Counted from the stretch's first letter, positions 1 to 64,000 are shown. The stretch is DNA of 64,000 nucleotides from Conexibacter sp. S30A1 (GCF_023330665.1 NZ_CP097127.1:1736001-1800000); one strand, 5' to 3'. The notes: generated by a model from the sequence alone, not told the origin. Numbers and translations are program-made.

Positions 1-942
1 GCCCCCGGTCGCGAGCAGCGCCACGACGGCGTTGACGATCGCGCGCTCATCGACGATGCGCCCGACTGCCGCGCGCTCCTCGGGGCCAGCCAGCGCGACG
101 ACCCGGCGACCGGCCGCCTCGGTCAGCCGCCGGCGCAGCACCGTCCCGGCGGGGACGAAGCTCGTGCCCGGCAGGTGTAGGCCGAGTGCCTCCATCAGCA
201 GCTGGTTGGTGTTGGCCGTCCCGTAGAAGGTGCAGGTGCCGGGGGCGTGGTAGGAGCGCAGCTCCGCGTCGAGCAGCTCGGTGGTGTCAGCGGCGCCACG
301 GGCGTGACGCTCGCGCACGCTCGCCTTCTCGGTGTTGGGCAACCCCGATGGCATCGGGCCAGCGGGCACGAAGATGCACGGCAGGTGCCCGAAGCTGAGC
401 GCACCGATCACCAGCCCCGGCACGATCTTGTCGCAGACCCCGAGCAGCAGGGCGGCGTCGAACATGTCGTGGGCCAGAGCCACAGCGGTCGCCATCGCCA
501 CCACGTCCCGGCTGAACAGCGACAGTTCCATGCCCTCGCGCCCCTGCGTGATCCCATCGCACATGGCCGGCACACCGCCGGCGAACTGGGCCACGCCCCC
601 GGCTCGCAGGATCTCCTTCTTGAGCAGCGCCGGATAGCGATCGAGCGGCTGGTGTGCCGAGAGCATGTCGTTGTAGGCGGAAACGAGCGCGACGTTGGGC
701 ACGTCGCGCTCGACGAGCAGCTCCTTCTCGTCTGCGCCGCAGCCGGCGACGCCGTGCGCAAGGTTGGCGCAGCCGGAGCGCCCGCGGGGGCGGCCGTGGA
801 TGGCGTCATGCTCGATTCGGCGGTCGATCCGGTCGAGATAGGCGCGCCGCGTCTCACGGCTGCGGCGAGCGATCCGCTCGGTGACCTCGGCCACCGTCAG
901 ATGGACGTCGCGGGCTGGTCGGGGATTTGGCCAGTTGTGCAT
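1..942 (-). CDS. edd: Phosphogluconate dehydratase, C-terminal part off the left edge
   Basis: Converts 6-phosphogluconate to 2-keto-3-deoxy-6-phosphogluconate in the Entner-Doudoroff pathway, as a cytosolic [4Fe-4S] enzyme of the IlvD/Edd family. The first 314 codons are in the window; the family is about 600 residues long, so roughly half is missing. Diagnostic stretches are [11 protein letters not shown] (residues 89-99), MCDGITQG (127-134), GVCDKIVPG (168-176) and [13 protein letters not shown] (235-247). Cys170 and Cys237 occupy the family's cluster-ligand positions. The Edd-specific segments argue against IlvD, the dihydroxy-acid dehydratase paralogue. The ATG at 942 is chosen because a good promoter ends 7 bases before it; there is no Shine-Dalgarno, so the transcript is probably leaderless. 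The opposite-strand reading frame over the same bases is a shadow. Confidence 0.93.
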
Positions 943-979
943 GTTGCGAGCTATATCTAATTCGAGTTATGCTTGTCAA
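942..979 (-). promoter_or_regulatory. Leaderless promoter of edd
   Basis: Read on the minus strand, TTGACA (979-974) is followed by an 18-base spacer and TATAGC (955-950). The edd ATG begins 7 bases after the -10 hexamer, which places the expected transcription start at or next to the start codon. This is a housekeeping sigma70-type promoter by pattern only. Confidence 0.6.
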
Positions 980-1037
980 GCAACAAAAGTGTTAGACCCC
1001 CGACCTGAGAGGAGCTGGATCGAGTGGGAGGAGTGCG

Positions 1038-1301
1038 ATGAGCGTGGCGCTCGAGGATCAGGCGAGGTTTGAGGCGGAGGACTGCGCGGCCCTGGTGCTG
1101 GCGAGCTTTGCCTGCCGCAGCTGCCTGAAGGCACCGGATCTGATCACGTTGACCGGTGCGCCGGGCAGCCGTCTGGCGACCAGCAAGTGCGCCGCTTGCG
1201 GGGCGATGAATCGCGTCAGCATGAGCGATACGCAGGCCTTCAAGCTGTGGACCCTGCAGCGTGGCAACACCTTCGTGCACTTTGCGCCACAGCACTGGTA
1301 G
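1038..1301 (+). CDS. Small protein with two CXXC motifs
   Basis: An 87-residue protein I do not recognise. It carries two CXXC pairs, Cys26-Cys29 (CRSC) and Cys51-Cys54 (CAAC), spaced as in small zinc-ribbon proteins, so zinc binding is a fair inference. There is no signal peptide or membrane segment. The ATG has a strong Shine-Dalgarno (GGGAGGAG, 1024-1031) at suitable distance, which supports it over the longer minus-strand frame covering the same bases. It stands alone between divergent edd and a co-directional hydrolase 47 bases downstream. A regulatory or nucleic-acid-binding role is possible but unproven. Confidence 0.6.
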   Translation: MSVALEDQARFEAEDCAALVLASFACRSCLKAPDLITLTGAPGSRLATSKCAACGAMNRVSMSDTQAFKLWTLQRGNTFVHFAPQHW

Positions 1302-1348
1302 GCGGCAGCGGCCCGCCGCGCGGACGCTCTTGAGATAGCCTCGGGTCG

Positions 1349-2248
1349 ATGGCGCAGATAACCGTCCAGAGCGGGCTCTCCTTCGAGTACGAGAGCTTCG
1401 GTGACGACGCCGATCCGGCCGTGCTGATGGTGATGGGCTTTGGTGCCCAGCTGGTCTCCTGGCCGCGCGAGTTCTGTGCGCAGCTCGCGGCCGCCGGGCG
1501 CCGCGTGATCGCCTTCGACAACCGCGACTGCGGTCGCTCCGCGAAGCTCGACGGGCGCGAGCCGCCGCTTGAGCAGATCCAGCTGGCAGCGGCGGCGGGC
1601 GACTTCGCCCGCGCCCGTGAGCTTGCGCCCTACACCTTCAGCGACATGAGCGACGACGGCTTTGACCTGCTCGGCGCGCTCGGCATGGAGCGCGCCCACG
1701 TCGTCGGCGTCTCGATGGGCGGCATGATCGCCCAGACGATGGCGATCGAGCACCCCGAACGGGTGCTGACCCTGACCTCGATCATGTCGCACACCGGCGA
1801 GCCGGAGTACGGCCAAGCGCAGCCGGAGGTGCGCGCCGCGCTGCTCGCACCCGAGCCCGAGGACCGCGACGCCTACATCGAGTCGGCGTCAACCTGGCTT
1901 GCCTGGCACTCGCGACGCTACCCGGAGCTCGAGCAGACGCGAGCGATCGCGGCAGAGACCTACGACCGTGGCCTGTGCCCAGCCGGCACGCGCCGCCAGC
2001 TGGCGGCGATGCTGGCCAGCGGGCCGCGCGCCGAGGGACTCTCCCGTCTGCGCGTGCCCACGCTCGTCATTCACGGCCTGGACGACACCCTGATCGCGCC
2101 CAGCGGTGGCGAGCGCACGGCCGCGCTGGTGCCCGGTGCAAAGCTCATGCTGCTGGAGGACATGGGGCACGACCGCCCGCGGCCGCTATGGCCCCGGCTC
2201 TGCGACGCGATCGCCGAGCACACCGCCGCGGCTCAGCCCGCAACGTAG
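1349..2248 (+). CDS. Alpha/beta hydrolase
   Basis: A 299-residue cytosolic alpha/beta-hydrolase fold protein. The nucleophile elbow is GVSMGG with Ser122; the oxyanion strand ends in VMGFGA (residues 28-33), the acid is probably the Asp of HGLDD, and the catalytic His is in DMGHDRP near the C-terminus. The FDNRDCGRS segment is typical of the esterase/aclacinomycin methylesterase-like branch. Substrate cannot be read from sequence. The start is the first ATG of the frame with a weak ribosome site. Its end overlaps the convergent secreted-protein gene by 16 bases. Confidence 0.85.
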   Translation: MAQITVQSGLSFEYESFGDDADPAVLMVMGFGAQLVSWPREFCAQLAAAGRRVIAFDNRDCGRSAKLDGREPPLEQIQLAAAAGDFARARELAPYTFSDMSDDGFDLLGALGMERAHVVGVSMGGMIAQTMAIEHPERVLTLTSIMSHTGEPEYGQAQPEVRAALLAPEPEDRDAYIESASTWLAWHSRRYPELEQTRAIAAETYDRGLCPAGTRRQLAAMLASGPRAEGLSRLRVPTLVIHGLDDTLIAPSGGERTAALVPGAKLMLLEDMGHDRPRPLWPRLCDAIAEHTAAAQPAT

Positions 2249-3138
2249 GCGGTGACCGAAGCCGAGCGCACCACCCCGGCGCCGCTGGTGGCGGTGGCGG
2301 TGTAGGTCACCGTCTCGCGCGCCGCACCACGCCGCACGTGGACGCGCAGCCGGCAGGACACGATCCCGGAGACGCGGTCGCGGGCCAGGCAGCGGGCATG
2401 CACCAGCGTGCGGTAGTGACCGTGCCACCGCACGCCCACGACGCGGACGTGCGGCGCGCCCAGGTCGATGCGAATGTGGCGCACGGTGACGCTCGCCGAC
2501 GCTCCCGCGATGGTCCTGATCCTGCGCGTGAGACTGCCGTTGCGGACGCTGTGGCGTATCACCACGGGCTTGGGACAGCCGCCGGCGATCATCGAGCCGG
2601 CGCGGTCACAGACAAAGCGCACGCGGACGATCGTGTGCCACCAGCCGCGGCGGTTGCGCCGCAGGCGGCTGCGCAGCACGGCGCGGATCGTCGGCTTGAC
2701 GACGAACGCTTGCTCGACCGTGGGGCCGGTGACCGTCTGTGAGGCGGACGAGCTCGCGTAGTCGCTCGAGCCCGTGTAGGCGGCCGTCAGCGTCTCGGTG
2801 ATGTCGGCCGGAACGGCGTAGGCGAGCGTGGCCACGCCCGCCGTCAATGGGACCGAGCCGAGCGTGCGGCCCTCGACCGAGAACACGACCGTGCCGGACG
2901 GCGTCCCATCGCTCGGCGCCAGCGCCGCCACCTGAGCGGTGAGTGTCGTCGCGCCCACCGTCAACACCGTGGCCGTGGCCGCCGCGGACACAGTTACCGT
3001 CTGCTCCGGCTGCGCCTGAGCGAGGCTGCGCGCGCGCATGTCGCGCGAGCGCTCATGCGCGCCGGCGCTCGTGGTCGTAGCGACGCCCGCCACGAGCGCT
3101 AACGCGAGCAGTGTGCGAGCTGACAGCAGCCTTCGCAT
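2233..3138 (-). CDS. Secreted Ig-like-domain protein
   Basis: About 301 residues. The N-terminus is a signal peptide: MRRLL followed by a hydrophobic alanine/leucine core and an AGA-type cleavage region. Residues of roughly 45-130 form one bacterial Ig-like (Big_3-type) domain, with the pattern TPSGTVVF, then LTAGVATLAY, then LTAAYTGSSDYASS. The C-terminal half is rich in Arg and Val and unassigned. The start at 3138 leaves AGGGG about 12 bases upstream; an ATG at 3150 lies directly against that site and seems less likely. The frame runs further upstream without homology. Probable surface or extracellular protein of unknown role. Confidence 0.7.
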   Translation of the reverse strand: MRRLLSARTLLALALVAGVATTTSAGAHERSRDMRARSLAQAQPEQTVTVSAAATATVLTVGATTLTAQVAALAPSDGTPSGTVVFSVEGRTLGSVPLTAGVATLAYAVPADITETLTAAYTGSSDYASSSASQTVTGPTVEQAFVVKPTIRAVLRSRLRRNRRGWWHTIVRVRFVCDRAGSMIAGGCPKPVVIRHSVRNGSLTRRIRTIAGASASVTVRHIRIDLGAPHVRVVGVRWHGHYRTLVHARCLARDRVSGIVSCRLRVHVRRGAARETVTYTATATSGAGVVRSASVTAYVAG

Positions 3139-3756
3139 GTGAGATCTCATCCCCTCAGCGCCCCGGATGGGGCGCCCGGTAGCGGAGCAGCGTAGCTGAG
3201 CAAAGCCAGCCTCGCGAGTTCTGGGCGAAGCCTTGCGGCCCCATGTTCGTCGAGCGCGGCGTGTGAGGGGTGAAGTTTCGCCAAGCAGACGTGGATCCGG
3301 TGCGTGGCGCGGTCCCGCCGAGCACCAGGATCTCGGGCGTTGCGCCGGCGCCCATACAGGCAAGCGCAGCGCTCGATGCCGAAACCTGAATTTCGCTCAA
3401 ATTGCGCGAAGGTGCTGCGAGCGCCCTTGCGCGTTGAGCGCCGTGTGCCCTAGCTTTCAGCGCAGCGGTTCGGGAGGGAGCAGGCCCAGCAAAAGCCAAG
3501 CAGGGCGGCTCCCGACGGCGAGCGACGAGGCTTATTCCGTGCGCAGGCTACGCGCGAGAGCAGGCACGATCAGCGCCCCCGAGCCGCTTTTTTGTGCCGC
3601 TGCGGCGGTGGGTCCGGCCGCTTCAGCGTGTGGCTGCCTGCGCACAAATCCTTCGACGTAAGTACGCTGGGAACGCCCGTGGGAATCCTCGTGTGCGGGC
3701 TCGGAACCGTAGCCGACTCCTGCCGGTTACCTCAGCCCGCGCGGCAAGCAAGACCA
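3139..3756. other. Intergenic stretch with no recognised gene
   Basis: About 600 bases between the divergent secreted-protein gene and lepB. I see no coding frame with family resemblance. It holds a T-run after a GC-rich segment near 3581-3595. I looked for tmRNA, RNase P and SRP RNA signatures and found none convincing. A long frame entering lepB from 3592 looks like upstream read-through. Confidence 0.5.
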
Positions 3757-4533
3757 ATGGATCAAGACCTCTCCCCGCAGCCCGACCAGAGTCTCGTCGA
3801 ACCCGATCTGCCCACGCCCTACCTGAGCCGCAACGGCTCAGACTCATTGGAACAGGCCACCGCCTCACCAGCGCCCGGCGACCCCGCCCGCAAGGGGGGC
3901 GGCAGGTCGCGCGCGGTAGCGGAGCTCGTTGTGACAGTCGCGGTCGCAGGCGTGCTCGCGCTTTTGATCCAGGCGTTTCTGGTCAAGCCCTACAAGATCC
4001 CGAGCGGCTCGATGATCCCGACGCTGATGATCGGCCAGCGGATCCTGGTCGACCGCCTGGCCACACACCCCACGCTCGGCGAGGTCGTGGTCTTCCATCC
4101 GCCGAAGGGCGCGCTGGTCGGCGCCGACGGCGTCTGCGGCAACCCCAACCAGGGCTACGGGCATCCGCAGCCGTGCGACCGCGACTCAGGCGGCGCATCG
4201 TCCCAGACCTACGTGAAGCGCGTGGTCGGCCTGCCGGGCGATCGCCTGCGGATCGTCGACGGCTACGTCTACCTGAACGGCAAGCGCGAGAACTTCGGCT
4301 ACCACCCCAGGGCCGACGCCCACATCAACGGGTTCGTCGCCTGCAGCCCCGCGGAGTCCTCCTACTGCAACTTCCCCAAGGCCATCACCGTGCCCAAGGG
4401 CTACTACTACATGATGGGCAACAATCGCGGCGTCTCCGACGACAGCCGCTACTGGGGCCCGGTGCCGCAATCGTCAATCATCGGCACCGCCTTCTTCACC
4501 TACTGGCCGCTTGGCCGCATCGGCACGCTCTGA
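3757..4533 (+). CDS. lepB: Signal peptidase I
   Basis: Removes signal peptides from exported preproteins at the outer face of the cytoplasmic membrane. It has 258 residues from the ATG at 3757. A single membrane segment spans about residues 56-77, followed by box B IPSGSM with the catalytic Ser85. Box D YVKRVVGLPGD carries the general base Lys154, and the C-terminal GNNRGVSDDSRYWGPVP is box E. The order and spacing are those of the Ser/Lys S26 family. The frame is open upstream to 3592 but that part has no homology and no better ribosome site. The N-terminal 50 residues are a Pro/Asp-rich cytosolic tail, common in actinobacteria. Confidence 0.93.
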   Translation: MDQDLSPQPDQSLVEPDLPTPYLSRNGSDSLEQATASPAPGDPARKGGGRSRAVAELVVTVAVAGVLALLIQAFLVKPYKIPSGSMIPTLMIGQRILVDRLATHPTLGEVVVFHPPKGALVGADGVCGNPNQGYGHPQPCDRDSGGASSQTYVKRVVGLPGDRLRIVDGYVYLNGKRENFGYHPRADAHINGFVACSPAESSYCNFPKAITVPKGYYYMMGNNRGVSDDSRYWGPVPQSSIIGTAFFTYWPLGRIGTL

Positions 4534-4583
4534 AGCGAGCGGCGCCCGCCAGCTCACCCCGGTGGCCCCGGCGGCCGCAGCGG

Positions 4584-6362
4584 CTAGTCGATGAAGCCGC
4601 CGGACTGATGCGCCCACAGCTGCGCGTAGGTGCCGCCGCGGCTGAGCAGCTCGCGGTGCGTGCCGGAGTCTGTGATCGCCCCAGCCTCCACCACGACGAT
4701 ACGGTCGAGCTTTGCGATCGTGGCCAGCCGGTGGGCGACGACCAGCGACGTGCAGTTGGCCATCAGTGACCACAGCGCCTCCTGCACTAGCTGTTCGGAG
4801 GCCGAGTCGAGCGCACTGGTGGCCTCGTCCAGGATCAGGATCGGAGCGTGCTTGAGCATGGCCTGCGCGATCGCCACACGCTGGCGCTGGCCGCCGGAGA
4901 GCTTCAGCCCGCGCTCGCCGACGATCGTCTGGTAGCCGTCGGGCAGATCGGCGACGAACTCGTGCACGTGGGCAGCACGACTCACCTCAATGATGCGCTG
5001 CATGTCCGGCTCGCCCTCCTGCCCAAGCCAGATGTTCTCGGCGATCGAGCGGTGCAGCATCTGCGGATCCTGCGGCACGTACGAGACGTGGCTGCGGAGC
5101 GAGCGCTGCGTGACCGCGCGGATGGCCTGGCCGTCGATTTGGATCTCACCACCGGTCACGTCCATGAAGCGCAGCACCAGCCGCGTCAGCGTTGACTTAC
5201 CACCGCCTGAGGGACCGACGACGCCGACGCGCTCCCCCGGCGCGACCACCAGCTCCAGGTTCTCGATCAGTGGCTGCTGCGGGGTGTAGGAGAAGGACAC
5301 CGAACGGAAGGCAACTTCGCCACGGGTGACGCGCAGCTCCCCAGCGCCGGGCGCATCCACCACCTCTGGGTCGGACTCCACGAGGGCCACCAGCTTCGCG
5401 CCGCGACCGAGCGCACGTGAGAGCGATCGGACGGTCTGAAAGCTCTGGATCACCGAGTCGGCGATCTGCGAGGTGTAGAACAGGATGAGGTAGACGATCG
5501 CCGCCGAGACATCGTGATGCAGCGCCAGCACCACGCCGATGAAGAGCGCGCCCCAGCTCATCAGATTGATGATCGACGACATCCAGGTGCGTGTGACCGT
5601 GAACGCGCGGCGAGCGCCGAGGTCGGCTGCGACCGACCGCCCCAGCTTCTCCGAGAGCGTCGCGCGCTCGAGCGACTCGCCGCTCTGCGCCTTGACCGTT
5701 GCGATGTTGCGGATCACGTCAAAGGCAACCCCTTCGGCCTCCGTGTGGGCGGCCGAGAAGCGCGCCGAAGCCTCGGTCACCGGCCTTGAGCGGATCACCA
5801 CCAGCCACACGAAGAGCGCCGTGAACACAGCCACGGTGAGGCCCACCGGCCAGGCGACCACCAGCAGCACGACGATCCCGGCGAGCACGCTGACGACGAT
5901 CCGCAGCATTCCCCAGGTGAGCTCGTCGATCGACTGCATCAGCGCCCAGGAGAAGGTTGAGAGGGTCGATGAGACCTCACCCGAGGGGTGGTCGACATGC
6001 CAGCGGTAGCTGAGCTCAAGCAGACGCTCGAAGGCAACCCGCACCGAATTTGAGAACGCCTTGGTGCAGCCCTCCCACTCGAGCCAGCCGGCGAGCCGGA
6101 AGCAGACCGTGCCGGCGAGCAGCAGGCCCGCGTAGGCGAGCACGACCGGGCCGAAGGTGGGCCACAGCTGCGCGTGCGGAGGCAACTTGATGATCCGCTC
6201 GAGCGCGTCGGCGAACACCAGTGGTGTGGCGACGCTCTCCACCAGCACGCCCAGCACCATGCAGGTGGCGCCACCGATCAAAAGCCGTGCGTATGGCCGC
6301 GAAACCTCCACGCAGAAGCGCAGGGTCGCGCGATGGCTCGCTCTGGCCTCAAGCACCGGCAC
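4584..6362 (-). CDS. ABC exporter, fused permease and ATPase
   Basis: A 592-residue half-transporter of the MsbA/multidrug exporter class that would work as a homodimer. Five to six membrane helices fill residues 20-310. The nucleotide-binding domain follows, with Walker A GPSGGGKST near residue 385, Q-loop VPQDPQM, signature LSGGQRQRVAIAQ, Walker B ILILDEATSALD and H-loop VAHRLATI. All catalytic residues are intact. It begins 7 bases after the DUF1028 gene, so the two are probably one transcript. The exported substrate is unknown; lipid or drug export is the family norm. Confidence 0.9.
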   Translation of the reverse strand: MPVLEARASHRATLRFCVEVSRPYARLLIGGATCMVLGVLVESVATPLVFADALERIIKLPPHAQLWPTFGPVVLAYAGLLLAGTVCFRLAGWLEWEGCTKAFSNSVRVAFERLLELSYRWHVDHPSGEVSSTLSTFSWALMQSIDELTWGMLRIVVSVLAGIVVLLVVAWPVGLTVAVFTALFVWLVVIRSRPVTEASARFSAAHTEAEGVAFDVIRNIATVKAQSGESLERATLSEKLGRSVAADLGARRAFTVTRTWMSSIINLMSWGALFIGVVLALHHDVSAAIVYLILFYTSQIADSVIQSFQTVRSLSRALGRGAKLVALVESDPEVVDAPGAGELRVTRGEVAFRSVSFSYTPQQPLIENLELVVAPGERVGVVGPSGGGKSTLTRLVLRFMDVTGGEIQIDGQAIRAVTQRSLRSHVSYVPQDPQMLHRSIAENIWLGQEGEPDMQRIIEVSRAAHVHEFVADLPDGYQTIVGERGLKLSGGQRQRVAIAQAMLKHAPILILDEATSALDSASEQLVQEALWSLMANCTSLVVAHRLATIAKLDRIVVVEAGAITDSGTHRELLSRGGTYAQLWAHQSGGFID

Positions 6363-6369
6363 GGCGAAG

Positions 6370-7254
6370 TCAGGCGAGGCCCAGGTGCGCGCAGACGGTC
6401 GGTGCGGCGGGCGCGACCTCGGCAGACAGTCGCGGCAACAGCAGCGACCAGCCGGGCTGCATGGCTATGGCCTCGCGTACGAGCCCGAGCCCACGCTCGA
6501 GCTCGCCGGTCTGGACGGCCCCGAGACCGGCCCAGAAGAGCAGCTCGTGGTTTCCTGGGGCAAGCGCAAAGGCCTGGTCGTAGAGCACGGCCGCCTCATC
6601 GTGGCGGCCCTCCCCGGTGAGCTCGTCACCACGGCCGGCGAGCTCGTAGGCGCGGTGCAGCTCGTAGAGCCGACGCAGCTCGACGAGCGGCTCGGGGTGG
6701 TCCTCGACGTGCAGCCTCACCTCGGCCTCCCACGGCTCGCCGGTCGCCGGCACCACCAGGAGCGCCGCTGACTGGCGGCCACGGATGTCACCTCCGGCCG
6801 CCTCGGCGGCGTCCAGCGCCGCAAGCAGGCGGCCGGCCAGCGGGCCGGCCGCCGTGGTGAAGGCCTCAAGCATTCTCGGCCACACCGCGGGGCTGGCCAT
6901 GATGTTCGCCTGGCAGGAGACCTGCTCGCCGGTCACATGGCCAGCCTCGGCCATGCAGCTGTGGCCGGTGTGCGCCGCCACGCGCCCGTTCGCATCAACG
7001 ATCGCAAGCTGGCGGCTGGCCGCGCCCAGGTCGGCGGCCAGCAGGCGCTCGAGCGCCTCGCCAGCGCTCGCCCCGCCGGCAAGCAGCTCGAGCGCGTCCG
7101 GGCCGTGAGCCACGCGCACGTTGGCCTGGGTGGCGACCGCGCCCACCCCGGGCCGGGCCCATGGCACGATCGGGCCAACGGCAAACCAGTGCGACTGCAC
7201 GGCAACGCCGAGCTCGCCTGTCTGCTGGTCGCGGGCGACGATCGAGTAGGTCAC
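6370..7254 (-). CDS. DUF1028 family protein (Ntn-hydrolase-like)
   Basis: The N-terminal 200 or so residues match the DUF1028 pattern: VTYSIVARD, VGPIVPWARPGVGAVATQANV, HTGHSCM and QVSCQANIM. The C-terminal 80 residues are helical and Ala/Glu-rich, resembling a peptidoglycan-binding or TPR-like tail. The GTG at 7254 is chosen because the homology begins exactly there; an upstream in-frame ATG at 7503 would add an Arg-rich segment overlapping the phosphatase gene. The family is predicted to have an Ntn-hydrolase fold, but its reaction is unknown. It sits between the PP2C phosphatase (27-base gap) and the ABC exporter (7-base gap). Confidence 0.82.
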   Translation of the reverse strand: MTYSIVARDQQTGELGVAVQSHWFAVGPIVPWARPGVGAVATQANVRVAHGPDALELLAGGASAGEALERLLAADLGAASRQLAIVDANGRVAAHTGHSCMAEAGHVTGEQVSCQANIMASPAVWPRMLEAFTTAAGPLAGRLLAALDAAEAAGGDIRGRQSAALLVVPATGEPWEAEVRLHVEDHPEPLVELRRLYELHRAYELAGRGDELTGEGRHDEAAVLYDQAFALAPGNHELLFWAGLGAVQTGELERGLGLVREAIAMQPGWSLLLPRLSAEVAPAAPTVCAHLGLA

Positions 7255-7280
7255 GCTGCCTATCGTAGGCGCACGGCTGC

Positions 7281-8474
7281 TCAGCCGCGCTCGCAGCGCA
7301 CTGCGAGGAGTGCAACATCGTCCTCGAGCGGTCCGTCGTTGAGCGCCTCGACACGGTCGAGCAGGCCGTCGGGGATCAGCTCCCAGATCGTGTCGGGTCC
7401 GACACCGGACAGCAGGTTGACAAGCCCGTCGATGCCCAGACGGACGCCACGCGAGACGACGTGGCCCTCGTAGATCCCGTCTGAGTAGAGCAGCAGCGTC
7501 CATTGCCGCCCCAGCTCGATCTCGTGCACATCCCAGCGGGGCGGCAGACCGATGCCCAGGGGCGGCCCGGCGCCGTGCGCTGTCAGCATCTGCACGCCGT
7601 CGGCTCTGGCAAGCAGTGGCGGCGGATGCCCAGCGAGCGCCACGCGCGCGGTGCCAGCGTTGAGGTCCACCTCAACGCTGGCGAGTGTCGCGTAGACGTG
7701 CTCGGCGTGGCGCTCCTGACTGGCGAGGCGGTCAAGCGTCTCCAGCAGCCGTAACTGCTCCACCCCGGCGAGGATCAGAGTGCGCCACGCGATACGCAGC
7801 TGCACACCGAGCGCCGCCTCATCTGGACCATGCCCACACACGTCGCCGAGCACGATCTGGAGCCGCGCCGGCGAGCTCTGTACGACATCCAGGAAGTCCC
7901 CGCCGAGCACCTGTCTGCGATCCCCAGGGCGATACCCGTGACGCACCTGCACACGCGGGTCGTCGACCAGAAACCGTGGCATGAGCCCTCGCTGCACACG
8001 CCTGGTCTCTGCGCTCTGGTAGCGGAGCATCGCCAGCTCGCGGGCATACCGCTCGGCCCGCTTGCGCTGGACCGAGAGGCGGATCGCCCGGGCCAGCGAG
8101 TGTCCCGGGGTGGCCTGCCGCCACACGTAGTCCTGAGCGCCGATGCTGAGCGCCGCGATCCCGCTGCGGTCGTCACCGTCGGCCACCAGCATCACAACCG
8201 GCAGATCGGGGTTGCTTGAACGGATCAGCGCAAGTGCGTCCATGCTGGCCGCCCGTGGCGCATCCGCGGCGAGCAGCACACAGTCGACCTCGCCGCCTAG
8301 GTCGGCGTCGGCCTCCGGCAGGCTCGACATGAGCACGACCCGCAGCTGGGGCCAAACCTTGCGCAGACGCTCGGTCAGGGCCTGCGCCTGCAGGCGGTCA
8401 GGGTCGATCAGCAACAGCTGTTCGGGATCGCCCGCGCGCCTCGCTGACACATCGGTTTGTGTTGACACCCGCAA
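7281..8474 (-). CDS. PP2C (SpoIIE/RsbU-type) phosphatase with degenerate receiver
   Basis: About 397 residues. Residues 15-130 have the receiver-domain fold pattern (LLLIDPD, then CVLLAADAP, then GAQDYVW), but the phospho-acceptor Asp is replaced by Ala and the conserved Lys by Arg, so it is a pseudo-receiver. A short helical linker leads to a PP2C domain with GGDFLDVV, LGDVCGHG, YSDGIYEG and DDVALLAV, which hold the metal-binding Asp residues. Such phosphatases dephosphorylate STAS antagonists and so free sigma factors; the STAS gene diverges 180 bases away. The start is uncertain among TTG 8474, GTG 8468 and GTG 8450. Confidence 0.85.
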   Translation of the reverse strand: MRVSTQTDVSARRAGDPEQLLLIDPDRLQAQALTERLRKVWPQLRVVLMSSLPEADADLGGEVDCVLLAADAPRAASMDALALIRSSNPDLPVVMLVADGDDRSGIAALSIGAQDYVWRQATPGHSLARAIRLSVQRKRAERYARELAMLRYQSAETRRVQRGLMPRFLVDDPRVQVRHGYRPGDRRQVLGGDFLDVVQSSPARLQIVLGDVCGHGPDEAALGVQLRIAWRTLILAGVEQLRLLETLDRLASQERHAEHVYATLASVEVDLNAGTARVALAGHPPPLLARADGVQMLTAHGAGPPLGIGLPPRWDVHEIELGRQWTLLLYSDGIYEGHVVSRGVRLGIDGLVNLLSGVGPDTIWELIPDGLLDRVEALNDGPLEDDVALLAVRCERG

Positions 8475-8654
8475 ACCCCGGTTATGGTCGTTGACGCCGA
8501 CGTCGGCGCGTTCCGGTGGAGCTTACGCCGCCAACGAACCGCCACCAACAGCGGAACTTTCCGATCGCCCGCGCGTTCAAACGGTGACGGTACAGGCTTA
8601 TGACGGTCGCGCGCGCTGCACCGGCGCGGAAAACGTGACGGAGGCGAACGAGAG

Positions 8655-9005
8655 ATGACCGGCGGGCTCAACGTGGACCAACAGGCGGATGGCGTCGTGG
8701 TCGTCGCTGGTGAGCTGTCGCTCACCGAGGCGCAAGCGCTGGAGCGCCACCTCTCTGAGGTGCTCGCGACCACAGACGAACAGCAGGTCGTGCTCGACCT
8801 GGCCGGCGTCGCATTCATCGACTCCACAGGTCTGGGAGTCCTCGTGCGAGCGCACCAGGCCGCGAGCCAGAAGGGCATCCGGCTGACGGTTCGCAATCCC
8901 GGGCCGCAGGCACAGCGACTGCTGACGCTCACCGGACTGGATGCGCGCCTGACGCTGTCCGAGCAGACCCCGGCGGATCAACGCTCGACAGGCGCCACGG
9001 CCTGA
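8655..9005 (+). CDS. Anti-sigma factor antagonist (STAS)
   Basis: A 116-residue single STAS-domain protein of the RsbV/SpoIIAA type. The FIDSTGLGVLVRA motif near residues 55-67 carries the Ser that the partner kinase phosphorylates. In its unphosphorylated form it should bind the anti-sigma kinase and release the sigma factor. GGAG at 8639-8642 precedes the ATG. The last 77 bases overlap the end of the convergent anti-sigma gene, an arrangement that ties the pair together physically. The C-terminal 20 residues after the STAS fold are a disordered tail. Confidence 0.9.
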   Translation: MTGGLNVDQQADGVVVVAGELSLTEAQALERHLSEVLATTDEQQVVLDLAGVAFIDSTGLGVLVRAHQAASQKGIRLTVRNPGPQAQRLLTLTGLDARLTLSEQTPADQRSTGATA

Positions 9006-9552
9006 TCTGCTCCGGGACCTCCGCCTCAGGAACCCCGCGGGTGCGTCTGAACGTCATCCGCACCTCGGTGCCCGCGCCGAGGCGACTGTCAAACTCGACC
9101 GTGGCCGCCAGCGCGCGTATCACGCCCAGGCCGGCGCCCAGCCCGCGCGTGCCACACGAGCCCGACGCCATGCCACAGCCACGATCGCTGACCACGGCAT
9201 CAACCGAACCGCCACGCACCGTACAGGAGAAGATCAGCGGACCAGACGCGCCAGGGTAGGCATGAAGCACAACGTTGTTACAGGCCTCGCTGACGGCTAG
9301 GCAGAGGTCATCCAGCACTGCACTGCCAAGCCCGACCTCGTAAGCGATGGTGCGTAGCAGCCTTCGCACGAGCGACACAGACCCGGGCTGACTGATCAGC
9401 TCGAGCCGTAGCGCCAGATAGCCGTGCGCCGAAGTTGGGTGTCGTCGTGCCAGTTCCCGCGCGGGCATCCACTGCGGCGTGTCGCTGGCTCCGGCGGGCT
9501 CAGGATCACCGCACATCTCAGGACCGCTGCGCATCTCAGGACCGCTGCGCAT
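8929..9552 (-). CDS. Anti-sigma regulatory factor (HATPase, RsbW-type)
   Basis: A GHKL-fold serine kinase/anti-sigma factor of up to 207 residues. The N box is AVSEACNNVVLHAYPG, the G1 box SDRGCGM, and the G2 region GLGAGLGVIRALA, followed by GTEVRMTF. It should bind a sigma factor and phosphorylate a STAS antagonist. Several starts are possible: ATG 9552, which includes a repeat-encoded MRSGPE duplication, or ATG 9468, just before the conserved domain. The later start is more economical. The C-terminal 40 residues are a non-conserved extension that overlaps the convergent STAS gene on the other strand. Confidence 0.85.
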   Translation of the reverse strand: MRSGPEMRSGPEMCGDPEPAGASDTPQWMPARELARRHPTSAHGYLALRLELISQPGSVSLVRRLLRTIAYEVGLGSAVLDDLCLAVSEACNNVVLHAYPGASGPLIFSCTVRGGSVDAVVSDRGCGMASGSCGTRGLGAGLGVIRALAATVEFDSRLGAGTEVRMTFRRTRGVPEAEVPEQIRPWRLSSVDPPGSARTASGAHPVR

Positions 9553-9564
9553 CTCAGGACCGCT
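9511..9564. repeat. Three tandem copies of an 18-bp unit
   Basis: The unit gcgcatctcaggaccgct occurs three times head to tail, with the first copy differing by one base. Because 18 is a multiple of 3, copy-number change would not shift the frame of the anti-sigma gene; it would add or remove MRSGPE hexapeptides that each begin with a potential start codon. Confidence 0.9.
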
Positions 9565-9590
9565 CCGCTTCCGATCTCGACCACAACGCT

Positions 9591-9627
9591 GCGGGCTTTG
9601 CGACGGTCAGACCGTCGCAAAGCCCGC
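9591..9627. terminator. Perfect 17-bp hairpin
   Basis: The arm gcgggctttgcgacggt, a cag loop, and its exact reverse complement form a 17-bp stem. No T-run follows on either strand, so it would be an I-shaped terminator or a transcript-stabilising or attenuating hairpin between the DUF6458 gene and the anti-sigma gene. Confidence 0.6.
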
Positions 9628-9813
9628 ACTCCAACGTTCGCCGCCGCGCCGCTCGGCCGAGCGCTGACCGCATCCGCATCAGGCACGGGGTTTTGGGCTC
9701 GCCGCTCATGCTCATTTCAGCTCGACACCCTCAGAAATACCCCGACGTGCGGCCACGAAACCAGCTGTCAGCGCGATGAACCGCGACTCCGGTCTGGCAG
9801 CGTTCACCCGGGT

Positions 9814-10038
9814 TCAGGCGGGCGGCTGCGGGTAGCCTCCGGCGCCCGGATCGGACTGGCGGGCAACATGCTCAGCGTAGAAAACCATCCAGAACACTGA
9901 GATCACGAAGCCTATGGCGCCCACGACCAGCAGGATCAGTCCGACCGTATGGATGTTGACTCCCGCCGTCGTCACGCTGATCGCCCACCGCAGTATCGCC
10001 CCGATAGCCATCAAAACGAGTGAAACGCCTAGTCCCAT
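9814..10038 (-). CDS. DUF6458-like small membrane protein
   Basis: A 74-residue protein starting MGLGVSLVLMAIGAILRWA, with a second hydrophobic helix VGLILLVVGAIGFVISVFW and a polar, Pro-rich tail. The two-helix pattern matches the DUF6458 family that is widespread in actinobacteria. Function is unknown. GGAGCTGAC directly precedes the ATG on the minus strand. It is followed by the 17-bp hairpin and then the anti-sigma gene in the same direction. Confidence 0.75.
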   Translation of the reverse strand: MGLGVSLVLMAIGAILRWAISVTTAGVNIHTVGLILLVVGAIGFVISVFWMVFYAEHVARQSDPGAGGYPQPPA

Positions 10039-10386
10039 GTCAGCTCCTTCGTAGACGCATTTGATTGCTTACGACTGATGGCTTAATTCCCAGGCAGTCG
10101 AGATTTGAACCACTTGAACCGCTCGCTGCGGGGACGGCGACAGGCCAGCACAGAACGGCTGACGGCTGCGAGGATGACCTGGCCGCCGCTTCACGCGCTG
10201 CTCGGCGGCCTCGGCCTCACGGCTTACCGGCCTTGGTTGACCTCAGCGCCGACTGCTCTGCAAAGCGCCGCAACGAGCCGGAGTGGCCGCGATGCGCCGC
10301 CCCGCTGGGCCCGGGCGCCTGCCGCGAGCAGCTCCCGAGCCCGGGACAAATCCCCGTGGACGCCGTCGCGGTAATCTCCAAGCATC
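10039..10386. other. Intergenic stretch, no recognised gene
   Basis: About 350 bases between the DUF6458 gene (minus) and the second STAS gene (plus). No frame has recognisable content. It should contain both promoters, but I see no clear -35/-10 pair. Confidence 0.45.
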
Positions 10387-10725
10387 TTGGAGCCTGCTAT
10401 TTCGATCACGGTCAAGAGGGATGAACAGGCGACGCTGGTGTGCGTTGGCGGCGAACTCGACATCGCCTCCAGCCAGGCACTGGAGCGTGAGTTGTCCCAG
10501 CTGCAGGCCGAGACACTTGTGATCGTCGACCTGCGGGATGTCAGCTTCATCGACTCGACAGCACTCGGCGTGCTGGTGCGCGCACATCAGCGGGCACACG
10601 ATCAGCGGCGCCGTCTGGGCGTGGTGTATGCCGAGGGTCAGGTCAGCCGCCTGCTGAGCCTGACCGGGCTCGAGCACGAGCTGCTTCTGGCCGACTCCCC
10701 TGAGCAGCTGCTCGACGGCCGCTGA
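10387..10725 (+). CDS. Second anti-sigma factor antagonist (STAS)
   Basis: A 112-residue STAS protein, clearly paralogous to the first one: GGELDIASSQALERELS, then the phosphorylation motif FIDSTALGVLVRAHQ around residues 55-69, then SRLLSLTGLEHEL. It starts at a TTG; no ATG or GTG in frame precedes the conserved domain, and the ribosome site is weak. It points toward a convergent two-domain anti-sigma gene 93 bases away, which repeats the STAS/anti-sigma pairing seen at 8.7-9.5 kb. Confidence 0.87.
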   Translation: MEPAISITVKRDEQATLVCVGGELDIASSQALERELSQLQAETLVIVDLRDVSFIDSTALGVLVRAHQRAHDQRRRLGVVYAEGQVSRLLSLTGLEHELLLADSPEQLLDGR

Positions 10726-10818
10726 GCCGCTGCGACGGCAGCGCGGCTGCCGCCCCGCCTGGCTACCAGGACATGACCACCGCCCGCAGCCCCGGCCAGC
10801 CGCCGCACAAAGCCCAGA

Positions 10819-11655
10819 TCAGCCGCCCACCGGCTGGCGACCGCGGTCAGCCAGTGACAGGCGTAAGAGCTCTCCCTGTCCGTATGGTCCAGTGCTGATC
10901 GCGTCCACGAGCCCGGCCAGCGACTCACGGCGCGCCCGCAGCTCGGAGTCAGCTATCGGGCCCACCGCAAGCGTCATGCGGTGTTCAGCAACCGAGACGC
11001 CAACCACCAGCCGTTCACCGGCCGTCGCATCGGTGAGCGAGGCGATCTCCTCGCCGATCGCGTACAGGTCGCTGGCGCCGGCGATCGTGAAGCCCAGAGC
11101 GGCACCCGTTGCGCGCGCCACTCGACCAACCAGGTGACCGCTCAACGCAACCGGCCGACACCACATGACCACGTCCTCGCCGGACAGCTGGTGGGGACGC
11201 TCATGCCAGGTGTAACCGTGCGGCGCGCCGTGCTCGGTCTCCTCCGCAACGGTGCGAAAGCGCATCGTGACCTGCGTGCCGCCATGCGCTGGGTTGCTCA
11301 CCTCCAGCTGGTCGCAGAGCGCGCTGATCAGGGCCAGCCCGAGCCCCATGTGCTCGTGCCCGCCGGCGAGCGGATCGCGAGAGAGCTGGTGGATACCCAT
11401 CCCCTCGTCACGCACAACCACATCGAAGCGGCCAGCTGCGCTGTACGCAAGGACGCGTAGCGGCCCCGCCTGCCCGGGGTAGGCGTGCATGACGACGTTG
11501 TTACACGCTTCGCTGACCGCCGTCCGGACGTCGGTCGAGACAGCTTCGCCAGCGCCCGCAAACTCGAGCAGCCCGGTGAGGGCCGCACGCACGATCGCGA
11601 CGCTCTGGGGCCGGCTCTCGAGCTCGAGCCCGACGCAAGCACGTTCAGAACTCAC
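10819..11655 (-). CDS. Two-domain anti-sigma factor / ATP-binding protein
   Basis: A 278-residue protein. Residues 1-140 are a canonical RsbW-type HATPase: AVSEACNNVVMHAYPGQAG, RDEGMGI and HMGLGLALISALCDQLEV, then GTQVTMRF. Residues 145-278 repeat the outline of the fold (VALSGHLVGRVARATGA, LYAIGEEIASL, MTLAVGPI) but lack the N and G boxes, so the second copy is probably a non-catalytic, partner-binding domain. It should act on the nearby STAS protein and the SigB/F-type sigma just upstream, from which it is separated by a hairpin. Confidence 0.85.
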   Translation of the reverse strand: MSSERACVGLELESRPQSVAIVRAALTGLLEFAGAGEAVSTDVRTAVSEACNNVVMHAYPGQAGPLRVLAYSAAGRFDVVVRDEGMGIHQLSRDPLAGGHEHMGLGLALISALCDQLEVSNPAHGGTQVTMRFRTVAEETEHGAPHGYTWHERPHQLSGEDVVMWCRPVALSGHLVGRVARATGAALGFTIAGASDLYAIGEEIASLTDATAGERLVVGVSVAEHRMTLAVGPIADSELRARRESLAGLVDAISTGPYGQGELLRLSLADRGRQPVGG

Positions 11656-11708
11656 GGACGCCGATCAAGGTAGCGCACCAAGGGCCGCACCGGAGCGATC
11701 CCCTGATC

Positions 11709-11733
11709 GCCCGGCGTGACGAGCACGCCGGGC
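11709..11733 (-). terminator. Hairpin after the SigB/F-type gene
   Basis: gcccggcgtg and cacgccgggc form a 10-bp stem around an acgag loop. It lies between the stop of the sigma gene and the start of the two-domain anti-sigma gene on the same strand. No T-run follows, so it may only partly terminate. Confidence 0.55.
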
Positions 11734-11768
11734 GCGTTGGTTCCGGGTTCACGTCCGCCCTGCGAGAG

Positions 11769-12551
11769 CTAAACGTCCACGGATGCCGCGAGCCGATCCA
11801 GCGTCTTTCCGAGAATGCGCGAGACCTGCATCTGCGAGACGCCGACCTCCTGGGCGATCTCACTCTGCGTGCGGTCCTCGACAAAGCGCAGCGCGAGCAC
11901 ATGGCGGTCACGCTCGGAGAGCTGCCTGATCGCCGGCGCGAGTGACGCCGACAGGTCAACCAGCCCGTAACGCTCATCCGTCTGGCCGATCGAGTCACCA
12001 AGGGTGGCCGCCTCACCGTCGCCGTCGTCGTGCGGCGTATCGAAGGACACCGAGTGATGGGCCGCGGCCGCCTCTGCCGCCTCCAGCACATCCGTGACGT
12101 CGATCTCGAGGAACTCCGCGACCTCTTTGTAGGTGGGCTCGCGGCCTGTCTGCGCGGTCAGCTGGCGCTGTGCCTGCGCGACCCGCAAAGCCAGCTCCTG
12201 AATGCCGCGCGGCATGTGCACAGCCCAGCCGCAGTCACGGAAGTAGCGCTTCAGCTCGCCGACTATGGTCGGCACCGCGAAGTGTTGGAAGCCCACCCCG
12301 CGGTCCGGGTCATAACGGTCAATGGCCTTGACCAAACCGAGGCTTGCGACCTGCTCGAGGTCATCCAGTGGTTCGCGCGCGCCGCGGTAGCGGCGCGCCA
12401 GCTTGCGGGCCAGCGGCAGATACCGGCTCACGAGGACGTCGCGCGCTTGGCGGTCCCGATGCCCCTGCCAGCGGCGAAACAGCTCCTCGGCCGGAACATC
12501 CCGGCCACTGATTGCGCGTGGGTCGTTGAGGACTGCAGAGCTCATATCCAT
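11769..12551 (-). CDS. SigB/SigF/SigG-type RNA polymerase sigma factor
   Basis: A 260-residue alternative sigma factor. Region 2 contains LVSRYLPLARKLARRY, DLEQVASLGLVKAIDRYDPDRG and FQHFAVPTIVGELKRYFRD; region 3 is LALRVAQAQRQL; region 4 has LSERDRHVLALRF and a helix-turn-helix in TQSEIAQEVGVSQMQVSRIL. The VPTIxGELKRYFRD signature is that of the SigB/SigF group, which is controlled by partner switching, as the surrounding STAS and HATPase genes imply. It starts at ATG 12551 or the second ATG at 12545. Confidence 0.92.
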   Translation of the reverse strand: MDMSSAVLNDPRAISGRDVPAEELFRRWQGHRDRQARDVLVSRYLPLARKLARRYRGAREPLDDLEQVASLGLVKAIDRYDPDRGVGFQHFAVPTIVGELKRYFRDCGWAVHMPRGIQELALRVAQAQRQLTAQTGREPTYKEVAEFLEIDVTDVLEAAEAAAAHHSVSFDTPHDDGDGEAATLGDSIGQTDERYGLVDLSASLAPAIRQLSERDRHVLALRFVEDRTQSEIAQEVGVSQMQVSRILGKTLDRLAASVDV

Positions 12552-12785
12552 GATCAGGCCGCTACCCGCAGATTACCGCGCCTAAACGGTGCGTTTCAGC
12601 TTATGCGTCAGCCTGTCTTGACGGACACCCTGGCTCCGCCGTGTGCGCGACCCAGACGGCAGCGCCGGGATCGAGCCCACCGCAGCAGGCGCGCGCGTCG
12701 CTCATGGTCGCCGGCTGAACGCGCAGCTCGACGACCGCCTTCAGACTCGGCGACAACAGTGCGCCATCTATGCTGGATGTTCGCG

Positions 12786-13778
12786 ATGCTCGCTGCGCTC
12801 TACAGCACCGATGGAGGCTCGCCTGAGCTCGAGGTCCGCGAGATCCCGACCCCGTCACCCGGGCCTGGCCAGGTGCGCGTCCGAATCGCCATCTCCGGCG
12901 TGAACCCGACCGACTGGAAGACGCGCAAGGGACTCACGGGACGCGCCGGGACAGCGCTTGGTGGGCTACAGATCCCCAACCAGGACGGCGCCGGCACGAT
13001 TGACGCGGTCGGCAGCGGTGTCAGCACCGAGCGGCTCGGGCAGCGGGTCTGGCTGCTGTTTGCAGCCCACGGCAGCCCCTACGGGACAGCCGCGGAGTAC
13101 ACGGTGCTACCCGAGAACAGAGCGATCCCGCTGCCCGATGCGGCGTCCTTCGAGCTCGGCGCCTCGCTCGGAGTCCCGGCGCTGACTGCGGCCTACTGCC
13201 TGGCAACCGACGGCGCGCCAGAGGGACGAACCGTGCTCGTTTCCGGGGGTGCCGGCGCAGTCGGACACGCCGCCATCGAGCTTGCGCGCTTCGAGCGCGC
13301 GGCCAAGGTGGTCGCCACGGTCAGCGGCCCACAGAAGGCGGCGCTCGCGACCCAGGCCGGGGCAGACACGGTCGTCAACTACCGCGAAGCTGACGCGGCA
13401 GATCGCATCCGCGAGGCCGTCCCCACAGGGGTCGAGCGGTTCGTGGAGGTCGCAGTCGCGGCGAACCTGGAGCTGGACCTGGCGGTGGCGGCGCCCGGTG
13501 CGGTGATCGTGGCCTATGCCGCAGACAGCACGAGCGTCGCCCAGGTGCCCGTTCGTCAGCTGATGGCGGCCAACATAGCCCTGCGTTTCATGCTCCTCTA
13601 CATGGTCCCCGCGGCGGACCTCCAGGCTGCCATCGACCGCACGTCAGCGGCGCTGGCAGCTGGTGCCCTGAGCACGCTGCCGATCCAGCGCTTCAGCCTC
13701 AATCAGGCGGCAGCAGCGCACGACGCCGTCGAGCAGGGCGCGGTGGGCAAGGTCGTGATCGACCTCGACCAGCGCTGA
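12786..13778 (+). CDS. NADPH:quinone oxidoreductase (zinc-free MDR family)
   Basis: About 330 residues of the medium-chain dehydrogenase/reductase superfamily, quinone-reductase branch. The N-terminal GroES-like domain contains GVNPTDWKTRKG and PNQDGAGTIDAVG. The Rossmann motif is VSGGAGAVGHAAIELAR, followed by GADTVVNYR. It lacks the structural-zinc cysteines of alcohol dehydrogenases. The ATG at 12786 (MLAALYS) matches family N-termini; an ATG three codons earlier at 12777 is equally possible. The frame is open far upstream over the sigma gene, which is a shadow. Confidence 0.88.
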   Translation: MLAALYSTDGGSPELEVREIPTPSPGPGQVRVRIAISGVNPTDWKTRKGLTGRAGTALGGLQIPNQDGAGTIDAVGSGVSTERLGQRVWLLFAAHGSPYGTAAEYTVLPENRAIPLPDAASFELGASLGVPALTAAYCLATDGAPEGRTVLVSGGAGAVGHAAIELARFERAAKVVATVSGPQKAALATQAGADTVVNYREADAADRIREAVPTGVERFVEVAVAANLELDLAVAAPGAVIVAYAADSTSVAQVPVRQLMAANIALRFMLLYMVPAADLQAAIDRTSAALAAGALSTLPIQRFSLNQAAAAHDAVEQGAVGKVVIDLDQR

Positions 13779-13853
13779 GCCGAGCTGTCCCGCCCAGCCG
13801 CTGGCCCGCCGAGCCACTGGCCAGCCCAGCCGACTCGAGCCGCTGAAGCGCAG

Positions 13854-13935
13854 TGGCGGGAGGAGGATTCGAACCTCCGAAGGCAGTGCCAACTGATTTA
13901 CAGTCAGTCCCCTTTGACCGCTCGGGAATCCCGCC
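13854..13935 (-). tRNA. tRNA-Tyr (GTA anticodon)
   Basis: An 82-base class II tRNA on the minus strand. The acceptor stem is GGCGGGA/TCCCGCC with discriminator A; the anticodon stem-loop ACTGA-CTGTAAA-TCAGT gives anticodon GTA. A long variable arm precedes the T arm GGAGG-TTCGAAT-CCTCC. CCA is not encoded. The variable arm and anticodon agree with tRNA-Tyr. Confidence 0.95.
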
Positions 13936-13978
13936 AGCGAGCGTCGAGTCTATACGGTCGCTGCGCGTAGGCGCAGGC

Positions 13979-14008
13979 CCGCCCGGAACCGCTCATGCCG
14001 GCGGGCGG
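13979..14008 (-). terminator. Possible terminator of the RpoD-like sigma gene
   Basis: ccgcccg and cgggcgg pair across a 16-base loop, starting 1 base after the stop codon. The loop is long and there is no T-run, so this is a weak candidate. Confidence 0.3.
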
Positions 14009-14009
14009 A

Positions 14010-15173
14010 TCAGACCAACTCGCGCAGACGCTGCGCCTCAGGCAGCGCCTCGAGCTTCTTGAGCGTGTGCGTCTCGATCTGGCGGATGCGCTCGCGCGTG
14101 ACGTTGAAGGCACGGCCGACCTCCTCGAGCGTATAGGGCCGGTCCCCGCTGAGCCCAAAGCGCATCTCGATCACCTCCCGCTCGCGCTCGGGAAGCGCAG
14201 CCAGCGCCCGGTGCAGGTTCTCACACCGCAGCCGGTCGGCTGCGATCTCAAACGGCGACTCCGCGGTCTGATCCTCGACGAGATCGCCCAACGCAGCATC
14301 CTCGTCATCACCCACAGGCTTCTCCAGCGACACTGGCTGCTGGGCCATCCGCTGCACATCGCGAACGTCGTGGACCGTGAGGCCCAGCTCAGCCGCAACC
14401 TCAGCGGCTGTGGGCTCGCGGCCAAGCCGCTGCAGCAGTGCGCGTTCCGCGTGCGTGACCTTGTTGAGCCGCTCCACCATGTGCACCGGGATACGAATTG
14501 TGCGGCCCTTGTCCGCGACCGCCCGCGTCACCGCCTGACGAATCCACCAGGTGGCATAGGTCGAGAACTTGTACCCGCGTCTGTAGTCGAACTTCTCGAC
14601 CGCCCGAATCAGCCCGATGGAACCTTCCTGGATCAGGTCCAGAAATGTCAGTCCACGTCCGAGGTAGGCCTTGGCGATCGATACGACCAGGCGCAGGTTG
14701 GCTTCGATCATCTGCTGCTTGGCCTCCATGTCGCCCCGCTCGATCCGCCGCGCCAGCGCCACCTCCTGCTGCGCGGTGAGCAGCTGCGCCCGGCCTATCG
14801 CCCTCAGGTACAGGCGCAGCGAGTCCAGGCTCGGTTCGACCGTCAGATCAAGCTCGTTACGCGCGGTGCGTCCCGCTTCCGGATCGCGCTCGGCACCCGT
14901 GGTGCCGGCGTCCGCAGCGCGCGCTTCCAAGCTGTGCAGCTCTGAGCGAGCGACCCTGCCATCGGCGCCCATCACCGCGATCCCCTGCTCGTCCAAGAAC
15001 TCGCGCAGCGCCTGCACCTGCTCCTTGCTCGCTTCGCAATCCTCGAGGCATGCGGCGATCTGTTCAAACGTCAGAAAACCACGCTCCTGAGCCTCCGCGA
15101 TCAGGTCGCGAAAACCCTCGACATCCGCCAGCGAATGCTCGTCACTGAGTAATGCGGTCGCCTCGTCACTCAT
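14010..15173 (-). CDS. RpoD-family (primary-type) sigma factor
   Basis: A 387-residue sigma70. Residues 1-70 resemble region 1.1 ([13 protein letters not shown]). Region 1.2 is [20 protein letters not shown]; region 2 includes [39 protein letters not shown] and [16 protein letters not shown]; region 4 ends with [20 protein letters not shown] and THTLKKL. These are group 1/2 sequences. The ATG at 15173 has AAGGAG seven bases upstream on the minus strand, better than an in-frame start at 15290. It could be the housekeeping sigma or a close group 2 relative such as HrdB/SigA-like paralogues. Confidence 0.93.
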
Positions 15174-15360
15174 TCTCCGACTCCTTCCGGACCACGGACC
15201 AGCCATCTGCAACCGCCGACGCGCCGGTGGCTCGCGTTTGACTTGGATCCCCCTCTGGGGACCGCCGAGTGATACCACACTTTCGCGCACTTCGTACCAA
15301 TCAGCACAACAGCAGAGAGCTGCGGCGGCACCCGAGGCGCTGTTCTACCCTTGACCGGAC

Positions 15361-16368
15361 ATGACCAGCGTCTCCAGCACCCACACCCAATGCCAGCTAG
15401 TTGACGTCCAGGCACAGCTACCGCCCGTGAGGCTGAGCCTCACGCGCGTGGGCGTGACGGGCGTAGAGAAGGTCATCAGGCTCAACCTCGGCGGGCGCAG
15501 CCAGCTCTTCTGGGCACGCTTCGAGTGCGTGGTCGAGCTCGGACCCGACCAGAAGGGCGCGCACATGTCGCGCTTCGAGGAGGTCGTCAACGAGGCGATC
15601 GGCCAGGTCGTACTAGGTGAGACCCCATTCCATGCCGAGACGCTCGCTGAGCACATCGCGCAGCTCGTCCGCGAACGCCAGGGCGCCCGCCGGGCCGAGG
15701 TGACCGTGGAGGCGCGCTTCCCGGAGCACAAGCCCGCACCCGTCTCCGGTATCGAGACGCAGGAGCTCTACACGTTGCACGGCTGTGCCGTGAGCACCGC
15801 CGCGGGTACGCGTCGACTGATCGGGGTCTCCGCGCAGGGTATGACCGCCTGCCCGTGCGCTCAGGAGCTCGTCGCATCGAGCGCCCGTGCGCGGCTCGGT
15901 GAGAGCGGCTACGACGGGGAGGAGATCGAGCGGATCCTCGAGGCGGTGCCGGTGGCCACCCACAACCAGCGCGGCCTCGGGACGCTGTACGTCGGCCTGC
16001 CCGAGGACGCCGGTATCGAGCTCGACGCACGCCTGCTGCTGGAGGTCGTGGAGCAATCGATGTCCTCGGAGATCTACGAGCTGATGAAGCGCAGCGACGA
16101 GGCGCACGTGGTGGAGAAGGCCCACCGCCGGCCGCGCTTTGTCGAAGACTGCGTGCGCGAGATGATCCGCGGGGTCGTCGAGCAGTTGCCGCAGCTACCC
16201 GACGGCGCGTTTGTGAGCGCCCGTCAGGAGAACCTCGAGACGATCCACCAGCACAACGTCGTCGCCGAGCGCTTTGGCACGCTCAGCGAGATCAGGTCCG
16301 AGCTCGACGGCGGCGCCTACGCGGGCCCGCACACCAGCCGACGCGCCTGGCTCGACCAGGCCGCCTGA
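15361..16368 (+). CDS. mptA: GTP cyclohydrolase of the MptA/FolE2 family
   Basis: 335 residues of the COG1469 type IB/MptA GTP cyclohydrolases, which open the imidazole ring of GTP at the head of folate or pterin synthesis with an active-site Fe(II) or another divalent metal. The N-terminal [20 protein letters not shown] and the active-site [12 protein letters not shown] are clear, and PVATHNQRG and [11 protein letters not shown] lie in the second half. The TACPCAQ and THNQRG wording is that of archaeal MptA rather than the SLCPCSK of bacterial FolE2. The ATG at 15361 starts right at the conserved N-terminus. It is co-directional with clpP 43 bases downstream. Confidence 0.9.
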
Positions 16369-16411
16369 GCGCCACAGGCGATCCACTCCGACATCCGCTA
16401 GCGTCAAGCCC

Positions 16412-16993
16412 ATGCCACTGGTACCCATGGTCATCGAGCGCACCGCCAGAGGCGAGCGCGAGTTCGATATCTACAGCCGCCTCCTGAACGAGCGAATCAT
16501 CTTCCTCGGCACGCCGATCGATGACATCGTCGCCAACCTGGTTGTGGCGCAGCTGCTTCACCTCGAGTCATCGGACCCCGATAAGGACATCTCGATCTAC
16601 ATCAACTGCCCGGGTGGGTCGATCTACTCAGGCCTTGCGATCTACGACACGATGCAGTTCATCAAGCCCCAGGTGCAGACGATCTGCGTCGGAATCGCGA
16701 TGTCCATGGGGTCGCTGCTCTTGATGGCCGGCGCCAAGGGCAAGCGCTTTGCTTTGCCCAACAGCCGCATCCTGATCCATCAGCCCTCCTCCGGATTTGA
16801 GGGTCAGTCGACCGACATCGAGATCCACGCCCGGGAGGTCCTGAACATCCGTCGTCGCATCGACGAGATCTATGCGCAGCACACCGGCCAGACCGTCGAG
16901 AAGGTGCACGCCGACATGGAGCGCGACCGTTTCTTCAAGGCGGATGAAGCGGTCGCCTACGGCCTGATCGACCGGGTCCTCGACAAGCACTGA
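16412..16993 (+). CDS. clpP: ATP-dependent Clp protease proteolytic subunit
   Basis: A 193-residue ClpP. The catalytic Ser is in GIAMSMGS, the His in LIHQPSSG and the Asp in [24 protein letters not shown] and [14 protein letters not shown] are typical. It forms a barrel with a Clp/Hsp100 unfoldase partner, none of which is in the window. The ATG at 16412 matches family N-termini ([21 protein letters not shown] region); the frame extends upstream without homology. A small acidic protein gene follows 30 bases downstream. Confidence 0.95.
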
Positions 16994-17023
16994 TCCACGC
17001 GCGCATCTACTAATCTGCGGGCC

Positions 17024-17170
17024 ATGACCAACCTCCACGAAGACGACTTCGAAGACGACGACGATCTCGGCTACGGCGACGACGACGATGAGGGCGACGC
17101 TGAGTTTGACGACCCCGAGGCCTTCGACGACCTCGAGTTCGAAGAGGACGAAGAGGACGAAGAGGACTGA
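17024..17170 (+). CDS. 48-residue highly acidic protein
   Basis: Reading from the ATG at 17024 gives MTNLHEDDFEDDDDLG and continues as almost uninterrupted Asp/Glu to a TGA at 17168-17170. About 32 of 48 residues are acidic and none is Lys or Arg. It follows clpP by 30 bases in the same direction and ends 19 bases before a strong hairpin, so it is probably the last gene of the clpP transcript. I know no family for it. Possible roles are a DNA mimic, a metal or cation buffer, or a Clp adaptor or inhibitor; these are inference. Confidence 0.55.
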   Translation: MTNLHEDDFEDDDDLGYGDDDDEGDAEFDDPEAFDDLEFEEDEEDEED

Positions 17171-17189
17171 GGGAAGGCGCTTTGGTGAC

Positions 17190-17213
17190 GCGCCAGCCCC
17201 GCTGGGCTGGCGC
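17190..17213. terminator. Hairpin between convergent genes
   Basis: gcgccagccc and gggctggcgc form a perfect 10-bp stem around cgct. It separates the clpP transcript from the convergent FAH gene and could serve both strands. Confidence 0.7.
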
Positions 17214-17231
17214 TCACTTCGGGTGTGACGG

Positions 17232-18020
17232 CTAACTGACGCTGTGCTCGATCTGCCCCAGCGACTCGACCTCGATCCTGACCGTGTCGCCTGACTGCAG
17301 GTAGCGCGCAGGGCTCATACCCTGCCCGACCCCACCCGGGGTGCCGGTCAGGATGAGATCCCCGGCGCGCAGCGTGCAGGTCTCGGATATGAAGGCGAGC
17401 AGCGCCTCGATCCCGAACACCAGGTTTGAGGTGTTTGAATTCTGACGCAGCTCGCCGTTGACCCAGGTTCGGATCGCGAGGTTCCCGGGATCCGGAACCT
17501 CGTCGGCGGTCGTCAGCCACGGCCCGAACGGGCAGAACGTGTCGGCGCCCTTGCCCCGCACCCATTGCGGCTCGCGCCCCTGCAGGTCGCGCCCGGTCAC
17601 GTCGTCAGCCACGCAATATGCGGCGGCCGTCCCACCCTGACCGATCGCGATCATCAGCTCACCCTCGTAGTCGAGCTTGGCGACCACCGCCGGCTTGACG
17701 ATCGGCCCCGACGGCGCCGTCACCGAGTTGGCGGCCTTGAGGAACACCGTCGGCCACTGGGGGCTCGCATGACCCATCTCCGCGATGTGGTCCGCGTAGT
17801 TGAGCCCGATCGCGAAGATCGTCCCCGGGTGGGGGATCGGTGCGAGCAACCGCACGTCGCTCAGCGCGTACTGGCCCAGGTCCGCTTCGGTGGAGATCGT
17901 GCCGGCCAACACGTCACGGACCGCGTCGGCGCCGCGCGCGAAGGCCCGCACGCGCTCTCCGTCGACGACGCCGCCGAGCGGCTCTGGGCTTGAATCGGTG
18001 GTGAAGGTCGCGAGTTTCAT
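17232..18020 (-). CDS. Fumarylacetoacetate hydrolase family protein
   Basis: 262 residues. The C-terminal FAH domain shows IFAIGLNYADHIAEMG, the metal-binding acidic set in KLDYEGELMIAIG, AYCVADDVTGRDLQ, and ILTGTPGGVGQGM. The short N-terminal domain with GVVDGERVRAF is usual for this group. Relatives include 2-keto-4-pentenoate hydratase/isomerase and acylpyruvate hydrolases that cleave C-C bonds or isomerise in aromatic and amino-acid catabolism; the exact substrate is not readable. It follows the nitrilase gene by 59 bases on the same strand. Confidence 0.87.
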   Translation of the reverse strand: MKLATFTTDSSPEPLGGVVDGERVRAFARGADAVRDVLAGTISTEADLGQYALSDVRLLAPIPHPGTIFAIGLNYADHIAEMGHASPQWPTVFLKAANSVTAPSGPIVKPAVVAKLDYEGELMIAIGQGGTAAAYCVADDVTGRDLQGREPQWVRGKGADTFCPFGPWLTTADEVPDPGNLAIRTWVNGELRQNSNTSNLVFGIEALLAFISETCTLRAGDLILTGTPGGVGQGMSPARYLQSGDTVRIEVESLGQIEHSVS

Positions 18021-18079
18021 ACCGCCAGGCTAATCGAGCGAGACGAGTGCCGTCGCTGCCGACGGGCCGCCGCTGCGCC

Positions 18080-18910
18080 TCAGCCCGGCAGGTCGCGGTA
18101 GAGCTCGGGCCGGCGGTCGGCAAAGACGTCGTTGCGAGGCCCAAGCGACTTGTCGTCCGCGGCGCTCAGCTCGAGCTGAGCCGTGATCGTGACGGCGCGG
18201 TCGGCGTAGACCGGCCCGGCGAGCGGGTATCCGTCCGGCCCGACGATCACCGTGCCGTTGACCCAGACCACCCCCCGCTCCACCGCTGCACGGTCACAGC
18301 AGGCGATGAACACGCGGTTGATGGACGCTGCCGCCTGCGCTCGCACAACCTCCATCGAGCGCTCCCCCGGCGGGCATGGCTCAGCCGGCCAGTTGGTCGG
18401 CACGCACAGCAGCTGCGCGCCCATCAGCGCCGCACCGTGCACCCATTCGGGAAACTCGAGGTCGTAGCAGACCATCGTCCCGAGCCTGCCAAAGCGGGTG
18501 TCGATAACCGCCGGCGGCTGGTCCCCGGGCCGGAAGAACTGCGGCTCGCGCCCCCACAGGTGGGCCTTGCGGTACACGCTGCGCAGGCCGCGCTCGTCCA
18601 CGACGATGGCGCTGCTGCGCAGCACGCCAGCCTGCTGGTCTGACTCGCACAGCCCTGAAACGACCACCACCCGGAGGCTCTTGGCCAGCTGTTCGAGCGC
18701 GCTCACCATCGGGCCATCGAGCGGCTCGGCGAGCGCACGTGCCTCGCCCGGATCGGCGAACACGTAGCCGCTGTTGGCCAGCTCGGGCAGCACGATGATC
18801 TCGGCGCCGTCAGCCGCCGCAGCGGCGACCGCGTCCAGGCAGGCCTGCCGGTTGCGCTTTGCACTCCCGACCTCGAGCTCGACCTGGCAGCAGGCGACCG
18901 TGACGCTCAA
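18080..18910 (-). CDS. Carbon-nitrogen hydrolase (nitrilase superfamily)
   Basis: 276 residues with the Glu-Lys-Cys triad: Glu in LPELANSGY, Lys in YRKAHLW and Cys in MVCYDLEFPEW. These enzymes hydrolyse amides, carbamoyl amines or nitriles in the cytosol. The start is a TTG at 18910 that overlaps the TGA of the upstream regulator (TTGA), with GGGAG seven bases before it; no ATG or GTG lies at the domain boundary. This indicates translational coupling to the XRE-cupin regulator. With the agmatinase-type gene nearby, an N-carbamoylputrescine or similar amidase role is possible but unproven. Confidence 0.87.
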   Translation of the reverse strand: MSVTVACCQVELEVGSAKRNRQACLDAVAAAAADGAEIIVLPELANSGYVFADPGEARALAEPLDGPMVSALEQLAKSLRVVVVSGLCESDQQAGVLRSSAIVVDERGLRSVYRKAHLWGREPQFFRPGDQPPAVIDTRFGRLGTMVCYDLEFPEWVHGAALMGAQLLCVPTNWPAEPCPPGERSMEVVRAQAAASINRVFIACCDRAAVERGVVWVNGTVIVGPDGYPLAGPVYADRAVTITAQLELSAADDKSLGPRNDVFADRRPELYRDLPG

Positions 18911-19488
18911 CGGATGGCTCCCTGAGGATCTGGCAGGCCGGGGGCGAGGATCCAGAGGATGCGTGCCCCCTCGTCTCCCCGGGCCCGCCACGTGTGCGGG
19001 ACCGAGGCGCCGAACGTGAGCGCATCGCCTGTGCCCAGCGTGAAGCTCTCTTCTGCGAAGCTGACCTCCACCTCGCCGCGCAGCACGAAGCACACCTCGC
19101 ACTCACTGGGCAGGGCATAGAGCTCGCTGCCGCCGGAGCCGCCGGCCGGCACGACCGATTCGAGCACCGTGACGTGGCGCTCGTCGGCAGGGGTGATGAG
19201 CGTGTCGACGACATCCGCGTCCTTGGGCAGCTCGGCCAGGCGCGGCCGATCAGAGCGACGTACAAGCGTAGTCTCAGGCTCGCGGAAGAGGTCCGCCAGC
19301 GGCAGTCCGAGCGCGCCGCAGAGCGCCTCGAGGCTCGCGATCGAGGGGCTCGTGATGTCCCGCTCCACGCGCGAGAGGAAGCTCTTGGTCACCCCGGCGC
19401 GCTCAGCGACCTCCCCAAGCGAAAGGCGGCTCTGCTCGCGCGCGTGACGTAGACGCGCACCTATACGGATGTGCTTTGAGGCAGCCAT
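18907..19488 (-). CDS. XRE-cupin transcriptional regulator
   Basis: A 193-residue regulator. Residues 8-62 form an XRE helix-turn-helix (RLRHAREQSRLSLGEVAERAGV, SFLSRVERDITSPSIASLEAL). The C-terminal cupin domain lies around residues 105-180 (ELYALPSECEVCFVLRGEVEV, LTFGASVPHTW). This PuuR/SinR-like architecture often controls amine, amino acid or amide catabolism, which agrees with the coupled nitrilase. The ATG at 19488 is chosen over one six codons upstream; both are plausible. Confidence 0.88.
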   Translation of the reverse strand: MAASKHIRIGARLRHAREQSRLSLGEVAERAGVTKSFLSRVERDITSPSIASLEALCGALGLPLADLFREPETTLVRRSDRPRLAELPKDADVVDTLITPADERHVTVLESVVPAGGSGGSELYALPSECEVCFVLRGEVEVSFAEESFTLGTGDALTFGASVPHTWRARGDEGARILWILAPGLPDPQGAIR

Positions 19489-19567
19489 CGTCGCGCTCGA
19501 GCGCACAGTAGCCGAAGCGCGTCCACGAGCATCGGTGTCGCAGTCCCTTTAGCGGACCTCGGCGGGG

Positions 19568-20170
19568 TCAAAGCCTCCCCGCAGCCGAGCCGATCAGCCT
19601 TCGCAGGCTCGCCCTCACTGTCAGCAGGCCGATCAAGCCGCCGCCGAGTACCACCCAGGCAGGGAACGCGGCGCTGTCGACCGTCCACCGTCGTAGCGTG
19701 AGCAGCGTCAGCAGCGATCCGAGCGAGCTTGCGATGAACGCACTCGCACTCTCGCTCTGTGGCGCGCGGTAGGCCTTGCGGATCGTCGGCAGGGCTGCGA
19801 AGGCATCGCCGAGCACGCTGGCGCCCACCGCAAGGTACCCGCGGCCGCTGAGCGCCCAGACGACGACCGCCAACAGGGCGCAGGCCGCACACCAGAGGTC
19901 CCACCGCTCGAGCGCCGCGAAGCCGGCGCGCCTGCCGACCGACGCGGCAAGCACGAGCAGCGGGCCGAGCCCAAGCGAGAGCGTCACCAGCGACGCAAGC
20001 CCCACGCCCGCGCTCAGCTCAGCGGCGAAGGCGATCAGCGGTAGCAGCGCCCACAGCGCCCAGCTGACGCGATTTGGGCGGGTGCGGCCGCTGAGCGTGG
20101 CCTGCGCGTAGCGAAGGTTCCCAAGCAGCGGCAGCACCGCGCCCGCGATCGCAAAGCGCGGGTCGATCAT
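19568..20170 (-). CDS. Multi-pass membrane protein (SWEET/PQ-loop-like)
   Basis: About 200 residues with six to seven hydrophobic helices. The segment LGNLRYAQATLSGRTRPNRV followed by SWALWALLPLIAF recurs in small bacterial membrane proteins related to the PQ-loop/SemiSWEET group. The second half has a similar PTIRKAYRAPQSESASAF segment, so the protein looks like an internal duplication. Transport of a small solute is possible. It starts 54 bases after the NCS1 permease gene on the same strand; an in-frame ATG at 20197 is an alternative start. Confidence 0.65.
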   Translation of the reverse strand: MIDPRFAIAGAVLPLLGNLRYAQATLSGRTRPNRVSWALWALLPLIAFAAELSAGVGLASLVTLSLGLGPLLVLAASVGRRAGFAALERWDLWCAACALLAVVVWALSGRGYLAVGASVLGDAFAALPTIRKAYRAPQSESASAFIASSLGSLLTLLTLRRWTVDSAAFPAWVVLGGGLIGLLTVRASLRRLIGSAAGRL

Positions 20171-20224
20171 CGGCGAGGCTGATCGCTCGGGTGCCAAGCC
20201 ATCGCCTCCGCTTGTATCACCCGC

Positions 20225-21694
20225 TCAAGTCGAAGCGTGCGCGAGCTCGCGCTCGGACTCTGCCACCGCGAGCTGCTCGGCACCGACATCGATCGTGCGC
20301 GACAGCAGCCAGTAGACCAGCCCGGAGACGGCGAGCCCGACCAGCCAGGAGATGTCAACGTCCGAGAGCTGCTTTGCGACCGGACCCGTGTAGGTGAAGC
20401 CCGCCAGGCTCGGCAGCACCATGAACGGGATCTCGGCGGCGAAGCCGACGAAGTAGGCCACCAGCCCGCGCCAGGCCCAGGTGCGGTACAGGCCGTCCGG
20501 TCTGAAGAGGTCCGTGATCGCGTAGTGACCGTGACGCACGAAGAAGAAGTCGACCAGGTTGGTGGCCGTCCACGGCACGAGCAGGTAGAGCATCAAGGTC
20601 AGCGAGTTGGAGACCGTGGTCGCCGCGTTGGAGGAGATCGTCTCGCCCACCACAAACCAGATCACGGTCAGCACGAGGATGCCGCTGACGCGCGCCGCAC
20701 GGGTTGGGCGGATGCGCTTGAACGAGTCGATCGCCGTGAGCAGACTGAGCATGCCGCCGTAGGCGTTCATGCCCATCGTCGCGATCAGTCCTGCCGCCAG
20801 TAGGATCGCGGCCACGGTCCCCAGCGGGTCGAAGATGTTGTTGCCGGCAACCTTGGTGCCGGCCAGACCGTCGGTCGCCCCGAGCCGTATCGCAAGCCAG
20901 GCCCCGAGCGCGATCAGCCAGACCGGCGAGCCGGCGGCGCCGAGGAAGACCGAGGCGATCACCTTGCGGGCCTCGGTCAGCTTCGGCAGGTAGCGCGAGT
21001 AGTCCGAGACGTAGGGCGCGTAGGTGATGTTGTAGGCCGCCGCGATCGAGAACTGCGCCATGAACGCGGTGAACACGAAGCCGAGGTGCTGGTGCGGCGC
21101 GTGCCCACCGGCGTCGCCGAGCAGCACGCCGATCGAGAGAATGCTCACCACCGGCAGTGCGAGCAGCAGAATCGCCCGGAAGGCGCGGTGCACCCAGTCG
21201 TGACCCCAGATCGCGATCACGGCCGCAACCACGGCGGAGAGGGCGGCAACCACGGTGGGGTTGAACCCGAAGCTGGTCTGGAATCCCTGGGCCGTCAGCA
21301 CCTGGTCGGTGACGTTGAACGCCAGGTAGGTGAAGAGCGTCGCAAACAGCGGCACGAGCACGCCGCGGTAGCCGAACTGCGCGCGTGACTGGATCATCTG
21401 CGGCAGCCCGAGCATCGGCCCCTGGGTCGCGTGGAAGGCCATGAAAAGGGTGCCCACGAAGATGCCCAGCGCGCCTGCCAGGACGGTCCAGCCCAGCGAG
21501 AGTCCCATCGCCGGGCCGACAAAGCCGATCGGGATCGTGAAGTACTGGAAGTTGCCCAGAAACCAAAGTGGCGCCTGATGCCAGAGCTTGGCGTGGCGCT
21601 CCTCCTCTGGCACCCAGTCGATCGACCGGCGCTCAACCTCAAAGGTCGGCGGCACCTCCGCCACCCTGACCGGGATCTCTTCCTCAACGCTCAT
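20225..21694 (-). CDS. NCS1-family nucleobase/related solute symporter
   Basis: 489 residues, about 12 membrane helices, inner membrane. Family features include the N-terminal SIDWVPEEERHAKLWHQAP, PIGFVGPAMGLSLGW, SRAQFGYRGVLVPL, and ITYAPYVSDYSRYLP. NCS1 members import cytosine, purines, allantoin, hydantoins or thiamine precursors with H+ or Na+. The ATG at 21694 is preceded by GGAGGGAG on the minus strand. With a nitrilase, an FAH-type hydrolase and a ureohydrolase around it, uptake of a nitrogenous ring or ureide compound is a fair inference. Confidence 0.9.
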   Translation of the reverse strand: MSVEEEIPVRVAEVPPTFEVERRSIDWVPEEERHAKLWHQAPLWFLGNFQYFTIPIGFVGPAMGLSLGWTVLAGALGIFVGTLFMAFHATQGPMLGLPQMIQSRAQFGYRGVLVPLFATLFTYLAFNVTDQVLTAQGFQTSFGFNPTVVAALSAVVAAVIAIWGHDWVHRAFRAILLLALPVVSILSIGVLLGDAGGHAPHQHLGFVFTAFMAQFSIAAAYNITYAPYVSDYSRYLPKLTEARKVIASVFLGAAGSPVWLIALGAWLAIRLGATDGLAGTKVAGNNIFDPLGTVAAILLAAGLIATMGMNAYGGMLSLLTAIDSFKRIRPTRAARVSGILVLTVIWFVVGETISSNAATTVSNSLTLMLYLLVPWTATNLVDFFFVRHGHYAITDLFRPDGLYRTWAWRGLVAYFVGFAAEIPFMVLPSLAGFTYTGPVAKQLSDVDISWLVGLAVSGLVYWLLSRTIDVGAEQLAVAESERELAHAST

Positions 21695-21845
21695 CGACGC
21701 TGCTCCCTCCGCTTGTACTCGGCCACACCCGCGTGGTGCCAGAACCATCTCCGATGCGCAAAAGTACACGAACGTTGTCTCATGCGCAATAAGTTCGGTC
21801 CTCGGGGCAGTTCACGCCGCCGCGGCCACGGCACCCGCAGCCTGG

Positions 21846-22235
21846 TCAGGTCCGAGCCGACAGGTGCTCATGCACGCACAGCCAGCGACCGGCGCGCTCG
21901 ACCAGCACGATCGTCTCGCGCTCGTGGGTGGACACGAGCGCGCCGTCCCACTCGAGCTCGGTGTCCACGTCGTGGGTGAAGATGGCCGTCGTACCGAACA
22001 TCTGCAGCCGAGCTGCGCTCGAACGGCACGAGCGCACGTGAAAGCCGTGCTCGCGCTCCCAGCGCTCCCACTCCGCCTCGTATTCGGCGCGTGACCGCAG
22101 AACCCGCGGCTGGTCCGGAAAGATGAACGTCGCGTCGGCGTCAAAGCCGGCGAAGTACTCCTCGCGCCTGTGTGCGCCAAAGTCTCCGACGATGCGGCGC
22201 GCCACGTCCATGACAAGCTCTGCCTGAGCGGTCAT
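21846..22235 (-). CDS. SnoaL-like (NTF2-fold) protein
   Basis: A 129-residue single NTF2-like domain: YFAGFDADATFIFPDQPRVL, SRAEYEAEWERWE, and a C-terminal ETIVLVERAGRWLCVHEHLS, which matches the SnoaL_3/DUF4440-type ketosteroid-isomerase-like fold. Such proteins are small enzymes or ligand-binding partners of unknown substrate. GAGAGGGG lies seven bases upstream of the ATG. It diverges from the ureohydrolase gene across 99 bases. Confidence 0.8.
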   Translation of the reverse strand: MTAQAELVMDVARRIVGDFGAHRREEYFAGFDADATFIFPDQPRVLRSRAEYEAEWERWEREHGFHVRSCRSSAARLQMFGTTAIFTHDVDTELEWDGALVSTHERETIVLVERAGRWLCVHEHLSART

Positions 22236-22334
22236 GCACACACCCCTCTCGGCTGCACAGCGCCAACGCGCTCGTGCACGTTGATGACTAATAAGCAATA
22301 CTCGTAGCCTATAGCGTAACAGGGAGGGAGACCG

Positions 22335-23288
22335 ATGTCCGAACCGATTGGCCCAGCCGACACGTCCAAGACGCCGCGCTTTGCAGGCCTTGCGACCTTC
22401 GCGCTACTCCCCAGGCTCGAGCAGCTCGAGCGGGCCGATATCGCCGTGGTCGGCGTGCCGTTTGACGCCGGTGTGTCCTACCGGCCGGGTGCCCGGTTCG
22501 GCCCCGCGCATGTCCGCGAGGCCTCGCGGCTGCTGCGCCCATACAACCCCGCTCTGGACGCCGCACCGTTCGCCCTGGCCCAGGTCGCCGACGCCGGCGA
22601 CATCGCGGTGAACCCGTTCGACATCCTCGAGGCGATCGCGACCATCGAGCGCGAGGCGAGTGGCTTTCTCGAGCGCGGCATCCGGCTGGTGGCGATCGGT
22701 GGTGACCACACGATCGCGCTGCCCTTCCTGCGTGCGCTCGCAAAACGCCACGGTCAGCTCGCGCTGCTGCACTTCGACGCGCACCTGGACACCTGGGATA
22801 CGTACTTCGGCGCCGCCTACACGCACGGCACGCCGTTCCGGCGCGCGTTTGAGGAGGGGCTGCTCGACACCGACGCGCTCTGCCATGTCGGCACCCGCGG
22901 GCCGCTCTACGGCCGCGAGGATCTTGACGATGACCGCCGCTTCGGCTTCGGGATCATCTCAAGCGCCGACGTCTACAGGCTCGGCGTCGTGGCGGTGGCG
23001 GAGCGGCTGCGCGAGCGGATCGGCAGCCGGCCGCTGTACGTGTCGGTTGACATCGACGTGCTCGATCCCGCCCACGCGCCCGGTACCGGCACGCCGGAGG
23101 CGGGCGGGCTCTCAAGTCGCGAGCTACTCGAGCTGCTGCGTGCGCTGCGCGGCACACAGCTGGTCGGGGCCGATGTGGTCGAGGTTTCGCCCCCCTACGA
23201 CAACGCCCAGCTGACGGCCATCGCCGCAAGCCACGTCGCCTACGATCTGATCTCGCTGATGGCGCTCGGCGCAGACGCTGCTGGCTGA
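22335..23288 (+). CDS. Agmatinase-type ureohydrolase
   Basis: 317 residues of the arginase/agmatinase family, which cleave a guanidino group to urea with a binuclear Mn centre. Ligands are visible in [16 protein letters not shown] and [37 protein letters not shown] is the usual N-terminal signature of the SpeB branch. GGGAGGGAG precedes the ATG. Substrate could be agmatine, guanidinobutyrate or another guanidino compound; the family is known to include several specificities, so I leave the symbol blank. Confidence 0.9.
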
Positions 23289-23392
23289 GTCGCCGGACCG
23301 CCACGCTGGTCACATCTTGACCCGTGACAGCGTTAGGATCCCCACATCACTTGGTCGGGACGGGCCACCGGAGGCCCAGAGGAGCTAACGAG

Positions 23393-24349
23393 ATGAGCAG
23401 GTGGACGCGGACACTACGAGCTTGTCGTTTCGGCGTGCGCGCGGTTCTGCTCGCGGCCCTGATCGGCGCTGCGAGCACCCCGGCGCTGGCCGCCGCCAAG
23501 CCGGGCGGCCACGGTGGTGGCGGCGGGACAGCGACGACGACCGGCAACGACGTCTCCTACCCGCAGTGCGGCTCGACCCTCCCCTCCGCGCCGGCCTTTG
23601 CCATCGTGGGCCTGACCGGCGGCCTGGCCAACAACCTCAACCCCTGCTTCGGGCCCTCATCGTCCTATCCGAGCTACACGCAGAGCGAGCTCTACGGGGC
23701 CGCCAGCTCCGCGACCGGCGTCACGGTGAGCCAGCCGAAGGTGTCGCTGTATGTCAACACCGCGGACCCGGGGAACGTCTACAACGGGACGCTCATCGGC
23801 GACTGGCCCCAATCATCGCTGACCACAGACCAATACGGATCGTGCCTGACGACCAGCGTGACGCTCAGCAGCCGCACCTACACGGTCGGTGAGAACTCTC
23901 CAGCCTGCGCCTGGCAGTACGGCTTCAACAAGGCCGCCCAGGACGCAGCCTGGCTCGCGGCGGCAGCCTCCGCCATCAACGATCAGCAGCCGCAGGTTAC
24001 GGTGAACGGATCCGCCGGCAGCTACCCGTGGTGGCTCGACGTGGAGACCGCGAACACCTGGCAGTCAAACACCGCGATGAACGTGGCCGACCTGCAGGGC
24101 ATGATCGCGGGGCTCAAGGCCGCGGGAGCGGCCACCGTCGGAGCCTACTCGACGGCCTCGCAGTGGGACACGGTCACGGGCGGCACGAACTCATTGTCCG
24201 GGTCGCTCTACGGGATCCCAGAGTGGCTGCCCGGCGCCAGGACCCTCTCCGGCGCCATGGCGGCCTGCTCGCAGACGCCGTTCACCGGCGGACAGATCAC
24301 GCTCACGCAGTGGTTCAGCCGCCCGTTTGACAGCGACTTTGCCTGCTGA
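23393..24349 (+). CDS. Secreted GH25-like TIM-barrel protein
   Basis: 318 residues with a Sec signal peptide (hydrophobic core after MSRWTRTLRACRFG, cleavage near PALAAA) and a Gly-rich linker. The mature part shows GNDVSYPQCG, FAIVGLTGGLANNLNPCF, VSLYVNTADPG, CAWQYG, WWLDVETANTW and VGAYST, a pattern of actinobacterial secreted proteins resembling GH25 lysozyme-type barrels. Catalytic Asp and Glu equivalents (WLDVE) are present. Six or more Cys suggest disulfides outside the cell. GAGGAG precedes the ATG at 23393. Confidence 0.8.
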   Translation: MSRWTRTLRACRFGVRAVLLAALIGAASTPALAAAKPGGHGGGGGTATTTGNDVSYPQCGSTLPSAPAFAIVGLTGGLANNLNPCFGPSSSYPSYTQSELYGAASSATGVTVSQPKVSLYVNTADPGNVYNGTLIGDWPQSSLTTDQYGSCLTTSVTLSSRTYTVGENSPACAWQYGFNKAAQDAAWLAAAASAINDQQPQVTVNGSAGSYPWWLDVETANTWQSNTAMNVADLQGMIAGLKAAGAATVGAYSTASQWDTVTGGTNSLSGSLYGIPEWLPGARTLSGAMAACSQTPFTGGQITLTQWFSRPFDSDFAC

Positions 24350-24407
24350 GGCGGGCTGCCGACCCGATCGCGCTCGGTGCTGATGGCAGGCGGCGCCGCC
24401 AGTCGCG

Positions 24408-24797
24408 CTACAGGAGCGCGTCGAGCATCGCGATGAGCTCGTCGCGCCGGTAGCCGAAGCGTCGGGCCAGCTCGACTGCCTCCTTGAGCTTGCCCATCGT
24501 CGCGGTGCGCTCGGGCGTCCCGGTGACACGGATCGCGCGACCGCGACCGACCTCGAGCAGCCCCTCCTCACGCAGCACGCGCAGCGCCCGCAGCACGGTG
24601 TTGGTGTTGACGCCGAGCACGGCGGCAAGGTCCTTTGCCTGTGGGATCCGCTCTCCCGGGCGTGCTTCGCCATCGGCGATCGCGCGGCGAATCTCGGCGG
24701 CGACCTGTTCGTGTAGATCTGTTGGCCTGGTGCGGTCGACGGCCGCGAGCGTGAGCCGTGACTCGCTTGCAGCCGCCGAAGCCTTGACAGATGGCAT
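24408..24797 (-). CDS. YtrA-type GntR regulator
   Basis: 129 residues. The winged helix occupies about residues 28-95: DLHEQVAAEIRRAIADGEARPGERIP, then DLAAVLGVNTNTVLRALRVLREEGLLE. The very short C-terminal part with a few helices is the YtrA subfamily pattern. These repressors often control transporter operons and respond to envelope stress. The start codon is only 21 bases from that of the divergent NHL gene, so it should regulate both itself and that gene. Confidence 0.88.
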   Translation of the reverse strand: MPSVKASAAASESRLTLAAVDRTRPTDLHEQVAAEIRRAIADGEARPGERIPQAKDLAAVLGVNTNTVLRALRVLREEGLLEVGRGRAIRVTGTPERTATMGKLKEAVELARRFGYRRDELIAMLDALL

Positions 24798-24818
24798 AAA
24801 ACTAATGTTACTAGCGTT
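24798..24818. promoter_or_regulatory. 21-base divergent control region
   Basis: Both start codons abut this AT-rich stretch. On the minus strand TAACAT lies seven bases before the GntR ATG, so that transcript may be leaderless. The sequence aactaatgttactagcgtt is an imperfect palindrome (AAC-N4-GT-AC-N4-GTT type) and is the likely GntR operator. Confidence 0.45.
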
Positions 24819-26045
24819 ATGACTCTGGTTGGGGAGCAGCCTCCCGCCGGCCCGGATACGGAAGCCCTGTTCCGGGAGGCGCGGCGTCGTGAGCGCCGGC
24901 GGCGCGCATCTATCGCCGCCGGGTGCCTGGCCGCAGCCGGATTGATCGCAGCCGCCGTCGCCCTCTTGGGCCGCGGCGGCACCGGCAGCACGGCGCACGC
25001 GACCAGCCACCTGAGCCCGCCGTCCACGTTCGGTGCCGCGGTGACGCTCAAGCAGCCGGCAGCGCTCGCGGTGTCCAGCACGGGCGTGTTGTACGTCGTC
25101 GACCCGGCGCGCGACCAGATCCTGCGGATGCTGCCAGACGGTCGCTTCGTGGTCGTTGCGGGTAGCGGTCGCCACGGTTTCTCAGGCGACGGCGGACCCG
25201 CAACACGCGCTGCGCTTCGCCTGAGCGCCTACTCGGGGTTGGCTGTCAGCGCTGACGGCACCGTCTACTTCGCCGACAGCGGCAACAACCGCGTTCGAGC
25301 GGTGCTCCCGGACGGGCGGATCGTGTCCGTCGCCGGCGACGCGCGCCGCCCCGGCTTTCCGCGTCACGGCCACGCGCCCTATCTGACGGGATCGCGCCCG
25401 GCGGCGCGCGCCGACCTCGTCGACCCGACCGGACTTGCGTTCGGGCCCGGCGGCAAGCTATACATCGCAGCCCAGGACATCGTCGCGCTCTCGCGCGCTG
25501 GCACGCTCTCATACTTCGCCGGCCCCACACACCCGGGCTACGCACCCGAGAGCAGACTTGTCGACGGATACCCAACCGGGATCGCCTTTGACCGCGCCGG
25601 TGACATGTTCGTCTCGAGCTTTCCGATGCTCCTCGAGCGCAGCGCCTCCGGCCGTGTGCTCTACCTCGGCGACGGTTTCCGCAGCGGCGGCGGACCGGGG
25701 CTGCTTGCCTCGAGCCCCGATGGCAGGGTCTACGCGGCCCTCGGAGACCTGGGCCTCTTCCTCCGGGTGCTCAGGCCGCGGCCCGTCCCAAACGGTGAGG
25801 TGATGAGCAAAACTGGAATGCAAACCGTCGTGCCGCCACGCAGCCTGGATCGATTGCTGGGAACGAGAGGCAGCATCCCCAACCTGTTCAGTCCCGACGG
25901 GCTTGCGGTCGGTGCCAGCGGCACGATCTACACCGATACCGACAGCGGCTACTTCTCAGACGTCAGCGCCTTGGTCGAGATCGCCCCTGGCGGGCGCGTC
26001 CGTTCGCTCTGGACGTCCCGCCGACAGCGCGTCGTCGCGGGCTGA
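24819..26045 (+). CDS. Membrane-anchored NHL-repeat protein
   Basis: 408 residues. A basic N-terminal segment (RRRERRRRAS) leads into one membrane helix at about residues 30-51, which places the rest outside. The remainder is a beta-propeller of NHL-type repeats: PAALAVSSTGVLYVVDPARDQI, then SGLAVSADGTVYFADSGNNRV, then PTGLAFGPGGKLYIA. GSGRHGFSGDGGPA is a motif commonly seen between such blades. Role unknown; ligand binding or envelope sensing is likely. It is controlled, by position, by the divergent GntR regulator. Confidence 0.8.
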   Translation: MTLVGEQPPAGPDTEALFREARRRERRRRASIAAGCLAAAGLIAAAVALLGRGGTGSTAHATSHLSPPSTFGAAVTLKQPAALAVSSTGVLYVVDPARDQILRMLPDGRFVVVAGSGRHGFSGDGGPATRAALRLSAYSGLAVSADGTVYFADSGNNRVRAVLPDGRIVSVAGDARRPGFPRHGHAPYLTGSRPAARADLVDPTGLAFGPGGKLYIAAQDIVALSRAGTLSYFAGPTHPGYAPESRLVDGYPTGIAFDRAGDMFVSSFPMLLERSASGRVLYLGDGFRSGGGPGLLASSPDGRVYAALGDLGLFLRVLRPRPVPNGEVMSKTGMQTVVPPRSLDRLLGTRGSIPNLFSPDGLAVGASGTIYTDTDSGYFSDVSALVEIAPGGRVRSLWTSRRQRVVAG

Positions 26046-26222
26046 GGTCTGCGAGCCTGCTTCATCACATCGCCGACGCCCGCAGGATCGACCGGCCGCC
26101 GATCGATCGGGTACGAGCGCCAGCAAGCCGTCAGCAGCACCCGATGGACGGCAACGCTTGGCGCGCTCGGCCAGAGCAGCCCGTCCGGTGACAGGCGTTG
26201 GCACTATGCTACGTTGTCGCAC

Positions 26223-26465
26223 ATGGAGATCGGCGTGCGTGATCTGCGCAACCGGACCGCCCAGGTGATCGACGCCGTTCAGTCGGGCGAGCGGGTTACG
26301 CTGACCGTCCACGGCGAGCCCGTCGCCGACATCGTGCCCCACGGCCGTCGCGCTCGTTGGCTCGTGGGCGGCAACCTTCGCGACCAGCTGCGTGATCGTG
26401 CCGCCGACCCGGGACTGGCCAGAGACCTCAACGAGCTCGCCGGCCAGACGATCGATGAGCTATGA
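26223..26465 (+). CDS. Type II antitoxin, Phd/YefM-like
   Basis: 80 residues from the ATG at 26223. The N-terminal MEIGVRDLRNRTAQVIDAV and VTLTVHGEPVADIVP are the Phd/YefM DNA-binding domain; the C-terminal acidic helix (DLNELAGQTIDEL) would clamp the toxin. A TTG three codons upstream is an alternative start. It overlaps the PIN toxin gene by 11 bases, the usual arrangement for a coupled antitoxin-toxin pair that represses its own promoter. Confidence 0.88.
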   Translation: MEIGVRDLRNRTAQVIDAVQSGERVTLTVHGEPVADIVPHGRRARWLVGGNLRDQLRDRAADPGLARDLNELAGQTIDEL

Positions 26466-26868
26466 CCGACCCAGCCGCGGGCTGCTTGATACCTCCGTCT
26501 TCATAGCGCGCGAAGCAGACCGGCCGCTGGGAGAGCTGCCCGATCGGGCAGCCGTGTCCGTTGTGACGATCGGTGAGTTGCAACTCGGCGTCCTCCACGC
26601 CAGCGACGCCCGAACTCGCGCCCGTCGGGCGGACACCCTGGCACTGGCCCGAACCGCCGACCCGATCCCAATCGGCGAGGCGATCATGGTCGCGTGGGCG
26701 CGGCTTGTCGCCGATTGCCGCGCCGCCGGAATCCAGCGCATGGTCAAGCTCACCGACGCGCTGATCGCCGCGACCGCGATCGAGCACGGCCTCCCCGTCG
26801 TCACGCAAGACGACGATTACGACGCCATCGCACAGGCACACGCGGCCCTGAGCGTGGTCAAGGTGTGA
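26455..26868 (+). CDS. PIN-domain toxin (VapC-like)
   Basis: 137 residues. The four acidic positions of a PIN ribonuclease are in GLLDTSVFIA, VTIGELQLGV, KLTDALIAATA and TQDDDYDAI. Such toxins cleave tRNA or rRNA when the antitoxin is lost. The start ATG at 26455 lies inside the antitoxin gene. All catalytic residues are present, so it is probably active. Confidence 0.88.
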   Translation: MSYDRPSRGLLDTSVFIAREADRPLGELPDRAAVSVVTIGELQLGVLHASDARTRARRADTLALARTADPIPIGEAIMVAWARLVADCRAAGIQRMVKLTDALIAATAIEHGLPVVTQDDDYDAIAQAHAALSVVKV

Positions 26869-27106
26869 GCACTCCCGCAGGCTCCGCTGCGGGCTGGGTG
26901 CGCGGTCCCGCAGCGCATGCTGCCTGCGGGCGCGTGGCAAGGGTCCACGCGGCGGGCGAGACAGCGCGATGGTCACGCCGCGCCCCGAGCGGCGCTGGCA
27001 AGCAGCGATGCGACACCTCCTATCAAAACGCCAGCGGCCCACGGGCGCCGCTCGTGCGCTTGGGGCCGCCTCCGCGGTGCAGCTTGAGCTGGCCCCGTCT
27101 CGCGAC

Positions 27107-27811
27107 TCAGCCGGGAACGATCGGCCACGCCCCCTCGACATGCTCAGGACGCCCCCGCTCCTGGAAATACCGCTCAAGCGACGCGGCCTGCTCCGCAGCC
27201 CAGCCAATCTGCCGGCGGTGCAAGGCACGAAGGTCGCTGCCGCCCAGCTCCGGAAACGTTGCGCCAAGCTTCAAGGCAAGCAGCGCGGCGGCCAACGCAT
27301 CCCCGCCCGCCGCGTGCGCGTCCTCAAGCGCCACACCGTAATGCGCGCACACGAGCCCAAGCGTGCGCTTACCGTGCCTGAAACGGTCAGCATGCTTGTC
27401 GAGAATCAAGGGGTCCACAACCAGCATCCCATCAGTCCCGCCGACGCGGTCAACGAGCGGCCGCACCCCATGACGCCGCGCCTCACGGTCAAGCACGGTC
27501 AGGTCAAACCGTGCGTTGAAAGCGACGAGCCCGACCTCCTGACGCAGTTGCTCGGCGAGCAGGCCGGTGATCGCCTCGACCGCCAAAACCGGGCTTTGGC
27601 CCTCCGCCCGGGCACGCTCGGTGCTGATGCCGTGCACCCGGCTTGCCTGCTCAGGAATCGCGATACCCGGGTCAAGTAACCAGAAGCGCTCTTCGACCAG
27701 CTTGCCAGCGTCGAGCATGAGCACCGCCGCGGTGACGATCCGCGCACTCTCGACATCAACCCCGGTCGTCTCCACATCAAAGGCGACAAGCCGTCCCGTG
27801 ACCCAGCTCAT
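27107..27811 (-). CDS. DEDDh 3'-5' exonuclease (DNA polymerase III epsilon-like)
   Basis: 234 residues of the DnaQ-like exonuclease fold. ExoI is AFDVETTGVD, ExoII is VAFNARFDLTVLD, and ExoIII is DAHAAGGDALA with the His of the DEDDh class. SRVHGISTERA is typical. It resembles the stand-alone actinobacterial 3'-5' exonucleases that occur apart from the replicative polymerase. The ATG at 27811 is chosen because homology starts there; the frame continues 27 codons upstream without resemblance. It lies inside the toxin-antitoxin-rich stretch, possibly as a resident gene. Confidence 0.88.
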   Translation of the reverse strand: MSWVTGRLVAFDVETTGVDVESARIVTAAVLMLDAGKLVEERFWLLDPGIAIPEQASRVHGISTERARAEGQSPVLAVEAITGLLAEQLRQEVGLVAFNARFDLTVLDREARRHGVRPLVDRVGGTDGMLVVDPLILDKHADRFRHGKRTLGLVCAHYGVALEDAHAAGGDALAAALLALKLGATFPELGGSDLRALHRRQIGWAAEQAASLERYFQERGRPEHVEGAWPIVPG

Positions 27812-28212
27812 GCGCCAACAGTAGGCGACGGCCCCGACGAGACCGGCCTCATAGCGTCCGCGTAGCCAGGACAGCCACAACCGCCGCCTCAAGCCCCGTC
27901 AACCTCGAGACGCTGGCCGCACGGATCAACCCTCCACGATCCGGGGTGAACCACACTCCCGCCGCCACCTCAATCGGTGCGTGCGGTTCTCGCGCACACG
28001 GCTTGTTCGGCCGTGGTGCGATCGTGGCTCCAGTCATAGTGACCGACCCCATGCGGTCTGGTGAGCCGAGGAGTTCCGCCCATCCTTTCAGCAGCTCTGC
28101 ACGAGCGTCTTCATCCCCGACGAGGATGCACGCCAGCTTGCGCGTCGGCGATGAGCGGCCCCTCGGCAACGCGCGTCATTCCGCTTTCTGTCCGGTGCAA
28201 TGCCCTTCTTTG
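27812..28212. other. Intergenic stretch, possible element remnant
   Basis: About 400 bases with no confident gene. On the minus strand, bases near 28005-27973 read gccgtgtgcg...cgcacgcacc, a hairpin that loosely resembles a conserved motif in group II introns. No reverse transcriptase is present, so it is at most a relic. A 106-residue minus-strand frame covers the area but shows no family features. Confidence 0.35.
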
Positions 28213-28587
28213 TCACCAGATGATTGGTACGTCGTAGCTCCGGAGGCGGTCGTCATGGGAGATGATCGTCGCGCGCTCGACGATCGCCTGGGCGACGAGC
28301 AGGCGGTCGAACGGGTCACGGTGATGCCATGGCAGCGCCTCCACGGCGCTCGCGTGCTCGAGCGTGATCGGCAGTGGTTGCACTCCGGCTCCAAGCAGCG
28401 TCGCCGTCAACTCTGCCGGTGCCCGCAGCTTCCCGAGAGAACGTTTGATCGCCACCTCCCACGCGACCGCCGCACTCAGCAGCACACGGTTAGAGGCATC
28501 GTCAAGTTGGCGGGCTGCATCGCCGCCGACCCGATCGTCGTCAGCCAGCCACCAGAGCGCCACGTGCGTATCAAGCAGCAGCTTCAA
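28213..28587 (-). CDS. PIN-domain toxin (VapC-like), second module
   Basis: 124 residues. PIN acidic residues are in LLLDTHVALWW, AVAWEVAIKRSLG, HRDPFDRLLVAQA and ISHDDRL. The THVALWW opening and DPFDRLL motif place it in the PIN group usually paired with Phd-type antitoxins. It starts within the antitoxin stop (ATGA overlap), so translation is coupled. Appears intact. Confidence 0.92.
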   Translation of the reverse strand: MKLLLDTHVALWWLADDDRVGGDAARQLDDASNRVLLSAAVAWEVAIKRSLGKLRAPAELTATLLGAGVQPLPITLEHASAVEALPWHHRDPFDRLLVAQAIVERATIISHDDRLRSYDVPIIW

Positions 28588-28820
28588 CTCGCCCCGAACG
28601 CCTCGGCAATGTCGTCCGGCAATTCGTCAAAGTCATCGGCGATAAGGACCTGCCCGCGCCAGGCACCACGCACTGACGCGAGCGCTGTGACCGATGGGAT
28701 TGGTGCGAGCTTGACCGCAGGCTTCCCGTTGCGCGTAATGACGATCTCCTCACCACGTTCAGCGCGCTCAACCAGCTGGGAGAGCTTTGTCTTGGCCTCG
28801 TGCATGCCAACTTCGGTCAT
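28584..28820 (-). CDS. Type II antitoxin, Phd-like, second module
   Basis: 78 residues: MTEVGMHEAKTKLSQLVERA and IVITRNGKPAVKLAP are the Phd/YefM fold, and the C-terminal DDFDELPDDIAEAFG is the toxin-neutralising segment. A perfect 7-3-7 palindrome 20 bases upstream of the ATG is the probable operator through which it represses the pair. Confidence 0.92.
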   Translation of the reverse strand: MTEVGMHEAKTKLSQLVERAERGEEIVITRNGKPAVKLAPIPSVTALASVRGAWRGQVLIADDFDELPDDIAEAFGAS

Positions 28821-28839
28821 GCGCAGACAATAACAAGAC

Positions 28840-28856
28840 CTAGCTAGGTTAGCTAG
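28840..28856. promoter_or_regulatory. Palindromic operator of the second module
   Basis: CTAGCTA-GGT-TAGCTAG is a perfect 7-3-7 inverted repeat in an AT-rich island, centred 28 bases upstream of the antitoxin start. The position and symmetry match autoregulation by a dimeric Phd-type antitoxin. Confidence 0.6.
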
Positions 28857-28994
28857 ACAAATTGATCCTCGTTATCGCACGCAAGTGCAGCCTTCATACT
28901 CGCAGTCGATCACGACGATCAAGCGGGCGTCACGGCCGGGCCGAACCCCCCTAAACGCGGTCCCTCCCTGATTGTCCAGCAACAGGCCCAAGCC

Positions 28995-29030
28995 TTGCAA
29001 GCTGACACCAAAAGCAGTCATAGACTGCTT
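28995..29030 (+). promoter_or_regulatory. Promoter and operator of the third module
   Basis: TTGCAA (28995-29000), a 17-base spacer and TCATAG (29018-29023) make a plausible promoter. AAGCAGTC-ATA-GACTGCTT (29012-29030) is a perfect 8-3-8 palindrome that covers the -10 element and ends 3 bases before the antitoxin ATG, ideal for autorepression. The transcript would have almost no leader. Confidence 0.6.
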
Positions 29031-29033
29031 CAC

Positions 29034-29267
29034 ATGGGCCTCTCCGTCACCCTGTCAGACGAGGTCGCAGCACGCCTTGTGGCTGAGGCCGCAAAACGGG
29101 ACATCACTCCCGACCAGTTGGCCACCGAGCTAATCACCGCATGCCTACCGGGCAGCCAAGACACGAATGCTGGGCAGCGGCTGCGCTTTGCGGCGATCGG
29201 CGCCTCCACCTCCGGGCGAGCGGCCGCACAGGATGAGCAGATGCTCGCCGAAGCGTTCGGTCGCTGA
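29034..29267 (+). CDS. Ribbon-helix-helix-type antitoxin candidate
   Basis: 77 residues from the ATG at 29034. MGLSVTLSDEVAARLVAEAAKR and TPDQLATELI form a short strand plus two helices, as in CopG/ribbon-helix-helix DNA-binding proteins; the C-terminal DEQMLAEAFGR would contact the toxin. The exact palindrome at its promoter and a PIN-like gene overlapping its stop codon support the antitoxin call, although the family cannot be named with certainty. Confidence 0.75.
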   Translation: MGLSVTLSDEVAARLVAEAAKRDITPDQLATELITACLPGSQDTNAGQRLRFAAIGASTSGRAAAQDEQMLAEAFGR

Positions 29268-29764
29268 GCCTGCTGATCGACACCAGCGTTCTGGTCGCCT
29301 ACGCGGATAGCGGTGAGCCAGAGCACGCGCGCTGTCTTGCGCTGCTCGACCAGGAGCCCACTGTTCTGGTGAGCACCGCGCTGGTTCTCACCGTGACTGG
29401 TTGGCTGATCTCCCGCCAGCTGGGTGCGCTTGCCGAAGCCGGGTTCTATCGGTCTGTCGTCGACGGCGAGCTTGAGGTTCGAGCGCTCGGCCGCGAGGCT
29501 TGGGTGCGCGTCAGCAGGCTGACCGGAAAGTACGCCGGCAACGACCTCGGTGGAGTGGACCCGAGCCTGGTGGCGGTCACCGAAAGACTTCGACTGAACA
29601 CAATCGCGACGCTCGATCACAATCACCTCCGGGCTGTCAGGCCGAGACACGTCAAAGCGTTCAAGATCGTGCCGTGGCTGGTGCTGTTCGTCGGCCGCGC
29701 GTGCGACGACTGCGTGGCGCCCGGGATCGACATCTCGCCTGTGCCACGTCTGCCACTAACGTAA
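29264..29764 (+). CDS. PIN-domain protein with altered active site, third module
   Basis: The frame reads LLIDTSVLVAYADSG directly after the antitoxin stop, and no ATG, GTG or TTG is available before it; the start must be a CTG (29264, overlapping the TGA, or 29270) or an internal GTG at 29369 that would delete the first catalytic Asp. LDPSL-type and TLDHNHLRAVRP motifs identify the PIN fold. The usual Glu position in the second motif reads VLTVTGWL, with Thr/Val instead. The last 30 residues exceed the normal length. It may be an inactivated or weakly expressed toxin. Confidence 0.65.
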   Translation: MSLLIDTSVLVAYADSGEPEHARCLALLDQEPTVLVSTALVLTVTGWLISRQLGALAEAGFYRSVVDGELEVRALGREAWVRVSRLTGKYAGNDLGGVDPSLVAVTERLRLNTIATLDHNHLRAVRPRHVKAFKIVPWLVLFVGRACDDCVAPGIDISPVPRLPLT

Positions 29765-29772
29765 ACAGCACG

Positions 29773-30069
29773 ATGGTCGTCGCAGACCTTGATGCAATCC
29801 GCCAGCGTCGGAGCGAGATCCTGGACCATGCCTCAAAGCATGGCGCCCGGAACGTTCGCGTGTTCGGTTCCGCCGCACGCGGTACCACTGGGCCGAAAAG
29901 CGACGTTGATCTGCTTGTCGAGATGGAGCCCGGCCGAAGCATGCTGGATTTTGTCGGACTGTGGCAGCAACTGGAGGACCTGCTCGGCTTCAACGTCGAT
30001 CTCGTCAGTGAAGGCCGGATCAGCCCCCACCTACGTGAGCAGATCCTGTCTGAAGCCGTCGCGCTGTGA
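29773..30069 (+). CDS. MntA-like nucleotidyltransferase antitoxin
   Basis: 98 residues of the minimal nucleotidyltransferase family. VFGSAARGTTGPKSDVDLLVE holds the GSX10DXD motif. In MntA-HepT systems this protein AMPylates a Tyr in HepT to neutralise it. It starts 8 bases after the PIN-like gene and ends in a GTGA overlap with the HepT partner. Confidence 0.92.
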   Translation: MVVADLDAIRQRRSEILDHASKHGARNVRVFGSAARGTTGPKSDVDLLVEMEPGRSMLDFVGLWQQLEDLLGFNVDLVSEGRISPHLREQILSEAVAL

Positions 30070-30686
30070 ACAGCCAGCGCAGCTACCTCCTGCGCACCCT
30101 CGACGCGATCGACGCGGTGATCGAATACACCCAGGATGGCCGCGACGCGTTCTTTGCCGATCGGATGACCCAGGACGCGGTCATCCGCAACATCGAGATC
30201 CTCGGCCAGGCCGTCAAGGGCCTGTCAACAGAAACCCGAGCACACGATGATTCCATCCCCTGGCGGCAGATCGCGGGGATGCGCGACAAGCTGATCCACG
30301 AATACCTCGGCGCTGACCTCGCCGTGATCTCGGGCGTCGTCGAACGCGACCTTCCCGCACTGCGCCTCAAGCTCGCCGCGCTGCAGGAACACCTCACCGA
30401 CCAGGTTGAACTGATCCGAACTCCCCGTCAGATTGCCACTGCGATCATCGGTTGGCAGGGCGTTGTGTCCTCGCTGCCGGCCAGCGGCGAGCAATGCGCC
30501 TACCAGCCCGCTCGAGGCGCGCCTGCAACCTTGAGGGCGTGCCGGATCAAGCTTCACGATGACCAGACCGCCGCGCACATCTCACGCCAAGCCGGGAGCC
30601 TTGCGGGACCTATTTGGTTCTCCCCGATGCGGTCGGGACCGCCGGGATGTTGGAGCCAAGGGAAAGCGTCGTTGGTTGAGGGCTGA
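30066..30686 (+). CDS. HepT-like (HEPN/DUF86) toxin with extended C-terminus
   Basis: 206 residues from a GTG overlapping the MntA stop. Residues 1-115 are a HEPN domain of the DUF86/HepT group with the RNase motif RX4HXY as RDKLIHEY. The family is normally 110-140 residues; here about 75 more follow that have no family resemblance and are encoded partly by a ~125-bp direct repeat (30501-30630). The natural stop was probably lost when that repeat arrived. The HEPN core and its Tyr are intact, so neutralisation by the nucleotidyltransferase remains possible. Confidence 0.87.
   Translation: MNSQRSYLLRTLDAIDAVIEYTQDGRDAFFADRMTQDAVIRNIEILGQAVKGLSTETRAHDDSIPWRQIAGMRDKLIHEYLGADLAVISGVVERDLPALRLKLAALQEHLTDQVELIRTPRQIATAIIGWQGVVSSLPASGEQCAYQPARGAPATLRACRIKLHDDQTAAHISRQAGSLAGPIWFSPMRSGPPGCWSQGKASLVEG
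30501..30630 (+). repeat. Direct repeat, copy A
   Basis: About 125 bases starting taccagcccgctcga and ending gccttgcgggacc resemble copy B at 33717-33845 in the same orientation. The last 38 bases match at 35 positions by eye. The two copies bracket the AbiE genes and two pseudogenes. Confidence 0.7.
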
Positions 30687-30825
30687 GCGACCTCGCGACT
30701 AGCAGGCTCCTGCTCCTACCCCGCTGCGCTGCCGCGGTCTGTGCCGCTCCGCCATCCCAACCGGTAGGGTTGACTTGTCAACCGTTGCGACGTTGATTGG
30801 CAGGCACCTCTTCCTTACTTGGCCG

Positions 30826-31698
30826 CTAATGCTCGGGCGCCAGCGCGCCGACAAGTCGCGTGACGTCATACCGGTCGTCGGGATTGCACCGGGCGATCCG
30901 TTGCTCGACCTCGTCGAGCAACGTGAGGAACGCGTAGCGTGCTCGCACGCTCGCGAGCCACTTCACCGGTTCGACGGGCTGGGCAAGCAGGCCGATGTCC
31001 TCTGGAGGGAGCCGGCGAGGATCGAAGTCCTCCACGATCACCGCGGGATCGAACGGTTTGGTGCCCAGCCCGTCGTCGACGACGTCGTGCCAGATCTTCA
31101 GCACGAGCAGCCGCCGGATCAGCGGCTCGTTCAACGCTCCGCGGCCGAAGAGATCGAGGTCGTACAGGTCGCGGATCTTTCGGCGCCGGCGCCACGCGGC
31201 CAGCTTCTCCGCGAGGGATTCCTCGAGCGCCGGCGCAGGGATAGCGGGCAGCGTGAACTCGTACCCGGCGTGCACGGGCAGCACCACGGGCGTGGTGAGC
31301 TCGGTCGGCAGCCACAGACCGCGCGGTGAGATCTCAATGCGCGCAGGGATCCGAGGCCGTCCGAGCGGGGTTTCGACCACGAGCTTCGCGCGCAGCGTCT
31401 CGCGGTCGGTCAGGGTAAACCGCGCGTCAAACAGCTCCGCACCATCGATGGTGTCGAGGAGGAACTCGGCGGTGTCGGCGTCGGGTGCGGCGAAGTCGAG
31501 ATCGGTGGAAAACCGTCCGGCGTTGCCAGTGCGCAGCTTGCGCAAGGACGTGCCGCCCTTCAGCACGACCCCGAGTTCGAAGATGCCGTCGTCGTGAAGC
31601 AGCTTCAGCGCGTAGTCCTGCGCGACATCCAGCAGCGCCGAATCGGACATTCCGCTCCTGCCCAGGAAGTGGCGCGCGAGGTATCCCTGCGTGATCAT
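30826..31698 (-). CDS. AbiEii/AbiGii-type nucleotidyltransferase toxin
   Basis: 290 residues. The nucleotidyltransferase core has VVLKGGTSLRKL and RFSTDLDF, the two motifs that define AbiEii; LEESLAEKLAAWRRRRKIRDLYDLDLF is the conserved KIRDLYDL region. AbiEii toxins inhibit growth in phage-infected cells by nucleotidylating RNA. The ATG at 31698 overlaps the AbiEi stop (ATGA), so the pair is translationally coupled. All recognised catalytic residues are present. Confidence 0.92.
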   Translation of the reverse strand: MITQGYLARHFLGRSGMSDSALLDVAQDYALKLLHDDGIFELGVVLKGGTSLRKLRTGNAGRFSTDLDFAAPDADTAEFLLDTIDGAELFDARFTLTDRETLRAKLVVETPLGRPRIPARIEISPRGLWLPTELTTPVVLPVHAGYEFTLPAIPAPALEESLAEKLAAWRRRRKIRDLYDLDLFGRGALNEPLIRRLLVLKIWHDVVDDGLGTKPFDPAVIVEDFDPRRLPPEDIGLLAQPVEPVKWLASVRARYAFLTLLDEVEQRIARCNPDDRYDVTRLVGALAPEH

Positions 31699-32474
31699 CG
31701 ATTCGGCAGGAGCCCGTCGTACACGTGCCAGCGCCTGCTCCATCGCACCCGCCGATCGCGCGGCCCCAGAAACGTCACCGGGAGCCGCGCGGGCAGCTGC
31801 TCCTCAATACGGTCGGCCGTCTCCTCCTGCCCAGCCCACTCCGCGAGATACCCGAGCCGCGCGAGCGTGGAGACGGTCCGGCCACCGGCCTCGGCAAGGA
31901 CATCGTCGGCGACCGCGGCGCGAAACGTGCTCGGAAGCCAGTCGTCTGCGTTACCCCAGTTGCCCTGGGCCGACGGGCGATCCGCCGCTGCCACCAGCAC
32001 CGTGGCCTCGGTCCAGACGGGGAGACCGCGGATCGGCCGGCTGGCGACGTGCCAGTCGAAGGTGACCGACCGCACTCCCAACACACGCGGCACGCGCCAT
32101 CCAGGTCGATGCGCGAGCACGGGCACGGTGGGCTGGTGGGACGCACGCCCCAAATCCCAGACGGCCGACTCGAAGGCAACCGCAACCGGAGCGTCGGGGT
32201 CGTGCGCCAACAGCGCCCTCAGCTCGATCCAGGGATCGCCGGACCGGTAGCGACCGGCCCGAGCCGCCGGAGCGAACTCCCATGCGTCACGCTTGCGAAG
32301 CGGAAGCAGCCACCCAAGACGGACAAGCCGGGCGGCCAGTTGGCTCGGACCCAGAGTGACGCCGACTTGTTCAGCAATGTCACGCAACAGCGCGCGCGTG
32401 ACCACCGACGGCTGCCGGAGCTCGAGTTCCTCGAGCACCGGAGCCAGCCTGGAAGAGACCGATCTAGTTTGCAT
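31695..32474 (-). CDS. AbiEi-type antitoxin and autorepressor
   Basis: 259 residues from the ATG at 32474. The N-terminal winged helix (VVTRALLRDIAEQ, LAARLVRLGWLLPL) is followed by the AbiEi C-terminal domain (AVAFESAVWDLG, FDWHVASRPIRGLPVWTEATVLVAAADRP, STLARLGYLAEWAG). AbiEi proteins neutralise AbiEii and repress the shared promoter by binding inverted repeats. Such repeats surround this promoter, one of them covering the start codon. Confidence 0.87.
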   Translation of the reverse strand: MQTRSVSSRLAPVLEELELRQPSVVTRALLRDIAEQVGVTLGPSQLAARLVRLGWLLPLRKRDAWEFAPAARAGRYRSGDPWIELRALLAHDPDAPVAVAFESAVWDLGRASHQPTVPVLAHRPGWRVPRVLGVRSVTFDWHVASRPIRGLPVWTEATVLVAAADRPSAQGNWGNADDWLPSTFRAAVADDVLAEAGGRTVSTLARLGYLAEWAGQEETADRIEEQLPARLPVTFLGPRDRRVRWSRRWHVYDGLLPNR

Positions 32475-32527
32475 ATGAGCACGCAATACGCCCACATGTT
32501 ACGCAATAAGCGTGTAAATGCAAACTA
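32465..32527 (-). promoter_or_regulatory. AbiE promoter and nested inverted-repeat operator
   Basis: TAGTTTGCAT (32465-32474) and ATGCAAACTA (32518-32527) are perfect 10-bp inverted arms. Inside them CACGC (32480-32484) and GCGTG (32510-32514) form a second pair, and ACGCAATA occurs twice 20 bases apart (32481 and 32501). Read on the minus strand, TTGCAT (32523-32518), 16 bases and TAACAT (32501-32496) form the promoter. One arm overlaps the -35 and the other the antitoxin start codon. Confidence 0.7.
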
Positions 32528-32549
32528 CGTCGCAGGAGCCAGAATGATG

Positions 32550-32815
32550 TCACGTACCGGCATCGACCGCGACCAGCACACTCACGTCAGGGGTCGTGAA
32601 GCGCTCAACGATCAAGCACGCAAGCGCGAGCGCGAGCCCCAGCTCGTCCACAGACCAGCGAGCGTTCGAGAAGAACCGGTGGGCGCGAGCGTGATGCCAA
32701 ACCCCCGACAGACGCGCGCGCCTGTCAGCATCCCGGTCTCCCACCGCACCCGGGTCTGTGAGGCCTGAGCGTCCACCAGCACACGAAACGTGTTGAACGT
32801 CGGCTGGGTGCAACA
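32550..32815 (-). pseudogene. IS701-like DDE transposase N-terminal remnant
   Basis: The minus strand reads GVWHHARAHRFFSNARWSVDELG and later VERFTTPDVSVLVAVDAGT before a stop; this is the N-terminal region of IS701-family (DDE superfamily) transposases up to the first catalytic Asp. The preceding residues ETGMLTGA lie in a different frame, so at least one frameshift has occurred. Everything downstream of the first Asp is gone, cut 23 bases before the AbiE operator. Confidence 0.65.
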
Positions 32816-33162
32816 CGACTCAAAACACCACCCCGGCGATCACCACCAACGCGCCCCGGCCGCCACTACCCCGGACGGCGTCCACGCCGCGACAAGCGCA
32901 AAACTACGACAGCCGGGTACGCTGCTGTGGGGTCCAAAACCCCACAGAACGCGAACGCCACCGTGATCGAGCACGCACGTCGGTTCGAGGTTCAGCGGCG
33001 GCTCGATGCGCCCGTTCGGCAGCCAACCCCGTCGTAGAGCTTCCAGGCGTCACCGTGTCGAGCCCGGACAATCATCCAGCCGCAACTCGACGCGCCGAGC
33101 CGACGGACTGGACGCTACCGCCCTGTGGTCTGGTCGCCGACGCGGCTGACTACGATCAGGCC
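32816..33162. other. Intergenic stretch, nothing recognised
   Basis: About 350 bases between the transposase remnant and the GNAT pseudogene. No coding frame with family resemblance and no clear promoter or RNA gene. Confidence 0.4.
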
Positions 33163-33669
33163 ATGGCCAGCCCAATGGACTGCGAATGCCACTGGAGCAC
33201 AGGCGCGTCGGGAAGCGTGGTCCGTGAAATTCTCGAAACGCTCCCGGACTGGTTCGGGATAGCTGAGGCGGTAGACGGGTACGTCGCTGAAGCCGAGCGA
33301 TCTCCCACCTTGGTCGCGTCGATCCACACTCGCCCGGTTGGAGCGCTTACGCTTGTCCGCCATAGCCCCGACGCCGCCGAGGTCCACCTCATGGCCGTGA
33401 TCCGCCCGTTGCACCGAGCCGGCATCGGCCGGCGCCTGCTGGGCAAGGCGCGCAGGTGACTTGAGTGCGGATCGGTGCGCTTCCTGCAGGTCAAGACCCC
33501 CGGCGCCCGTCATCCGGACGCCAACCACGCCGCAACGCGAGCCTCCTACCAGGCGATGGGCTTTGTCGTCATGGAGGAGTTCCCTGACCTCCGGGGGCCG
33601 CGATCCCCCGCAGTCCAGCTGGTCACCTACCTGACGCCCTCAATCAAAACATCAGAGCATCCGTCATAG
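33163..33669 (+). pseudogene. GNAT acetyltransferase interrupted by an in-frame stop
   Basis: Conceptual translation gives VREILETLPDWFGIAEAVDGYV, then VHLMAVIRPLHRAGIGRRLLGKARR, a TGA stop (33457-33459), then in the same frame VRFLQVKTPGARHPDANHAATR and YQAMGFVVMEEFPDL. This is one GNAT family protein; the acetyl-CoA loop RAGIGRRLLG is intact. The helix normally joining LLGKA to VRFLQVK is replaced by the stop and an unrelated short segment, so the gene is broken by more than a single base change. Confidence 0.75.
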
Positions 33670-33716
33670 CCAGGACGATTCAGTTGTGGGCTACCGTGGG
33701 GCAGCCGGTACTTCGC

Positions 33717-33845
33717 ATACCAGACCGCTCGACGCGCGCCGTCAACCCGCTACACGTGCCCGGATCGAGCTTGCACAGCGGTCGAGCACATGCGCACGTC
33801 TCACGCCAAGCCGGGATCCTTTCGGGACCTTTTGCCTCTCGCCGC
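33717..33845 (+). repeat. Direct repeat, copy B
   Basis: Copy B begins taccagaccgctcgacgc and ends atcctttcgggacc; see copy A at 30501. It ends about 45 bases from the tRNA-Thr gene. The matching is continuous apart from a few small gaps. Confidence 0.7.
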
Positions 33846-33889
33846 GATAACCAAAAACCTAGTCGAGCGTCATTTGCTGGGCTTTTGAG

Positions 33890-33962
33890 AGCCGACGCGG
33901 GGATTCGAACCCCGGACCCCTTCATTACGAGTGAAGTGCTCTACCAGCTGAGCTACGTCGGC
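33890..33962 (-). tRNA. tRNA-Thr (CGT anticodon)
   Basis: 73 bases on the minus strand. Acceptor GCCGACG/CGTCGGC, D arm with AGCTCAGCTGGTAGAGC, anticodon stem-loop CTTCA-CTCGTAA-TGAAG giving CGT, and T arm CGGGG-TTCGAAT-CCCCG. CCA is not encoded. It lies at the right end of the accessory island, a common integration point, although I see no duplicated tRNA 3' end. Confidence 0.95.
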
Positions 33963-34198
33963 GTTTGCAGGGATGTTGGCGTTTTGCTGACCCTGAGCTG
34001 GATTTGGTGCAGCGGGGGTGCAGCTAAGTCCAAGTCACTCGCTGCCCGTGCAGCAGGATATCCGGTCCGGGACTCAGGCGACCCGGGCAACTAGTTCGAG
34101 GATAAGACCTGCGACTACGGCAGCGATGCCGGCCACAATCGCCGACTTGACCACCGTCGGCTCGCGGTCGGGCGAGGCTCCTCGCTGATTGATGGGGA

Positions 34199-34507
34199 TC
34201 AGGGGATGACAGGCCTGGCATCCACACTCATGATGTTTGAGAGCAGCTCACGATGATCTTGCGCATGGCCCCTCGCGGCGGCGACCGTGCTACGCCCGCC
34301 ACCCTCACGGCCGTCAGCCTGCGCGTACTCGCCATACCGCGTGATCAAGGTCGAGTCGTTGTGCAGCTGCGAGCAGTCAATCTGAAACTCGCCGATCGCG
34401 ACCAGCACCAGCTCCGCCAAAAGCGACACGCGATCGCAGTCAAACAGCTGATCCAGAGCCCGGCCGACACGATCATCTGAGAGCAGCACGAACTCCTCAG
34501 CGTCCAA
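34199..34507 (-). pseudogene. IS1634-family transposase remnant
   Basis: The 102-residue frame contains VLLSDDRVGRALDQLFDCDR, IDCSQLHNDSTLITRYGEY and ARGHAQDHRELLSN, which match the N-terminal part of IS1634-type transposases, including the first Asp of the DDE triad (HNDST). The preceding codons continue the homology briefly before a stop, and the C-terminal two thirds are missing. Non-functional. Confidence 0.75.
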
Positions 34508-34575
34508 GCCAAGCGCGGCCGGATCGTGGCCGGCATCAGCGCGCGCAGCGCTTGGGTTTCAAGTTCGAACCGTAG

Positions 34576-34974
34576 CTCCCTGGCAGACGACCACCATGCC
34601 CACGCGAGACCCCCAACACGACGATCACAGCGAGCAGCCACCACTCCGACGAGCACCAGCAGCCCCTCGAGCAAATCGTCGCCCAAGTCGCGACGCTCGG
34701 CTTCTGCCTACCCGGCTCGGCCGCCGAGCCCCACATCCGCTGCCCCAACGCCGGCTGCCACTGCCACGCCGGACCTACCCAACTGCACAGCCCCTACATC
34801 GCCTGGACGCAACGGAGCAACCAGAAGACCCTCGCCCGCAATCTCACCCCCAAGCGAGCCGGCCGCTACCGATCCTGGCTCGAGCACAACCACCGCCTGC
34901 ACGAGCTCAGCACAGAGTTCCAGCGCCGGTCCCTCCAAGCCGCCGCCGAAGCCAACGGATGGGGGGAGAAATAG
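34576..34974 (+). pseudogene. DUF6788-like gene without a start codon
   Basis: The frame from 34576 to the TAG at 34972-34974 has no ATG, GTG or TTG before the conserved part. It reads LEQIVAQVATLGFCLPGS, RCPNAGCHCHAG, SPYIAWTQRSN, and GRYRSWLEHNHRLHEL. The CXXXXCHC cluster and the YIAWT/RYRSWLE pattern resemble DUF6788 proteins, which commonly neighbour IS1634-type transposases. It is divergent from the transposase remnant and probably part of the same decayed element. Confidence 0.6.
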
Positions 34975-35022
34975 GAGACCGGACCTGCTGAAAGAGCGGC
35001 ATTCCGCTCTTGCGGGGCACAG

Positions 35023-35703
35023 TTACACCTGGTGATCCAACTCGACCGCAGGCAGGTCGCGCACCTCGTCCTTGCTGAGGCTGAGCTGGACGCCCGCCTT
35101 CACGCTGGTCACCGTGCCGATCGGAATCACGACGCGCTTCTTGCCCCACAGATGGCCCTCGTCGAGCAGGAAGTGCGTCACGTGGTGATCGCGGGGATCC
35201 ACCACCAGCCCCTGCACTCGCCCGATCTCTCCATCCTTCGCATGCACGTGCTCGCCACGGCGCACCTCCACCTCGCCGGCCGGGACACGGTCATCGGTGA
35301 CGGTGTGGGGGCCCATGCCGCCCATTCCCATGCCGCCCATGCCCATGCCCATGCCGCCCATGCCCATGCCCATGCCTCCGCCCAGGCCGTAGTACGGCCA
35401 GGAGAGCATCTGGTGCTGCTCATAGCCCCACTCGCCGCTGGCGCCCGGCAGGAAGTGGGTCTCCTCTGCGCTCTCCAGCGCGTCGAACTCCGACACCGTG
35501 CAGCTCAGCCGGATCTCGTTGGCCGCTGATTCGACGAGCTCGATCGGGACCAGATGCCCCGCGCTCTGGTGGTGTCGTGGCTCGACGACGATGTGCGTGA
35601 GCGCGCGGGCGACCGGATCAACGACCACTCGCCTGAGCGCGCCGCACTCGCCGTCTCGGCAGGTCACATCGCTGCCGATGATGAACTCCGGCCCGGCGCT
35701 CAT
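35023..35703 (-). CDS. Two-PRC-barrel protein with Met/Gly linker
   Basis: 226 residues from the ATG at 35703, which has GGGAG nine bases upstream. Residues 5-75 form one PRC-barrel-like domain (FIIGSDVTCRDGECGALRRVVV, THIVVEPR) and residues 145-220 a second (EVRRGEHVHAKDGEIGRVQGL, VTHFLLDEGHLWGKKRVVIPI). Between them lies a run of GMG/GMGMGG repeats of about 25 residues. No signal peptide is seen. Met-rich linkers can bind Cu(I) or Ag(I); together with the metal-type genes downstream this suggests, but does not prove, metal sensing or storage. Confidence 0.75.
   Translation of the reverse strand: MSAGPEFIIGSDVTCRDGECGALRRVVVDPVARALTHIVVEPRHHQSAGHLVPIELVESAANEIRLSCTVSEFDALESAEETHFLPGASGEWGYEQHQMLSWPYYGLGGGMGMGMGGMGMGMGGMGMGGMGPHTVTDDRVPAGEVEVRRGEHVHAKDGEIGRVQGLVVDPRDHHVTHFLLDEGHLWGKKRVVIPIGTVTSVKAGVQLSLSKDEVRDLPAVELDHQV
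35311..35385. repeat. gcccat-based minisatellite inside the PRC-barrel gene
   Basis: Repeated gcccatgcc/gcccat units on the plus strand encode alternating Gly and Met on the minus strand. Units are multiples of three, so length changes would keep the frame. Confidence 0.8.
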
Positions 35704-35974
35704 GAGGCCCGGCTCCCTGATGCCGTCATCCTGCGTCTCATCTGGGTCTCCCGTGGTTGATGATGGGTTGCCGTACGTGACCGCCTGCCGAGAGCGGGCC
35801 GCCAAACCTGTCGTGCGCCACCGTCCGCGACGAGGTCGAAGCGGGCTTGAGCGGTCGCGCATCGCTCAGAGGCAGAGATGGCGGGTTATCACCCGGTGGA
35901 TGATTCGCCACCTTGTCACCTGGGTATGTCCCCTACCCGGATAACGCTAGCGTCAATACCAAATCGGAGGACAC

Positions 35975-36406
35975 ATGGGTGTCGATGACCTGTTCAGTAC
36001 CGAGTCGGCGGTGGTGGCCGCGGCGACGGCGGCCGTGTTCTCGCCGCGCACTCGTGAAACCATGCGCCGCGGGATGGTGCTCGGGGTTGCCGGAGCGATG
36101 AAGGCGGGAGACGTTGCCACCGGAGCGGCGCGCGGCCTATCCCGTGGAGTCCGCGGCCAGGAGAGTTCCGGAGCGACCCGCTCCGGGTCGTCGAGTTCAG
36201 GGAGTGCTCGTTCGCAGGCGGCTGCGACGGATGGCGCCACCACGGATGGCGCCACCACCGGAGAAGGCGCCCGTGCCCGTACGCCCGCCCGGCACACGAA
36301 GGCGACGGGCGCGACCACCCCGCGTCCGCGGCGCGCCGCGACCACCGCCAGTCGCACAACGGCGCCTGCTGGCCGCAGCGAGTCCACCGCCGCGAGTGAA
36401 TCGTGA
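35975..36406 (+). CDS. Small protein upstream of the CtpI-like ATPase, Ala/Thr-rich tail
   Basis: 143 residues with GGAGG just before the ATG. Residues 8-45 contain a moderately hydrophobic helix pair (STESAVVAAATAAVFS, RGMVLGVAGAMKAGDVATGAA); the rest is a low-complexity Ser/Thr/Ala/Arg tail. I recognise no family. Its stop overlaps the next gene (GTGA), and that gene ends 13 bases before the ATPase start, so the three form one transcript. An accessory role for the ATPase, as DUF1490/PacL proteins have for mycobacterial P-ATPases, is an analogy only. Confidence 0.65.
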   Translation: MGVDDLFSTESAVVAAATAAVFSPRTRETMRRGMVLGVAGAMKAGDVATGAARGLSRGVRGQESSGATRSGSSSSGSARSQAAATDGATTDGATTGEGARARTPARHTKATGATTPRPRRAATTASRTTAPAGRSESTAASES

Positions 36407-36597
36407 CCTCGGCCACGGACCGCGCAGCGCAGCGCAGTGCTGAGGAGCGCGCAGAGGAACTCGTCGGACGCCTAGCCGAGGATGTGACGCGCGTCGCCCA
36501 GCGGTTGTTCTGGCGTGCGCGCGAGGAGGCCGAGGACATACTCGCCGAGGCGCGCGAGATACACGACCGCTCGCGTCCGAGCTCGCCCGAGCGCTAG
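36403..36597 (+). CDS. 64-residue helical protein upstream of the CtpI-like ATPase
   Basis: From a GTG overlapping the preceding stop. The sequence is one long charged amphipathic helix: AEERAEELVGRLAEDVTRVAQ and then REEAEDILAEAREIHD. No membrane segment or metal motif. Unknown family; the strict operon position suggests an assembly or regulatory partner of the ATPase. Confidence 0.65.
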   Translation: MTSATDRAAQRSAEERAEELVGRLAEDVTRVAQRLFWRAREEAEDILAEAREIHDRSRPSSPER

Positions 36598-36610
36598 ACC
36601 TGGCGACGAC

Positions 36611-39600
36611 GTGTCCAGCGCGGCCACCGTCTCTGACGCGGCCCGGCCGCGGGTCGTGCGCTCGAGCACCGGGCGCCTCCGCGTGCATCTCCCAGCCCTC
36701 GGTGGCGTCGATGGCACGGAGCTGGAGCACCGTCTGAGGAACGTCGTGGGAGTTTCGGCGGTCAGCGTCCGCGCCAGCACCGCCAACGTCCTGATCGAGT
36801 ACGACGAGCAGCGGACGAGCACGACGCGCCTGCTCGGGTGCCTGGCCGAGTCGGTCGCTGCGGCGAGGGATGCGTCCACAGGGTCCGGACGGGCTGGGCG
36901 CGGCGATGGGCTGGTGCGCGCGTCCCGGCCCACTCGCACGGCTGAGCCTGGCATTCTGCGTCCGGCCGGTGTGGGCATATCTGCGGCTGGGGTGATGCTC
37001 GAGCGGGCGGGCAGCTCTGGCCGGGCTCGGATCGCCGTGCCGGGCATTGATCGAGATCCCCGCCTCGCTCGGCGGGTGGTCGCACTGCTGGAGGCCAGGC
37101 CGGAGGTGGCGCGGGCCACGGCGAGCGCCACCACGGGCAGAGTGCTCGTGGAGTTCTCTCAGCGGGTCACGTCGCTGCAGAGCCTGCTGGCCGACCTGTC
37201 CAGCAGCGTCGAGCTTCCCGACTCACCCGGCCAGGACGTTCCGAGCCATCCGCTGGATCCCGCTCCATTGATCCAGAGCGGGGCCCGTCTGCTCGGAGCC
37301 TCCGCGGGACTGGCTTTCCTGGCCGCCACGCGAGCATTGGGCGCGTCACCGTCGTCGGCCGGCGCGGCCGCGCCGGCCACGGTCGCCGGTGCGATCGGTC
37401 TGGTGGACGGGATCCCCGCGGTTCGTGATCGCCTCCGCCACGGCCTTGGTCGCGAGCGCAGCCAGCTGCTGTTGGGCGGCGGGGCGGTGCTGTCGCTCAC
37501 GGTCTCCGGATCGCCACTGGGTCTGTTGGTGGCCGGCGCCGGCGCGCTGCGGTTGTTCACCGAAACCCGTCAGCGACGCGATGCCTGGCGGCAGTACGAG
37601 GGTCGCCTGGAAAGTGTTCCCTCGGCACAGCCAGGGGCCGTCGTGCGGCTGGAGGCCGGAACTCGCATTCCCCTGCCAGCGCGCGTGATCGAGGGAAGCG
37701 GCGTGGTCATCGGCAACGATGGCCTGGCGGACTGCGCCGCCCCCGGCGCCCGCCTGTCAGCTGGCGCCACCGTCCTGCACGGACCCCTGGTCGTGGAGCT
37801 GCAGGTCACCGACGGCTTCGAGGGCCACCCGCGCCCGGTGCCGACGCCGCGCGACGCCGCGCAACGCTACGCGGCGCTGCTCGGCCCGGTCTCGCTGGCC
37901 TACGCCGTCCTCTACGCCGGACGCTGGCGTTCGCTCGCCGCCGCATTCACCGGTCTGCTGCTGGTCAACCCGCGCGCCGCCGTGATCGGCTCGGATGCGG
38001 CCGACATGGGCGCCAGCGCACGCGTGCTGAGGGCGGGCGTGACGGTCGTCGGCTCGCGCCCGGAGCGGACGCTGCGGCGCCCCGACGTGCTGCTGATCGC
38101 TCGCCCACGGGCGTTGACCGACGGACTCGAACAGGTCCGGATCCTGCCCCGCGCAGGCCAGGACCGCGCGGAGCTGAGCGAGCTGACCGCCGCGATGATG
38201 AACGCGGCCGGCTCGCCGTGGGGAACGACCCTGCCCGCGGCGCGCAGCCAGCATGCCGATAGTGCCTCCTTCGACGGCAGGGCCATCACCGCGGTCGTCG
38301 GCGGTCGCCGCCTGCGCCTGGAGCCGGTGGACGGCGGTGGCGAGCTCTCTCCGGAACTGCGCCGCGCGGTGGATGCCGGCGAGCAGGCGCTCGCGCTCAA
38401 CGATGAAGATGGAGTCCCGCTCGCTCACCTGTGCCTGCGCCCACGGCTGGCCAGCGGCGTCGATGTGCTCGTGCGCTCCGCCTCCCGCCACGGTGTCAGG
38501 CTGATCATGCTCGAGGGCGATGACCGTCGTGCCTCGCGGGCGGTCAGTCGCCGCTGCGGCATCGAGCTCGCGATCGAGGCCGACCTCGTGGAGCTCGTGC
38601 GCGAGCACCAGCGTCACGGTTCGCTCGTCGCCGTGCTCTCCGACAGCGCCCGGGCGGCCGAGGCCTTTGAGGCGTGTGATCTGGCCATCGCTCTGAGTTC
38701 CGGGCGCAGCTCGCACTTCCAGGCCAGGGCCGACTATCTGGCCCCCGGTCTGCAGGCCGTGGGCGCGATCATCGAGGCCGGCGCGCGCCGTGAGCGCGTC
38801 GTGGCTAATGCCGTCGGATGCTCGGTCTTGACCAACGTCGCCGGCGCCGCCTGGGGCCTGAGCGGTCCGGTGGGCGTGCAGCGCGCCTCGCATGCCACCT
38901 ACATCGGCGCCCTCGCGGCGCTGGGCCTGGGTTGGCAGCGCCTGCGTGGCGGCCACCGCTCGCGCTCGGTCATCAGCCGGCTCACCGACCCCAGGCCCGA
39001 ACGCTGGGGCGCGCGCTCGGTTGAGGAGGTGCTGGCTGCGCTGGACAGCGGGCCGGAGGGCCTGAGCGAGGAGAGCGCCATGGCGCGCCAGCGGCGGCGC
39101 TCCGCCCGCCGGCGCCCCAACGCCTTCCTGGCCGCGATGGGCGAGCAGCTGGAATCGCCGCTGGTCGCGTTGCTCGGCGCCGGAGCCGGGCTCTCGCTGG
39201 TGCTCGGGGAGCTGGCTGACGTGGTAATCATCGGCTCGGTGATCGTGGTCAATGCCGCGGTCGGCGCCTGGCAGGAGCGCCAGGCCGGTCAGGCGGCGCA
39301 GGCGCTCGAGCGCTTCGGAGCGAGTTCGGCGCGAGTCCTGCGCGACGGCGAGCCCCGCGAGGTGGCTGCCGAGGAGGTCGTCCCCGGCGATCTGCTCCTG
39401 CTGCACAGCGGCGACCGGGTGATCGCGGACGCCCGCCTGCTCTGCGCCGAATCGCTCGAACTCGACGAGTCGGCCCTGACCGGTGAGTCGCTGCCGGTGT
39501 CCAAGGCGCCCGACGCCGAACGCGAAGCCGATCGCATCGTGCTGGAGGGCTCAGATGTGACGGTGGGAACGGCCACCGCCGTCGTGGTTGCCGTGGGGGA

Positions 39601-41495
39601 CCGGACCCGGCTGGGAGCCACCGCGGCGGCCCTGAGCGTGCAGGAGACGCGGGCCACGCCGCTGGGAGAGAGGCTCGAGGTGCTCTTCCGCCAGGGGATC
39701 CCTGTGATCGCCGCCGGGGGCCTGCTCGTGACGCTCGCCGGTATCGCCTGGGGTGGAGCGCCGCTCACCCAGCTGGCGGTCGGCGCCAGCGTGGCCGTGG
39801 CCGCCGTTCCCGAGGGGCTGCCGCTGCTGGCCGGGGTGGCCGAGGCATCGGTGGCCCGTCGTTTGGCCACCCGCAACGCGTTCGTGCGCAGGCTGGCATC
39901 CGTGGAGAGCCTGGGGCGCGTGGACATCGTCTGCGTGGACAAGACGGGCACGCTGACCCGCGGGAAGCTCGAAGTCACCATGGTCGATGATCTCCAGGGC
40001 ACCCATCCCGTGGAGAACGCGGCGCGGCCCGGTGCCGCCCGCGAGGTGCTGCGCTGCGCTGGCCAGCCCTCCCTTCGCGGAGCTTGAACGGCTGGCCCAC
40101 GCCACCGACCGCGCGGTGCTGCGCGCCGCGGGCGGGGTCGGCTTGGACGACGAACCGGCGGGCGAGCGTCGGGCCGAGGCCCCATTTGACCCGGTGCGCG
40201 CCCTGCACGCCACCGCGGTGGGCGAGCGGGTCTGCGTGAAGGGCGCCGCCGAGGTCATCGTGCCGCGCTGCACGAGTCTGCTCTCCGGCCAGGGTCAGTC
40301 TCATCCGCTGAACCAGAGCGAGCGCGAGCGGTTGCTGGAGCGAGCCGAGGAGATGGCGGCGCAGGGTCTGCGCGTCCTTTTCGTGGCCGAGGGAGACGCG
40401 GGGACATCCGTGGATGACCCGCGCGGGCTCACCGCGCGCGGCCTGATCGGCATCAGCGACCCGCCGCGTGCGGGTGTAGCTGAAGCATTGGCGCGCTGTC
40501 GCGAGGCGGGCATCCGCGTGATCATGCTGACCGGAGACCATCCGGCCACCGCGCGTCGCATCGCCCAGGAGCTCAACCTGATCGACGACCGCGAGCAGAA
40601 CGTCGTGCTCACCGGCGAGCGCCTCGAGCACGCCGGTGACGAGGAGCTCGGCGAGCTGCTGCGCCACACCGCAGTGGTCGCGCGCATCACCCCGATTGAC
40701 AAGCTGCGCATCGTCGAGACGCTACGCGGTGCCGGGCACACGGTGGCGATGACCGGCGACGGTGTCAATGACGCCCCGGCCCTGCGGCTGGCCGACGTGG
40801 GCGTGGCGATGGGTGCCGACGGAACCGAGGTCGCCCGCCAGGCCGCTGACCTGGTCCTGGGTGACGATCGCTTCGAGACGCTGACCGAGGCGCTGCTCGA
40901 GGGACGATCACTGTGGCAGAACCTGCATCGCGCCCTGGGGCTGCTGCTCGGCGGCAACCTCGGGGAGATCGGCATGATCGCCGGGGCGACGCTCTTCGGA
41001 CGCGGAGCGCTGCTCGGGACCCGCCAGATCCTGGCCATCAACCTCGTGACAGACGTCCTCCCAGCTGTGGCCGTCGCCGTCCAGGCCCCGCGCGAGCGGG
41101 AGCTGAGCGGGCTGGCGCTGCAGAACGGCCGCTCCTTTGACGCGGAACTGCGCGGGGACATCATCCGCCATGGTCTCGCCACTGCAGTCCCGGCACTTGG
41201 CGCGGTGCTTCTGGCACCGCTGCTCTCCGCGCAGGCGCCCGTGGTGGCCTTCGGCGCGATCGTGACCACGCAGCTTGCCCAGACGCTGCAGCTGGGCTCG
41301 CGCGAGCGCGGCTATGCCCCGTCCGTGACGCGCGCCGTCGGCGCGACCACGGGAGTCCTTGTTGGCGCCCTGACCTTCGGACCGTTGCGCCGCTTCCTTG
41401 CGCTGCCCGCACCGAATGCTGGCTCGCTCGCGCTCATCGCCGCCAGCGGCCCGGCGTCCGCGCTCACCGCCCGCGCTCCGCGTCCGGGTCAGTAG
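36611..41495 (+). pseudogene. CtpI/CtpH-like double P-type ATPase, frameshifted at about 40,050
   Basis: Two frames cover one protein: GTG 36611 to TGA 40087 (1,158 residues), then continuous homology in the +1 frame to 41495. Together they give about 1,630 codons, the length of mycobacterial CtpI/CtpH. Order: two HMA-like domains (residues 15-75 and 135-195), a degenerate first P-ATPase half without DKTGT, then a complete second one with LDESALTGES, DKTGTLTR (first frame), and KGAAEVIVP, MLTGDHPATARRIA and MTGDGVNDAPAL (second frame). The break falls in a GCTGC repeat; adding one unit restores EVLRCAALASPPF. As assembled the first product lacks nucleotide-binding and distal membrane parts. 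Confidence 0.85.
40048..40062. repeat. GCTGC pentanucleotide repeat at the frameshift
   Basis: GCTGC, GCTGC, GCTGG in tandem. Loss of one 5-base unit from an ancestral three plus one explains the frame change exactly. Confidence 0.75.
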
Positions 41496-41949
41496 AGGCC
41501 ATCGCCCGGGCGTAGCGTACCGTTCGGACGGTGTCATAGCCGTCCGCGTCGAAGCCCCGGTCGGTGAGTGCACGCAGGATAGCGCGGCAGCTGGGGAGCG
41601 CTCCCCGCTCGATGTGCCGACTGGCGGTCCGCAGCTCCGAGTCGGTGATGAGGGCGACGAGCCCGGGCCTCGGCGCGCGCCCCGTCACGCTGCTGGGCGC
41701 CAGCAGAGCGGCGTCGTCGGTGATCACCGCGCGTCCGTTCACGCGGAACGTATCGCTGACGCCGGGGATCAGGAACAGCAGCGCGACGCGTGGATCCATC
41801 AGCAGGTTGCGCACCGCATCGGCGATCCGGTTGGCGGGCCGGTCGGGGATCAGCAGCGTCTGCTCGTCAAGCACCCGCAAGAAGCCGGCCGGGCCTCCAC
41901 GCGGCGAGACGTTGATGCCGGCTCCGGGCGCAGCGGTCGCCACGCACAT
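41464..41949 (-). CDS. PPOX-type FMN-binding protein, possibly N-terminally truncated
   Basis: 161 residues from the ATG at 41949. GINVSPRGGPAGFLRVLDEQ, LLIPDRPANRIADAVRNLL, VALLFLIPGVSDTFRVNG and ARAVITDD-like wording identify the pyridoxamine-phosphate-oxidase-like flavin-binding family (MSMEG_1061 type). Relatives have about 30 more residues at the N-terminus; the frame continues upstream (LSSIARLLF) but has no start codon. Its last 32 bases overlap the end of the convergent ATPase gene. Probably a flavin or F420-dependent reductase of unknown substrate. Confidence 0.75.
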   Translation of the reverse strand: MCVATAAPGAGINVSPRGGPAGFLRVLDEQTLLIPDRPANRIADAVRNLLMDPRVALLFLIPGVSDTFRVNGRAVITDDAALLAPSSVTGRAPRPGLVALITDSELRTASRHIERGALPSCRAILRALTDRGFDADGYDTVRTVRYARAMASTDPDAERGR

Positions 41950-42001
41950 GAACAGGAGGCGCGCGATTGATGAGAGCGGCAGCTTGCAGTGGCCCCGCCG
42001 T

Positions 42002-42318
42002 TCTCCCTTGTTCCTTCCCACCGATAAAGGTGCGCGGTCGCAGATCGCCGAAGCGTTGGCGGGGCATATCGGATCGCAGCCGGCGATCCCCGTGGCATCG
42101 GCAGCCACCCCAGGGCCTTGTACAGGCAGGCGATGCGCACGCCGGCTGATCCCGGGACCGCCATCGCCGGTGCTTGCGTGAACCCGCTCGATGAGTTGAC
42201 CGCAACCCGCTCCCGCCACGTGATCACGCTTTGCGACAGTGTTGGTGAGATGCGGATCCGAGATCTCCTGGCGAGCGTCGCTGGCCGGCTCGCACACAAC
42301 CGGGCGGGGGCCGCATGA
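42002..42318 (+). pseudogene. Arsenate-reductase / LMW-phosphatase-like remnant
   Basis: In one frame the DNA reads PLFLPTDKGARSQIAEALAGHIG, and after a frameshift near 42,110 another frame reads ALYRQAMRTPADPGTAIAG and NPLDELTATRSRHVITLCD. Functional relatives read LFLCTGNSARSQIAEAL and VITLCD, so the catalytic Cys of the P-loop is now Pro and the body is frameshifted. Its stop overlaps the chrA ATG (ATGA), which shows the two were once coupled. This is by-eye family matching of short motifs. Confidence 0.6.
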
Positions 42319-43505
42319 CCGGCAACGCAGATGGCGAGCAGCCGCCGCGGAGGCGCGTCTCGTTGGCGGTTGTCGCCCGCGAGTGGACCAGGATCGGATT
42401 GACCGGGTTCGGTGGTCCACCGGCCCACATCGCCCTGCTGCGTCAGCTGGTCGTCGACCGAGAGGAGTGGATGGACGCGCGTGAGTTCCAGGACGCCAAC
42501 GCCGCGTGCGGGCTGCTGCCCGGGCCGGCATCAACGCAAATGGCGATTTTCACCGCCTATCGCGTGGCTGGCCCTGCCGGCGCGATCGTCGGCGGGCTCG
42601 GATTCATCGTGCCAGCAGTGGTGCTCGTGCTCGTGCTATCGCTGCTGTTCCTCTCCCACAGCGCGCCGCTGTTGGTCAGGGGCGCCGGTGCCGGGGCAGG
42701 TGCAGCCGTGGCCGCGGTAGCCGCGCACGCCGCCCGCGGGCTGATACCGCCAAGTCTCGCGGCCGTCCATGGCAACCGCGCCCGCACGCTGCGCTGGATC
42801 GCCTACGTCATCCTCGGCGTAGCAGCGGCGGCGCTGATCGGGGCGTATCTGGTGATCGTGCTGCTCGCCTGCGGCGCCGTCGAGCTCGTGATCCAACGAT
42901 CCCCGTCCGCAGGCGGTTCGCTGAACTCGCTCGGAGCGTTGCTCCTACTGCCCGCGGCAGTGACGGTCGGCGGCTTCGGCGCCGTCGCCTGGACAGCACT
43001 CAAGGTCGGCGCGCTCTCCTTCGGCGGCGGGTTCGTGATCGTCCCGTTGATGCACGGCGACGCCGTGCACACCTACCACTGGATGAGCAACAGCCGCTTC
43101 CTCGACGCCGTGGCGCTCGGACAGGTCACCCCGGGCCCAGTTGTCGCCACAGTCGCCGCCGTCGGCTACGCGGCTCATGGACTCGCAGGCGGGATCCTGG
43201 CCGCCGCGGTCGCCTTCGCACCCTCCTTCGCGTTCATTCTGCTCGGCGGCCCCCAGTTCGAGCGGCTACGCGGCAACCGGAACGCGCGCGCATTCCTCGA
43301 CGGTGCCGGCCCGGCCGCAATCGGCGCGATCCTGGGCGCGGGAGTCCAGCTCGCGCTGGCGCTGCAAGAGCCGTGGCAGTTCGTGATCCTCGCGGCCGCC
43401 GCGGTAGCGCTGCTGCTACTCAGGCGAGGTGTCGTCGAAGTCCTGCTCGCCTCCGGGGCCATCGGTGCGGTGATCGCGCTCGTCGGCGGCGCGCTGCCGC
43501 ACTGA
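42315..43505 (+). CDS. chrA: Chromate transporter, ChrA family
   Basis: 396 residues, about 10-12 membrane helices, two homologous halves. The first half opens with GLTGFGGPPAHIALLRQ and EFQDANAACGLLPGPASTQMA; the second with KVGALSFGGGFVIVPLM and FLDAVALGQVTPGPVV. These are the family's paired motifs. ChrA exports chromate, giving resistance, though family members also carry sulfate. The start ATG overlaps the decayed reductase-like gene upstream. Confidence 0.93.
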   Translation: MTGNADGEQPPRRRVSLAVVAREWTRIGLTGFGGPPAHIALLRQLVVDREEWMDAREFQDANAACGLLPGPASTQMAIFTAYRVAGPAGAIVGGLGFIVPAVVLVLVLSLLFLSHSAPLLVRGAGAGAGAAVAAVAAHAARGLIPPSLAAVHGNRARTLRWIAYVILGVAAAALIGAYLVIVLLACGAVELVIQRSPSAGGSLNSLGALLLLPAAVTVGGFGAVAWTALKVGALSFGGGFVIVPLMHGDAVHTYHWMSNSRFLDAVALGQVTPGPVVATVAAVGYAAHGLAGGILAAAVAFAPSFAFILLGGPQFERLRGNRNARAFLDGAGPAAIGAILGAGVQLALALQEPWQFVILAAAAVALLLLRRGVVEVLLASGAIGAVIALVGGALPH

Positions 43506-43720
43506 TACCGGGCGCCCCTGGAGGCGGAGGCGAGCGAAGACCGAGCAGACACCCGACCACATGGCATGCAACGTCAACGTGCCGGAGTGCTGAGCGGGCA
43601 GCTCAGACCATCGTCCCGGCCTGACCTTTACATGGCCGCCACCAGCGAGCCCGGGAGCGTGCTCACAACATCGCCGCAAGCCAGCTGACATTGCGACACC
43701 GTCCGGGCTCGGAGGTTGCA

Positions 43721-44029
43721 ATGCGCGACAAGAGACGCAGGCGGGCAGCAGCCCAGGCTGAGAAGCAGCGGCGGTATCAGCATCTGGTTGCACGGAGTGT
43801 CGACAGCGCCGAGGCGTGCCCGCTGGCTGGGATCAGCCGTAACAACAAACGTGTGCCCACGTTTTTCGAGCCCTCAAGAACACGATCCCAGTGTCTGCAA
43901 GCGATTCGCACCAAAAACCCACCGTGGATACCCACCAACTTCGGAACCCGGGTGAACCACATGGTCGCGATCGTGACGGCGCTGCGAGACCCCAGCGCCG
44001 TCACTATCGACGTCTACGAGGTGATCTGA
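43721..44029 (+). pseudogene. IS30-like transposase N-terminal fragment
   Basis: From an ATG with GGAGG upstream, residues 1-45 read MRDKRRRRAAAQAEKQRRYQ and LVARSVDSAEACPLAGISR, the helix-turn-helix N-terminus of IS30-family transposases (normally GVSNAEACRIVGVNRKTGxRW). The following 55 residues are unrelated and the DDE domain is absent. A truncated insertion-sequence relic, possibly still translated. Confidence 0.55.
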
Positions 44030-44059
44030 CGAGACGCGGATCGTGCCCGAAGAGGGCTT

Positions 44060-45343
44060 TCACCGCGAGTCGCGTGCCGGAAGCACACGCACCTCGATGA
44101 ACCGGCCTATCTGCTCGATCAGATCCTCCTCGCTCCAGGTGCGGCGATCGACGTTGTTGGCGCGGATCGTGAGCACGGGGATCCCGGCCGCCTCCAGCCT
44201 GCGCACACTGAAGAAGTCATCCTCACCCAGGCTGATGACACCATCAATCGCGTGCAGCCGGGCCTCCTTGAGGTGCCAGGCGCTGGACCAAGTCGGCATC
44301 CGCAGCTCCTCACCCACCGGGACAAAGCGTGCCGCCAGGGCGCGCAGAGGGTCGCGGCCGTCGAAGTAGCGCAGGTAGCCGTCCGCCGCTAGGCCCAGGT
44401 ACATCGACCAGACAAAGACGGCGTCATAGGTCTCCTGAAAGTGCTGGTAGAGCCCTAGGCTCGACCACAGCCCACGCCCCAACCACATGAGACGCAGCTT
44501 CTCACCCCGGTGCGCGGCCTGTCCGGCGTCGACCCGCTGCTGCACCTCCTCTCGCAGCAGCTGCGCCGCATCGCGCGCCCATGCGCTCCCCCGGTGCCAC
44601 TGGGGAATCATCACAGCCGGCATGGTCTCGGCCGCGCTTACCGGTGCGGGTCTCGTCCCGGCGACCAGATCACGGGTCGCGCGGTTGTGCTCGGCCTGTT
44701 CGTTGGCCAAGTGCATCACCTCGGTAAAGCGGCTTTCCGAGAAGCGCCTTCCGGTGAGCGTCTCAAGCACGCGTACCAAGCCCTTGAGCTCATCGCTCAG
44801 CAGATCCAGGCGCTCCCTCGGCAGAAAGCTCTCCCACCTGTCCGGCAGCTCCTCCCACCACTGCGCAGGCACGCGCATCCGCGTATCGACGCTGCGCTCG
44901 ACCGGCAGAAAGGTGGCCCCTGAGTGGCGGGCCCAGAGCTCGAACAGCTGGCGCATCGAGTCGCTGGATGGCGAGGCCTGCAGGATTGTGGGCCTCGGCA
45001 GGCCACCCCAGGGTGCGGTCTGCGGATCGCCGGCCAGCAGCTCTCCGAGCGGCAGCGAGTTGTACTGCTCGTGCTTGGTCGGATAGCCGGCCTGCTCGAG
45101 CGCGTCGAGATAGCGAGGGCCGAGCTGCTTGGCGGCAATCAGCGATGACCACCACTGCACGACGACATACGGGATGTCCATCGCGCGATAGATCTCATGC
45201 GGAGAATCGGCACTGAGCACCGCAAAGGGCTCACCGTCGCCGACACGCACGCGCAGCTCGCTGAACCACTCCCGCTGGTAACGGGAGAACTCAGCCGTGC
45301 AGGAAAGCTCCGGCCGACGTCGGATGCCGCGTTCCTCAGACAT
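44060..45343 (-). CDS. 2-hydroxyacyl-CoA dehydratase-family subunit without Fe-S cysteines (A)
   Basis: 427 residues of the HgdB/FldB/BcrB-type fold: DIPYVVVQWWSSLIAAKQLG, FTEVMHLANEQAEHNRATRD, EKLRLMWLGRGLWSSLG and HAIDGVISLGEDDFFSVRRL. True family members ligate a [4Fe-4S] cluster with three Cys; here the only Cys is near residue 16, and the positions that should be CP..CS, CD and FC read as Leu/Gly, Ser and Asp. The ATG at 45343 overlaps the partner subunit by 8 bases. It is the last gene of a ten-gene operon. The classical radical dehydration is therefore unlikely; binding or a different CoA-ester reaction is possible. Confidence 0.75.
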   Translation of the reverse strand: MSEERGIRRRPELSCTAEFSRYQREWFSELRVRVGDGEPFAVLSADSPHEIYRAMDIPYVVVQWWSSLIAAKQLGPRYLDALEQAGYPTKHEQYNSLPLGELLAGDPQTAPWGGLPRPTILQASPSSDSMRQLFELWARHSGATFLPVERSVDTRMRVPAQWWEELPDRWESFLPRERLDLLSDELKGLVRVLETLTGRRFSESRFTEVMHLANEQAEHNRATRDLVAGTRPAPVSAAETMPAVMIPQWHRGSAWARDAAQLLREEVQQRVDAGQAAHRGEKLRLMWLGRGLWSSLGLYQHFQETYDAVFVWSMYLGLAADGYLRYFDGRDPLRALAARFVPVGEELRMPTWSSAWHLKEARLHAIDGVISLGEDDFFSVRRLEAAGIPVLTIRANNVDRRTWSEEDLIEQIGRFIEVRVLPARDSR

Positions 45344-46532
45344 GTAGCACCTCACCTCCGGAACCAGGGCGACTGATCCGTGCACGTAGCGCCGCGGCGG
45401 CATCCCGAAGCTGCTGACCCCACTCACCTTCAGCGGCAAGCTCGACCGAGATCACTGGGGTGTCCGGCAGTAGTGCCACCAGCTCGGCCAGCTCCCAGCC
45501 GGATGCCTCATCTTCGGGCAATATAAGCTGCAGAACACCAGCGGCATGGGTTTCTGTGACGCGACGAGCAACATGACGCACACGGTCGAGCCCGGCGCGA
45601 GCGGCGCCGATCGTGCTGAACTGACAGTGGTCGGCCAGCCAGTCGATAGGGTCGCGGCTAGACAGACCGGCCGGCTCGCCGTCGGGACCGGGGGGCTCCC
45701 CGTCCGACTCGTGGTCGTCGCCGACGAGGACCAGGCCGGATTCCTCAAGCACCGAGTAGACCTGGGTGACGGGCCCGGAGCCGGTGATGAAGACGCACGG
45801 ACCCGGCAACGCCGGCGGGTGCCCCTCCGCCGGTCGGCTGCGCGCCGCTAGCATGGCCGCCAGCGCAGACCGGGCATCGGCTCCCGGGAGCGTGCGCACG
45901 CCCACGTCGGCTATCAGCGCCTCGGTGGCCGTGATACGGCCCTCCGCGCGTAGACGCCTGAGGCTACGGAGCTGATGCGTTATCAGCACATCCTCCGTGA
46001 TCGCCTGACGCACAGCGACGGGGTCGAACTCGCGCTCGGCCCACTGAGCGAGCACCGCCGCAAGCTCACGTAGACGGATGCGGTTGTACACAGCCGAGGT
46101 ACGTAGCGGCAGTCGCAGCACATCGCTGAAGGCAAGCGGCGGTAAGAGTGCACCGAACTCCGCGTCAGCTGCCATCTCGCGCAGAACGTAGAAGAGCTTT
46201 GTGTGCGCCTCGCTGTCACGGCCGATCAGAAGAGCGTCGATCCAGCCCAGACGCCCGTCAAGCAACGCGGCAACCAGCCCGAACGCGTCTGACGAGAGCT
46301 CACCGCGCAACCCGGGTGGCGCCGCTGAATCGCTGCGGCCGTCCGCTCCGACGAGTCCAACTGGATCCAGCGGGACCGGCAGCATCCCCACAGCTGTCAC
46401 CAGCTCGCGTGGGGCGTACCGTCCAAAAATCCCCACAACCTTGCCACCGCCCGCTCGCCAGCGCTCGGCGATCACCTCGGGCGAGTCATAGGCGACACCC
46501 AGCTGACCCAACCAAGCGTGGTCGTCTGGCAT
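45336..46532 (-). CDS. 2-hydroxyacyl-CoA dehydratase-family subunit without Fe-S cysteines (B)
   Basis: 398 residues. VVGIFGRYAPRELVTAVGMLPVPL is the family N-terminus; FSDVLRLPLRTSAVYNRIRLREL, PGPCVFITGSG, and THAAGVLQLILPEDEASGWEL follow in family order. The cluster positions are replaced (LRGELSS, IGRDSEAH, LPEDEA). Two remaining Cys (GPCVF, DHCQF) are not in ligand positions. It starts one base into the stop of the PF20091 hydrolase gene (TAATG) and overlaps subunit A. The pair keeps the heterodimer architecture of the dehydratases and benzoyl-CoA reductases. Confidence 0.75.
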   Translation of the reverse strand: MPDDHAWLGQLGVAYDSPEVIAERWRAGGGKVVGIFGRYAPRELVTAVGMLPVPLDPVGLVGADGRSDSAAPPGLRGELSSDAFGLVAALLDGRLGWIDALLIGRDSEAHTKLFYVLREMAADAEFGALLPPLAFSDVLRLPLRTSAVYNRIRLRELAAVLAQWAEREFDPVAVRQAITEDVLITHQLRSLRRLRAEGRITATEALIADVGVRTLPGADARSALAAMLAARSRPAEGHPPALPGPCVFITGSGPVTQVYSVLEESGLVLVGDDHESDGEPPGPDGEPAGLSSRDPIDWLADHCQFSTIGAARAGLDRVRHVARRVTETHAAGVLQLILPEDEASGWELAELVALLPDTPVISVELAAEGEWGQQLRDAAAALRARISRPGSGGEVLHV

Positions 46533-47968
46533 TAGCCCCGCTCCGTCACGGCAAACGCCGCGGCAGCTGCGTCGGTGATCTCAGCGCTGTAGCTGTGCAT
46601 GTCAGCACGACGAAGCCAGCGCCCGGAGATCATCCGTTCGAGCACCTCACCAGCCCGCCTCAGATATTCCTCACGGCCTCCCGGATACAGGCGCGCGAGC
46701 TGCTCGCGGCGCAGTGGGATCCTGTACATCGGCAGGAAGTGGGTTGCGTTGTCCTCAGCGTGTTCGGCGGGGGCACGCCCGTACCGCGCCAGCGGCAGAT
46801 CGAGCTGAACAGACCTGACGCCGCCAAGGGGGTTGCCGAACTCGTCACGCGCCACCTCCAAGGCGGCATCAAAGCGCAAGCGAGCGCTCGCGGGAGGCGC
46901 CTCGCTCTCCGTCGTCCAGCGGTCGAGGTTTGCCATCGTCGCTGAGAACAGTCGGCGCAACGGAACGTCTGAGCTGGCGAACCGACGCGGCGGCTCTGGA
47001 AGCGCGAACGGGTGACTACGCTGTCCGAGCTGGATCATGCCCGTGCGGGGCACCACGACACCGAGGTCTGTGTGCGTGGTGCCGGCGACCTCATACAGAC
47101 GGTGGCGCCCCGGTCCCTCATCTACGTCCGGCGCCTGCGACCCGATGTTGCGCTCGCCCTCGTTCTGGCTGAGGAACTCAATCACCGGGACGTCAATCGC
47201 CCGCAACCGCCGGCGCTGGTGGCCGACAGGCGCAGGCGGCACGCCAGAGTTAATCTCCAGGTAGCCGCCGCCCTGCCATGGGCTCGAGATGCCGATCACG
47301 TAGCCGTCTATCAGCGGGCCGCCGTCAGCCCGGCGCATGCTGTCGTGAAATCCCTCGTTGATGAACGTCCGCATGAAGCTGCCGAGGAAGGACCAGCCGG
47401 AGGCGTAGACCCGCTTGATCTCAAGCCCGGAGAGCATCGGACGCTCGGGGGCGCGCAGCAGCGCCGCCACATCGGCGAATATGGTCCATCGGATGCCGTC
47501 GTCCTCGGGCCAGACCAAAGGGGCATAGCGGCTCGAGTTGAACCATCGCATGACGGGCGTAGCCGACACGGGGTAATCGGCCGTGGAGCGGCCGCGCGAG
47601 AGCGCGTCGGTGCCCGTGCCCACGGCGATGTAGGCGTCGCCGGTGTCGAGACACAGCTCGGCGAGATACTCCCACTGGACCAGGCCGAGGAACGGGTGGG
47701 TCGCATTCAGATGCACAACCCCGGAGAAGTCACTGGGCCGCTGCGGACGCGCCACAAGCGCACGTGTCACAAAGGGCAGGCCGCTGCGCAGCAGCCGCGG
47801 AGCGTGCCCACCGGAGGCGTAGAGATCGCCCTCGCCACGTAGGAAGTACTCCTCCATCAGATAGCCGGCCTGTTCGAAGCGTGTCGCAGCTGTGGTGTCG
47901 GGCAGGTAGAACGGGCAGTAGACTTCGGCGGCCGAGGCATATGGGACCGCGCTGACCTCACTCAGCAT
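46532..47968 (-). CDS. Alpha/beta hydrolase domain protein (PF20091-like)
   Basis: 478 residues. FSGVVHLNATHPFLGLVQWE, AYIAVGTGTDALS, IKRVYASGWSFLGSFMRTFINEGFH and ISSPWQGGGYLEINSG resemble the large alpha/beta hydrolase domain family PF20091, in which GWSxxG/ASGWSFLG carries the nucleophile Ser. YEVAGTTHTDL near residue 300 is the conserved His region. No signal peptide is seen. In this operon it may be an esterase or lactonase acting on the imported substrate. It overlaps the CocE-type gene by 11 bases. Confidence 0.75.
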   Translation of the reverse strand: MLSEVSAVPYASAAEVYCPFYLPDTTAATRFEQAGYLMEEYFLRGEGDLYASGGHAPRLLRSGLPFVTRALVARPQRPSDFSGVVHLNATHPFLGLVQWEYLAELCLDTGDAYIAVGTGTDALSRGRSTADYPVSATPVMRWFNSSRYAPLVWPEDDGIRWTIFADVAALLRAPERPMLSGLEIKRVYASGWSFLGSFMRTFINEGFHDSMRRADGGPLIDGYVIGISSPWQGGGYLEINSGVPPAPVGHQRRRLRAIDVPVIEFLSQNEGERNIGSQAPDVDEGPGRHRLYEVAGTTHTDLGVVVPRTGMIQLGQRSHPFALPEPPRRFASSDVPLRRLFSATMANLDRWTTESEAPPASARLRFDAALEVARDEFGNPLGGVRSVQLDLPLARYGRAPAEHAEDNATHFLPMYRIPLRREQLARLYPGGREEYLRRAGEVLERMISGRWLRRADMHSYSAEITDAAAAAFAVTERG

Positions 47969-49667
47969 CGCTTGCCCCTTGCGCCGGTACCACGGGAAGC
48001 TCGATGTAGGAGGCCATCCGACCGCCCGTGTGCACGGTCACCATCGGAGGCTCGTCGAAAGGCAGATGCGTGCGCTGACGGGGGTCGGCGCCGGTCACCA
48101 CCAGACGCAGCCGGGATCCTCGGCACACAATCGTCGACGTCGGCAGCAGGTCGAAGACGTGCTCCTCGGGCTCACCGGGCACAAGCGGTAGATAGTCCTC
48201 GCGGAAGCTGCGGTGCCACGGCAGGCCCAGGTAGTCATAGGGCGGCGTACCCAACCTGCGGTGACTGGAGCGCAGGCGGCCGTGGGCGCGCAGGTGGACC
48301 TCGCCGCCGGGCTCGATCTCCTCCAGATAGGCGAAGTTGTCACCATCGGGCTGCGTGGATGAGAGCCACAAAGACACGACCGAGTGCCCGGTCAGTCGCA
48401 TGTCCCGCTCGAAAGGCGCAGTCTCGAAGCTAACGCCGTGGCCGTGCTGGGACTCTGGCCAGAATGGGGTCAACGGTTCCCACGTAATTACGGAGTAGTC
48501 GACCTCGAAGGATCGCCGGGCGGCCCGCTTCGAGTGCATAGGCGCCAGCGCCAGCCGGTCTGCATCGAGGAACCATCGCTGTGGCCGCATCCCGGGAACC
48601 GGCCAGGTCGGGCTGCTTGACCAGCTTTGCCCTGGCTCGGCGTTGTAGGTGTAGTAGTAGACGGGGTCCTCAGTGTCGATACCGTTCTGGACGCCCTTCA
48701 GATAGCGGTCGAAGAAGCGCAGGTGCTCGGCGAACATGTCAAAGTCCGGGCTCTGGCAGTGCGTGTCGGAGCCGATGAAGACCTTGACCACGTTGCGCAG
48801 GTTCGCCAGCGCGACAAACTGATCGGCGGTGAACTCGTCCCGCCAACCGGTCCAGCGGTACATAACCGGGCCGTGCATCTCCACCGCGTTGCGGTACGTG
48901 CTGAGGCTGCACTCCTCCCAGAAGCGGCTGCCGAGCGGCTTTGAGCGGTCGTCACGAAACGGTATGTCCCGCCAGATCTCGGCCATGATCGAGTTGCCCC
49001 GATGCTCGGCGCGAGCCGCCGCGAGCATCACGCCGTCTGGATCATCGTCGACCGGCAGACTGTCGACGCCCTCATCACGGGGGTCCTCGGGCCTTGTGTG
49101 AAACTGCGCGAGCAGCCCGCCACGGCAGATTGAGTCGTAGCGGTTGAAGGGCGTTGCCCCTGGGAAGATCGCCTTCAGGCTCGGCGGAGTTGTGATCGCG
49201 GCGTTGTCCTGGCTGCCTCCCAAGTACGAGCAGCCCAGCATCCCAACGTTGCCGTCACACCACGGCTGCGCAGCGAACCACTCGGTCATGTCGTAGGCGT
49301 CGCGTCCCTCAGTGCTGTCCTGCATGCCGCGGCGAAAGCCGAAGGAAGCACCCTTCCCCCGCGTGTCCACAACAGCCAGCACGTAGCCGTAGAGTGTCAG
49401 GTCGAGTGTCGGCATGTAGCCACTGGCCGGCAGTTGCAAGCTGCCGTCCGGACCAAGCACACTGCGCTGGTAGGCGGTGTGGATCCAGAGCACCGGGTGA
49501 GGCCGCTCGCTCGGCACTCCGTCTGCCACCGGCCGGTAGAGATCAACTGCGAGCCTTGTACCGTCTCGCACAGCCACGTAGAAGGAGCTTCGCTGCCAGG
49601 AGTCGTACAGGCGCTCGGAGTAGCCCTCGTAGTGTCCAGGCGAGGATCGTCGTGCTGTTGTGCTCAT
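47958..49667 (-). CDS. CocE/NonD family hydrolase (X-Pro dipeptidyl-peptidase S15 type)
   Basis: 569 residues. The S15 domain shows VAVRDGTRLAVDLYRP, VVDTRGKGASFG, and the nucleophile in GMLGCSYLGG with Ser147; the Asp and His follow in FIGSDTHCQSPD. The C-terminal jelly-roll domain has LTGHSVVSLWLSSTQPDGD and LVPGEPEEHVFDL. Family members hydrolyse acyl esters (cocaine esterase), glutaryl-beta-lactams or X-Pro peptides. Cytosolic by lack of a signal. It lies 18 bases after the CoA-transferase gene. Confidence 0.9.
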   Translation of the reverse strand: MSTTARRSSPGHYEGYSERLYDSWQRSSFYVAVRDGTRLAVDLYRPVADGVPSERPHPVLWIHTAYQRSVLGPDGSLQLPASGYMPTLDLTLYGYVLAVVDTRGKGASFGFRRGMQDSTEGRDAYDMTEWFAAQPWCDGNVGMLGCSYLGGSQDNAAITTPPSLKAIFPGATPFNRYDSICRGGLLAQFHTRPEDPRDEGVDSLPVDDDPDGVMLAAARAEHRGNSIMAEIWRDIPFRDDRSKPLGSRFWEECSLSTYRNAVEMHGPVMYRWTGWRDEFTADQFVALANLRNVVKVFIGSDTHCQSPDFDMFAEHLRFFDRYLKGVQNGIDTEDPVYYYTYNAEPGQSWSSSPTWPVPGMRPQRWFLDADRLALAPMHSKRAARRSFEVDYSVITWEPLTPFWPESQHGHGVSFETAPFERDMRLTGHSVVSLWLSSTQPDGDNFAYLEEIEPGGEVHLRAHGRLRSSHRRLGTPPYDYLGLPWHRSFREDYLPLVPGEPEEHVFDLLPTSTIVCRGSRLRLVVTGADPRQRTHLPFDEPPMVTVHTGGRMASYIELPVVPAQGASDAE

Positions 49668-49685
49668 GCAGACTCCTTGTCGTTC

Positions 49686-50930
49686 TCAGATGACGCCGGC
49701 GTCACGCAGCCCCTGAATACGCTGCTCGTCGTAGCCGAGCAGACCCGCGAAGATCTCCTCGGTGTGCTCACCAAGGCGCGGCGCCAGTCGTTCAAAGCCG
49801 ACGTGGGCATTGCGCATGCGGATCGGCACACCTGCGGTGCGCAGGTGCGGGATGTCACCCAGCACGGGATGCTGCACCGGTCGTGTCTCCTTTCGCGCGT
49901 CGACACGTGGATCGCTGACAGCCTCGATCGGCGTGCGGATCGGCGCCACCGGCACTCCCTTTGCAGCCAGGCGAGCAGCGACCTCCTCTGCAGGCAGGCT
50001 CGCTGCCCAGGACTCGATCTCCATGGTCAGCTCCGCGTCATGCAGGACACGCGCATCCCGAGTTTGAAAGCGCTCATCTTCGAGCAGCTCGGGACGACCC
50101 ATGACCTCCACCAGGCCCTGCACCAGCCGGTCTTGGGGCGCAACCATCGCGAACCATCCGTCCGCACAGCGGTACACCCCGAACGGCGCCAGCCGAGGCA
50201 GCGTGGGGCCGGTGCGCAGCGGTTGGCCGAGGTCCTGGAGCGCCTGCCAGTCCTCAGTGGCGACCAGCGATGTGACGACGCCCAGCATCGAGACATCGAC
50301 GAACTCGCCCACGCCTGTGCGTTGGCGATGCTGAAGAGCGGACAGAATCCCCACGATCGCCCACACCGGTGTCATCACGTCCGCGATCGGCACACCCACC
50401 CTGATAGGCGGATCCTCGGGACCACCGCTTGTCAGCATGGTCCCGCTGAGCGCCTGAATGATCGTGTCCATTGCCCGCACGCCCGGGTCGGCGTCGGCAC
50501 CGAATCCGCTGATGGCGCAGTAAACGATCTGCGGGTTGGCGGCAGACGCCGCCTCGTAGCCCACACCCAGCCGGTCCGCCGTGCCGCTCGTGAAGTTCTC
50601 CACCACCACGTCGGCGTTGCGCACCAGATCGGCGAACACCTCCTTTGCCTCTGGATGCTTGAGGTTGAGGGTGACGCTGCGCTTGCCGCGCAGACGCGTG
50701 AGCGCCGCCAACGAGATGTCCTCGGGCGAGGTGGCAGCGAGCGTTAGCCCGTTGGGACCGATGTAGGGAGCGTTGCCGCGAGAGATGTCGCCACCGCGAG
50801 GGTCCTCAACCTTGATGACGTCGGCACCCAGCCCGCCGAGGATCAGCGTGCAGAAGGGCCCCGCCAGCGCTCGTGTCAGATCGATCACCCTAACGCCCTC
50901 AAGCGGGTACCCGTTCTGTGAAGCCGCCAT
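49686..50930 (-). CDS. CaiB/BaiF family CoA-transferase (class III)
   Basis: 414 residues. GVRVIDLTRALAGPFCT, LGADVIKVEDPRGGD, ENFTSG and the catalytic Asp155 in AMDTIIQALSG are the family signatures. It moves CoA between acyl donors through an aspartyl anhydride. The ATG at 50930 shares a base with the CapA stop (TGATG) and has GGGAG upstream. In fermentative pathways such an enzyme (FldA, HadA, CaiB) supplies CoA esters to 2-hydroxyacyl-CoA dehydratases, which makes its presence with the dehydratase-like pair meaningful. Confidence 0.93.
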   Translation of the reverse strand: MAASQNGYPLEGVRVIDLTRALAGPFCTLILGGLGADVIKVEDPRGGDISRGNAPYIGPNGLTLAATSPEDISLAALTRLRGKRSVTLNLKHPEAKEVFADLVRNADVVVENFTSGTADRLGVGYEAASAANPQIVYCAISGFGADADPGVRAMDTIIQALSGTMLTSGGPEDPPIRVGVPIADVMTPVWAIVGILSALQHRQRTGVGEFVDVSMLGVVTSLVATEDWQALQDLGQPLRTGPTLPRLAPFGVYRCADGWFAMVAPQDRLVQGLVEVMGRPELLEDERFQTRDARVLHDAELTMEIESWAASLPAEEVAARLAAKGVPVAPIRTPIEAVSDPRVDARKETRPVQHPVLGDIPHLRTAGVPIRMRNAHVGFERLAPRLGEHTEEIFAGLLGYDEQRIQGLRDAGVI

Positions 50931-52072
50931 CACTCCCGCTCCCCAGCGCCCGCCGCGGGCCAAACACGCACCCGCTCCCCGTCCCATTCAAACTCGGTGG
51001 CCAAGCCGGCCTCTTCGCCGATGGTGCGCACGTAGTCGACCACGCGCTGCCCCTCCTCGCGACCCAGGGGCACCGGTCGCGCATCATCGTCAATCCAGCA
51101 CGGGATCAGGCCCGGGCTCAGAGACCCGTCGGCGTCCACCTCACAGTCGGCGATGATCGTGTTGCGGCTCTCTGGGTTGAAGGGGTATGTGGGCATCTTC
51201 GGATCGGGCCGGAACCCGTAGAGCTGCTCGCGGCGGAGCGCCCAGGCACGGGCCTCCGGCGTGTGGCTGTCAGTGGGCGAGAGCGCACTGGTGACGGTCA
51301 CGAAGTTGCCTAGCCCGTGATAGATCGGCCGGCCCCGGTAGATCTCGATCCCGCGCATGATGTGAGCGTGGTGCCCCACGACGATGTCGGCACCTGCGTC
51401 GATCACAGCATGCGAGAGGTCGCGCTCATACATCGCGATCTGGCTGCGCACGTGGCCGATGCCCTTATGCAGAGCGACCACAACGATGTCCACCGTAGGT
51501 CGCACGGCGGCGAGATCAACGCGCAGCTCAGCTACGCTCTCTGGGGCGGCGAAGGTGTAGATAGTCGGCGGACCGCCGGGCGATGCGTGATCCAGCTCGT
51601 AGTGGGTGAGCACGTTCACATAGGCGCAGCCGGGCTTTGAGGCACGCGCCCATCCGTCCTTTGGACCTACGCAGTTGTAGCTGAAGACCGCGACCGAGAC
51701 GCCTCCGGCGGCGATGCGGGCCGGTTCTCGAGCCTCCCGGAGGGTCATGCCGGCGCCGGTGGTGTGGATGCCAAGCTCGCGAAGCTTGGTGATCGTGTCC
51801 TCGATCGCATCGGCACCCTGATCAGCGAGGTGGTTGCCGGCCAGGGTGGCCACGTTGAAACCGGCCTTGGGGAGTGCCTCGAGATGCTCAGGCCGCGCCG
51901 GCGGCGCTGGTACGTCGGTGCTCTGCAGGCGCCCGCGCGTCGAGTGCGGGACCTCCACCTGGCCTATCACCACGTCGCCGGTGCAGAGCCGAGGCGCGCT
52001 GGGCGCAAAGAAAGAGTCCGGGTCTGGCTCGTCCAGAATCAAGTCACCCACAATTAGGATGCGTGCGCTCAC
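50930..52072 (-). CDS. CapA-like metallophosphatase-fold protein
   Basis: 380 residues of the PGA_cap/CapA family. GDLILDE, VATLAGNHLADQGADAIEDT, VALHKGIG and DIVVGHHAHIMRGIEIYRGRPIYHGLGNF carry the metal-binding Asp, Asn and His residues. CapA acts in poly-gamma-glutamate synthesis or release; here no signal peptide or anchor is present and no cap genes accompany it, so a cytosolic amide or phosphoester hydrolase in the same pathway seems more likely. It starts 32 bases after the ABC ATPase gene. Confidence 0.87.
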   Translation of the reverse strand: MSARILIVGDLILDEPDPDSFFAPSAPRLCTGDVVIGQVEVPHSTRGRLQSTDVPAPPARPEHLEALPKAGFNVATLAGNHLADQGADAIEDTITKLRELGIHTTGAGMTLREAREPARIAAGGVSVAVFSYNCVGPKDGWARASKPGCAYVNVLTHYELDHASPGGPPTIYTFAAPESVAELRVDLAAVRPTVDIVVVALHKGIGHVRSQIAMYERDLSHAVIDAGADIVVGHHAHIMRGIEIYRGRPIYHGLGNFVTVTSALSPTDSHTPEARAWALRREQLYGFRPDPKMPTYPFNPESRNTIIADCEVDADGSLSPGLIPCWIDDDARPVPLGREEGQRVVDYVRTIGEEAGLATEFEWDGERVRVWPAAGAGERE

Positions 52073-52104
52073 CTTCTCACCGCCTTCGGGTAGTCAGACC
52101 GCAC

Positions 52105-53112
52105 TCATGACTGCGGCGTCATCGCTGGAATCTCTGATTCTGCTTTTTCGTCGAGGTCGCGCGCGACCTCCTCGTAGCGGTGGCAGGCCACGAGCGTCGG
52201 ACCATCGGTGAGACGCAGAGCCGGCCGGCTCTGCTCGCACTGCTCGGTCGCGAAGACGCAGCGATGCCGGTACTGGCAGCTGTCTTCAAGCGGTGGCGCC
52301 GGCGCTACAGGCTTGCGCAGACGCTCGCGCGTAGCCCTCGATGCCGCCCGAGCGACGGGATCGATCTCCGGCACCGCGGCCACCAGGCCGCGCGTGTAGG
52401 GATGCCGCGGCCGGTTGCTCACCGCCCTGGCCGGCCCTGTCTCGGCGATGCGCCCCCGATAAAGGACGACGACCTCATCGCATAGCATCTCGACCACGCT
52501 GAGGTCGTGGGAGATGAAGAGATAGCTGATCCCATGAGTCTCGCGCAACTGCACGAGCAGGTTGATGATCTGAGCCTGGACCGAGAGATCCAGCGCCGAG
52601 AGCGCCTCGTCGCAGATCACCAGCTTGGGCTTGACGATCAGGGCACGCGCGATGGCAATCCGCTGGCGCTGTCCGCCGGAGAATTGTGCGGGATAAAGCT
52701 TCGCCGCCGACGCTTGAATCCCAACCGACTCGAGCATCTGCTCGGTCCGTGCGCGCACCTCCTGGGCTCCCAGCTCACGACCGTGGTGCACGCGCAGTGG
52801 CTCGGCGACGCTGTAGCCGATCGTCTTGGTCGGATCCAGCGAGCTGTATGGGTCTTGAAACACCATCTGCACGCTTTGGCGCGGTGCCGCGGCCGCCCCT
52901 CCGCCGAGCGTGACAGTTCCGGCCGTGATGGGCGCGAGGCCGACGATCGCCCGGGCGATCGTCGACTTTCCGGATCCGGACTCACCAACCAGCCCTACCG
53001 TCTGTCCCGCAAGCACGTTGAAGCTCACGTCGTCCAGGGCCCGCCGCAGCTGCCCTCGTGGGAGCTGGTAGTCGACGACCAGCCCTTCGACGCTCAGCAG
53101 GGGCTCGCTCAC
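52105..53112 (-). CDS. Peptide-type ABC transporter ATP-binding protein (DppF-like)
   Basis: 335 residues. Walker [10 protein letters not shown], signature FSGGQRQRIAIARAL, Walker B LVICDEALSALD, H-loop FISHDLSV, and a C-terminal oligopeptide-transporter domain with the Cys-rich CQYRHRCVFATEQC. It pairs with the ATPase half of the fused gene upstream. ATGA overlap with that gene. Confidence 0.93.
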   Translation of the reverse strand: MSEPLLSVEGLVVDYQLPRGQLRRALDDVSFNVLAGQTVGLVGESGSGKSTIARAIVGLAPITAGTVTLGGGAAAAPRQSVQMVFQDPYSSLDPTKTIGYSVAEPLRVHHGRELGAQEVRARTEQMLESVGIQASAAKLYPAQFSGGQRQRIAIARALIVKPKLVICDEALSALDLSVQAQIINLLVQLRETHGISYLFISHDLSVVEMLCDEVVVLYRGRIAETGPARAVSNRPRHPYTRGLVAAVPEIDPVARAASRATRERLRKPVAPAPPLEDSCQYRHRCVFATEQCEQSRPALRLTDGPTLVACHRYEEVARDLDEKAESEIPAMTPQS

Positions 53113-55076
53113 TGCCTCACCTCAGTAGGGGTCCGCGAGAGCTCCGCAGACAGCACCTCAGCGCGCACACAGCGAGCCTGATCAGTCGCCGTAACCTGCC
53201 GCAGGATGATCGGCTCGCGGACGCATGCATCCGTCGCGTAGCCGCAACGTGGGGCAAAGTGGCACCCGACAGGCCAGTCCTGAGGGCTCGGTACCATCCC
53301 TGGGATCGTGCTGAGCTGCCCGCCCTGCCACGAGCCGGGGTTGGCGCTCATCAGCGCGCGCGTATATGGGTGCATCGGCTGGTCGAACAGCTCGGAGGCC
53401 TGCGCGACCTCGACGACCTCTCCTGCGTACATGACGCAGACCCGGTCGCAGATCTCCGAGACCACGCCGAGGTCGTGACTGACCAAGATCAGCGCCATCC
53501 CGGTGTCCTGCTGCAGCCTCCGCAACAAATCCAAGATCTCCGCCTGAACCGTGACGTCCAGGGCCGTGGTCGGCTCATCAGCGATCAGCAGCCGCGGCTT
53601 GCCGGCAAGTGCCATTGCGATGGCGACCCGCTGGGCCATCCCGCCTGAGATCTCATGCGGGTAGCGCTGCGCCACGTCCTCGGGATCCAAGATCTGAACT
53701 CGCCCGAGCAACTCGATCGCGCACTCGCGCGCCTGCGCCCGGGTGCAGCCGTCCAGTGACCTGACGAGGTCGGCGAGCAGGCGCCCGACGCGGTAGGAAG
53801 GGTCAAGGGCGCGCATGGGCTCCTGCGTGACGATCGAGACGCCGCGACCCCGCACCGAGCGGTACGCGTCTGCACCGCCGGTGGTGAGCTCCGTCCCCTC
53901 GAACCACACCGCTCCTTCAGTAACGGCCACGCCAGCCGGCAGAAGACCAGCGATCGCCTTCATCGTGATCGACTTGCCGCTGCCTGACTCTCCCACGATC
54001 CCAAGGGCCTCACCGAAACCGACATGGAGGGACACTTCCTTGATCAGGAAAGTCTGCGCACTGTCGGCCCCGACGGCCACGCTGAGGCCGGTGGCCGCCA
54101 GCAGAGCGCCTTCAGGCGCCGCCCCTGCCCGGGGGGAATCTGGGCGCCGGCGCACCCTGTGCCTGCCCCCAGCCACGCCGGCCGAATGCGAGTCGGCGAT
54201 GGCGTCACGCACCACGTCTCCGAGTACGCCGAAGGCGATCACAGTGAGCGCGATGACAACCCCGGACGGGACCAGCTGCCAGGGCGCAACGTAGAACTGC
54301 GAGACAGCGTCGGCGACCATACCACCCCACGTCGGGGCGGGCGGCGCCGGCCCGAGCGAGAGAAACGTAAGCCCGGTCTGAACACCGAGCGCGATCGCGG
54401 CGAAAAGCGCTGCCTGCACCACGATCACACCCCGGCACTGCGGCAGGACGTGGCGGAAGATGATGTCGGTACGCCGCACGCCGATCACCTTCGCCGCGTC
54501 GATGAACGCCTCCGAGCGGGCGGCGAGCGCCGCGCTGCGAACCACGCGCGTCACACCGGCCGAGCCGAGCACACCAAAGGCGATCATCGCCGTGGTCATG
54601 CTGTGCCCAAAGATGGCGAGCACTGCCAGCAGGATGATGATGACCGGGATCGACATCACCAGGTCCGCACCTCGGGTGATGATCCTGTCGGTGAGCCCGC
54701 CTACGTAGCCTGCGATCACACCAAGCGGAATCGAGATGATCAGCAACGCCCCGAGCGCCTCCGCGATCCCAACCAGGCTCGAGCGCCCACCGTACAGAAT
54801 GCGGGTGAGGAGGTCCCGCCCGAGCTCGTCGGTTCCAAGCAGATGGTGAATGGAGGGTCCCTGATTGACGGCCAAGAGGTTCTGGACGTTGGGACCACCG
54901 GAGGTCAGCACCCCCGCCAACTCGCAGGCCAGGAAGATCAGCACCAGATAGACGAGGGCGCTCGCACCCCGCTTGGAAGTGACGATCGTACGGAGGATTC
55001 CTTTAGGGGCCACCGCCGAGACCGACGCTGCTGCATCGGCCTCGTTCTCGAGCACTGCGGGCGTGGCCACGCTCAT
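53109..55076 (-). CDS. Fused ABC permease (DppC-like) and ATPase (DppD-like)
   Basis: 655 residues. Residues 1-300 are an OppC/DppC permease with about six helices, the [17 protein letters not shown] entry motif and the EAA loop [19 protein letters not shown]. After an Arg/Pro-rich linker, residues 330-650 are a complete ATPase: [35 protein letters not shown] and a C-terminal [14 protein letters not shown] cluster. The two functions are separate genes in most dpp operons, so the fusion fixes a one-to-one permease-ATPase ratio. Overlaps both neighbours by 4 bases (ATGA). Confidence 0.93.
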
Positions 55077-56011
55077 GTCGTCTTCGCTCTGGGGTTCAGG
55101 AGCCCGTAGGTGATGTCAACCAGCAGGTTGATGACGACCACGATGATCGTGAAGTAAAGGCCGATCCCAAGAATCACCGGCAGGTCATGGTCCACCGTTG
55201 ACTGTGTCGCCAGGCTGCCCAACCCGGGCAGCACAAAGACGCTCTCTACAAAGACCGTGCCGCCGAGGGTGCCGATCGCGACCACGCCTAGGACGGTCAC
55301 GATCGGCATCGCCGCGTTGCGCAGGACGTGCTTGAACATGATCTCCCGCTCGCTCATACCGTTGCCTCGCAGCATCGCGATGTAGTCGGCCTCAAGCGCG
55401 CTCAAAATGGCGTCACGAGACTGCTTGGCGACCGACGCTACCCCGAGCAGGCTGAGAGCGGCGACGGGCAGGATCAGGTGCACGATCCAACCGGTCGGGG
55501 ACTGTCCGAAAGCCTCATAACCAGTGGCCGGAAAGATCCTGATCTTCACGGCGAAGACTGCCACGAGCATGGTCCCCACCCAGAAGCTCGGTAGCGCCAG
55601 GCCCGTGAGCGAGACAACATCAAGGAGGCGGCCGACCCACCCGCCGCGGCGAGCGCTCGCAAGTCCGAGGGCGGTCCCCACGATCGCGCTCACAATTACG
55701 CTGAGGACCACGAGTGATAGCGTCACCGGCAGGCGGGCGCTGAGGAGCGTTCCGACACTCTCACCGCTGATCACCGAAGTGCCAAGGTGCCCGTGCAGGA
55801 CGCCGTCGAGCCAGTTCCAGAAACCGACAAGCAGGGGCTTGTTGAGGCCCAGTTGCCTGTCCAAAGCTGCCACATTCTGGGGCGTGGCGTTCTGACCCAG
55901 GATCGTCTCGGCCGGGTTGCCGGGGACGAGCGACTCCAGCGCGAAGATGATGAAGGAGACGAGCAGGATGAGCGGGATCGCCGTGATCGCACGGAAGCCG
56001 ACGATCCTCAT
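55073..56011 (-). CDS. Peptide-type ABC transporter permease (DppB-like)
   Basis: 312 residues with six membrane helices. VSFIIFALESLVPGNPAE and LDRQLGLNKPLLVGFWNWL are the N-terminal OppB/DppB motifs; the EAA loop reads LEADYIAMLRGNGMSEREIMFKHVLRNA. The ATG at 56011 fits family N-termini; a GTG at 56065 would add an Arg-rich 18-residue extension. Confidence 0.92.
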   Translation of the reverse strand: MRIVGFRAITAIPLILLVSFIIFALESLVPGNPAETILGQNATPQNVAALDRQLGLNKPLLVGFWNWLDGVLHGHLGTSVISGESVGTLLSARLPVTLSLVVLSVIVSAIVGTALGLASARRGGWVGRLLDVVSLTGLALPSFWVGTMLVAVFAVKIRIFPATGYEAFGQSPTGWIVHLILPVAALSLLGVASVAKQSRDAILSALEADYIAMLRGNGMSEREIMFKHVLRNAAMPIVTVLGVVAIGTLGGTVFVESVFVLPGLGSLATQSTVDHDLPVILGIGLYFTIIVVVINLLVDITYGLLNPRAKTT

Positions 56012-56104
56012 CAGCCAGAACCCGGGAACCCTGTCTCTCCTGCCGCCTCTCACCTCATGCCTCACGCTGGAGTCTTGACTACTGGACCTGCTCTGCGGAA
56101 TCTC

Positions 56105-57736
56105 CTACTTCATCGCCCAAGACGTAGCGGACGTGGGGCCGACCGGAATCGGGTTGGGATCCAGGAACGACTCAGTGACGTTCACGAGCTTCGGCGAGAC
56201 GTAGTTCGGCGAGAGCGCGAGGACGCCGGGAATCCAGCTGGCCAACGAATCCAGCTGCCTATCGACCTTCTGGTAAAGCCTGGTCTGCGCCGCACCGGAG
56301 CTTGCGTAGGCCTTGGCGAGCGTAGACGCGATCGCGGGCGGCGTGGGCAGGTGCGCCGGGTTGAAGACGCCCGGTGTCAGGATCTGCTGGGCCACCTGGT
56401 ACATGTCGACACCGGCGCCCGGAAAGACCACGATCCCGTACTTGCCGGTCTGTGCCGCAGCGATAAACTGCCCGATTCCGGTCGAGATCACGGTCATTTT
56501 GGTCTTGATGCCGATGTCCGTCAGATTCTGAGTGAGCGCCTGAGCGGTGGTTGTGTTGGGGTCGATCAGCGACTCCGCCAGCACCGGCACGGTGAAGCCA
56601 TGCGGATAGCCGGCCTGCTTCATCAGGGCCTTCGCCTTGGCCAGGTTGTAGGTCCAGCCAGCACCCTTGACGTAGCCGTCCGCCTGCGGCATCGCCACCT
56701 CCGTAGCCGGGCTGGTGATCGCTGCGCCGAGCGCCCTGGCGAGCGCAGGACGGTTCAGGGCGTAGGCGATCGCCTCTCGCACCTTGAGCTTGTCCAGGGC
56801 GGGCACGATGTTCTTGCGCCACGGGACGATGAGTTCCCACTGGAAAAACGGCTCCTTGTAGATCCGCAGACCAGCGGCCTTGGCTGCGGCGAGCGTGGTC
56901 GGAGCCCCGCTGGCGAACTGGACCTCATTGGTCTGCATCGCTGAGAGCACGGACGTCGGGTCGCCGATCACCTTGACCTGGATCTGGCTGAAGTGCTGAG
57001 CCGACGGGTTGAAGTAGTGCGGGTTGCGTTTGTAGGTGTAGACGCTGTTTGTGGTTGAAGCGCCATTGTCATAGATGTACTGCCCGGTGCCATCGCTGCT
57101 CGTCAGCAGCGAGCTCGGATGGGCGAGACCCTTGGGACCGATGATCTGGCCGATCCCGTAGAACTGGTCCATCGTGCCTACGGCATCCGGATTGGCAGTC
57201 TTCCACCTGACGAGGACCTTGTAAGCGCTGGGCGCGGTGATCGAGGTGATGTCACCAACACCTCCGACCAAGCCGCCTCCGGCCCTGAGGAAGTACTTCA
57301 TCGACGCGACGACGTCCTTGGCCGTCATCGCGGTGCCGTCGGTGAACTTCACGCCGCGGCGCAGCGTAAGTTCGAAGGCCTTGTGACCCTTGCGGACATA
57401 CCTCCAGGAGGTCGCCAGATCGGGCAGGAACTTTCCACGGCTGCTCAGGTAGATCAGCGGGTCGTACGCAAGCGCGGTGTACACGGCGGATCCGCCGTTA
57501 CCGCCGAGCGCCGGGTTCAGGCTGATCGGCGGGCCAGCGAATTGCACGGCCAAGTCGCCGCCGTTTGCCACCTTGGCGCGGTGGCTTGTCCTCACGCGCG
57601 CTGCGGATGCGGCGCTCGAGCCGCACCCGGCCAACAACCCGATGACAGCGGTCGCGCTCACCCCGTAAATCACAGACCGTCCGGCTGCGGCGAGCGGACG
57701 CCCGCCGTGACGCGTCTTTGCAACAAACAGCGACAT
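56105..57736 (-). CDS. Solute-binding lipoprotein, family 5
   Basis: 543 residues. A lipobox LLAGC (Cys38) follows a hydrophobic segment, so the protein is anchored outside the membrane. ISLNPALGG, LAYDPLIYLSSRGKFLPDLATSW, FELTLRRGVKFTDGTAMTAKDVV and LKVREAIAYALNRPALA are SBP_bac_5 motifs. The family binds peptides but also nickel, opines, sugars and other solutes. First gene of the operon; AGAGGAG lies before the ATG. A shared 18-bp motif sits about 50 bases upstream. Confidence 0.93.
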   Translation of the reverse strand: MSLFVAKTRHGGRPLAAAGRSVIYGVSATAVIGLLAGCGSSAASAARVRTSHRAKVANGGDLAVQFAGPPISLNPALGGNGGSAVYTALAYDPLIYLSSRGKFLPDLATSWRYVRKGHKAFELTLRRGVKFTDGTAMTAKDVVASMKYFLRAGGGLVGGVGDITSITAPSAYKVLVRWKTANPDAVGTMDQFYGIGQIIGPKGLAHPSSLLTSSDGTGQYIYDNGASTTNSVYTYKRNPHYFNPSAQHFSQIQVKVIGDPTSVLSAMQTNEVQFASGAPTTLAAAKAAGLRIYKEPFFQWELIVPWRKNIVPALDKLKVREAIAYALNRPALARALGAAITSPATEVAMPQADGYVKGAGWTYNLAKAKALMKQAGYPHGFTVPVLAESLIDPNTTTAQALTQNLTDIGIKTKMTVISTGIGQFIAAAQTGKYGIVVFPGAGVDMYQVAQQILTPGVFNPAHLPTPPAIASTLAKAYASSGAAQTRLYQKVDRQLDSLASWIPGVLALSPNYVSPKLVNVTESFLDPNPIPVGPTSATSWAMK

Positions 57737-58077
57737 ATTCTCTCCTCTTCTCCTCTGGTACCGATGGTCGCCAACCTAGCCATCTATTCGGCTACCTGAT
57801 ATTAGCCTAGGCCCTCAGGATCGTGCTGTCAAGGTCGGCCCAGCGATCGGCCTCTATTTCGGCTTGAGGCCAAGGCGTCGAACTGGAAGCACGGTCGACG
57901 CTGGGCACTCTTTTGGTCAACCACAGCAAACCGGCCGATGGCCGTGGTGGACCAACCGATCACAGACACGATGACCGCAATCTATGGAGGGCCAGTAGGC
58001 GCTCTGCAAGCTCCAGGCAAGCTGTCACGTGGGCCGCCGAGCCAGATGAACGAACCGGCTGTCGGCGAGCCGACGTA
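57737..58077. other. Intergenic region upstream of the uptake operon
   Basis: About 340 bases between the operon start and the end of the acyl-CoA ligase gene, both on the minus strand. Apart from the motif at 57786-57803, a short AT-rich stretch and a CCTAGG palindrome nearby, nothing coding is recognised. Confidence 0.5.
57786..57803. promoter_or_regulatory. Shared regulatory element, site 1
   Basis: attcggctacctgatatt matches site 2 at 59699-59716 in 17 of 18 bases. It lies 50 bases upstream of the solute-binding lipoprotein gene and probably marks an operator common to both transcription units. Confidence 0.55.
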
Positions 58078-59682
58078 TCAGTTGATGCGCCGGCTCCGGC
58101 CCGCCCAGTAGGGCTCGCGCAGCTTGCTCTTGAGGATCTTGCCGGGCCCGGATTTGGGCAGCGGCTCGTGCAGGATGTCGATCGAGCGGGGAATCTTGTA
58201 GCCGGCGATCAGACTGCGGCAGTGCTCGATCAGCGCCTCGGCGCTCGGCTCGGCGCCGGGATGAACACTGACGACAGCGTGCACAGCCTCCCCCCAGCGC
58301 GGGTCCGGTATCCCGAAGACTGCGGCTTCCAAGACCGCCGGATGCTCGGCCAGCGCCGACTCGACTTCGATGCTGTAGACGTTCTCCCCGCCGGTGACGA
58401 TCATGTCCTTGAGCCGGTCCACGAGGAAGACGTAGCCCTGCTCATCCATCCAGCAGGCATCGCCGGTGTGATACCAGCCGTCCCGGAGCGCGGTGGCGGT
58501 TTCGTGCTCGCGGTTCCAGTAGCCCAGCATCACGTTGGGCCCGCGCACGCACAGCTCGCCCACCTCACCGGCCGGCAGCCACTCCCCGCCCGTACCCCTG
58601 ACGGCAACCTCCACCCCCATGATCGGCGTGCCCACGGAGGCCAGGCGCTTGGCGTAGGCGGAGTCTCCGGCGAGCCCGCGGCGGTGATCGACGTCGGAGA
58701 GCCGCGTGACGGAAGGTGCTGCCTCCGTCATCCCATACAGCTGGACGATGTCGCAGCTGAAGTACTCGAGCACCTGGCGCTGAAGGGCCGGGGTGATGGG
58801 GGAGGCGGCATACTGGATGTGACGGATCGACGGCAGGCCTCCGCCCGTGTCGCGACTCAGCTCATCCATCAGCATCGCGAGCATCGTCGGTACCAGCACG
58901 CAGTGCGTGACCGACTCGCGCCGCACGAGCTCAATAAGCAACCGCGCCTCAAAGCGCGGGGCTATCACCTGCACGCTCCCCGCCCAGGTGCAGGCAAAGA
59001 CGTTGGCGGTTCCGGCGACGTGGAACATCGGCGAGACGTGTAGCCAGCGGTCCTCATGAGCATGCCCGGTGACGATCAGGTTGTGCCGTGCGTTGGCCAG
59101 CAGGTTCTCGTGGCTGAGCATCACCCCCTTGGGCTTGCCGGTGGTGCCGCCCGTGTAGCAGATCCCGGCCAGCTCATCGCCGGATCGCGGGACGTAGGCG
59201 AGCGGCTCATGCTCAATCAGCTCACCGTAGGGGAGCTGCTCTCCGCCCGCTTCACCGTCAACAAGCACCACCCGCTGAAGGCTCGGGCAGCGCTGGCGCA
59301 GCGTTGCGGCAACCCCCAGGCGCTCGCTGTCGGCAAACAGCACCTGCACGCCGCAGTCGTTGATGATGAACTCGAGCTCAGCCTCCGCCAGGCGGAAGTT
59401 GAGGTCCACGAGAACACGGCCGGCCGACGGCACCGCGAACCAGCACTCCAGATGCGGAAGCGAGTTTACGCCGAGAAACCCGACGCGGCCGCCGTCGGGC
59501 ACGCCGAGGCCCGCCAGCGAGCCGCCGAGCGCGGCGACGCGAGCGGCGAGCTCACGGTAGCTGACACGGGCCGGCCCGTCGATGACCGCGAGCGCGTCCC
59601 CGTGCAGGGCGGCCGCGCGGCGCAGCGGCCAGGCCAGGTCACCGCTCGGACTTCTGGGCGCAGTGGGCTCTCCGACCCTCAT
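58078..59682 (-). CDS. Acyl-CoA synthetase (ANL superfamily)
   Basis: 534 residues. The phosphate-binding loop is YTGGTTGKPKG, followed by VQLYGMTEAAPSV, WYHTGDACWMDEQG, and the catalytic Lys in GPGKILKSKLRE. These activate a carboxylic acid through an acyl-adenylate to its CoA ester; the substrate class (fatty, aromatic or dicarboxylic) cannot be read. The ATG at 59682 is preferred over 59700, since the latter lies inside the palindromic operator. It diverges from the MaoC-SDR-amidohydrolase operon. Confidence 0.92.
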   Translation of the reverse strand: MRVGEPTAPRSPSGDLAWPLRRAAALHGDALAVIDGPARVSYRELAARVAALGGSLAGLGVPDGGRVGFLGVNSLPHLECWFAVPSAGRVLVDLNFRLAEAELEFIINDCGVQVLFADSERLGVAATLRQRCPSLQRVVLVDGEAGGEQLPYGELIEHEPLAYVPRSGDELAGICYTGGTTGKPKGVMLSHENLLANARHNLIVTGHAHEDRWLHVSPMFHVAGTANVFACTWAGSVQVIAPRFEARLLIELVRRESVTHCVLVPTMLAMLMDELSRDTGGGLPSIRHIQYAASPITPALQRQVLEYFSCDIVQLYGMTEAAPSVTRLSDVDHRRGLAGDSAYAKRLASVGTPIMGVEVAVRGTGGEWLPAGEVGELCVRGPNVMLGYWNREHETATALRDGWYHTGDACWMDEQGYVFLVDRLKDMIVTGGENVYSIEVESALAEHPAVLEAAVFGIPDPRWGEAVHAVVSVHPGAEPSAEALIEHCRSLIAGYKIPRSIDILHEPLPKSGPGKILKSKLREPYWAGRSRRIN

Positions 59683-59692
59683 TTGACGCAAC

Positions 59693-59716
59693 GGTAACAT
59701 TCGGTTACCTGATATT
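59693..59716. promoter_or_regulatory. Shared regulatory element, site 2, with palindrome
   Basis: GGTAAC-ATTCG-GTTACC (59693-59709) is a perfect 6-5-6 inverted repeat, and its right side runs into the attcggttacctgatatt element shared with site 1. It lies between the divergent acyl-CoA ligase and MaoC genes. A TetR, GntR or MarR-type dimer is the expected reader; the MarR gene at 62.1 kb is the closest candidate. Confidence 0.6.
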
Positions 59717-59771
59717 CAAGATTCATACGCACCACTCACGCACGCAAGCACTAGAGAGACAGGAGAGAAGC

Positions 59772-60239
59772 ATGGCCAGCGTCGACACGACTGGATACAC
59801 AACCGATATGGCAGGGCTCAAGCAGAGCGTCGGGCGCACGCTGGGTCCGACCGAATGGTCGGAGATGACCCAGGATCTCGTGGATGAGTTCGCGGAGCTC
59901 ACCGGCGATCACAACTTCATCCACGTGGATCCGCTGCGGGCGCGCGACACCCAGTTCGGCGGCACCATCGCGCATGGCTTCCTCTCGCTCGCGCTGCTGG
60001 CACCTGTCACCCAGCTGCTGTCTGTCGCAGACGCCGCCACGAGCATCAACTACGGGCTGAACAAGGTCCGCTTCCCAGGGCCGCTGAAGGTGGGCGCCCG
60101 CTACCGCGGCGTCGCCGAGATCACCGCCGCAGCGCAGATCAGAGGCGGGGTTGAGGTGCATATGACCGCGACGATGGAGGTACAGAACGCGGAGCGCCCC
60201 GCCGTGGTGGCCGAGTCGGTTGTGAGGTTCTACGCATGA
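59772..60239 (+). CDS. MaoC-like (R)-specific enoyl-CoA hydratase
   Basis: 155 residues with a hot-dog fold. The hydratase motif is FAELTGDHNFIHVDPLRA with the catalytic Asp and His, followed by GTIAHGFLSLALL and NYGLNKVRFPGPLKVG. It hydrates a trans-2-enoyl-CoA, or dehydrates a 3-hydroxyacyl-CoA. GGAG precedes the ATG. It overlaps the SDR gene (ATGA). Confidence 0.92.
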   Translation: MASVDTTGYTTDMAGLKQSVGRTLGPTEWSEMTQDLVDEFAELTGDHNFIHVDPLRARDTQFGGTIAHGFLSLALLAPVTQLLSVADAATSINYGLNKVRFPGPLKVGARYRGVAEITAAAQIRGGVEVHMTATMEVQNAERPAVVAESVVRFYA

Positions 60240-61168
60240 GCGGCCTGACGCTGGATGGCAAGGTAGCGATCGTCACCGGCAGCGGCCAGGGCCTGGGCCG
60301 AGCCTACGCGGTTGCGCTGGCCCAGGCCGGCGCCGCCGTGGTGGTCAACGACCTCAACGCACAGGCCGCCACGGAGACCGTCGCGCTGGTCACAGCCGCT
60401 GGCGGCCGCGCCGTAGCCGAGGTCGGCGCGGTTGGCCCGAGCGCCGTCGCCCAGGCACTCGTTGACCGTGCGGTGGCCACGTTCGGCCGCCTGGACATCC
60501 TCGTCACCAACGCAGGAGTGCTGCGCGACCGGGTGCTCTGGAAGATGTCCGACGAGGACTTCGACTTGGTGATCGAGACGCACCTGCGCGGCACATTCAC
60601 GTGTGCGCGTGCCGCAGCGATCCGGATGCGCGAGCAGGGCGAGGGCGGGCGGATCATCGTCATAGGATCGCCCGCGGGCGAGTTCGGCAACTTCGGCCAG
60701 ACCAACTACGCGGCCGCCAAGTCCGGCATCGTCACGTTCGCACGCGTGTGGTCGATGGAGCTCGCGCGGGACCGCATCACCGCCAACGCGGTGATCCCGA
60801 CGGCCTGGACGCAGATGACGGCGACGATCCCGATCTACGAGCCGCTCGTGGGGCCGGCCGCCGCCGGTGAGGCGTTTCCTGCCGAGGTCCGACGCGAGCA
60901 CGCCATCGGCTGGCCAGAGGAGTGCGCGCCGCTTGTCGTCTTTCTCGCTTCCGAAGCCGCTGCCGACATCAACGGGCAGGCGATCGGTATCGGCGGCGAC
61001 CGGCTCACGCTTTACGCGCACTCCGGGGAGCTGCTTCACCAGCTGCGCGACGGCGGCTGGAACGCGGAGGCTATCGGGCAGGCTTGGGCATCGTCGTTTG
61101 CCGCCCACCGCCAGCCCTCCGGCGTGACGCTGCCACCACTGCACCTCCAGCCGGAGGCGGGAGCATGA
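60236..61168 (+). CDS. Short-chain dehydrogenase/reductase
   Basis: 310 residues. TGSGQGLG is the cofactor-binding glycine motif, VNDLNAQA after strand 2 favours NAD(H), NAG is in VTNAGVLRD, and the catalytic Ser, Tyr and Lys lie in VIGSPAGEFG and YAAAKSG. The C-terminal 50 residues extend beyond the usual 250-residue core, as in the hydroxyacyl-CoA dehydrogenase domain of multifunctional beta-oxidation enzymes. With MaoC upstream it probably oxidises a 3-hydroxyacyl-CoA. ATGA overlaps on both sides. Confidence 0.92.
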   Translation: MSGLTLDGKVAIVTGSGQGLGRAYAVALAQAGAAVVVNDLNAQAATETVALVTAAGGRAVAEVGAVGPSAVAQALVDRAVATFGRLDILVTNAGVLRDRVLWKMSDEDFDLVIETHLRGTFTCARAAAIRMREQGEGGRIIVIGSPAGEFGNFGQTNYAAAKSGIVTFARVWSMELARDRITANAVIPTAWTQMTATIPIYEPLVGPAAAGEAFPAEVRREHAIGWPEECAPLVVFLASEAAADINGQAIGIGGDRLTLYAHSGELLHQLRDGGWNAEAIGQAWASSFAAHRQPSGVTLPPLHLQPEAGA

Positions 61169-62040
61169 TTCCGAACCTCGAGCAGATCACAGCCATCGAC
61201 ATCCACGTCCACGCCGAGCGCAACGCGGGCGAGCCACAGGATCCCGTCACCGCCCAGGTGCTGGAGGCGGCAGCCGCCTACTTCGGCGGCCATCCGCCGC
61301 AGCCCACCGCCCAGGAGGTGGCCGACTACTACCGCGAGCGCAACATGCTCGCGGTCATCTTCAACGTCGACGACGAAGCGGGCATGGGACGCAGGCGGCT
61401 CGGCAACCAGGAGGTTCTGGAGGTCGCCAGCGCCAACCCGGACGTGCTCATCCCGTTTGCCAGCATCGACCCGCACAAAGGCAAGCTGGGCGTGCGCGAG
61501 GCGCGCGAGCTCATCGCCGCCGGCGTGCGGGGCTTCAAGTTTCACCCCAACACGCAGCGCTTCTCGCCCAACGACACCGAGTTCTACCCGCTGTATGAGG
61601 TGATCGCCGAGGCCGGCCTGATCGCCCTGTTTCACTCCGGCACGACCGGCATCGGCGCGGGCATGCCCGGCGGTGGCGGCATCCGCCTGAAGTACTCAAA
61701 CCCGATGCTGGTTGACGATGTCGCCGCTGACTTCCCGGAGCTGAAGATCATCCTCGCACACCCCTCCTTCCCCTGGCAGGAGGAGGCGCTGGCGATCGCC
61801 GTGCACAAGCCCAACGTCTACATCGACCTCTCCGGCTGGGCGCCGAAGTATTTCCCGGAGATCCTGATCCGCTACACCAACACGCAGCTCAAGCACAAGA
61901 TGCTGTTCGGCTCCGACTACCCGCTGATCACCCCAGACCGGTGGCTCAAGGAGTTCGCCGAGCTGCCGATCAAGGATGAGGTCAGGCCGCTTGTGCTCAA
62001 GCAGAATGCAACCCGGCTGCTAGGACTGGACGGCAGCTGA
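61165..62040 (+). CDS. Amidohydrolase family 2 (TIM-barrel) protein
   Basis: 291 residues of the ACMSD-like amidohydrolase group (COG2159). ITAIDIHVHAE holds the N-terminal HxH metal pair, GVRGFKFHPNTQ follows, the His of ILAHPSFPWQ is the next ligand, and LFGSDYPLITP carries the catalytic Asp. These enzymes decarboxylate or hydrolyse aromatic and cyclic acids. It begins in the SDR stop (ATGA) and ends the three-gene operon before a strong hairpin. Confidence 0.9.
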   Translation: MIPNLEQITAIDIHVHAERNAGEPQDPVTAQVLEAAAAYFGGHPPQPTAQEVADYYRERNMLAVIFNVDDEAGMGRRRLGNQEVLEVASANPDVLIPFASIDPHKGKLGVREARELIAAGVRGFKFHPNTQRFSPNDTEFYPLYEVIAEAGLIALFHSGTTGIGAGMPGGGGIRLKYSNPMLVDDVAADFPELKIILAHPSFPWQEEALAIAVHKPNVYIDLSGWAPKYFPEILIRYTNTQLKHKMLFGSDYPLITPDRWLKEFAELPIKDEVRPLVLKQNATRLLGLDGS

Positions 62041-62051
62041 CACAGCGCTGC

Positions 62052-62081
62052 CCGGCGGGTGGCCAGCGGGCCACCTGCCGG
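62052..62081. terminator. Hairpin between convergent amidohydrolase and MarR genes
   Basis: ccggcgggtggcc and ggccacctgccgg form a 13-bp stem with one G-U pair around agcg. No T-run. It can serve both strands. Confidence 0.7.
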
Positions 62082-62108
62082 AGCGCCCGCTCTCGGACAC
62101 GCGTGGCT

Positions 62109-62570
62109 TCAGCTGCGAGCGCGGTGGGAGGCCCGCAGTCGCTGCATCGCCGTGAACATGGCGCCTAGGACCAGTTCCCGCTCACCGTCGCTCAGGCCGT
62201 CAAGCAACGCGTCCTGGAGAACGTCAATCTCGGCCTGCGCGGCGCTCACCACCAGCTCACCTTGGGCCGTCAGCAGTGAGCGCAGGATCCGGCCGTGGTT
62301 GGGGTCACTGGTACGAGCCACCAGCTGGCGGCTCTCGAGCCTGGCCAGGATCTCAATCATCGACTGCGGCGTGACCAACGTGCGACGAGCCATCTGAGCA
62401 TTGGACAGACCGGGGCGCCGTCGCAGGATCGAAAGCGCCGTGAACTCCGGCACGCTCAGCTCCCACGGAGCCAGCACATCCCGCATGGCCCGCCGGACCG
62501 CGTGGTCTATCCGGCCGATCATGTAGACCAGAGAAACCTCGGTCGGCGGCTTCTGCACGGTCGCTGCCAT
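62109..62570 (-). CDS. MarR-family transcriptional regulator
   Basis: 153 residues. The winged helix reads LSVPEFTALSILRRRPGLSNAQMARRTLVTPQSMIEILARLE, and the wing SRQLVARTSDPNHGRILRSLLT. MarR proteins bind palindromes as dimers and release on binding phenolic or acyl-CoA ligands. Its place between the two CoA-ligase-containing operons makes it the likely regulator of this catabolic region; the shared 18-bp element is the candidate site. Confidence 0.9.
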   Translation of the reverse strand: MAATVQKPPTEVSLVYMIGRIDHAVRRAMRDVLAPWELSVPEFTALSILRRRPGLSNAQMARRTLVTPQSMIEILARLESRQLVARTSDPNHGRILRSLLTAQGELVVSAAQAEIDVLQDALLDGLSDGERELVLGAMFTAMQRLRASHRARS

Positions 62571-62868
62571 CGCTACACCCTATCCGACAGCCGGACGTTC
62601 TGACCGCGGGCCGCCCTGCTGCTGCGGCTTGAGCAGCCGGCCCAAGCGCCATCCGCACCCATCGCTCGCTCGTCTTCGACACCGGGTCGGGCTTTGCCAC
62701 CCCGACCCAATGGCCAGTCCGGCGCGCACGACGCACCGGGATCGCCCGCCGACCAGGCAATCGTCGCCCGCGCACCGCGCCAGAGCGAAAGGCCATCAGC
62801 CGACTGAGCGCTTGTCTCAACGCCTGCTGACAGCGGAATCCTCGTTCGCCTCCTTCTAAAATGCGTAG

Positions 62869-64000
62869 ATGAGCGGAAGGCGTCTGGACGTGCAGCTCGA
62901 GCGCCTCGGTCAGCTGATCGAGCGCGTGGCACACGCCAACTCATTTCAGCGCGAGCGCTTGCTACATGCCTCGATCGAGACTCGCGAGCAGCTCCGCTCG
63001 CTTCCGCTGACCTTGAGGTCGGAGCTTTTGACCGACCAAACGTCGCAACCGCCGTTCGGGACCAACATCAGCTATCAGCTCGAGCGCTACACCCGCGTGC
63101 ATGTGACCAGTGGCACCGTGGGTGACCAGCTGAGGGTGCCGCAAACCGATGAGGACTGGCTCCACACCCGAGCTCAGTTTGCGCTTGTGCTGCACCATGC
63201 CGGCATCGGCAGCGGAGATCGCGTCGCGCTGCCGTTCGCATTCGGCCCATACCTCCAGTTCTGGGCGGCCGTGGCCGGCGTAGAGGAGATCGGGGCGCTG
63301 CCCATCCCGCTCGGGGGGCTCGGTGCGCGCGAGCGGCTGATCACGATGGCCCAGCTGGAAACCACAGCCGTCATCTGCACCCCGTCCTACGCCATCGTGC
63401 TAACTGAAGAGGCGCAGCGCTCTGGGCTTGAGGCTGCCTTCGAGTCAGTCCACACGGTGATCTGCCAAGGGGAGCCAGGCGCTTCGATCGCAGCGGCCCG
63501 CGGCCGGATCGAGACTGCTTGGGGAGCGCGCGTCCTCGATCACGCCGGCTCAACCGAAGTCGGGGTATTTACCTATCCATGCGCCGCTGGCGGGGGCCTG
63601 CACGTGAACGAGGACGACTTCATCTGCGAGGTCGTCGATCCCCGCACGGACGCAGAGACTGCGCCCGGTGATCAGGGGGAGATGGTTCTGACGGCGCTGC
63701 TGCGAACCGGCTATCCGCTCATTCGTTTCCGCAGCGGTGACATCGTCGAAGTTGGTGGCGCGTGCCCCGCCGGGCACGAGCACATCTGGCTCCCCAGAGG
63801 GATCGTGGGGCGGACAGACGATCTGGTGGTGGTCAACGGGATGAACATCTTCCCGTCCGCAGTCGAGGCCATCCTGCGCGAGGTCGGCGTGCTCGGTGGC
63901 TACCGGATACGTCGGCCTGACCGGACCAGCCAGGCAGCTGCGGCGATTCTGCACCCCAGCGATAGCGACGAAATCACCGTCCTGGTCGAAATGACCGAAC
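62869..64000 (+). CDS. PaaK-like phenylacetate-CoA ligase, C-terminal end off the right edge
   Basis: 377 codons in the window; the family is about 430. Translation shows RVHVTSGTVGDQLRVPQTD in place of the TSGTTG loop, VICQGEPG, DHAGSTEVG (normally YGxTE), GEMVLTALLRTGYPLIRFRSGD and VGRTDDLVVVNGMNIFPSAVE, in the order of phenylacetate-CoA ligases. GSTEVG and TSGTVG differ slightly from paralogues, so substrate preference may differ. It activates an aryl acid with ATP and CoA. The ATG at 62869 lacks a clear ribosome site. Confidence 0.85.
   Translation, partial: MSGRRLDVQLERLGQLIERVAHANSFQRERLLHASIETREQLRSLPLTLRSELLTDQTSQPPFGTNISYQLERYTRVHVTSGTVGDQLRVPQTDEDWLHTRAQFALVLHHAGIGSGDRVALPFAFGPYLQFWAAVAGVEEIGALPIPLGGLGARERLITMAQLETTAVICTPSYAIVLTEEAQRSGLEAAFESVHTVICQGEPGASIAAARGRIETAWGARVLDHAGSTEVGVFTYPCAAGGGLHVNEDDFICEVVDPRTDAETAPGDQGEMVLTALLRTGYPLIRFRSGDIVEVGGACPAGHEHIWLPRGIVGRTDDLVVVNGMNIFPSAVEAILREVGVLGGYRIRRPDRTSQAAAAILHPSDSDEITVLVEMTE

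Follow-up and report, generated by a model that had tools for sequence, protein, structure and literature searches.

By the defining sequence tests, the two HGD-D proteins A and B encoded side by side in the window (the whole stretch of 64,000 nucleotides of Conexibacter sp. S30A1 DNA that was analysed) are neither a 2-hydroxyacyl-CoA dehydratase nor a benzoyl-CoA reductase. On balance, and with modest confidence, we favour the interpretation that they form a heterodimer of HGD-D descent without clusters or activase, which would carry out non-redox CoA-thioester chemistry in an aerobic, hydroxycinnamate-type catabolism of phenolics. The Cys-less pair is apparently a widespread branch in mostly aerobic bacteria that has not been described previously; the literature search, with subscription papers largely outside its scope, returned nothing specific on Cys-less or aerobic HGD-D proteins, and an earlier description is possible. 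The radical dehydratase/benzoyl-CoA reductase family is the textbook oxygen-sensitive, ATP-activated Fe-S enzyme, and the A/B clade with its intermediates shows in a direct and testable way how a radical fold may be turned to other chemistry. It also implies that '2-hydroxyacyl-CoA dehydratase', the annotation that many proteins of aerobic Actinomycetota would receive, cannot be their true identity, and the clade probably marks a step in plant-phenolic degradation that is new to science. Beyond what the first-pass annotation of this DNA had proposed, the analysis adds the link to hydroxycinnamate and 4-hydroxybenzoate, a conserved CapA-like partner, and the distribution of the whole family.

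Table 1. Genes of the A/B operon and of the adjoining phenolic-catabolism region, in window coordinates.
Feature	Coordinates	Strand	Remarks
Subunit A	44060..45343	-	HGD-D protein, HadB/BzdO (alpha) type, 427 aa
Subunit B	45336..46532	-	HGD-D protein, HadC/BzdN (beta) type, 398 aa
Abhydrolase_10 (PF20091) hydrolase	46532..47968	-	1-bp overlap with B
CocE/NonD family hydrolase (Peptidase S15 + PepX_C)	47958..49667	-	
Family III CoA-transferase	49686..50987	-	most constant partner
CapA-like (PGA_cap) protein	50930..52072	-	distant relative of lasso-peptide epimerase MslH
Oligopeptide-type ABC transporter	52105..57736	-	same operon; components in the next four lines
Transporter ATPase	52105-53112	-	
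Transporter fused permease/ATPase	53109-55076	-	
Transporter permease	55073-56065	-	
Transporter substrate-binding protein	56105-57736	-	
Acyl-CoA ligase	58078..59700	-	CouL-like position
MaoC-like hydratase	59772..60239	+	CouM-like
SDR dehydrogenase	60236..61168	+	CouN-like; homologue (54-63% identity) near 14/80 loci
Amidohydrolase PF04909	61165..62040	+	CouO-like; homologue (52-64% identity) near 14/80 loci
MarR-family regulator	62109..62570	-	adjoins the CouLMNO-like genes
PaaK-like aryl-CoA ligase	62869..64000	+	continues past the window end to 64143
GntR-like gene	64210-64980		outside the window, after the PaaK-like ligase
PobA-like 4-hydroxybenzoate 3-monooxygenase	65048-66244		outside the window, after the GntR-like gene

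Both reading frames were found intact where the first-pass annotation had placed them (Table 1), A running from an ATG at 45343, with GGAGGTGAG upstream, to a stop at 44060. The TTG at 45439, which the ORF tool had taken as the start of A, was dismissed as too far upstream, the ATG having both GGAGGTGAG and the overlap with B. The translational coupling proposed earlier is borne out by an 8-bp overlap of A and B, and B overlaps the preceding gene by 1 bp. The proposed membership of the HGD-D family also held, as A and B scored 109.1 and 54.3 bits, respectively, against PF06050, for which the Pfam gathering cut-off is 28.4 bits and a match was required over most of the profile; these scores, together with the fold matches in the PDB, exclude an unrelated family.

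The fold claim was checked by structure prediction on A and on a fused relative. The model of A (pLDDT 90.2, pTM 0.90) has BzdO, MbdO and HadB as its best PDB matches, with a TM of about 0.8 and an E value of 1e-15. Eight relatives are natural B-A fusions, and in the predicted fold of one of them, an 818-aa Povalibacter protein (pLDDT 90.4, pTM 0.91), the N half resembles BzdN/HadC (TM 0.84) and the C half resembles HadB/BzdO (TM 0.85 to HadB), which supports a B-A heterodimer. By analogy with the homologous half of this fusion, B of the window is taken to have a HadC/BzdN-like fold. In both folds and in the layout of the pair A/B is like HadBC, the (R)-2-hydroxyisocaproyl-CoA dehydratase (PDB 3O3M/N/O), and like FldBC/HgdAB, with which it also has in common the neighbouring family III CoA-transferase and a conserved Tyr in the acyl-CoA pocket. 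The class I benzoyl-CoA reductases BzdNO and MbdNO (PDB 8S02, 9G87) provide the best fold match of A and have an aromatic context in common with it, while the double-cubane cluster proteins (DCCP; 6ENO) have the same superfamily fold but match it more weakly, and A/B has neither their cluster ligands nor a DCCP-R reductase.

The central claim, that all six Fe-S ligands have been lost, was examined by aligning the family proteins (83 A, 80 B) with canonical subunits from the same searches (28 A-type, 27 B-type), these controls being of the Bzd/Mbd and Had types. The ligand columns of A are those of HadB C84, C117 and C346 (3O3M numbering), equivalent to the cluster cysteines C95, C128 and C380 of BzdO (PMC11971306). 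Cys was found in 28/28 A-type controls at each of the three columns, and in 27/27, 27/27 and 26/27 of the B-type controls, whereas A of the window has E92, S127 and a deletion, and B has S80, S107 and D341. The only cysteines left, C15 in A and C246 and C303 in B, are at none of these columns. Ligand cysteines overlooked in A/B are therefore ruled out by the alignment to the 55 canonical subunits, and the pair has neither the alpha ligands of HadBC and BzdNO/MbdNO, nor the beta ligands of the former, nor the double-cubane cysteines of the latter. Among the family A proteins first examined, ligand cysteines were present in 3/83; the other 80, having mainly Glu, then Gly/Thr/Ser, then a deletion at the three columns, share the Cys-less pattern, which is thus more than chance.

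At the column of the catalytic Glu (HadB E55, BzdO E65) family A has Gln in 83/83 proteins, Q63 in the window, while the controls have Glu in 27/28. HadB S37 is replaced by Ala, which we count as weak evidence since Ser is found in only 17/28 canonical controls. In the BzdO structure the thioester oxygen is held by Tyr97, Tyr298 and Gln274 (PMC11971306); both tyrosines are invariant in family A (Y94 and Y315 in the window), and the Gln274 column is Arg in 95% of the family (R290). Many other residues are invariant, for example those of the PQWHRG, GRGLW and AADGY-R segments. As the Tyr pair is kept while the cluster and the Glu are lost, A probably retains the acyl-CoA-binding part of the enzyme and has lost the radical-making part, provided that the kept residues have kept their role; the tyrosines could instead be structural.

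Across 85,462 species genomes, one scan yielded 126 stretches encoding relatives of A, of which 80 loci were kept. They span Actinomycetota (including Amycolatopsis, Pseudonocardia, Streptomyces, Nocardia, Rhodococcus, Arthrobacter and Nocardioides), Pseudomonadota, Chloroflexota and Bacillota, with Caulobacter, Sphingomonas, Povalibacter, Paenibacillus, Litchfieldia and Chloroflexota MAGs also among the carriers, so that the gene arrangement recurs in relatives across four phyla. B adjoins or is fused to A in 77/80 loci, and of the three in which B was not found, one is on a contig of 2 kb and another has unread bases. In the tree a very long branch (3.24 changes per column), with full support, separates the family from the canonical proteins, and A of the window falls among other Actinomycetota MAGs as sister to the fused clade. 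Within its own genus a close A was found in 1/27 other genomes searched; a class-wide search with B gave no orthologue outside its own genome, because B diverges fast. The median pairwise identity was 0.57 for A and 0.34 for B, and in comparison with the same-genus orthologue dN/dS was about 0.08 for A and about 0.35 for B, values that are approximate as dS was about 1.4. A is the constrained subunit and is under strong purifying selection.

In the operon of the window ten genes follow in the order substrate-binding protein, permease, permease/ATPase, ATPase, CapA-like protein, CoA-transferase, S15 hydrolase, Abhydrolase_10, B and A; distances between neighbours run from -11 to +39 bp except for one 58-bp overlap at the start of the CoA-transferase, which is probably over-long. 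Neighbours in the 80 loci were counted by tblastn, since GC-based gene calling gave shadow ORFs in high-GC loci. The results showed that a family III CoA-transferase was near A in 78/80 loci, the two exceptions being contigs of 2 and 6 kb, followed by the CapA-like protein (63), a PaaX-type regulator (52), a polar-amino-acid-type ABC transporter (50), an S15 homologue (21) and a P450 (18). Around the Cys-keepers of the Caulobacter search, TRAP transporters accompany the module. Among loci L044, L062, L082 and L117, MmgE/PrpD-family genes occur with it in L044, L062 and L117, and four CoA-transferases in a row with a TRAP transporter in Povalibacter and Sphingomonas. The CoA-transferase of the window matches PF02515 from 1 to 366 of 366 profile positions (E 7.4e-112), so that its assignment to family III stands; its likening to the FldA/HadA partner of true dehydratases is less secure, the nearest named NCBIfam models, far under their cut-offs, being succinate-glutarate and succinyl-CoA:mesaconate CoA-transferases and the nearest solved proteins CaiB/BaiF, formyl-CoA and succinate-HMG transferases. 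The CapA-like protein has as its closest relatives of solved structure the entries 8GQ9/8ITG, named 'poly-gamma-glutamate synthesis protein', and matches MslH in NCBIfam; a role in the same pathway as a metal-dependent epimerase or hydrolase is therefore possible.

The near-constant pairing with a CoA-transferase, the absence of the known catalytic elements (the cluster and the Glu) and the fast evolution of B would also be expected if A/B were a pseudo-enzyme that catalyses nothing itself and serves as a scaffold or carrier for CoA esters, either lending stability to the CoA-transferase or the CapA-like protein, or channelling or sensing aryl-CoA. We regard this as the less probable account, though one with real weight, given that the conservation of A (its median identity, its invariant residues and its spread over four phyla) exceeds what a scaffold usually needs. 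The first-pass annotation had offered a CoA-ester-binding complex, a non-radical lyase or a regulatory scaffold; the kept thioester tyrosines tip the balance, though not decisively, towards a CoA-ester enzyme rather than a scaffold alone.

The residues that took the place of the cysteines suggest another possibility, in which A/B is a metalloenzyme with new ligands, a mononuclear site being formed either by an Asp/Cys/Asp-type set where the B cluster used to sit or by the Glu that replaced an A ligand. Family B has Cys in 0, 48 and 0 of 80 proteins at columns one, two and three, with Asp in 66/80 at the first, Ser in 20/80 besides the Cys at the second and Asp in 73/80 at the third, and a conserved E-D-H-D motif lies nearby, while the first ligand column of family A is Glu in 57/83. 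The set varies, however, as in the two serines and D341 of B in the window, and the B motif is lost in the fused members L118 and L119; moreover, the second position of A is mostly Gly/Ser/Thr, the third is deleted, and B is the less conserved subunit, all of which makes such a site improbable.

The preferred reading, non-redox thioester chemistry in phenolic catabolism, draws in part on the genes beside the operon. There a CoA ligase, a MaoC-like hydratase, an SDR, a PF04909 amidohydrolase and a MarR regulator lie together, which we take, from families and gene order only, to be the content of Rhodococcus jostii CouLMNO and CouR (cou/phd pathway); to our knowledge, known cou clusters contain no HGD-D pair. 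The genes of the cou hydroxycinnamate pathway have been described (PMC4737184). In the genome of the window a PobA homologue lies 2.5 kb beyond the CouO-like and MarR genes, and a cytochrome oxidase (COX1) is encoded; in carrier genome G006 a PobA-like gene directly follows A, and PobA, PcaG, PcaH, PcaB or a tannase/feruloyl esterase is found near L038, L056, L057, L058, L093 and L118. CouN- and CouO-like homologues are each found near 14 loci, 12 of these having both, in Streptomyces, Nocardia, Blastococcus and Geodermatophilus. A rough chance expectation for such a gene near a locus is 1-2%, assuming one to three genes per 4-8 Mb genome. Within 10 kb of most related loci, Cou-like genes are absent. 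A Cou-like gene set of Rhodococcus is reported in a study of piperine catabolism, the main text of which names neither a dehydratase nor a CoA-transferase (PMC12753220).

In the mechanism that we propose, the transporter and the two hydrolases (S15 and Abhydrolase_10) would supply an arylalkanoic acid, which the CoA-transferase would convert to its CoA ester. Within the old benzoyl/hydroxyacyl channel, Y94, Y315 and R290 of A would grip the thioester carbonyl, and A would perform acid-base chemistry on the acyl chain, be it elimination, hydration or isomerisation, via an enolate-like intermediate, and B would be a fast-evolving structural partner where the electron relay used to be. The product would then enter CouLMNO-like side-chain shortening and yield 4-hydroxybenzoate for PobA. 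Because elimination of an alpha-OH is chemically hard when it is free of radicals (PMC11574389), beta-elimination, hydration or isomerisation is favoured. Against this proposal, the CapA-like, multiple CoA-transferase, P450 and MmgE/PrpD neighbours make up no single obvious pathway, and the family III CoA-transferases are a big and diverse family. A bolder version, to which we give little credence, would make A/B a cluster-free, oxygen-tolerant maker of hydroxycinnamoyl-CoA from aryl-hydroxyacyl-CoA (for example, hydroxyphenyllactyl-CoA from rosmarinate-type esters), the aerobic counterpart of FldABC working without a ketyl radical; if true, the living intermediates would document the swap of radical for polar chemistry.

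It is very improbable that A/B is still a radical dehydratase with its cluster on non-Cys ligands and its activase encoded elsewhere, as the fold and operon partner, which are those of HadABC/FldABC, and the rare cases in which Asp, Glu or Ser ligate Fe-S clusters (PMC11574389) would permit. An activase elsewhere in the genome was ruled out by a search of the whole genome, itself 94% complete, without a match to the ATP-dependent activase model TIGR00241, which extends the earlier statement that the window has no activator; PF01869 also gave nothing above cut-off in this genome, and its matches alone were given no weight because unrelated kinases match as well. G006 likewise lacks an activase, and one was above cut-off in only 4/41 carrier genomes tested. 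In the control genome G013 of the same genus (L121 / L005), two activase genes lie beside a canonical benzoyl-CoA reductase pair of the Bzd/Mbd type in which no cysteine is missing. Unlike HadBC/FldBC/HgdAB, the A/B pair of the window has no activase, nor one of the BzdPQ type as in BzdNO/MbdNO; the carriers of the family are mostly aerobes, the catalytic Glu is replaced in all close members and the third A ligand is deleted. As for a decaying remnant of a horizontally acquired dehydratase, which the lost catalytic residues and the sparse occurrence in the genus might suggest, it is essentially refuted by the intact frames, the strong Shine-Dalgarno, the purifying selection on A and the arrangement kept over four phyla, so that changed chemistry rather than decay, as first proposed, is upheld.

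The Cys-keeping relatives bear on how the change came about. The three A cysteines all persist in Paenibacillus fonticola and Litchfieldia, in a Chloroflexota MAG and in two genomes of the search around Caulobacter, and two are kept in three further genomes from that search; the remaining relatives have none, and no additional Cys-keeping member turned up among 299 genomes searched in the Paenibacillus class. These proteins already have Gln at the Glu column and Ala at S37, and in Paenibacillus and Litchfieldia the B subunits are without cluster cysteines and no activase was found. On the simplest reading, the change of Glu to Gln and the loss of the B ligands would have come first and the loss of the A cysteines later, and other chemistry seems to have been reached by stepwise remodelling of an anaerobic radical enzyme. 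Members with two or three A cysteines (L157-L161 and L162-L167) have an extra cysteine, in C-x-Y-C and sometimes C-D-C, which could supply a fourth protein ligand to any cluster that they may have.

Two more divergent paralogues in Chloroflexota (L131 and L147) have neither the Cys nor the Gln, and one has Phe at the first tyrosine. The Chloroflexota locus L170 (G1178) contains two divergent B-A copies, with A-like genes at 7694-8757 and 14436-15647, that flank CoA-transferases and a P450 and have CapA-like and S15 genes close by; Cys and Gln are absent from both A-like copies, one of which has Phe at the first conserved tyrosine. In the window itself, a chromate efflux transporter (42315-43505, + strand) is encoded on the opposite strand beside the operon's 3' end, and a P-type ATPase (36515-41495, + strand) appears split over two overlapping frames (1190 aa to 40087, then 502 aa from 39987), suggestive of a frameshift or a sequencing error.
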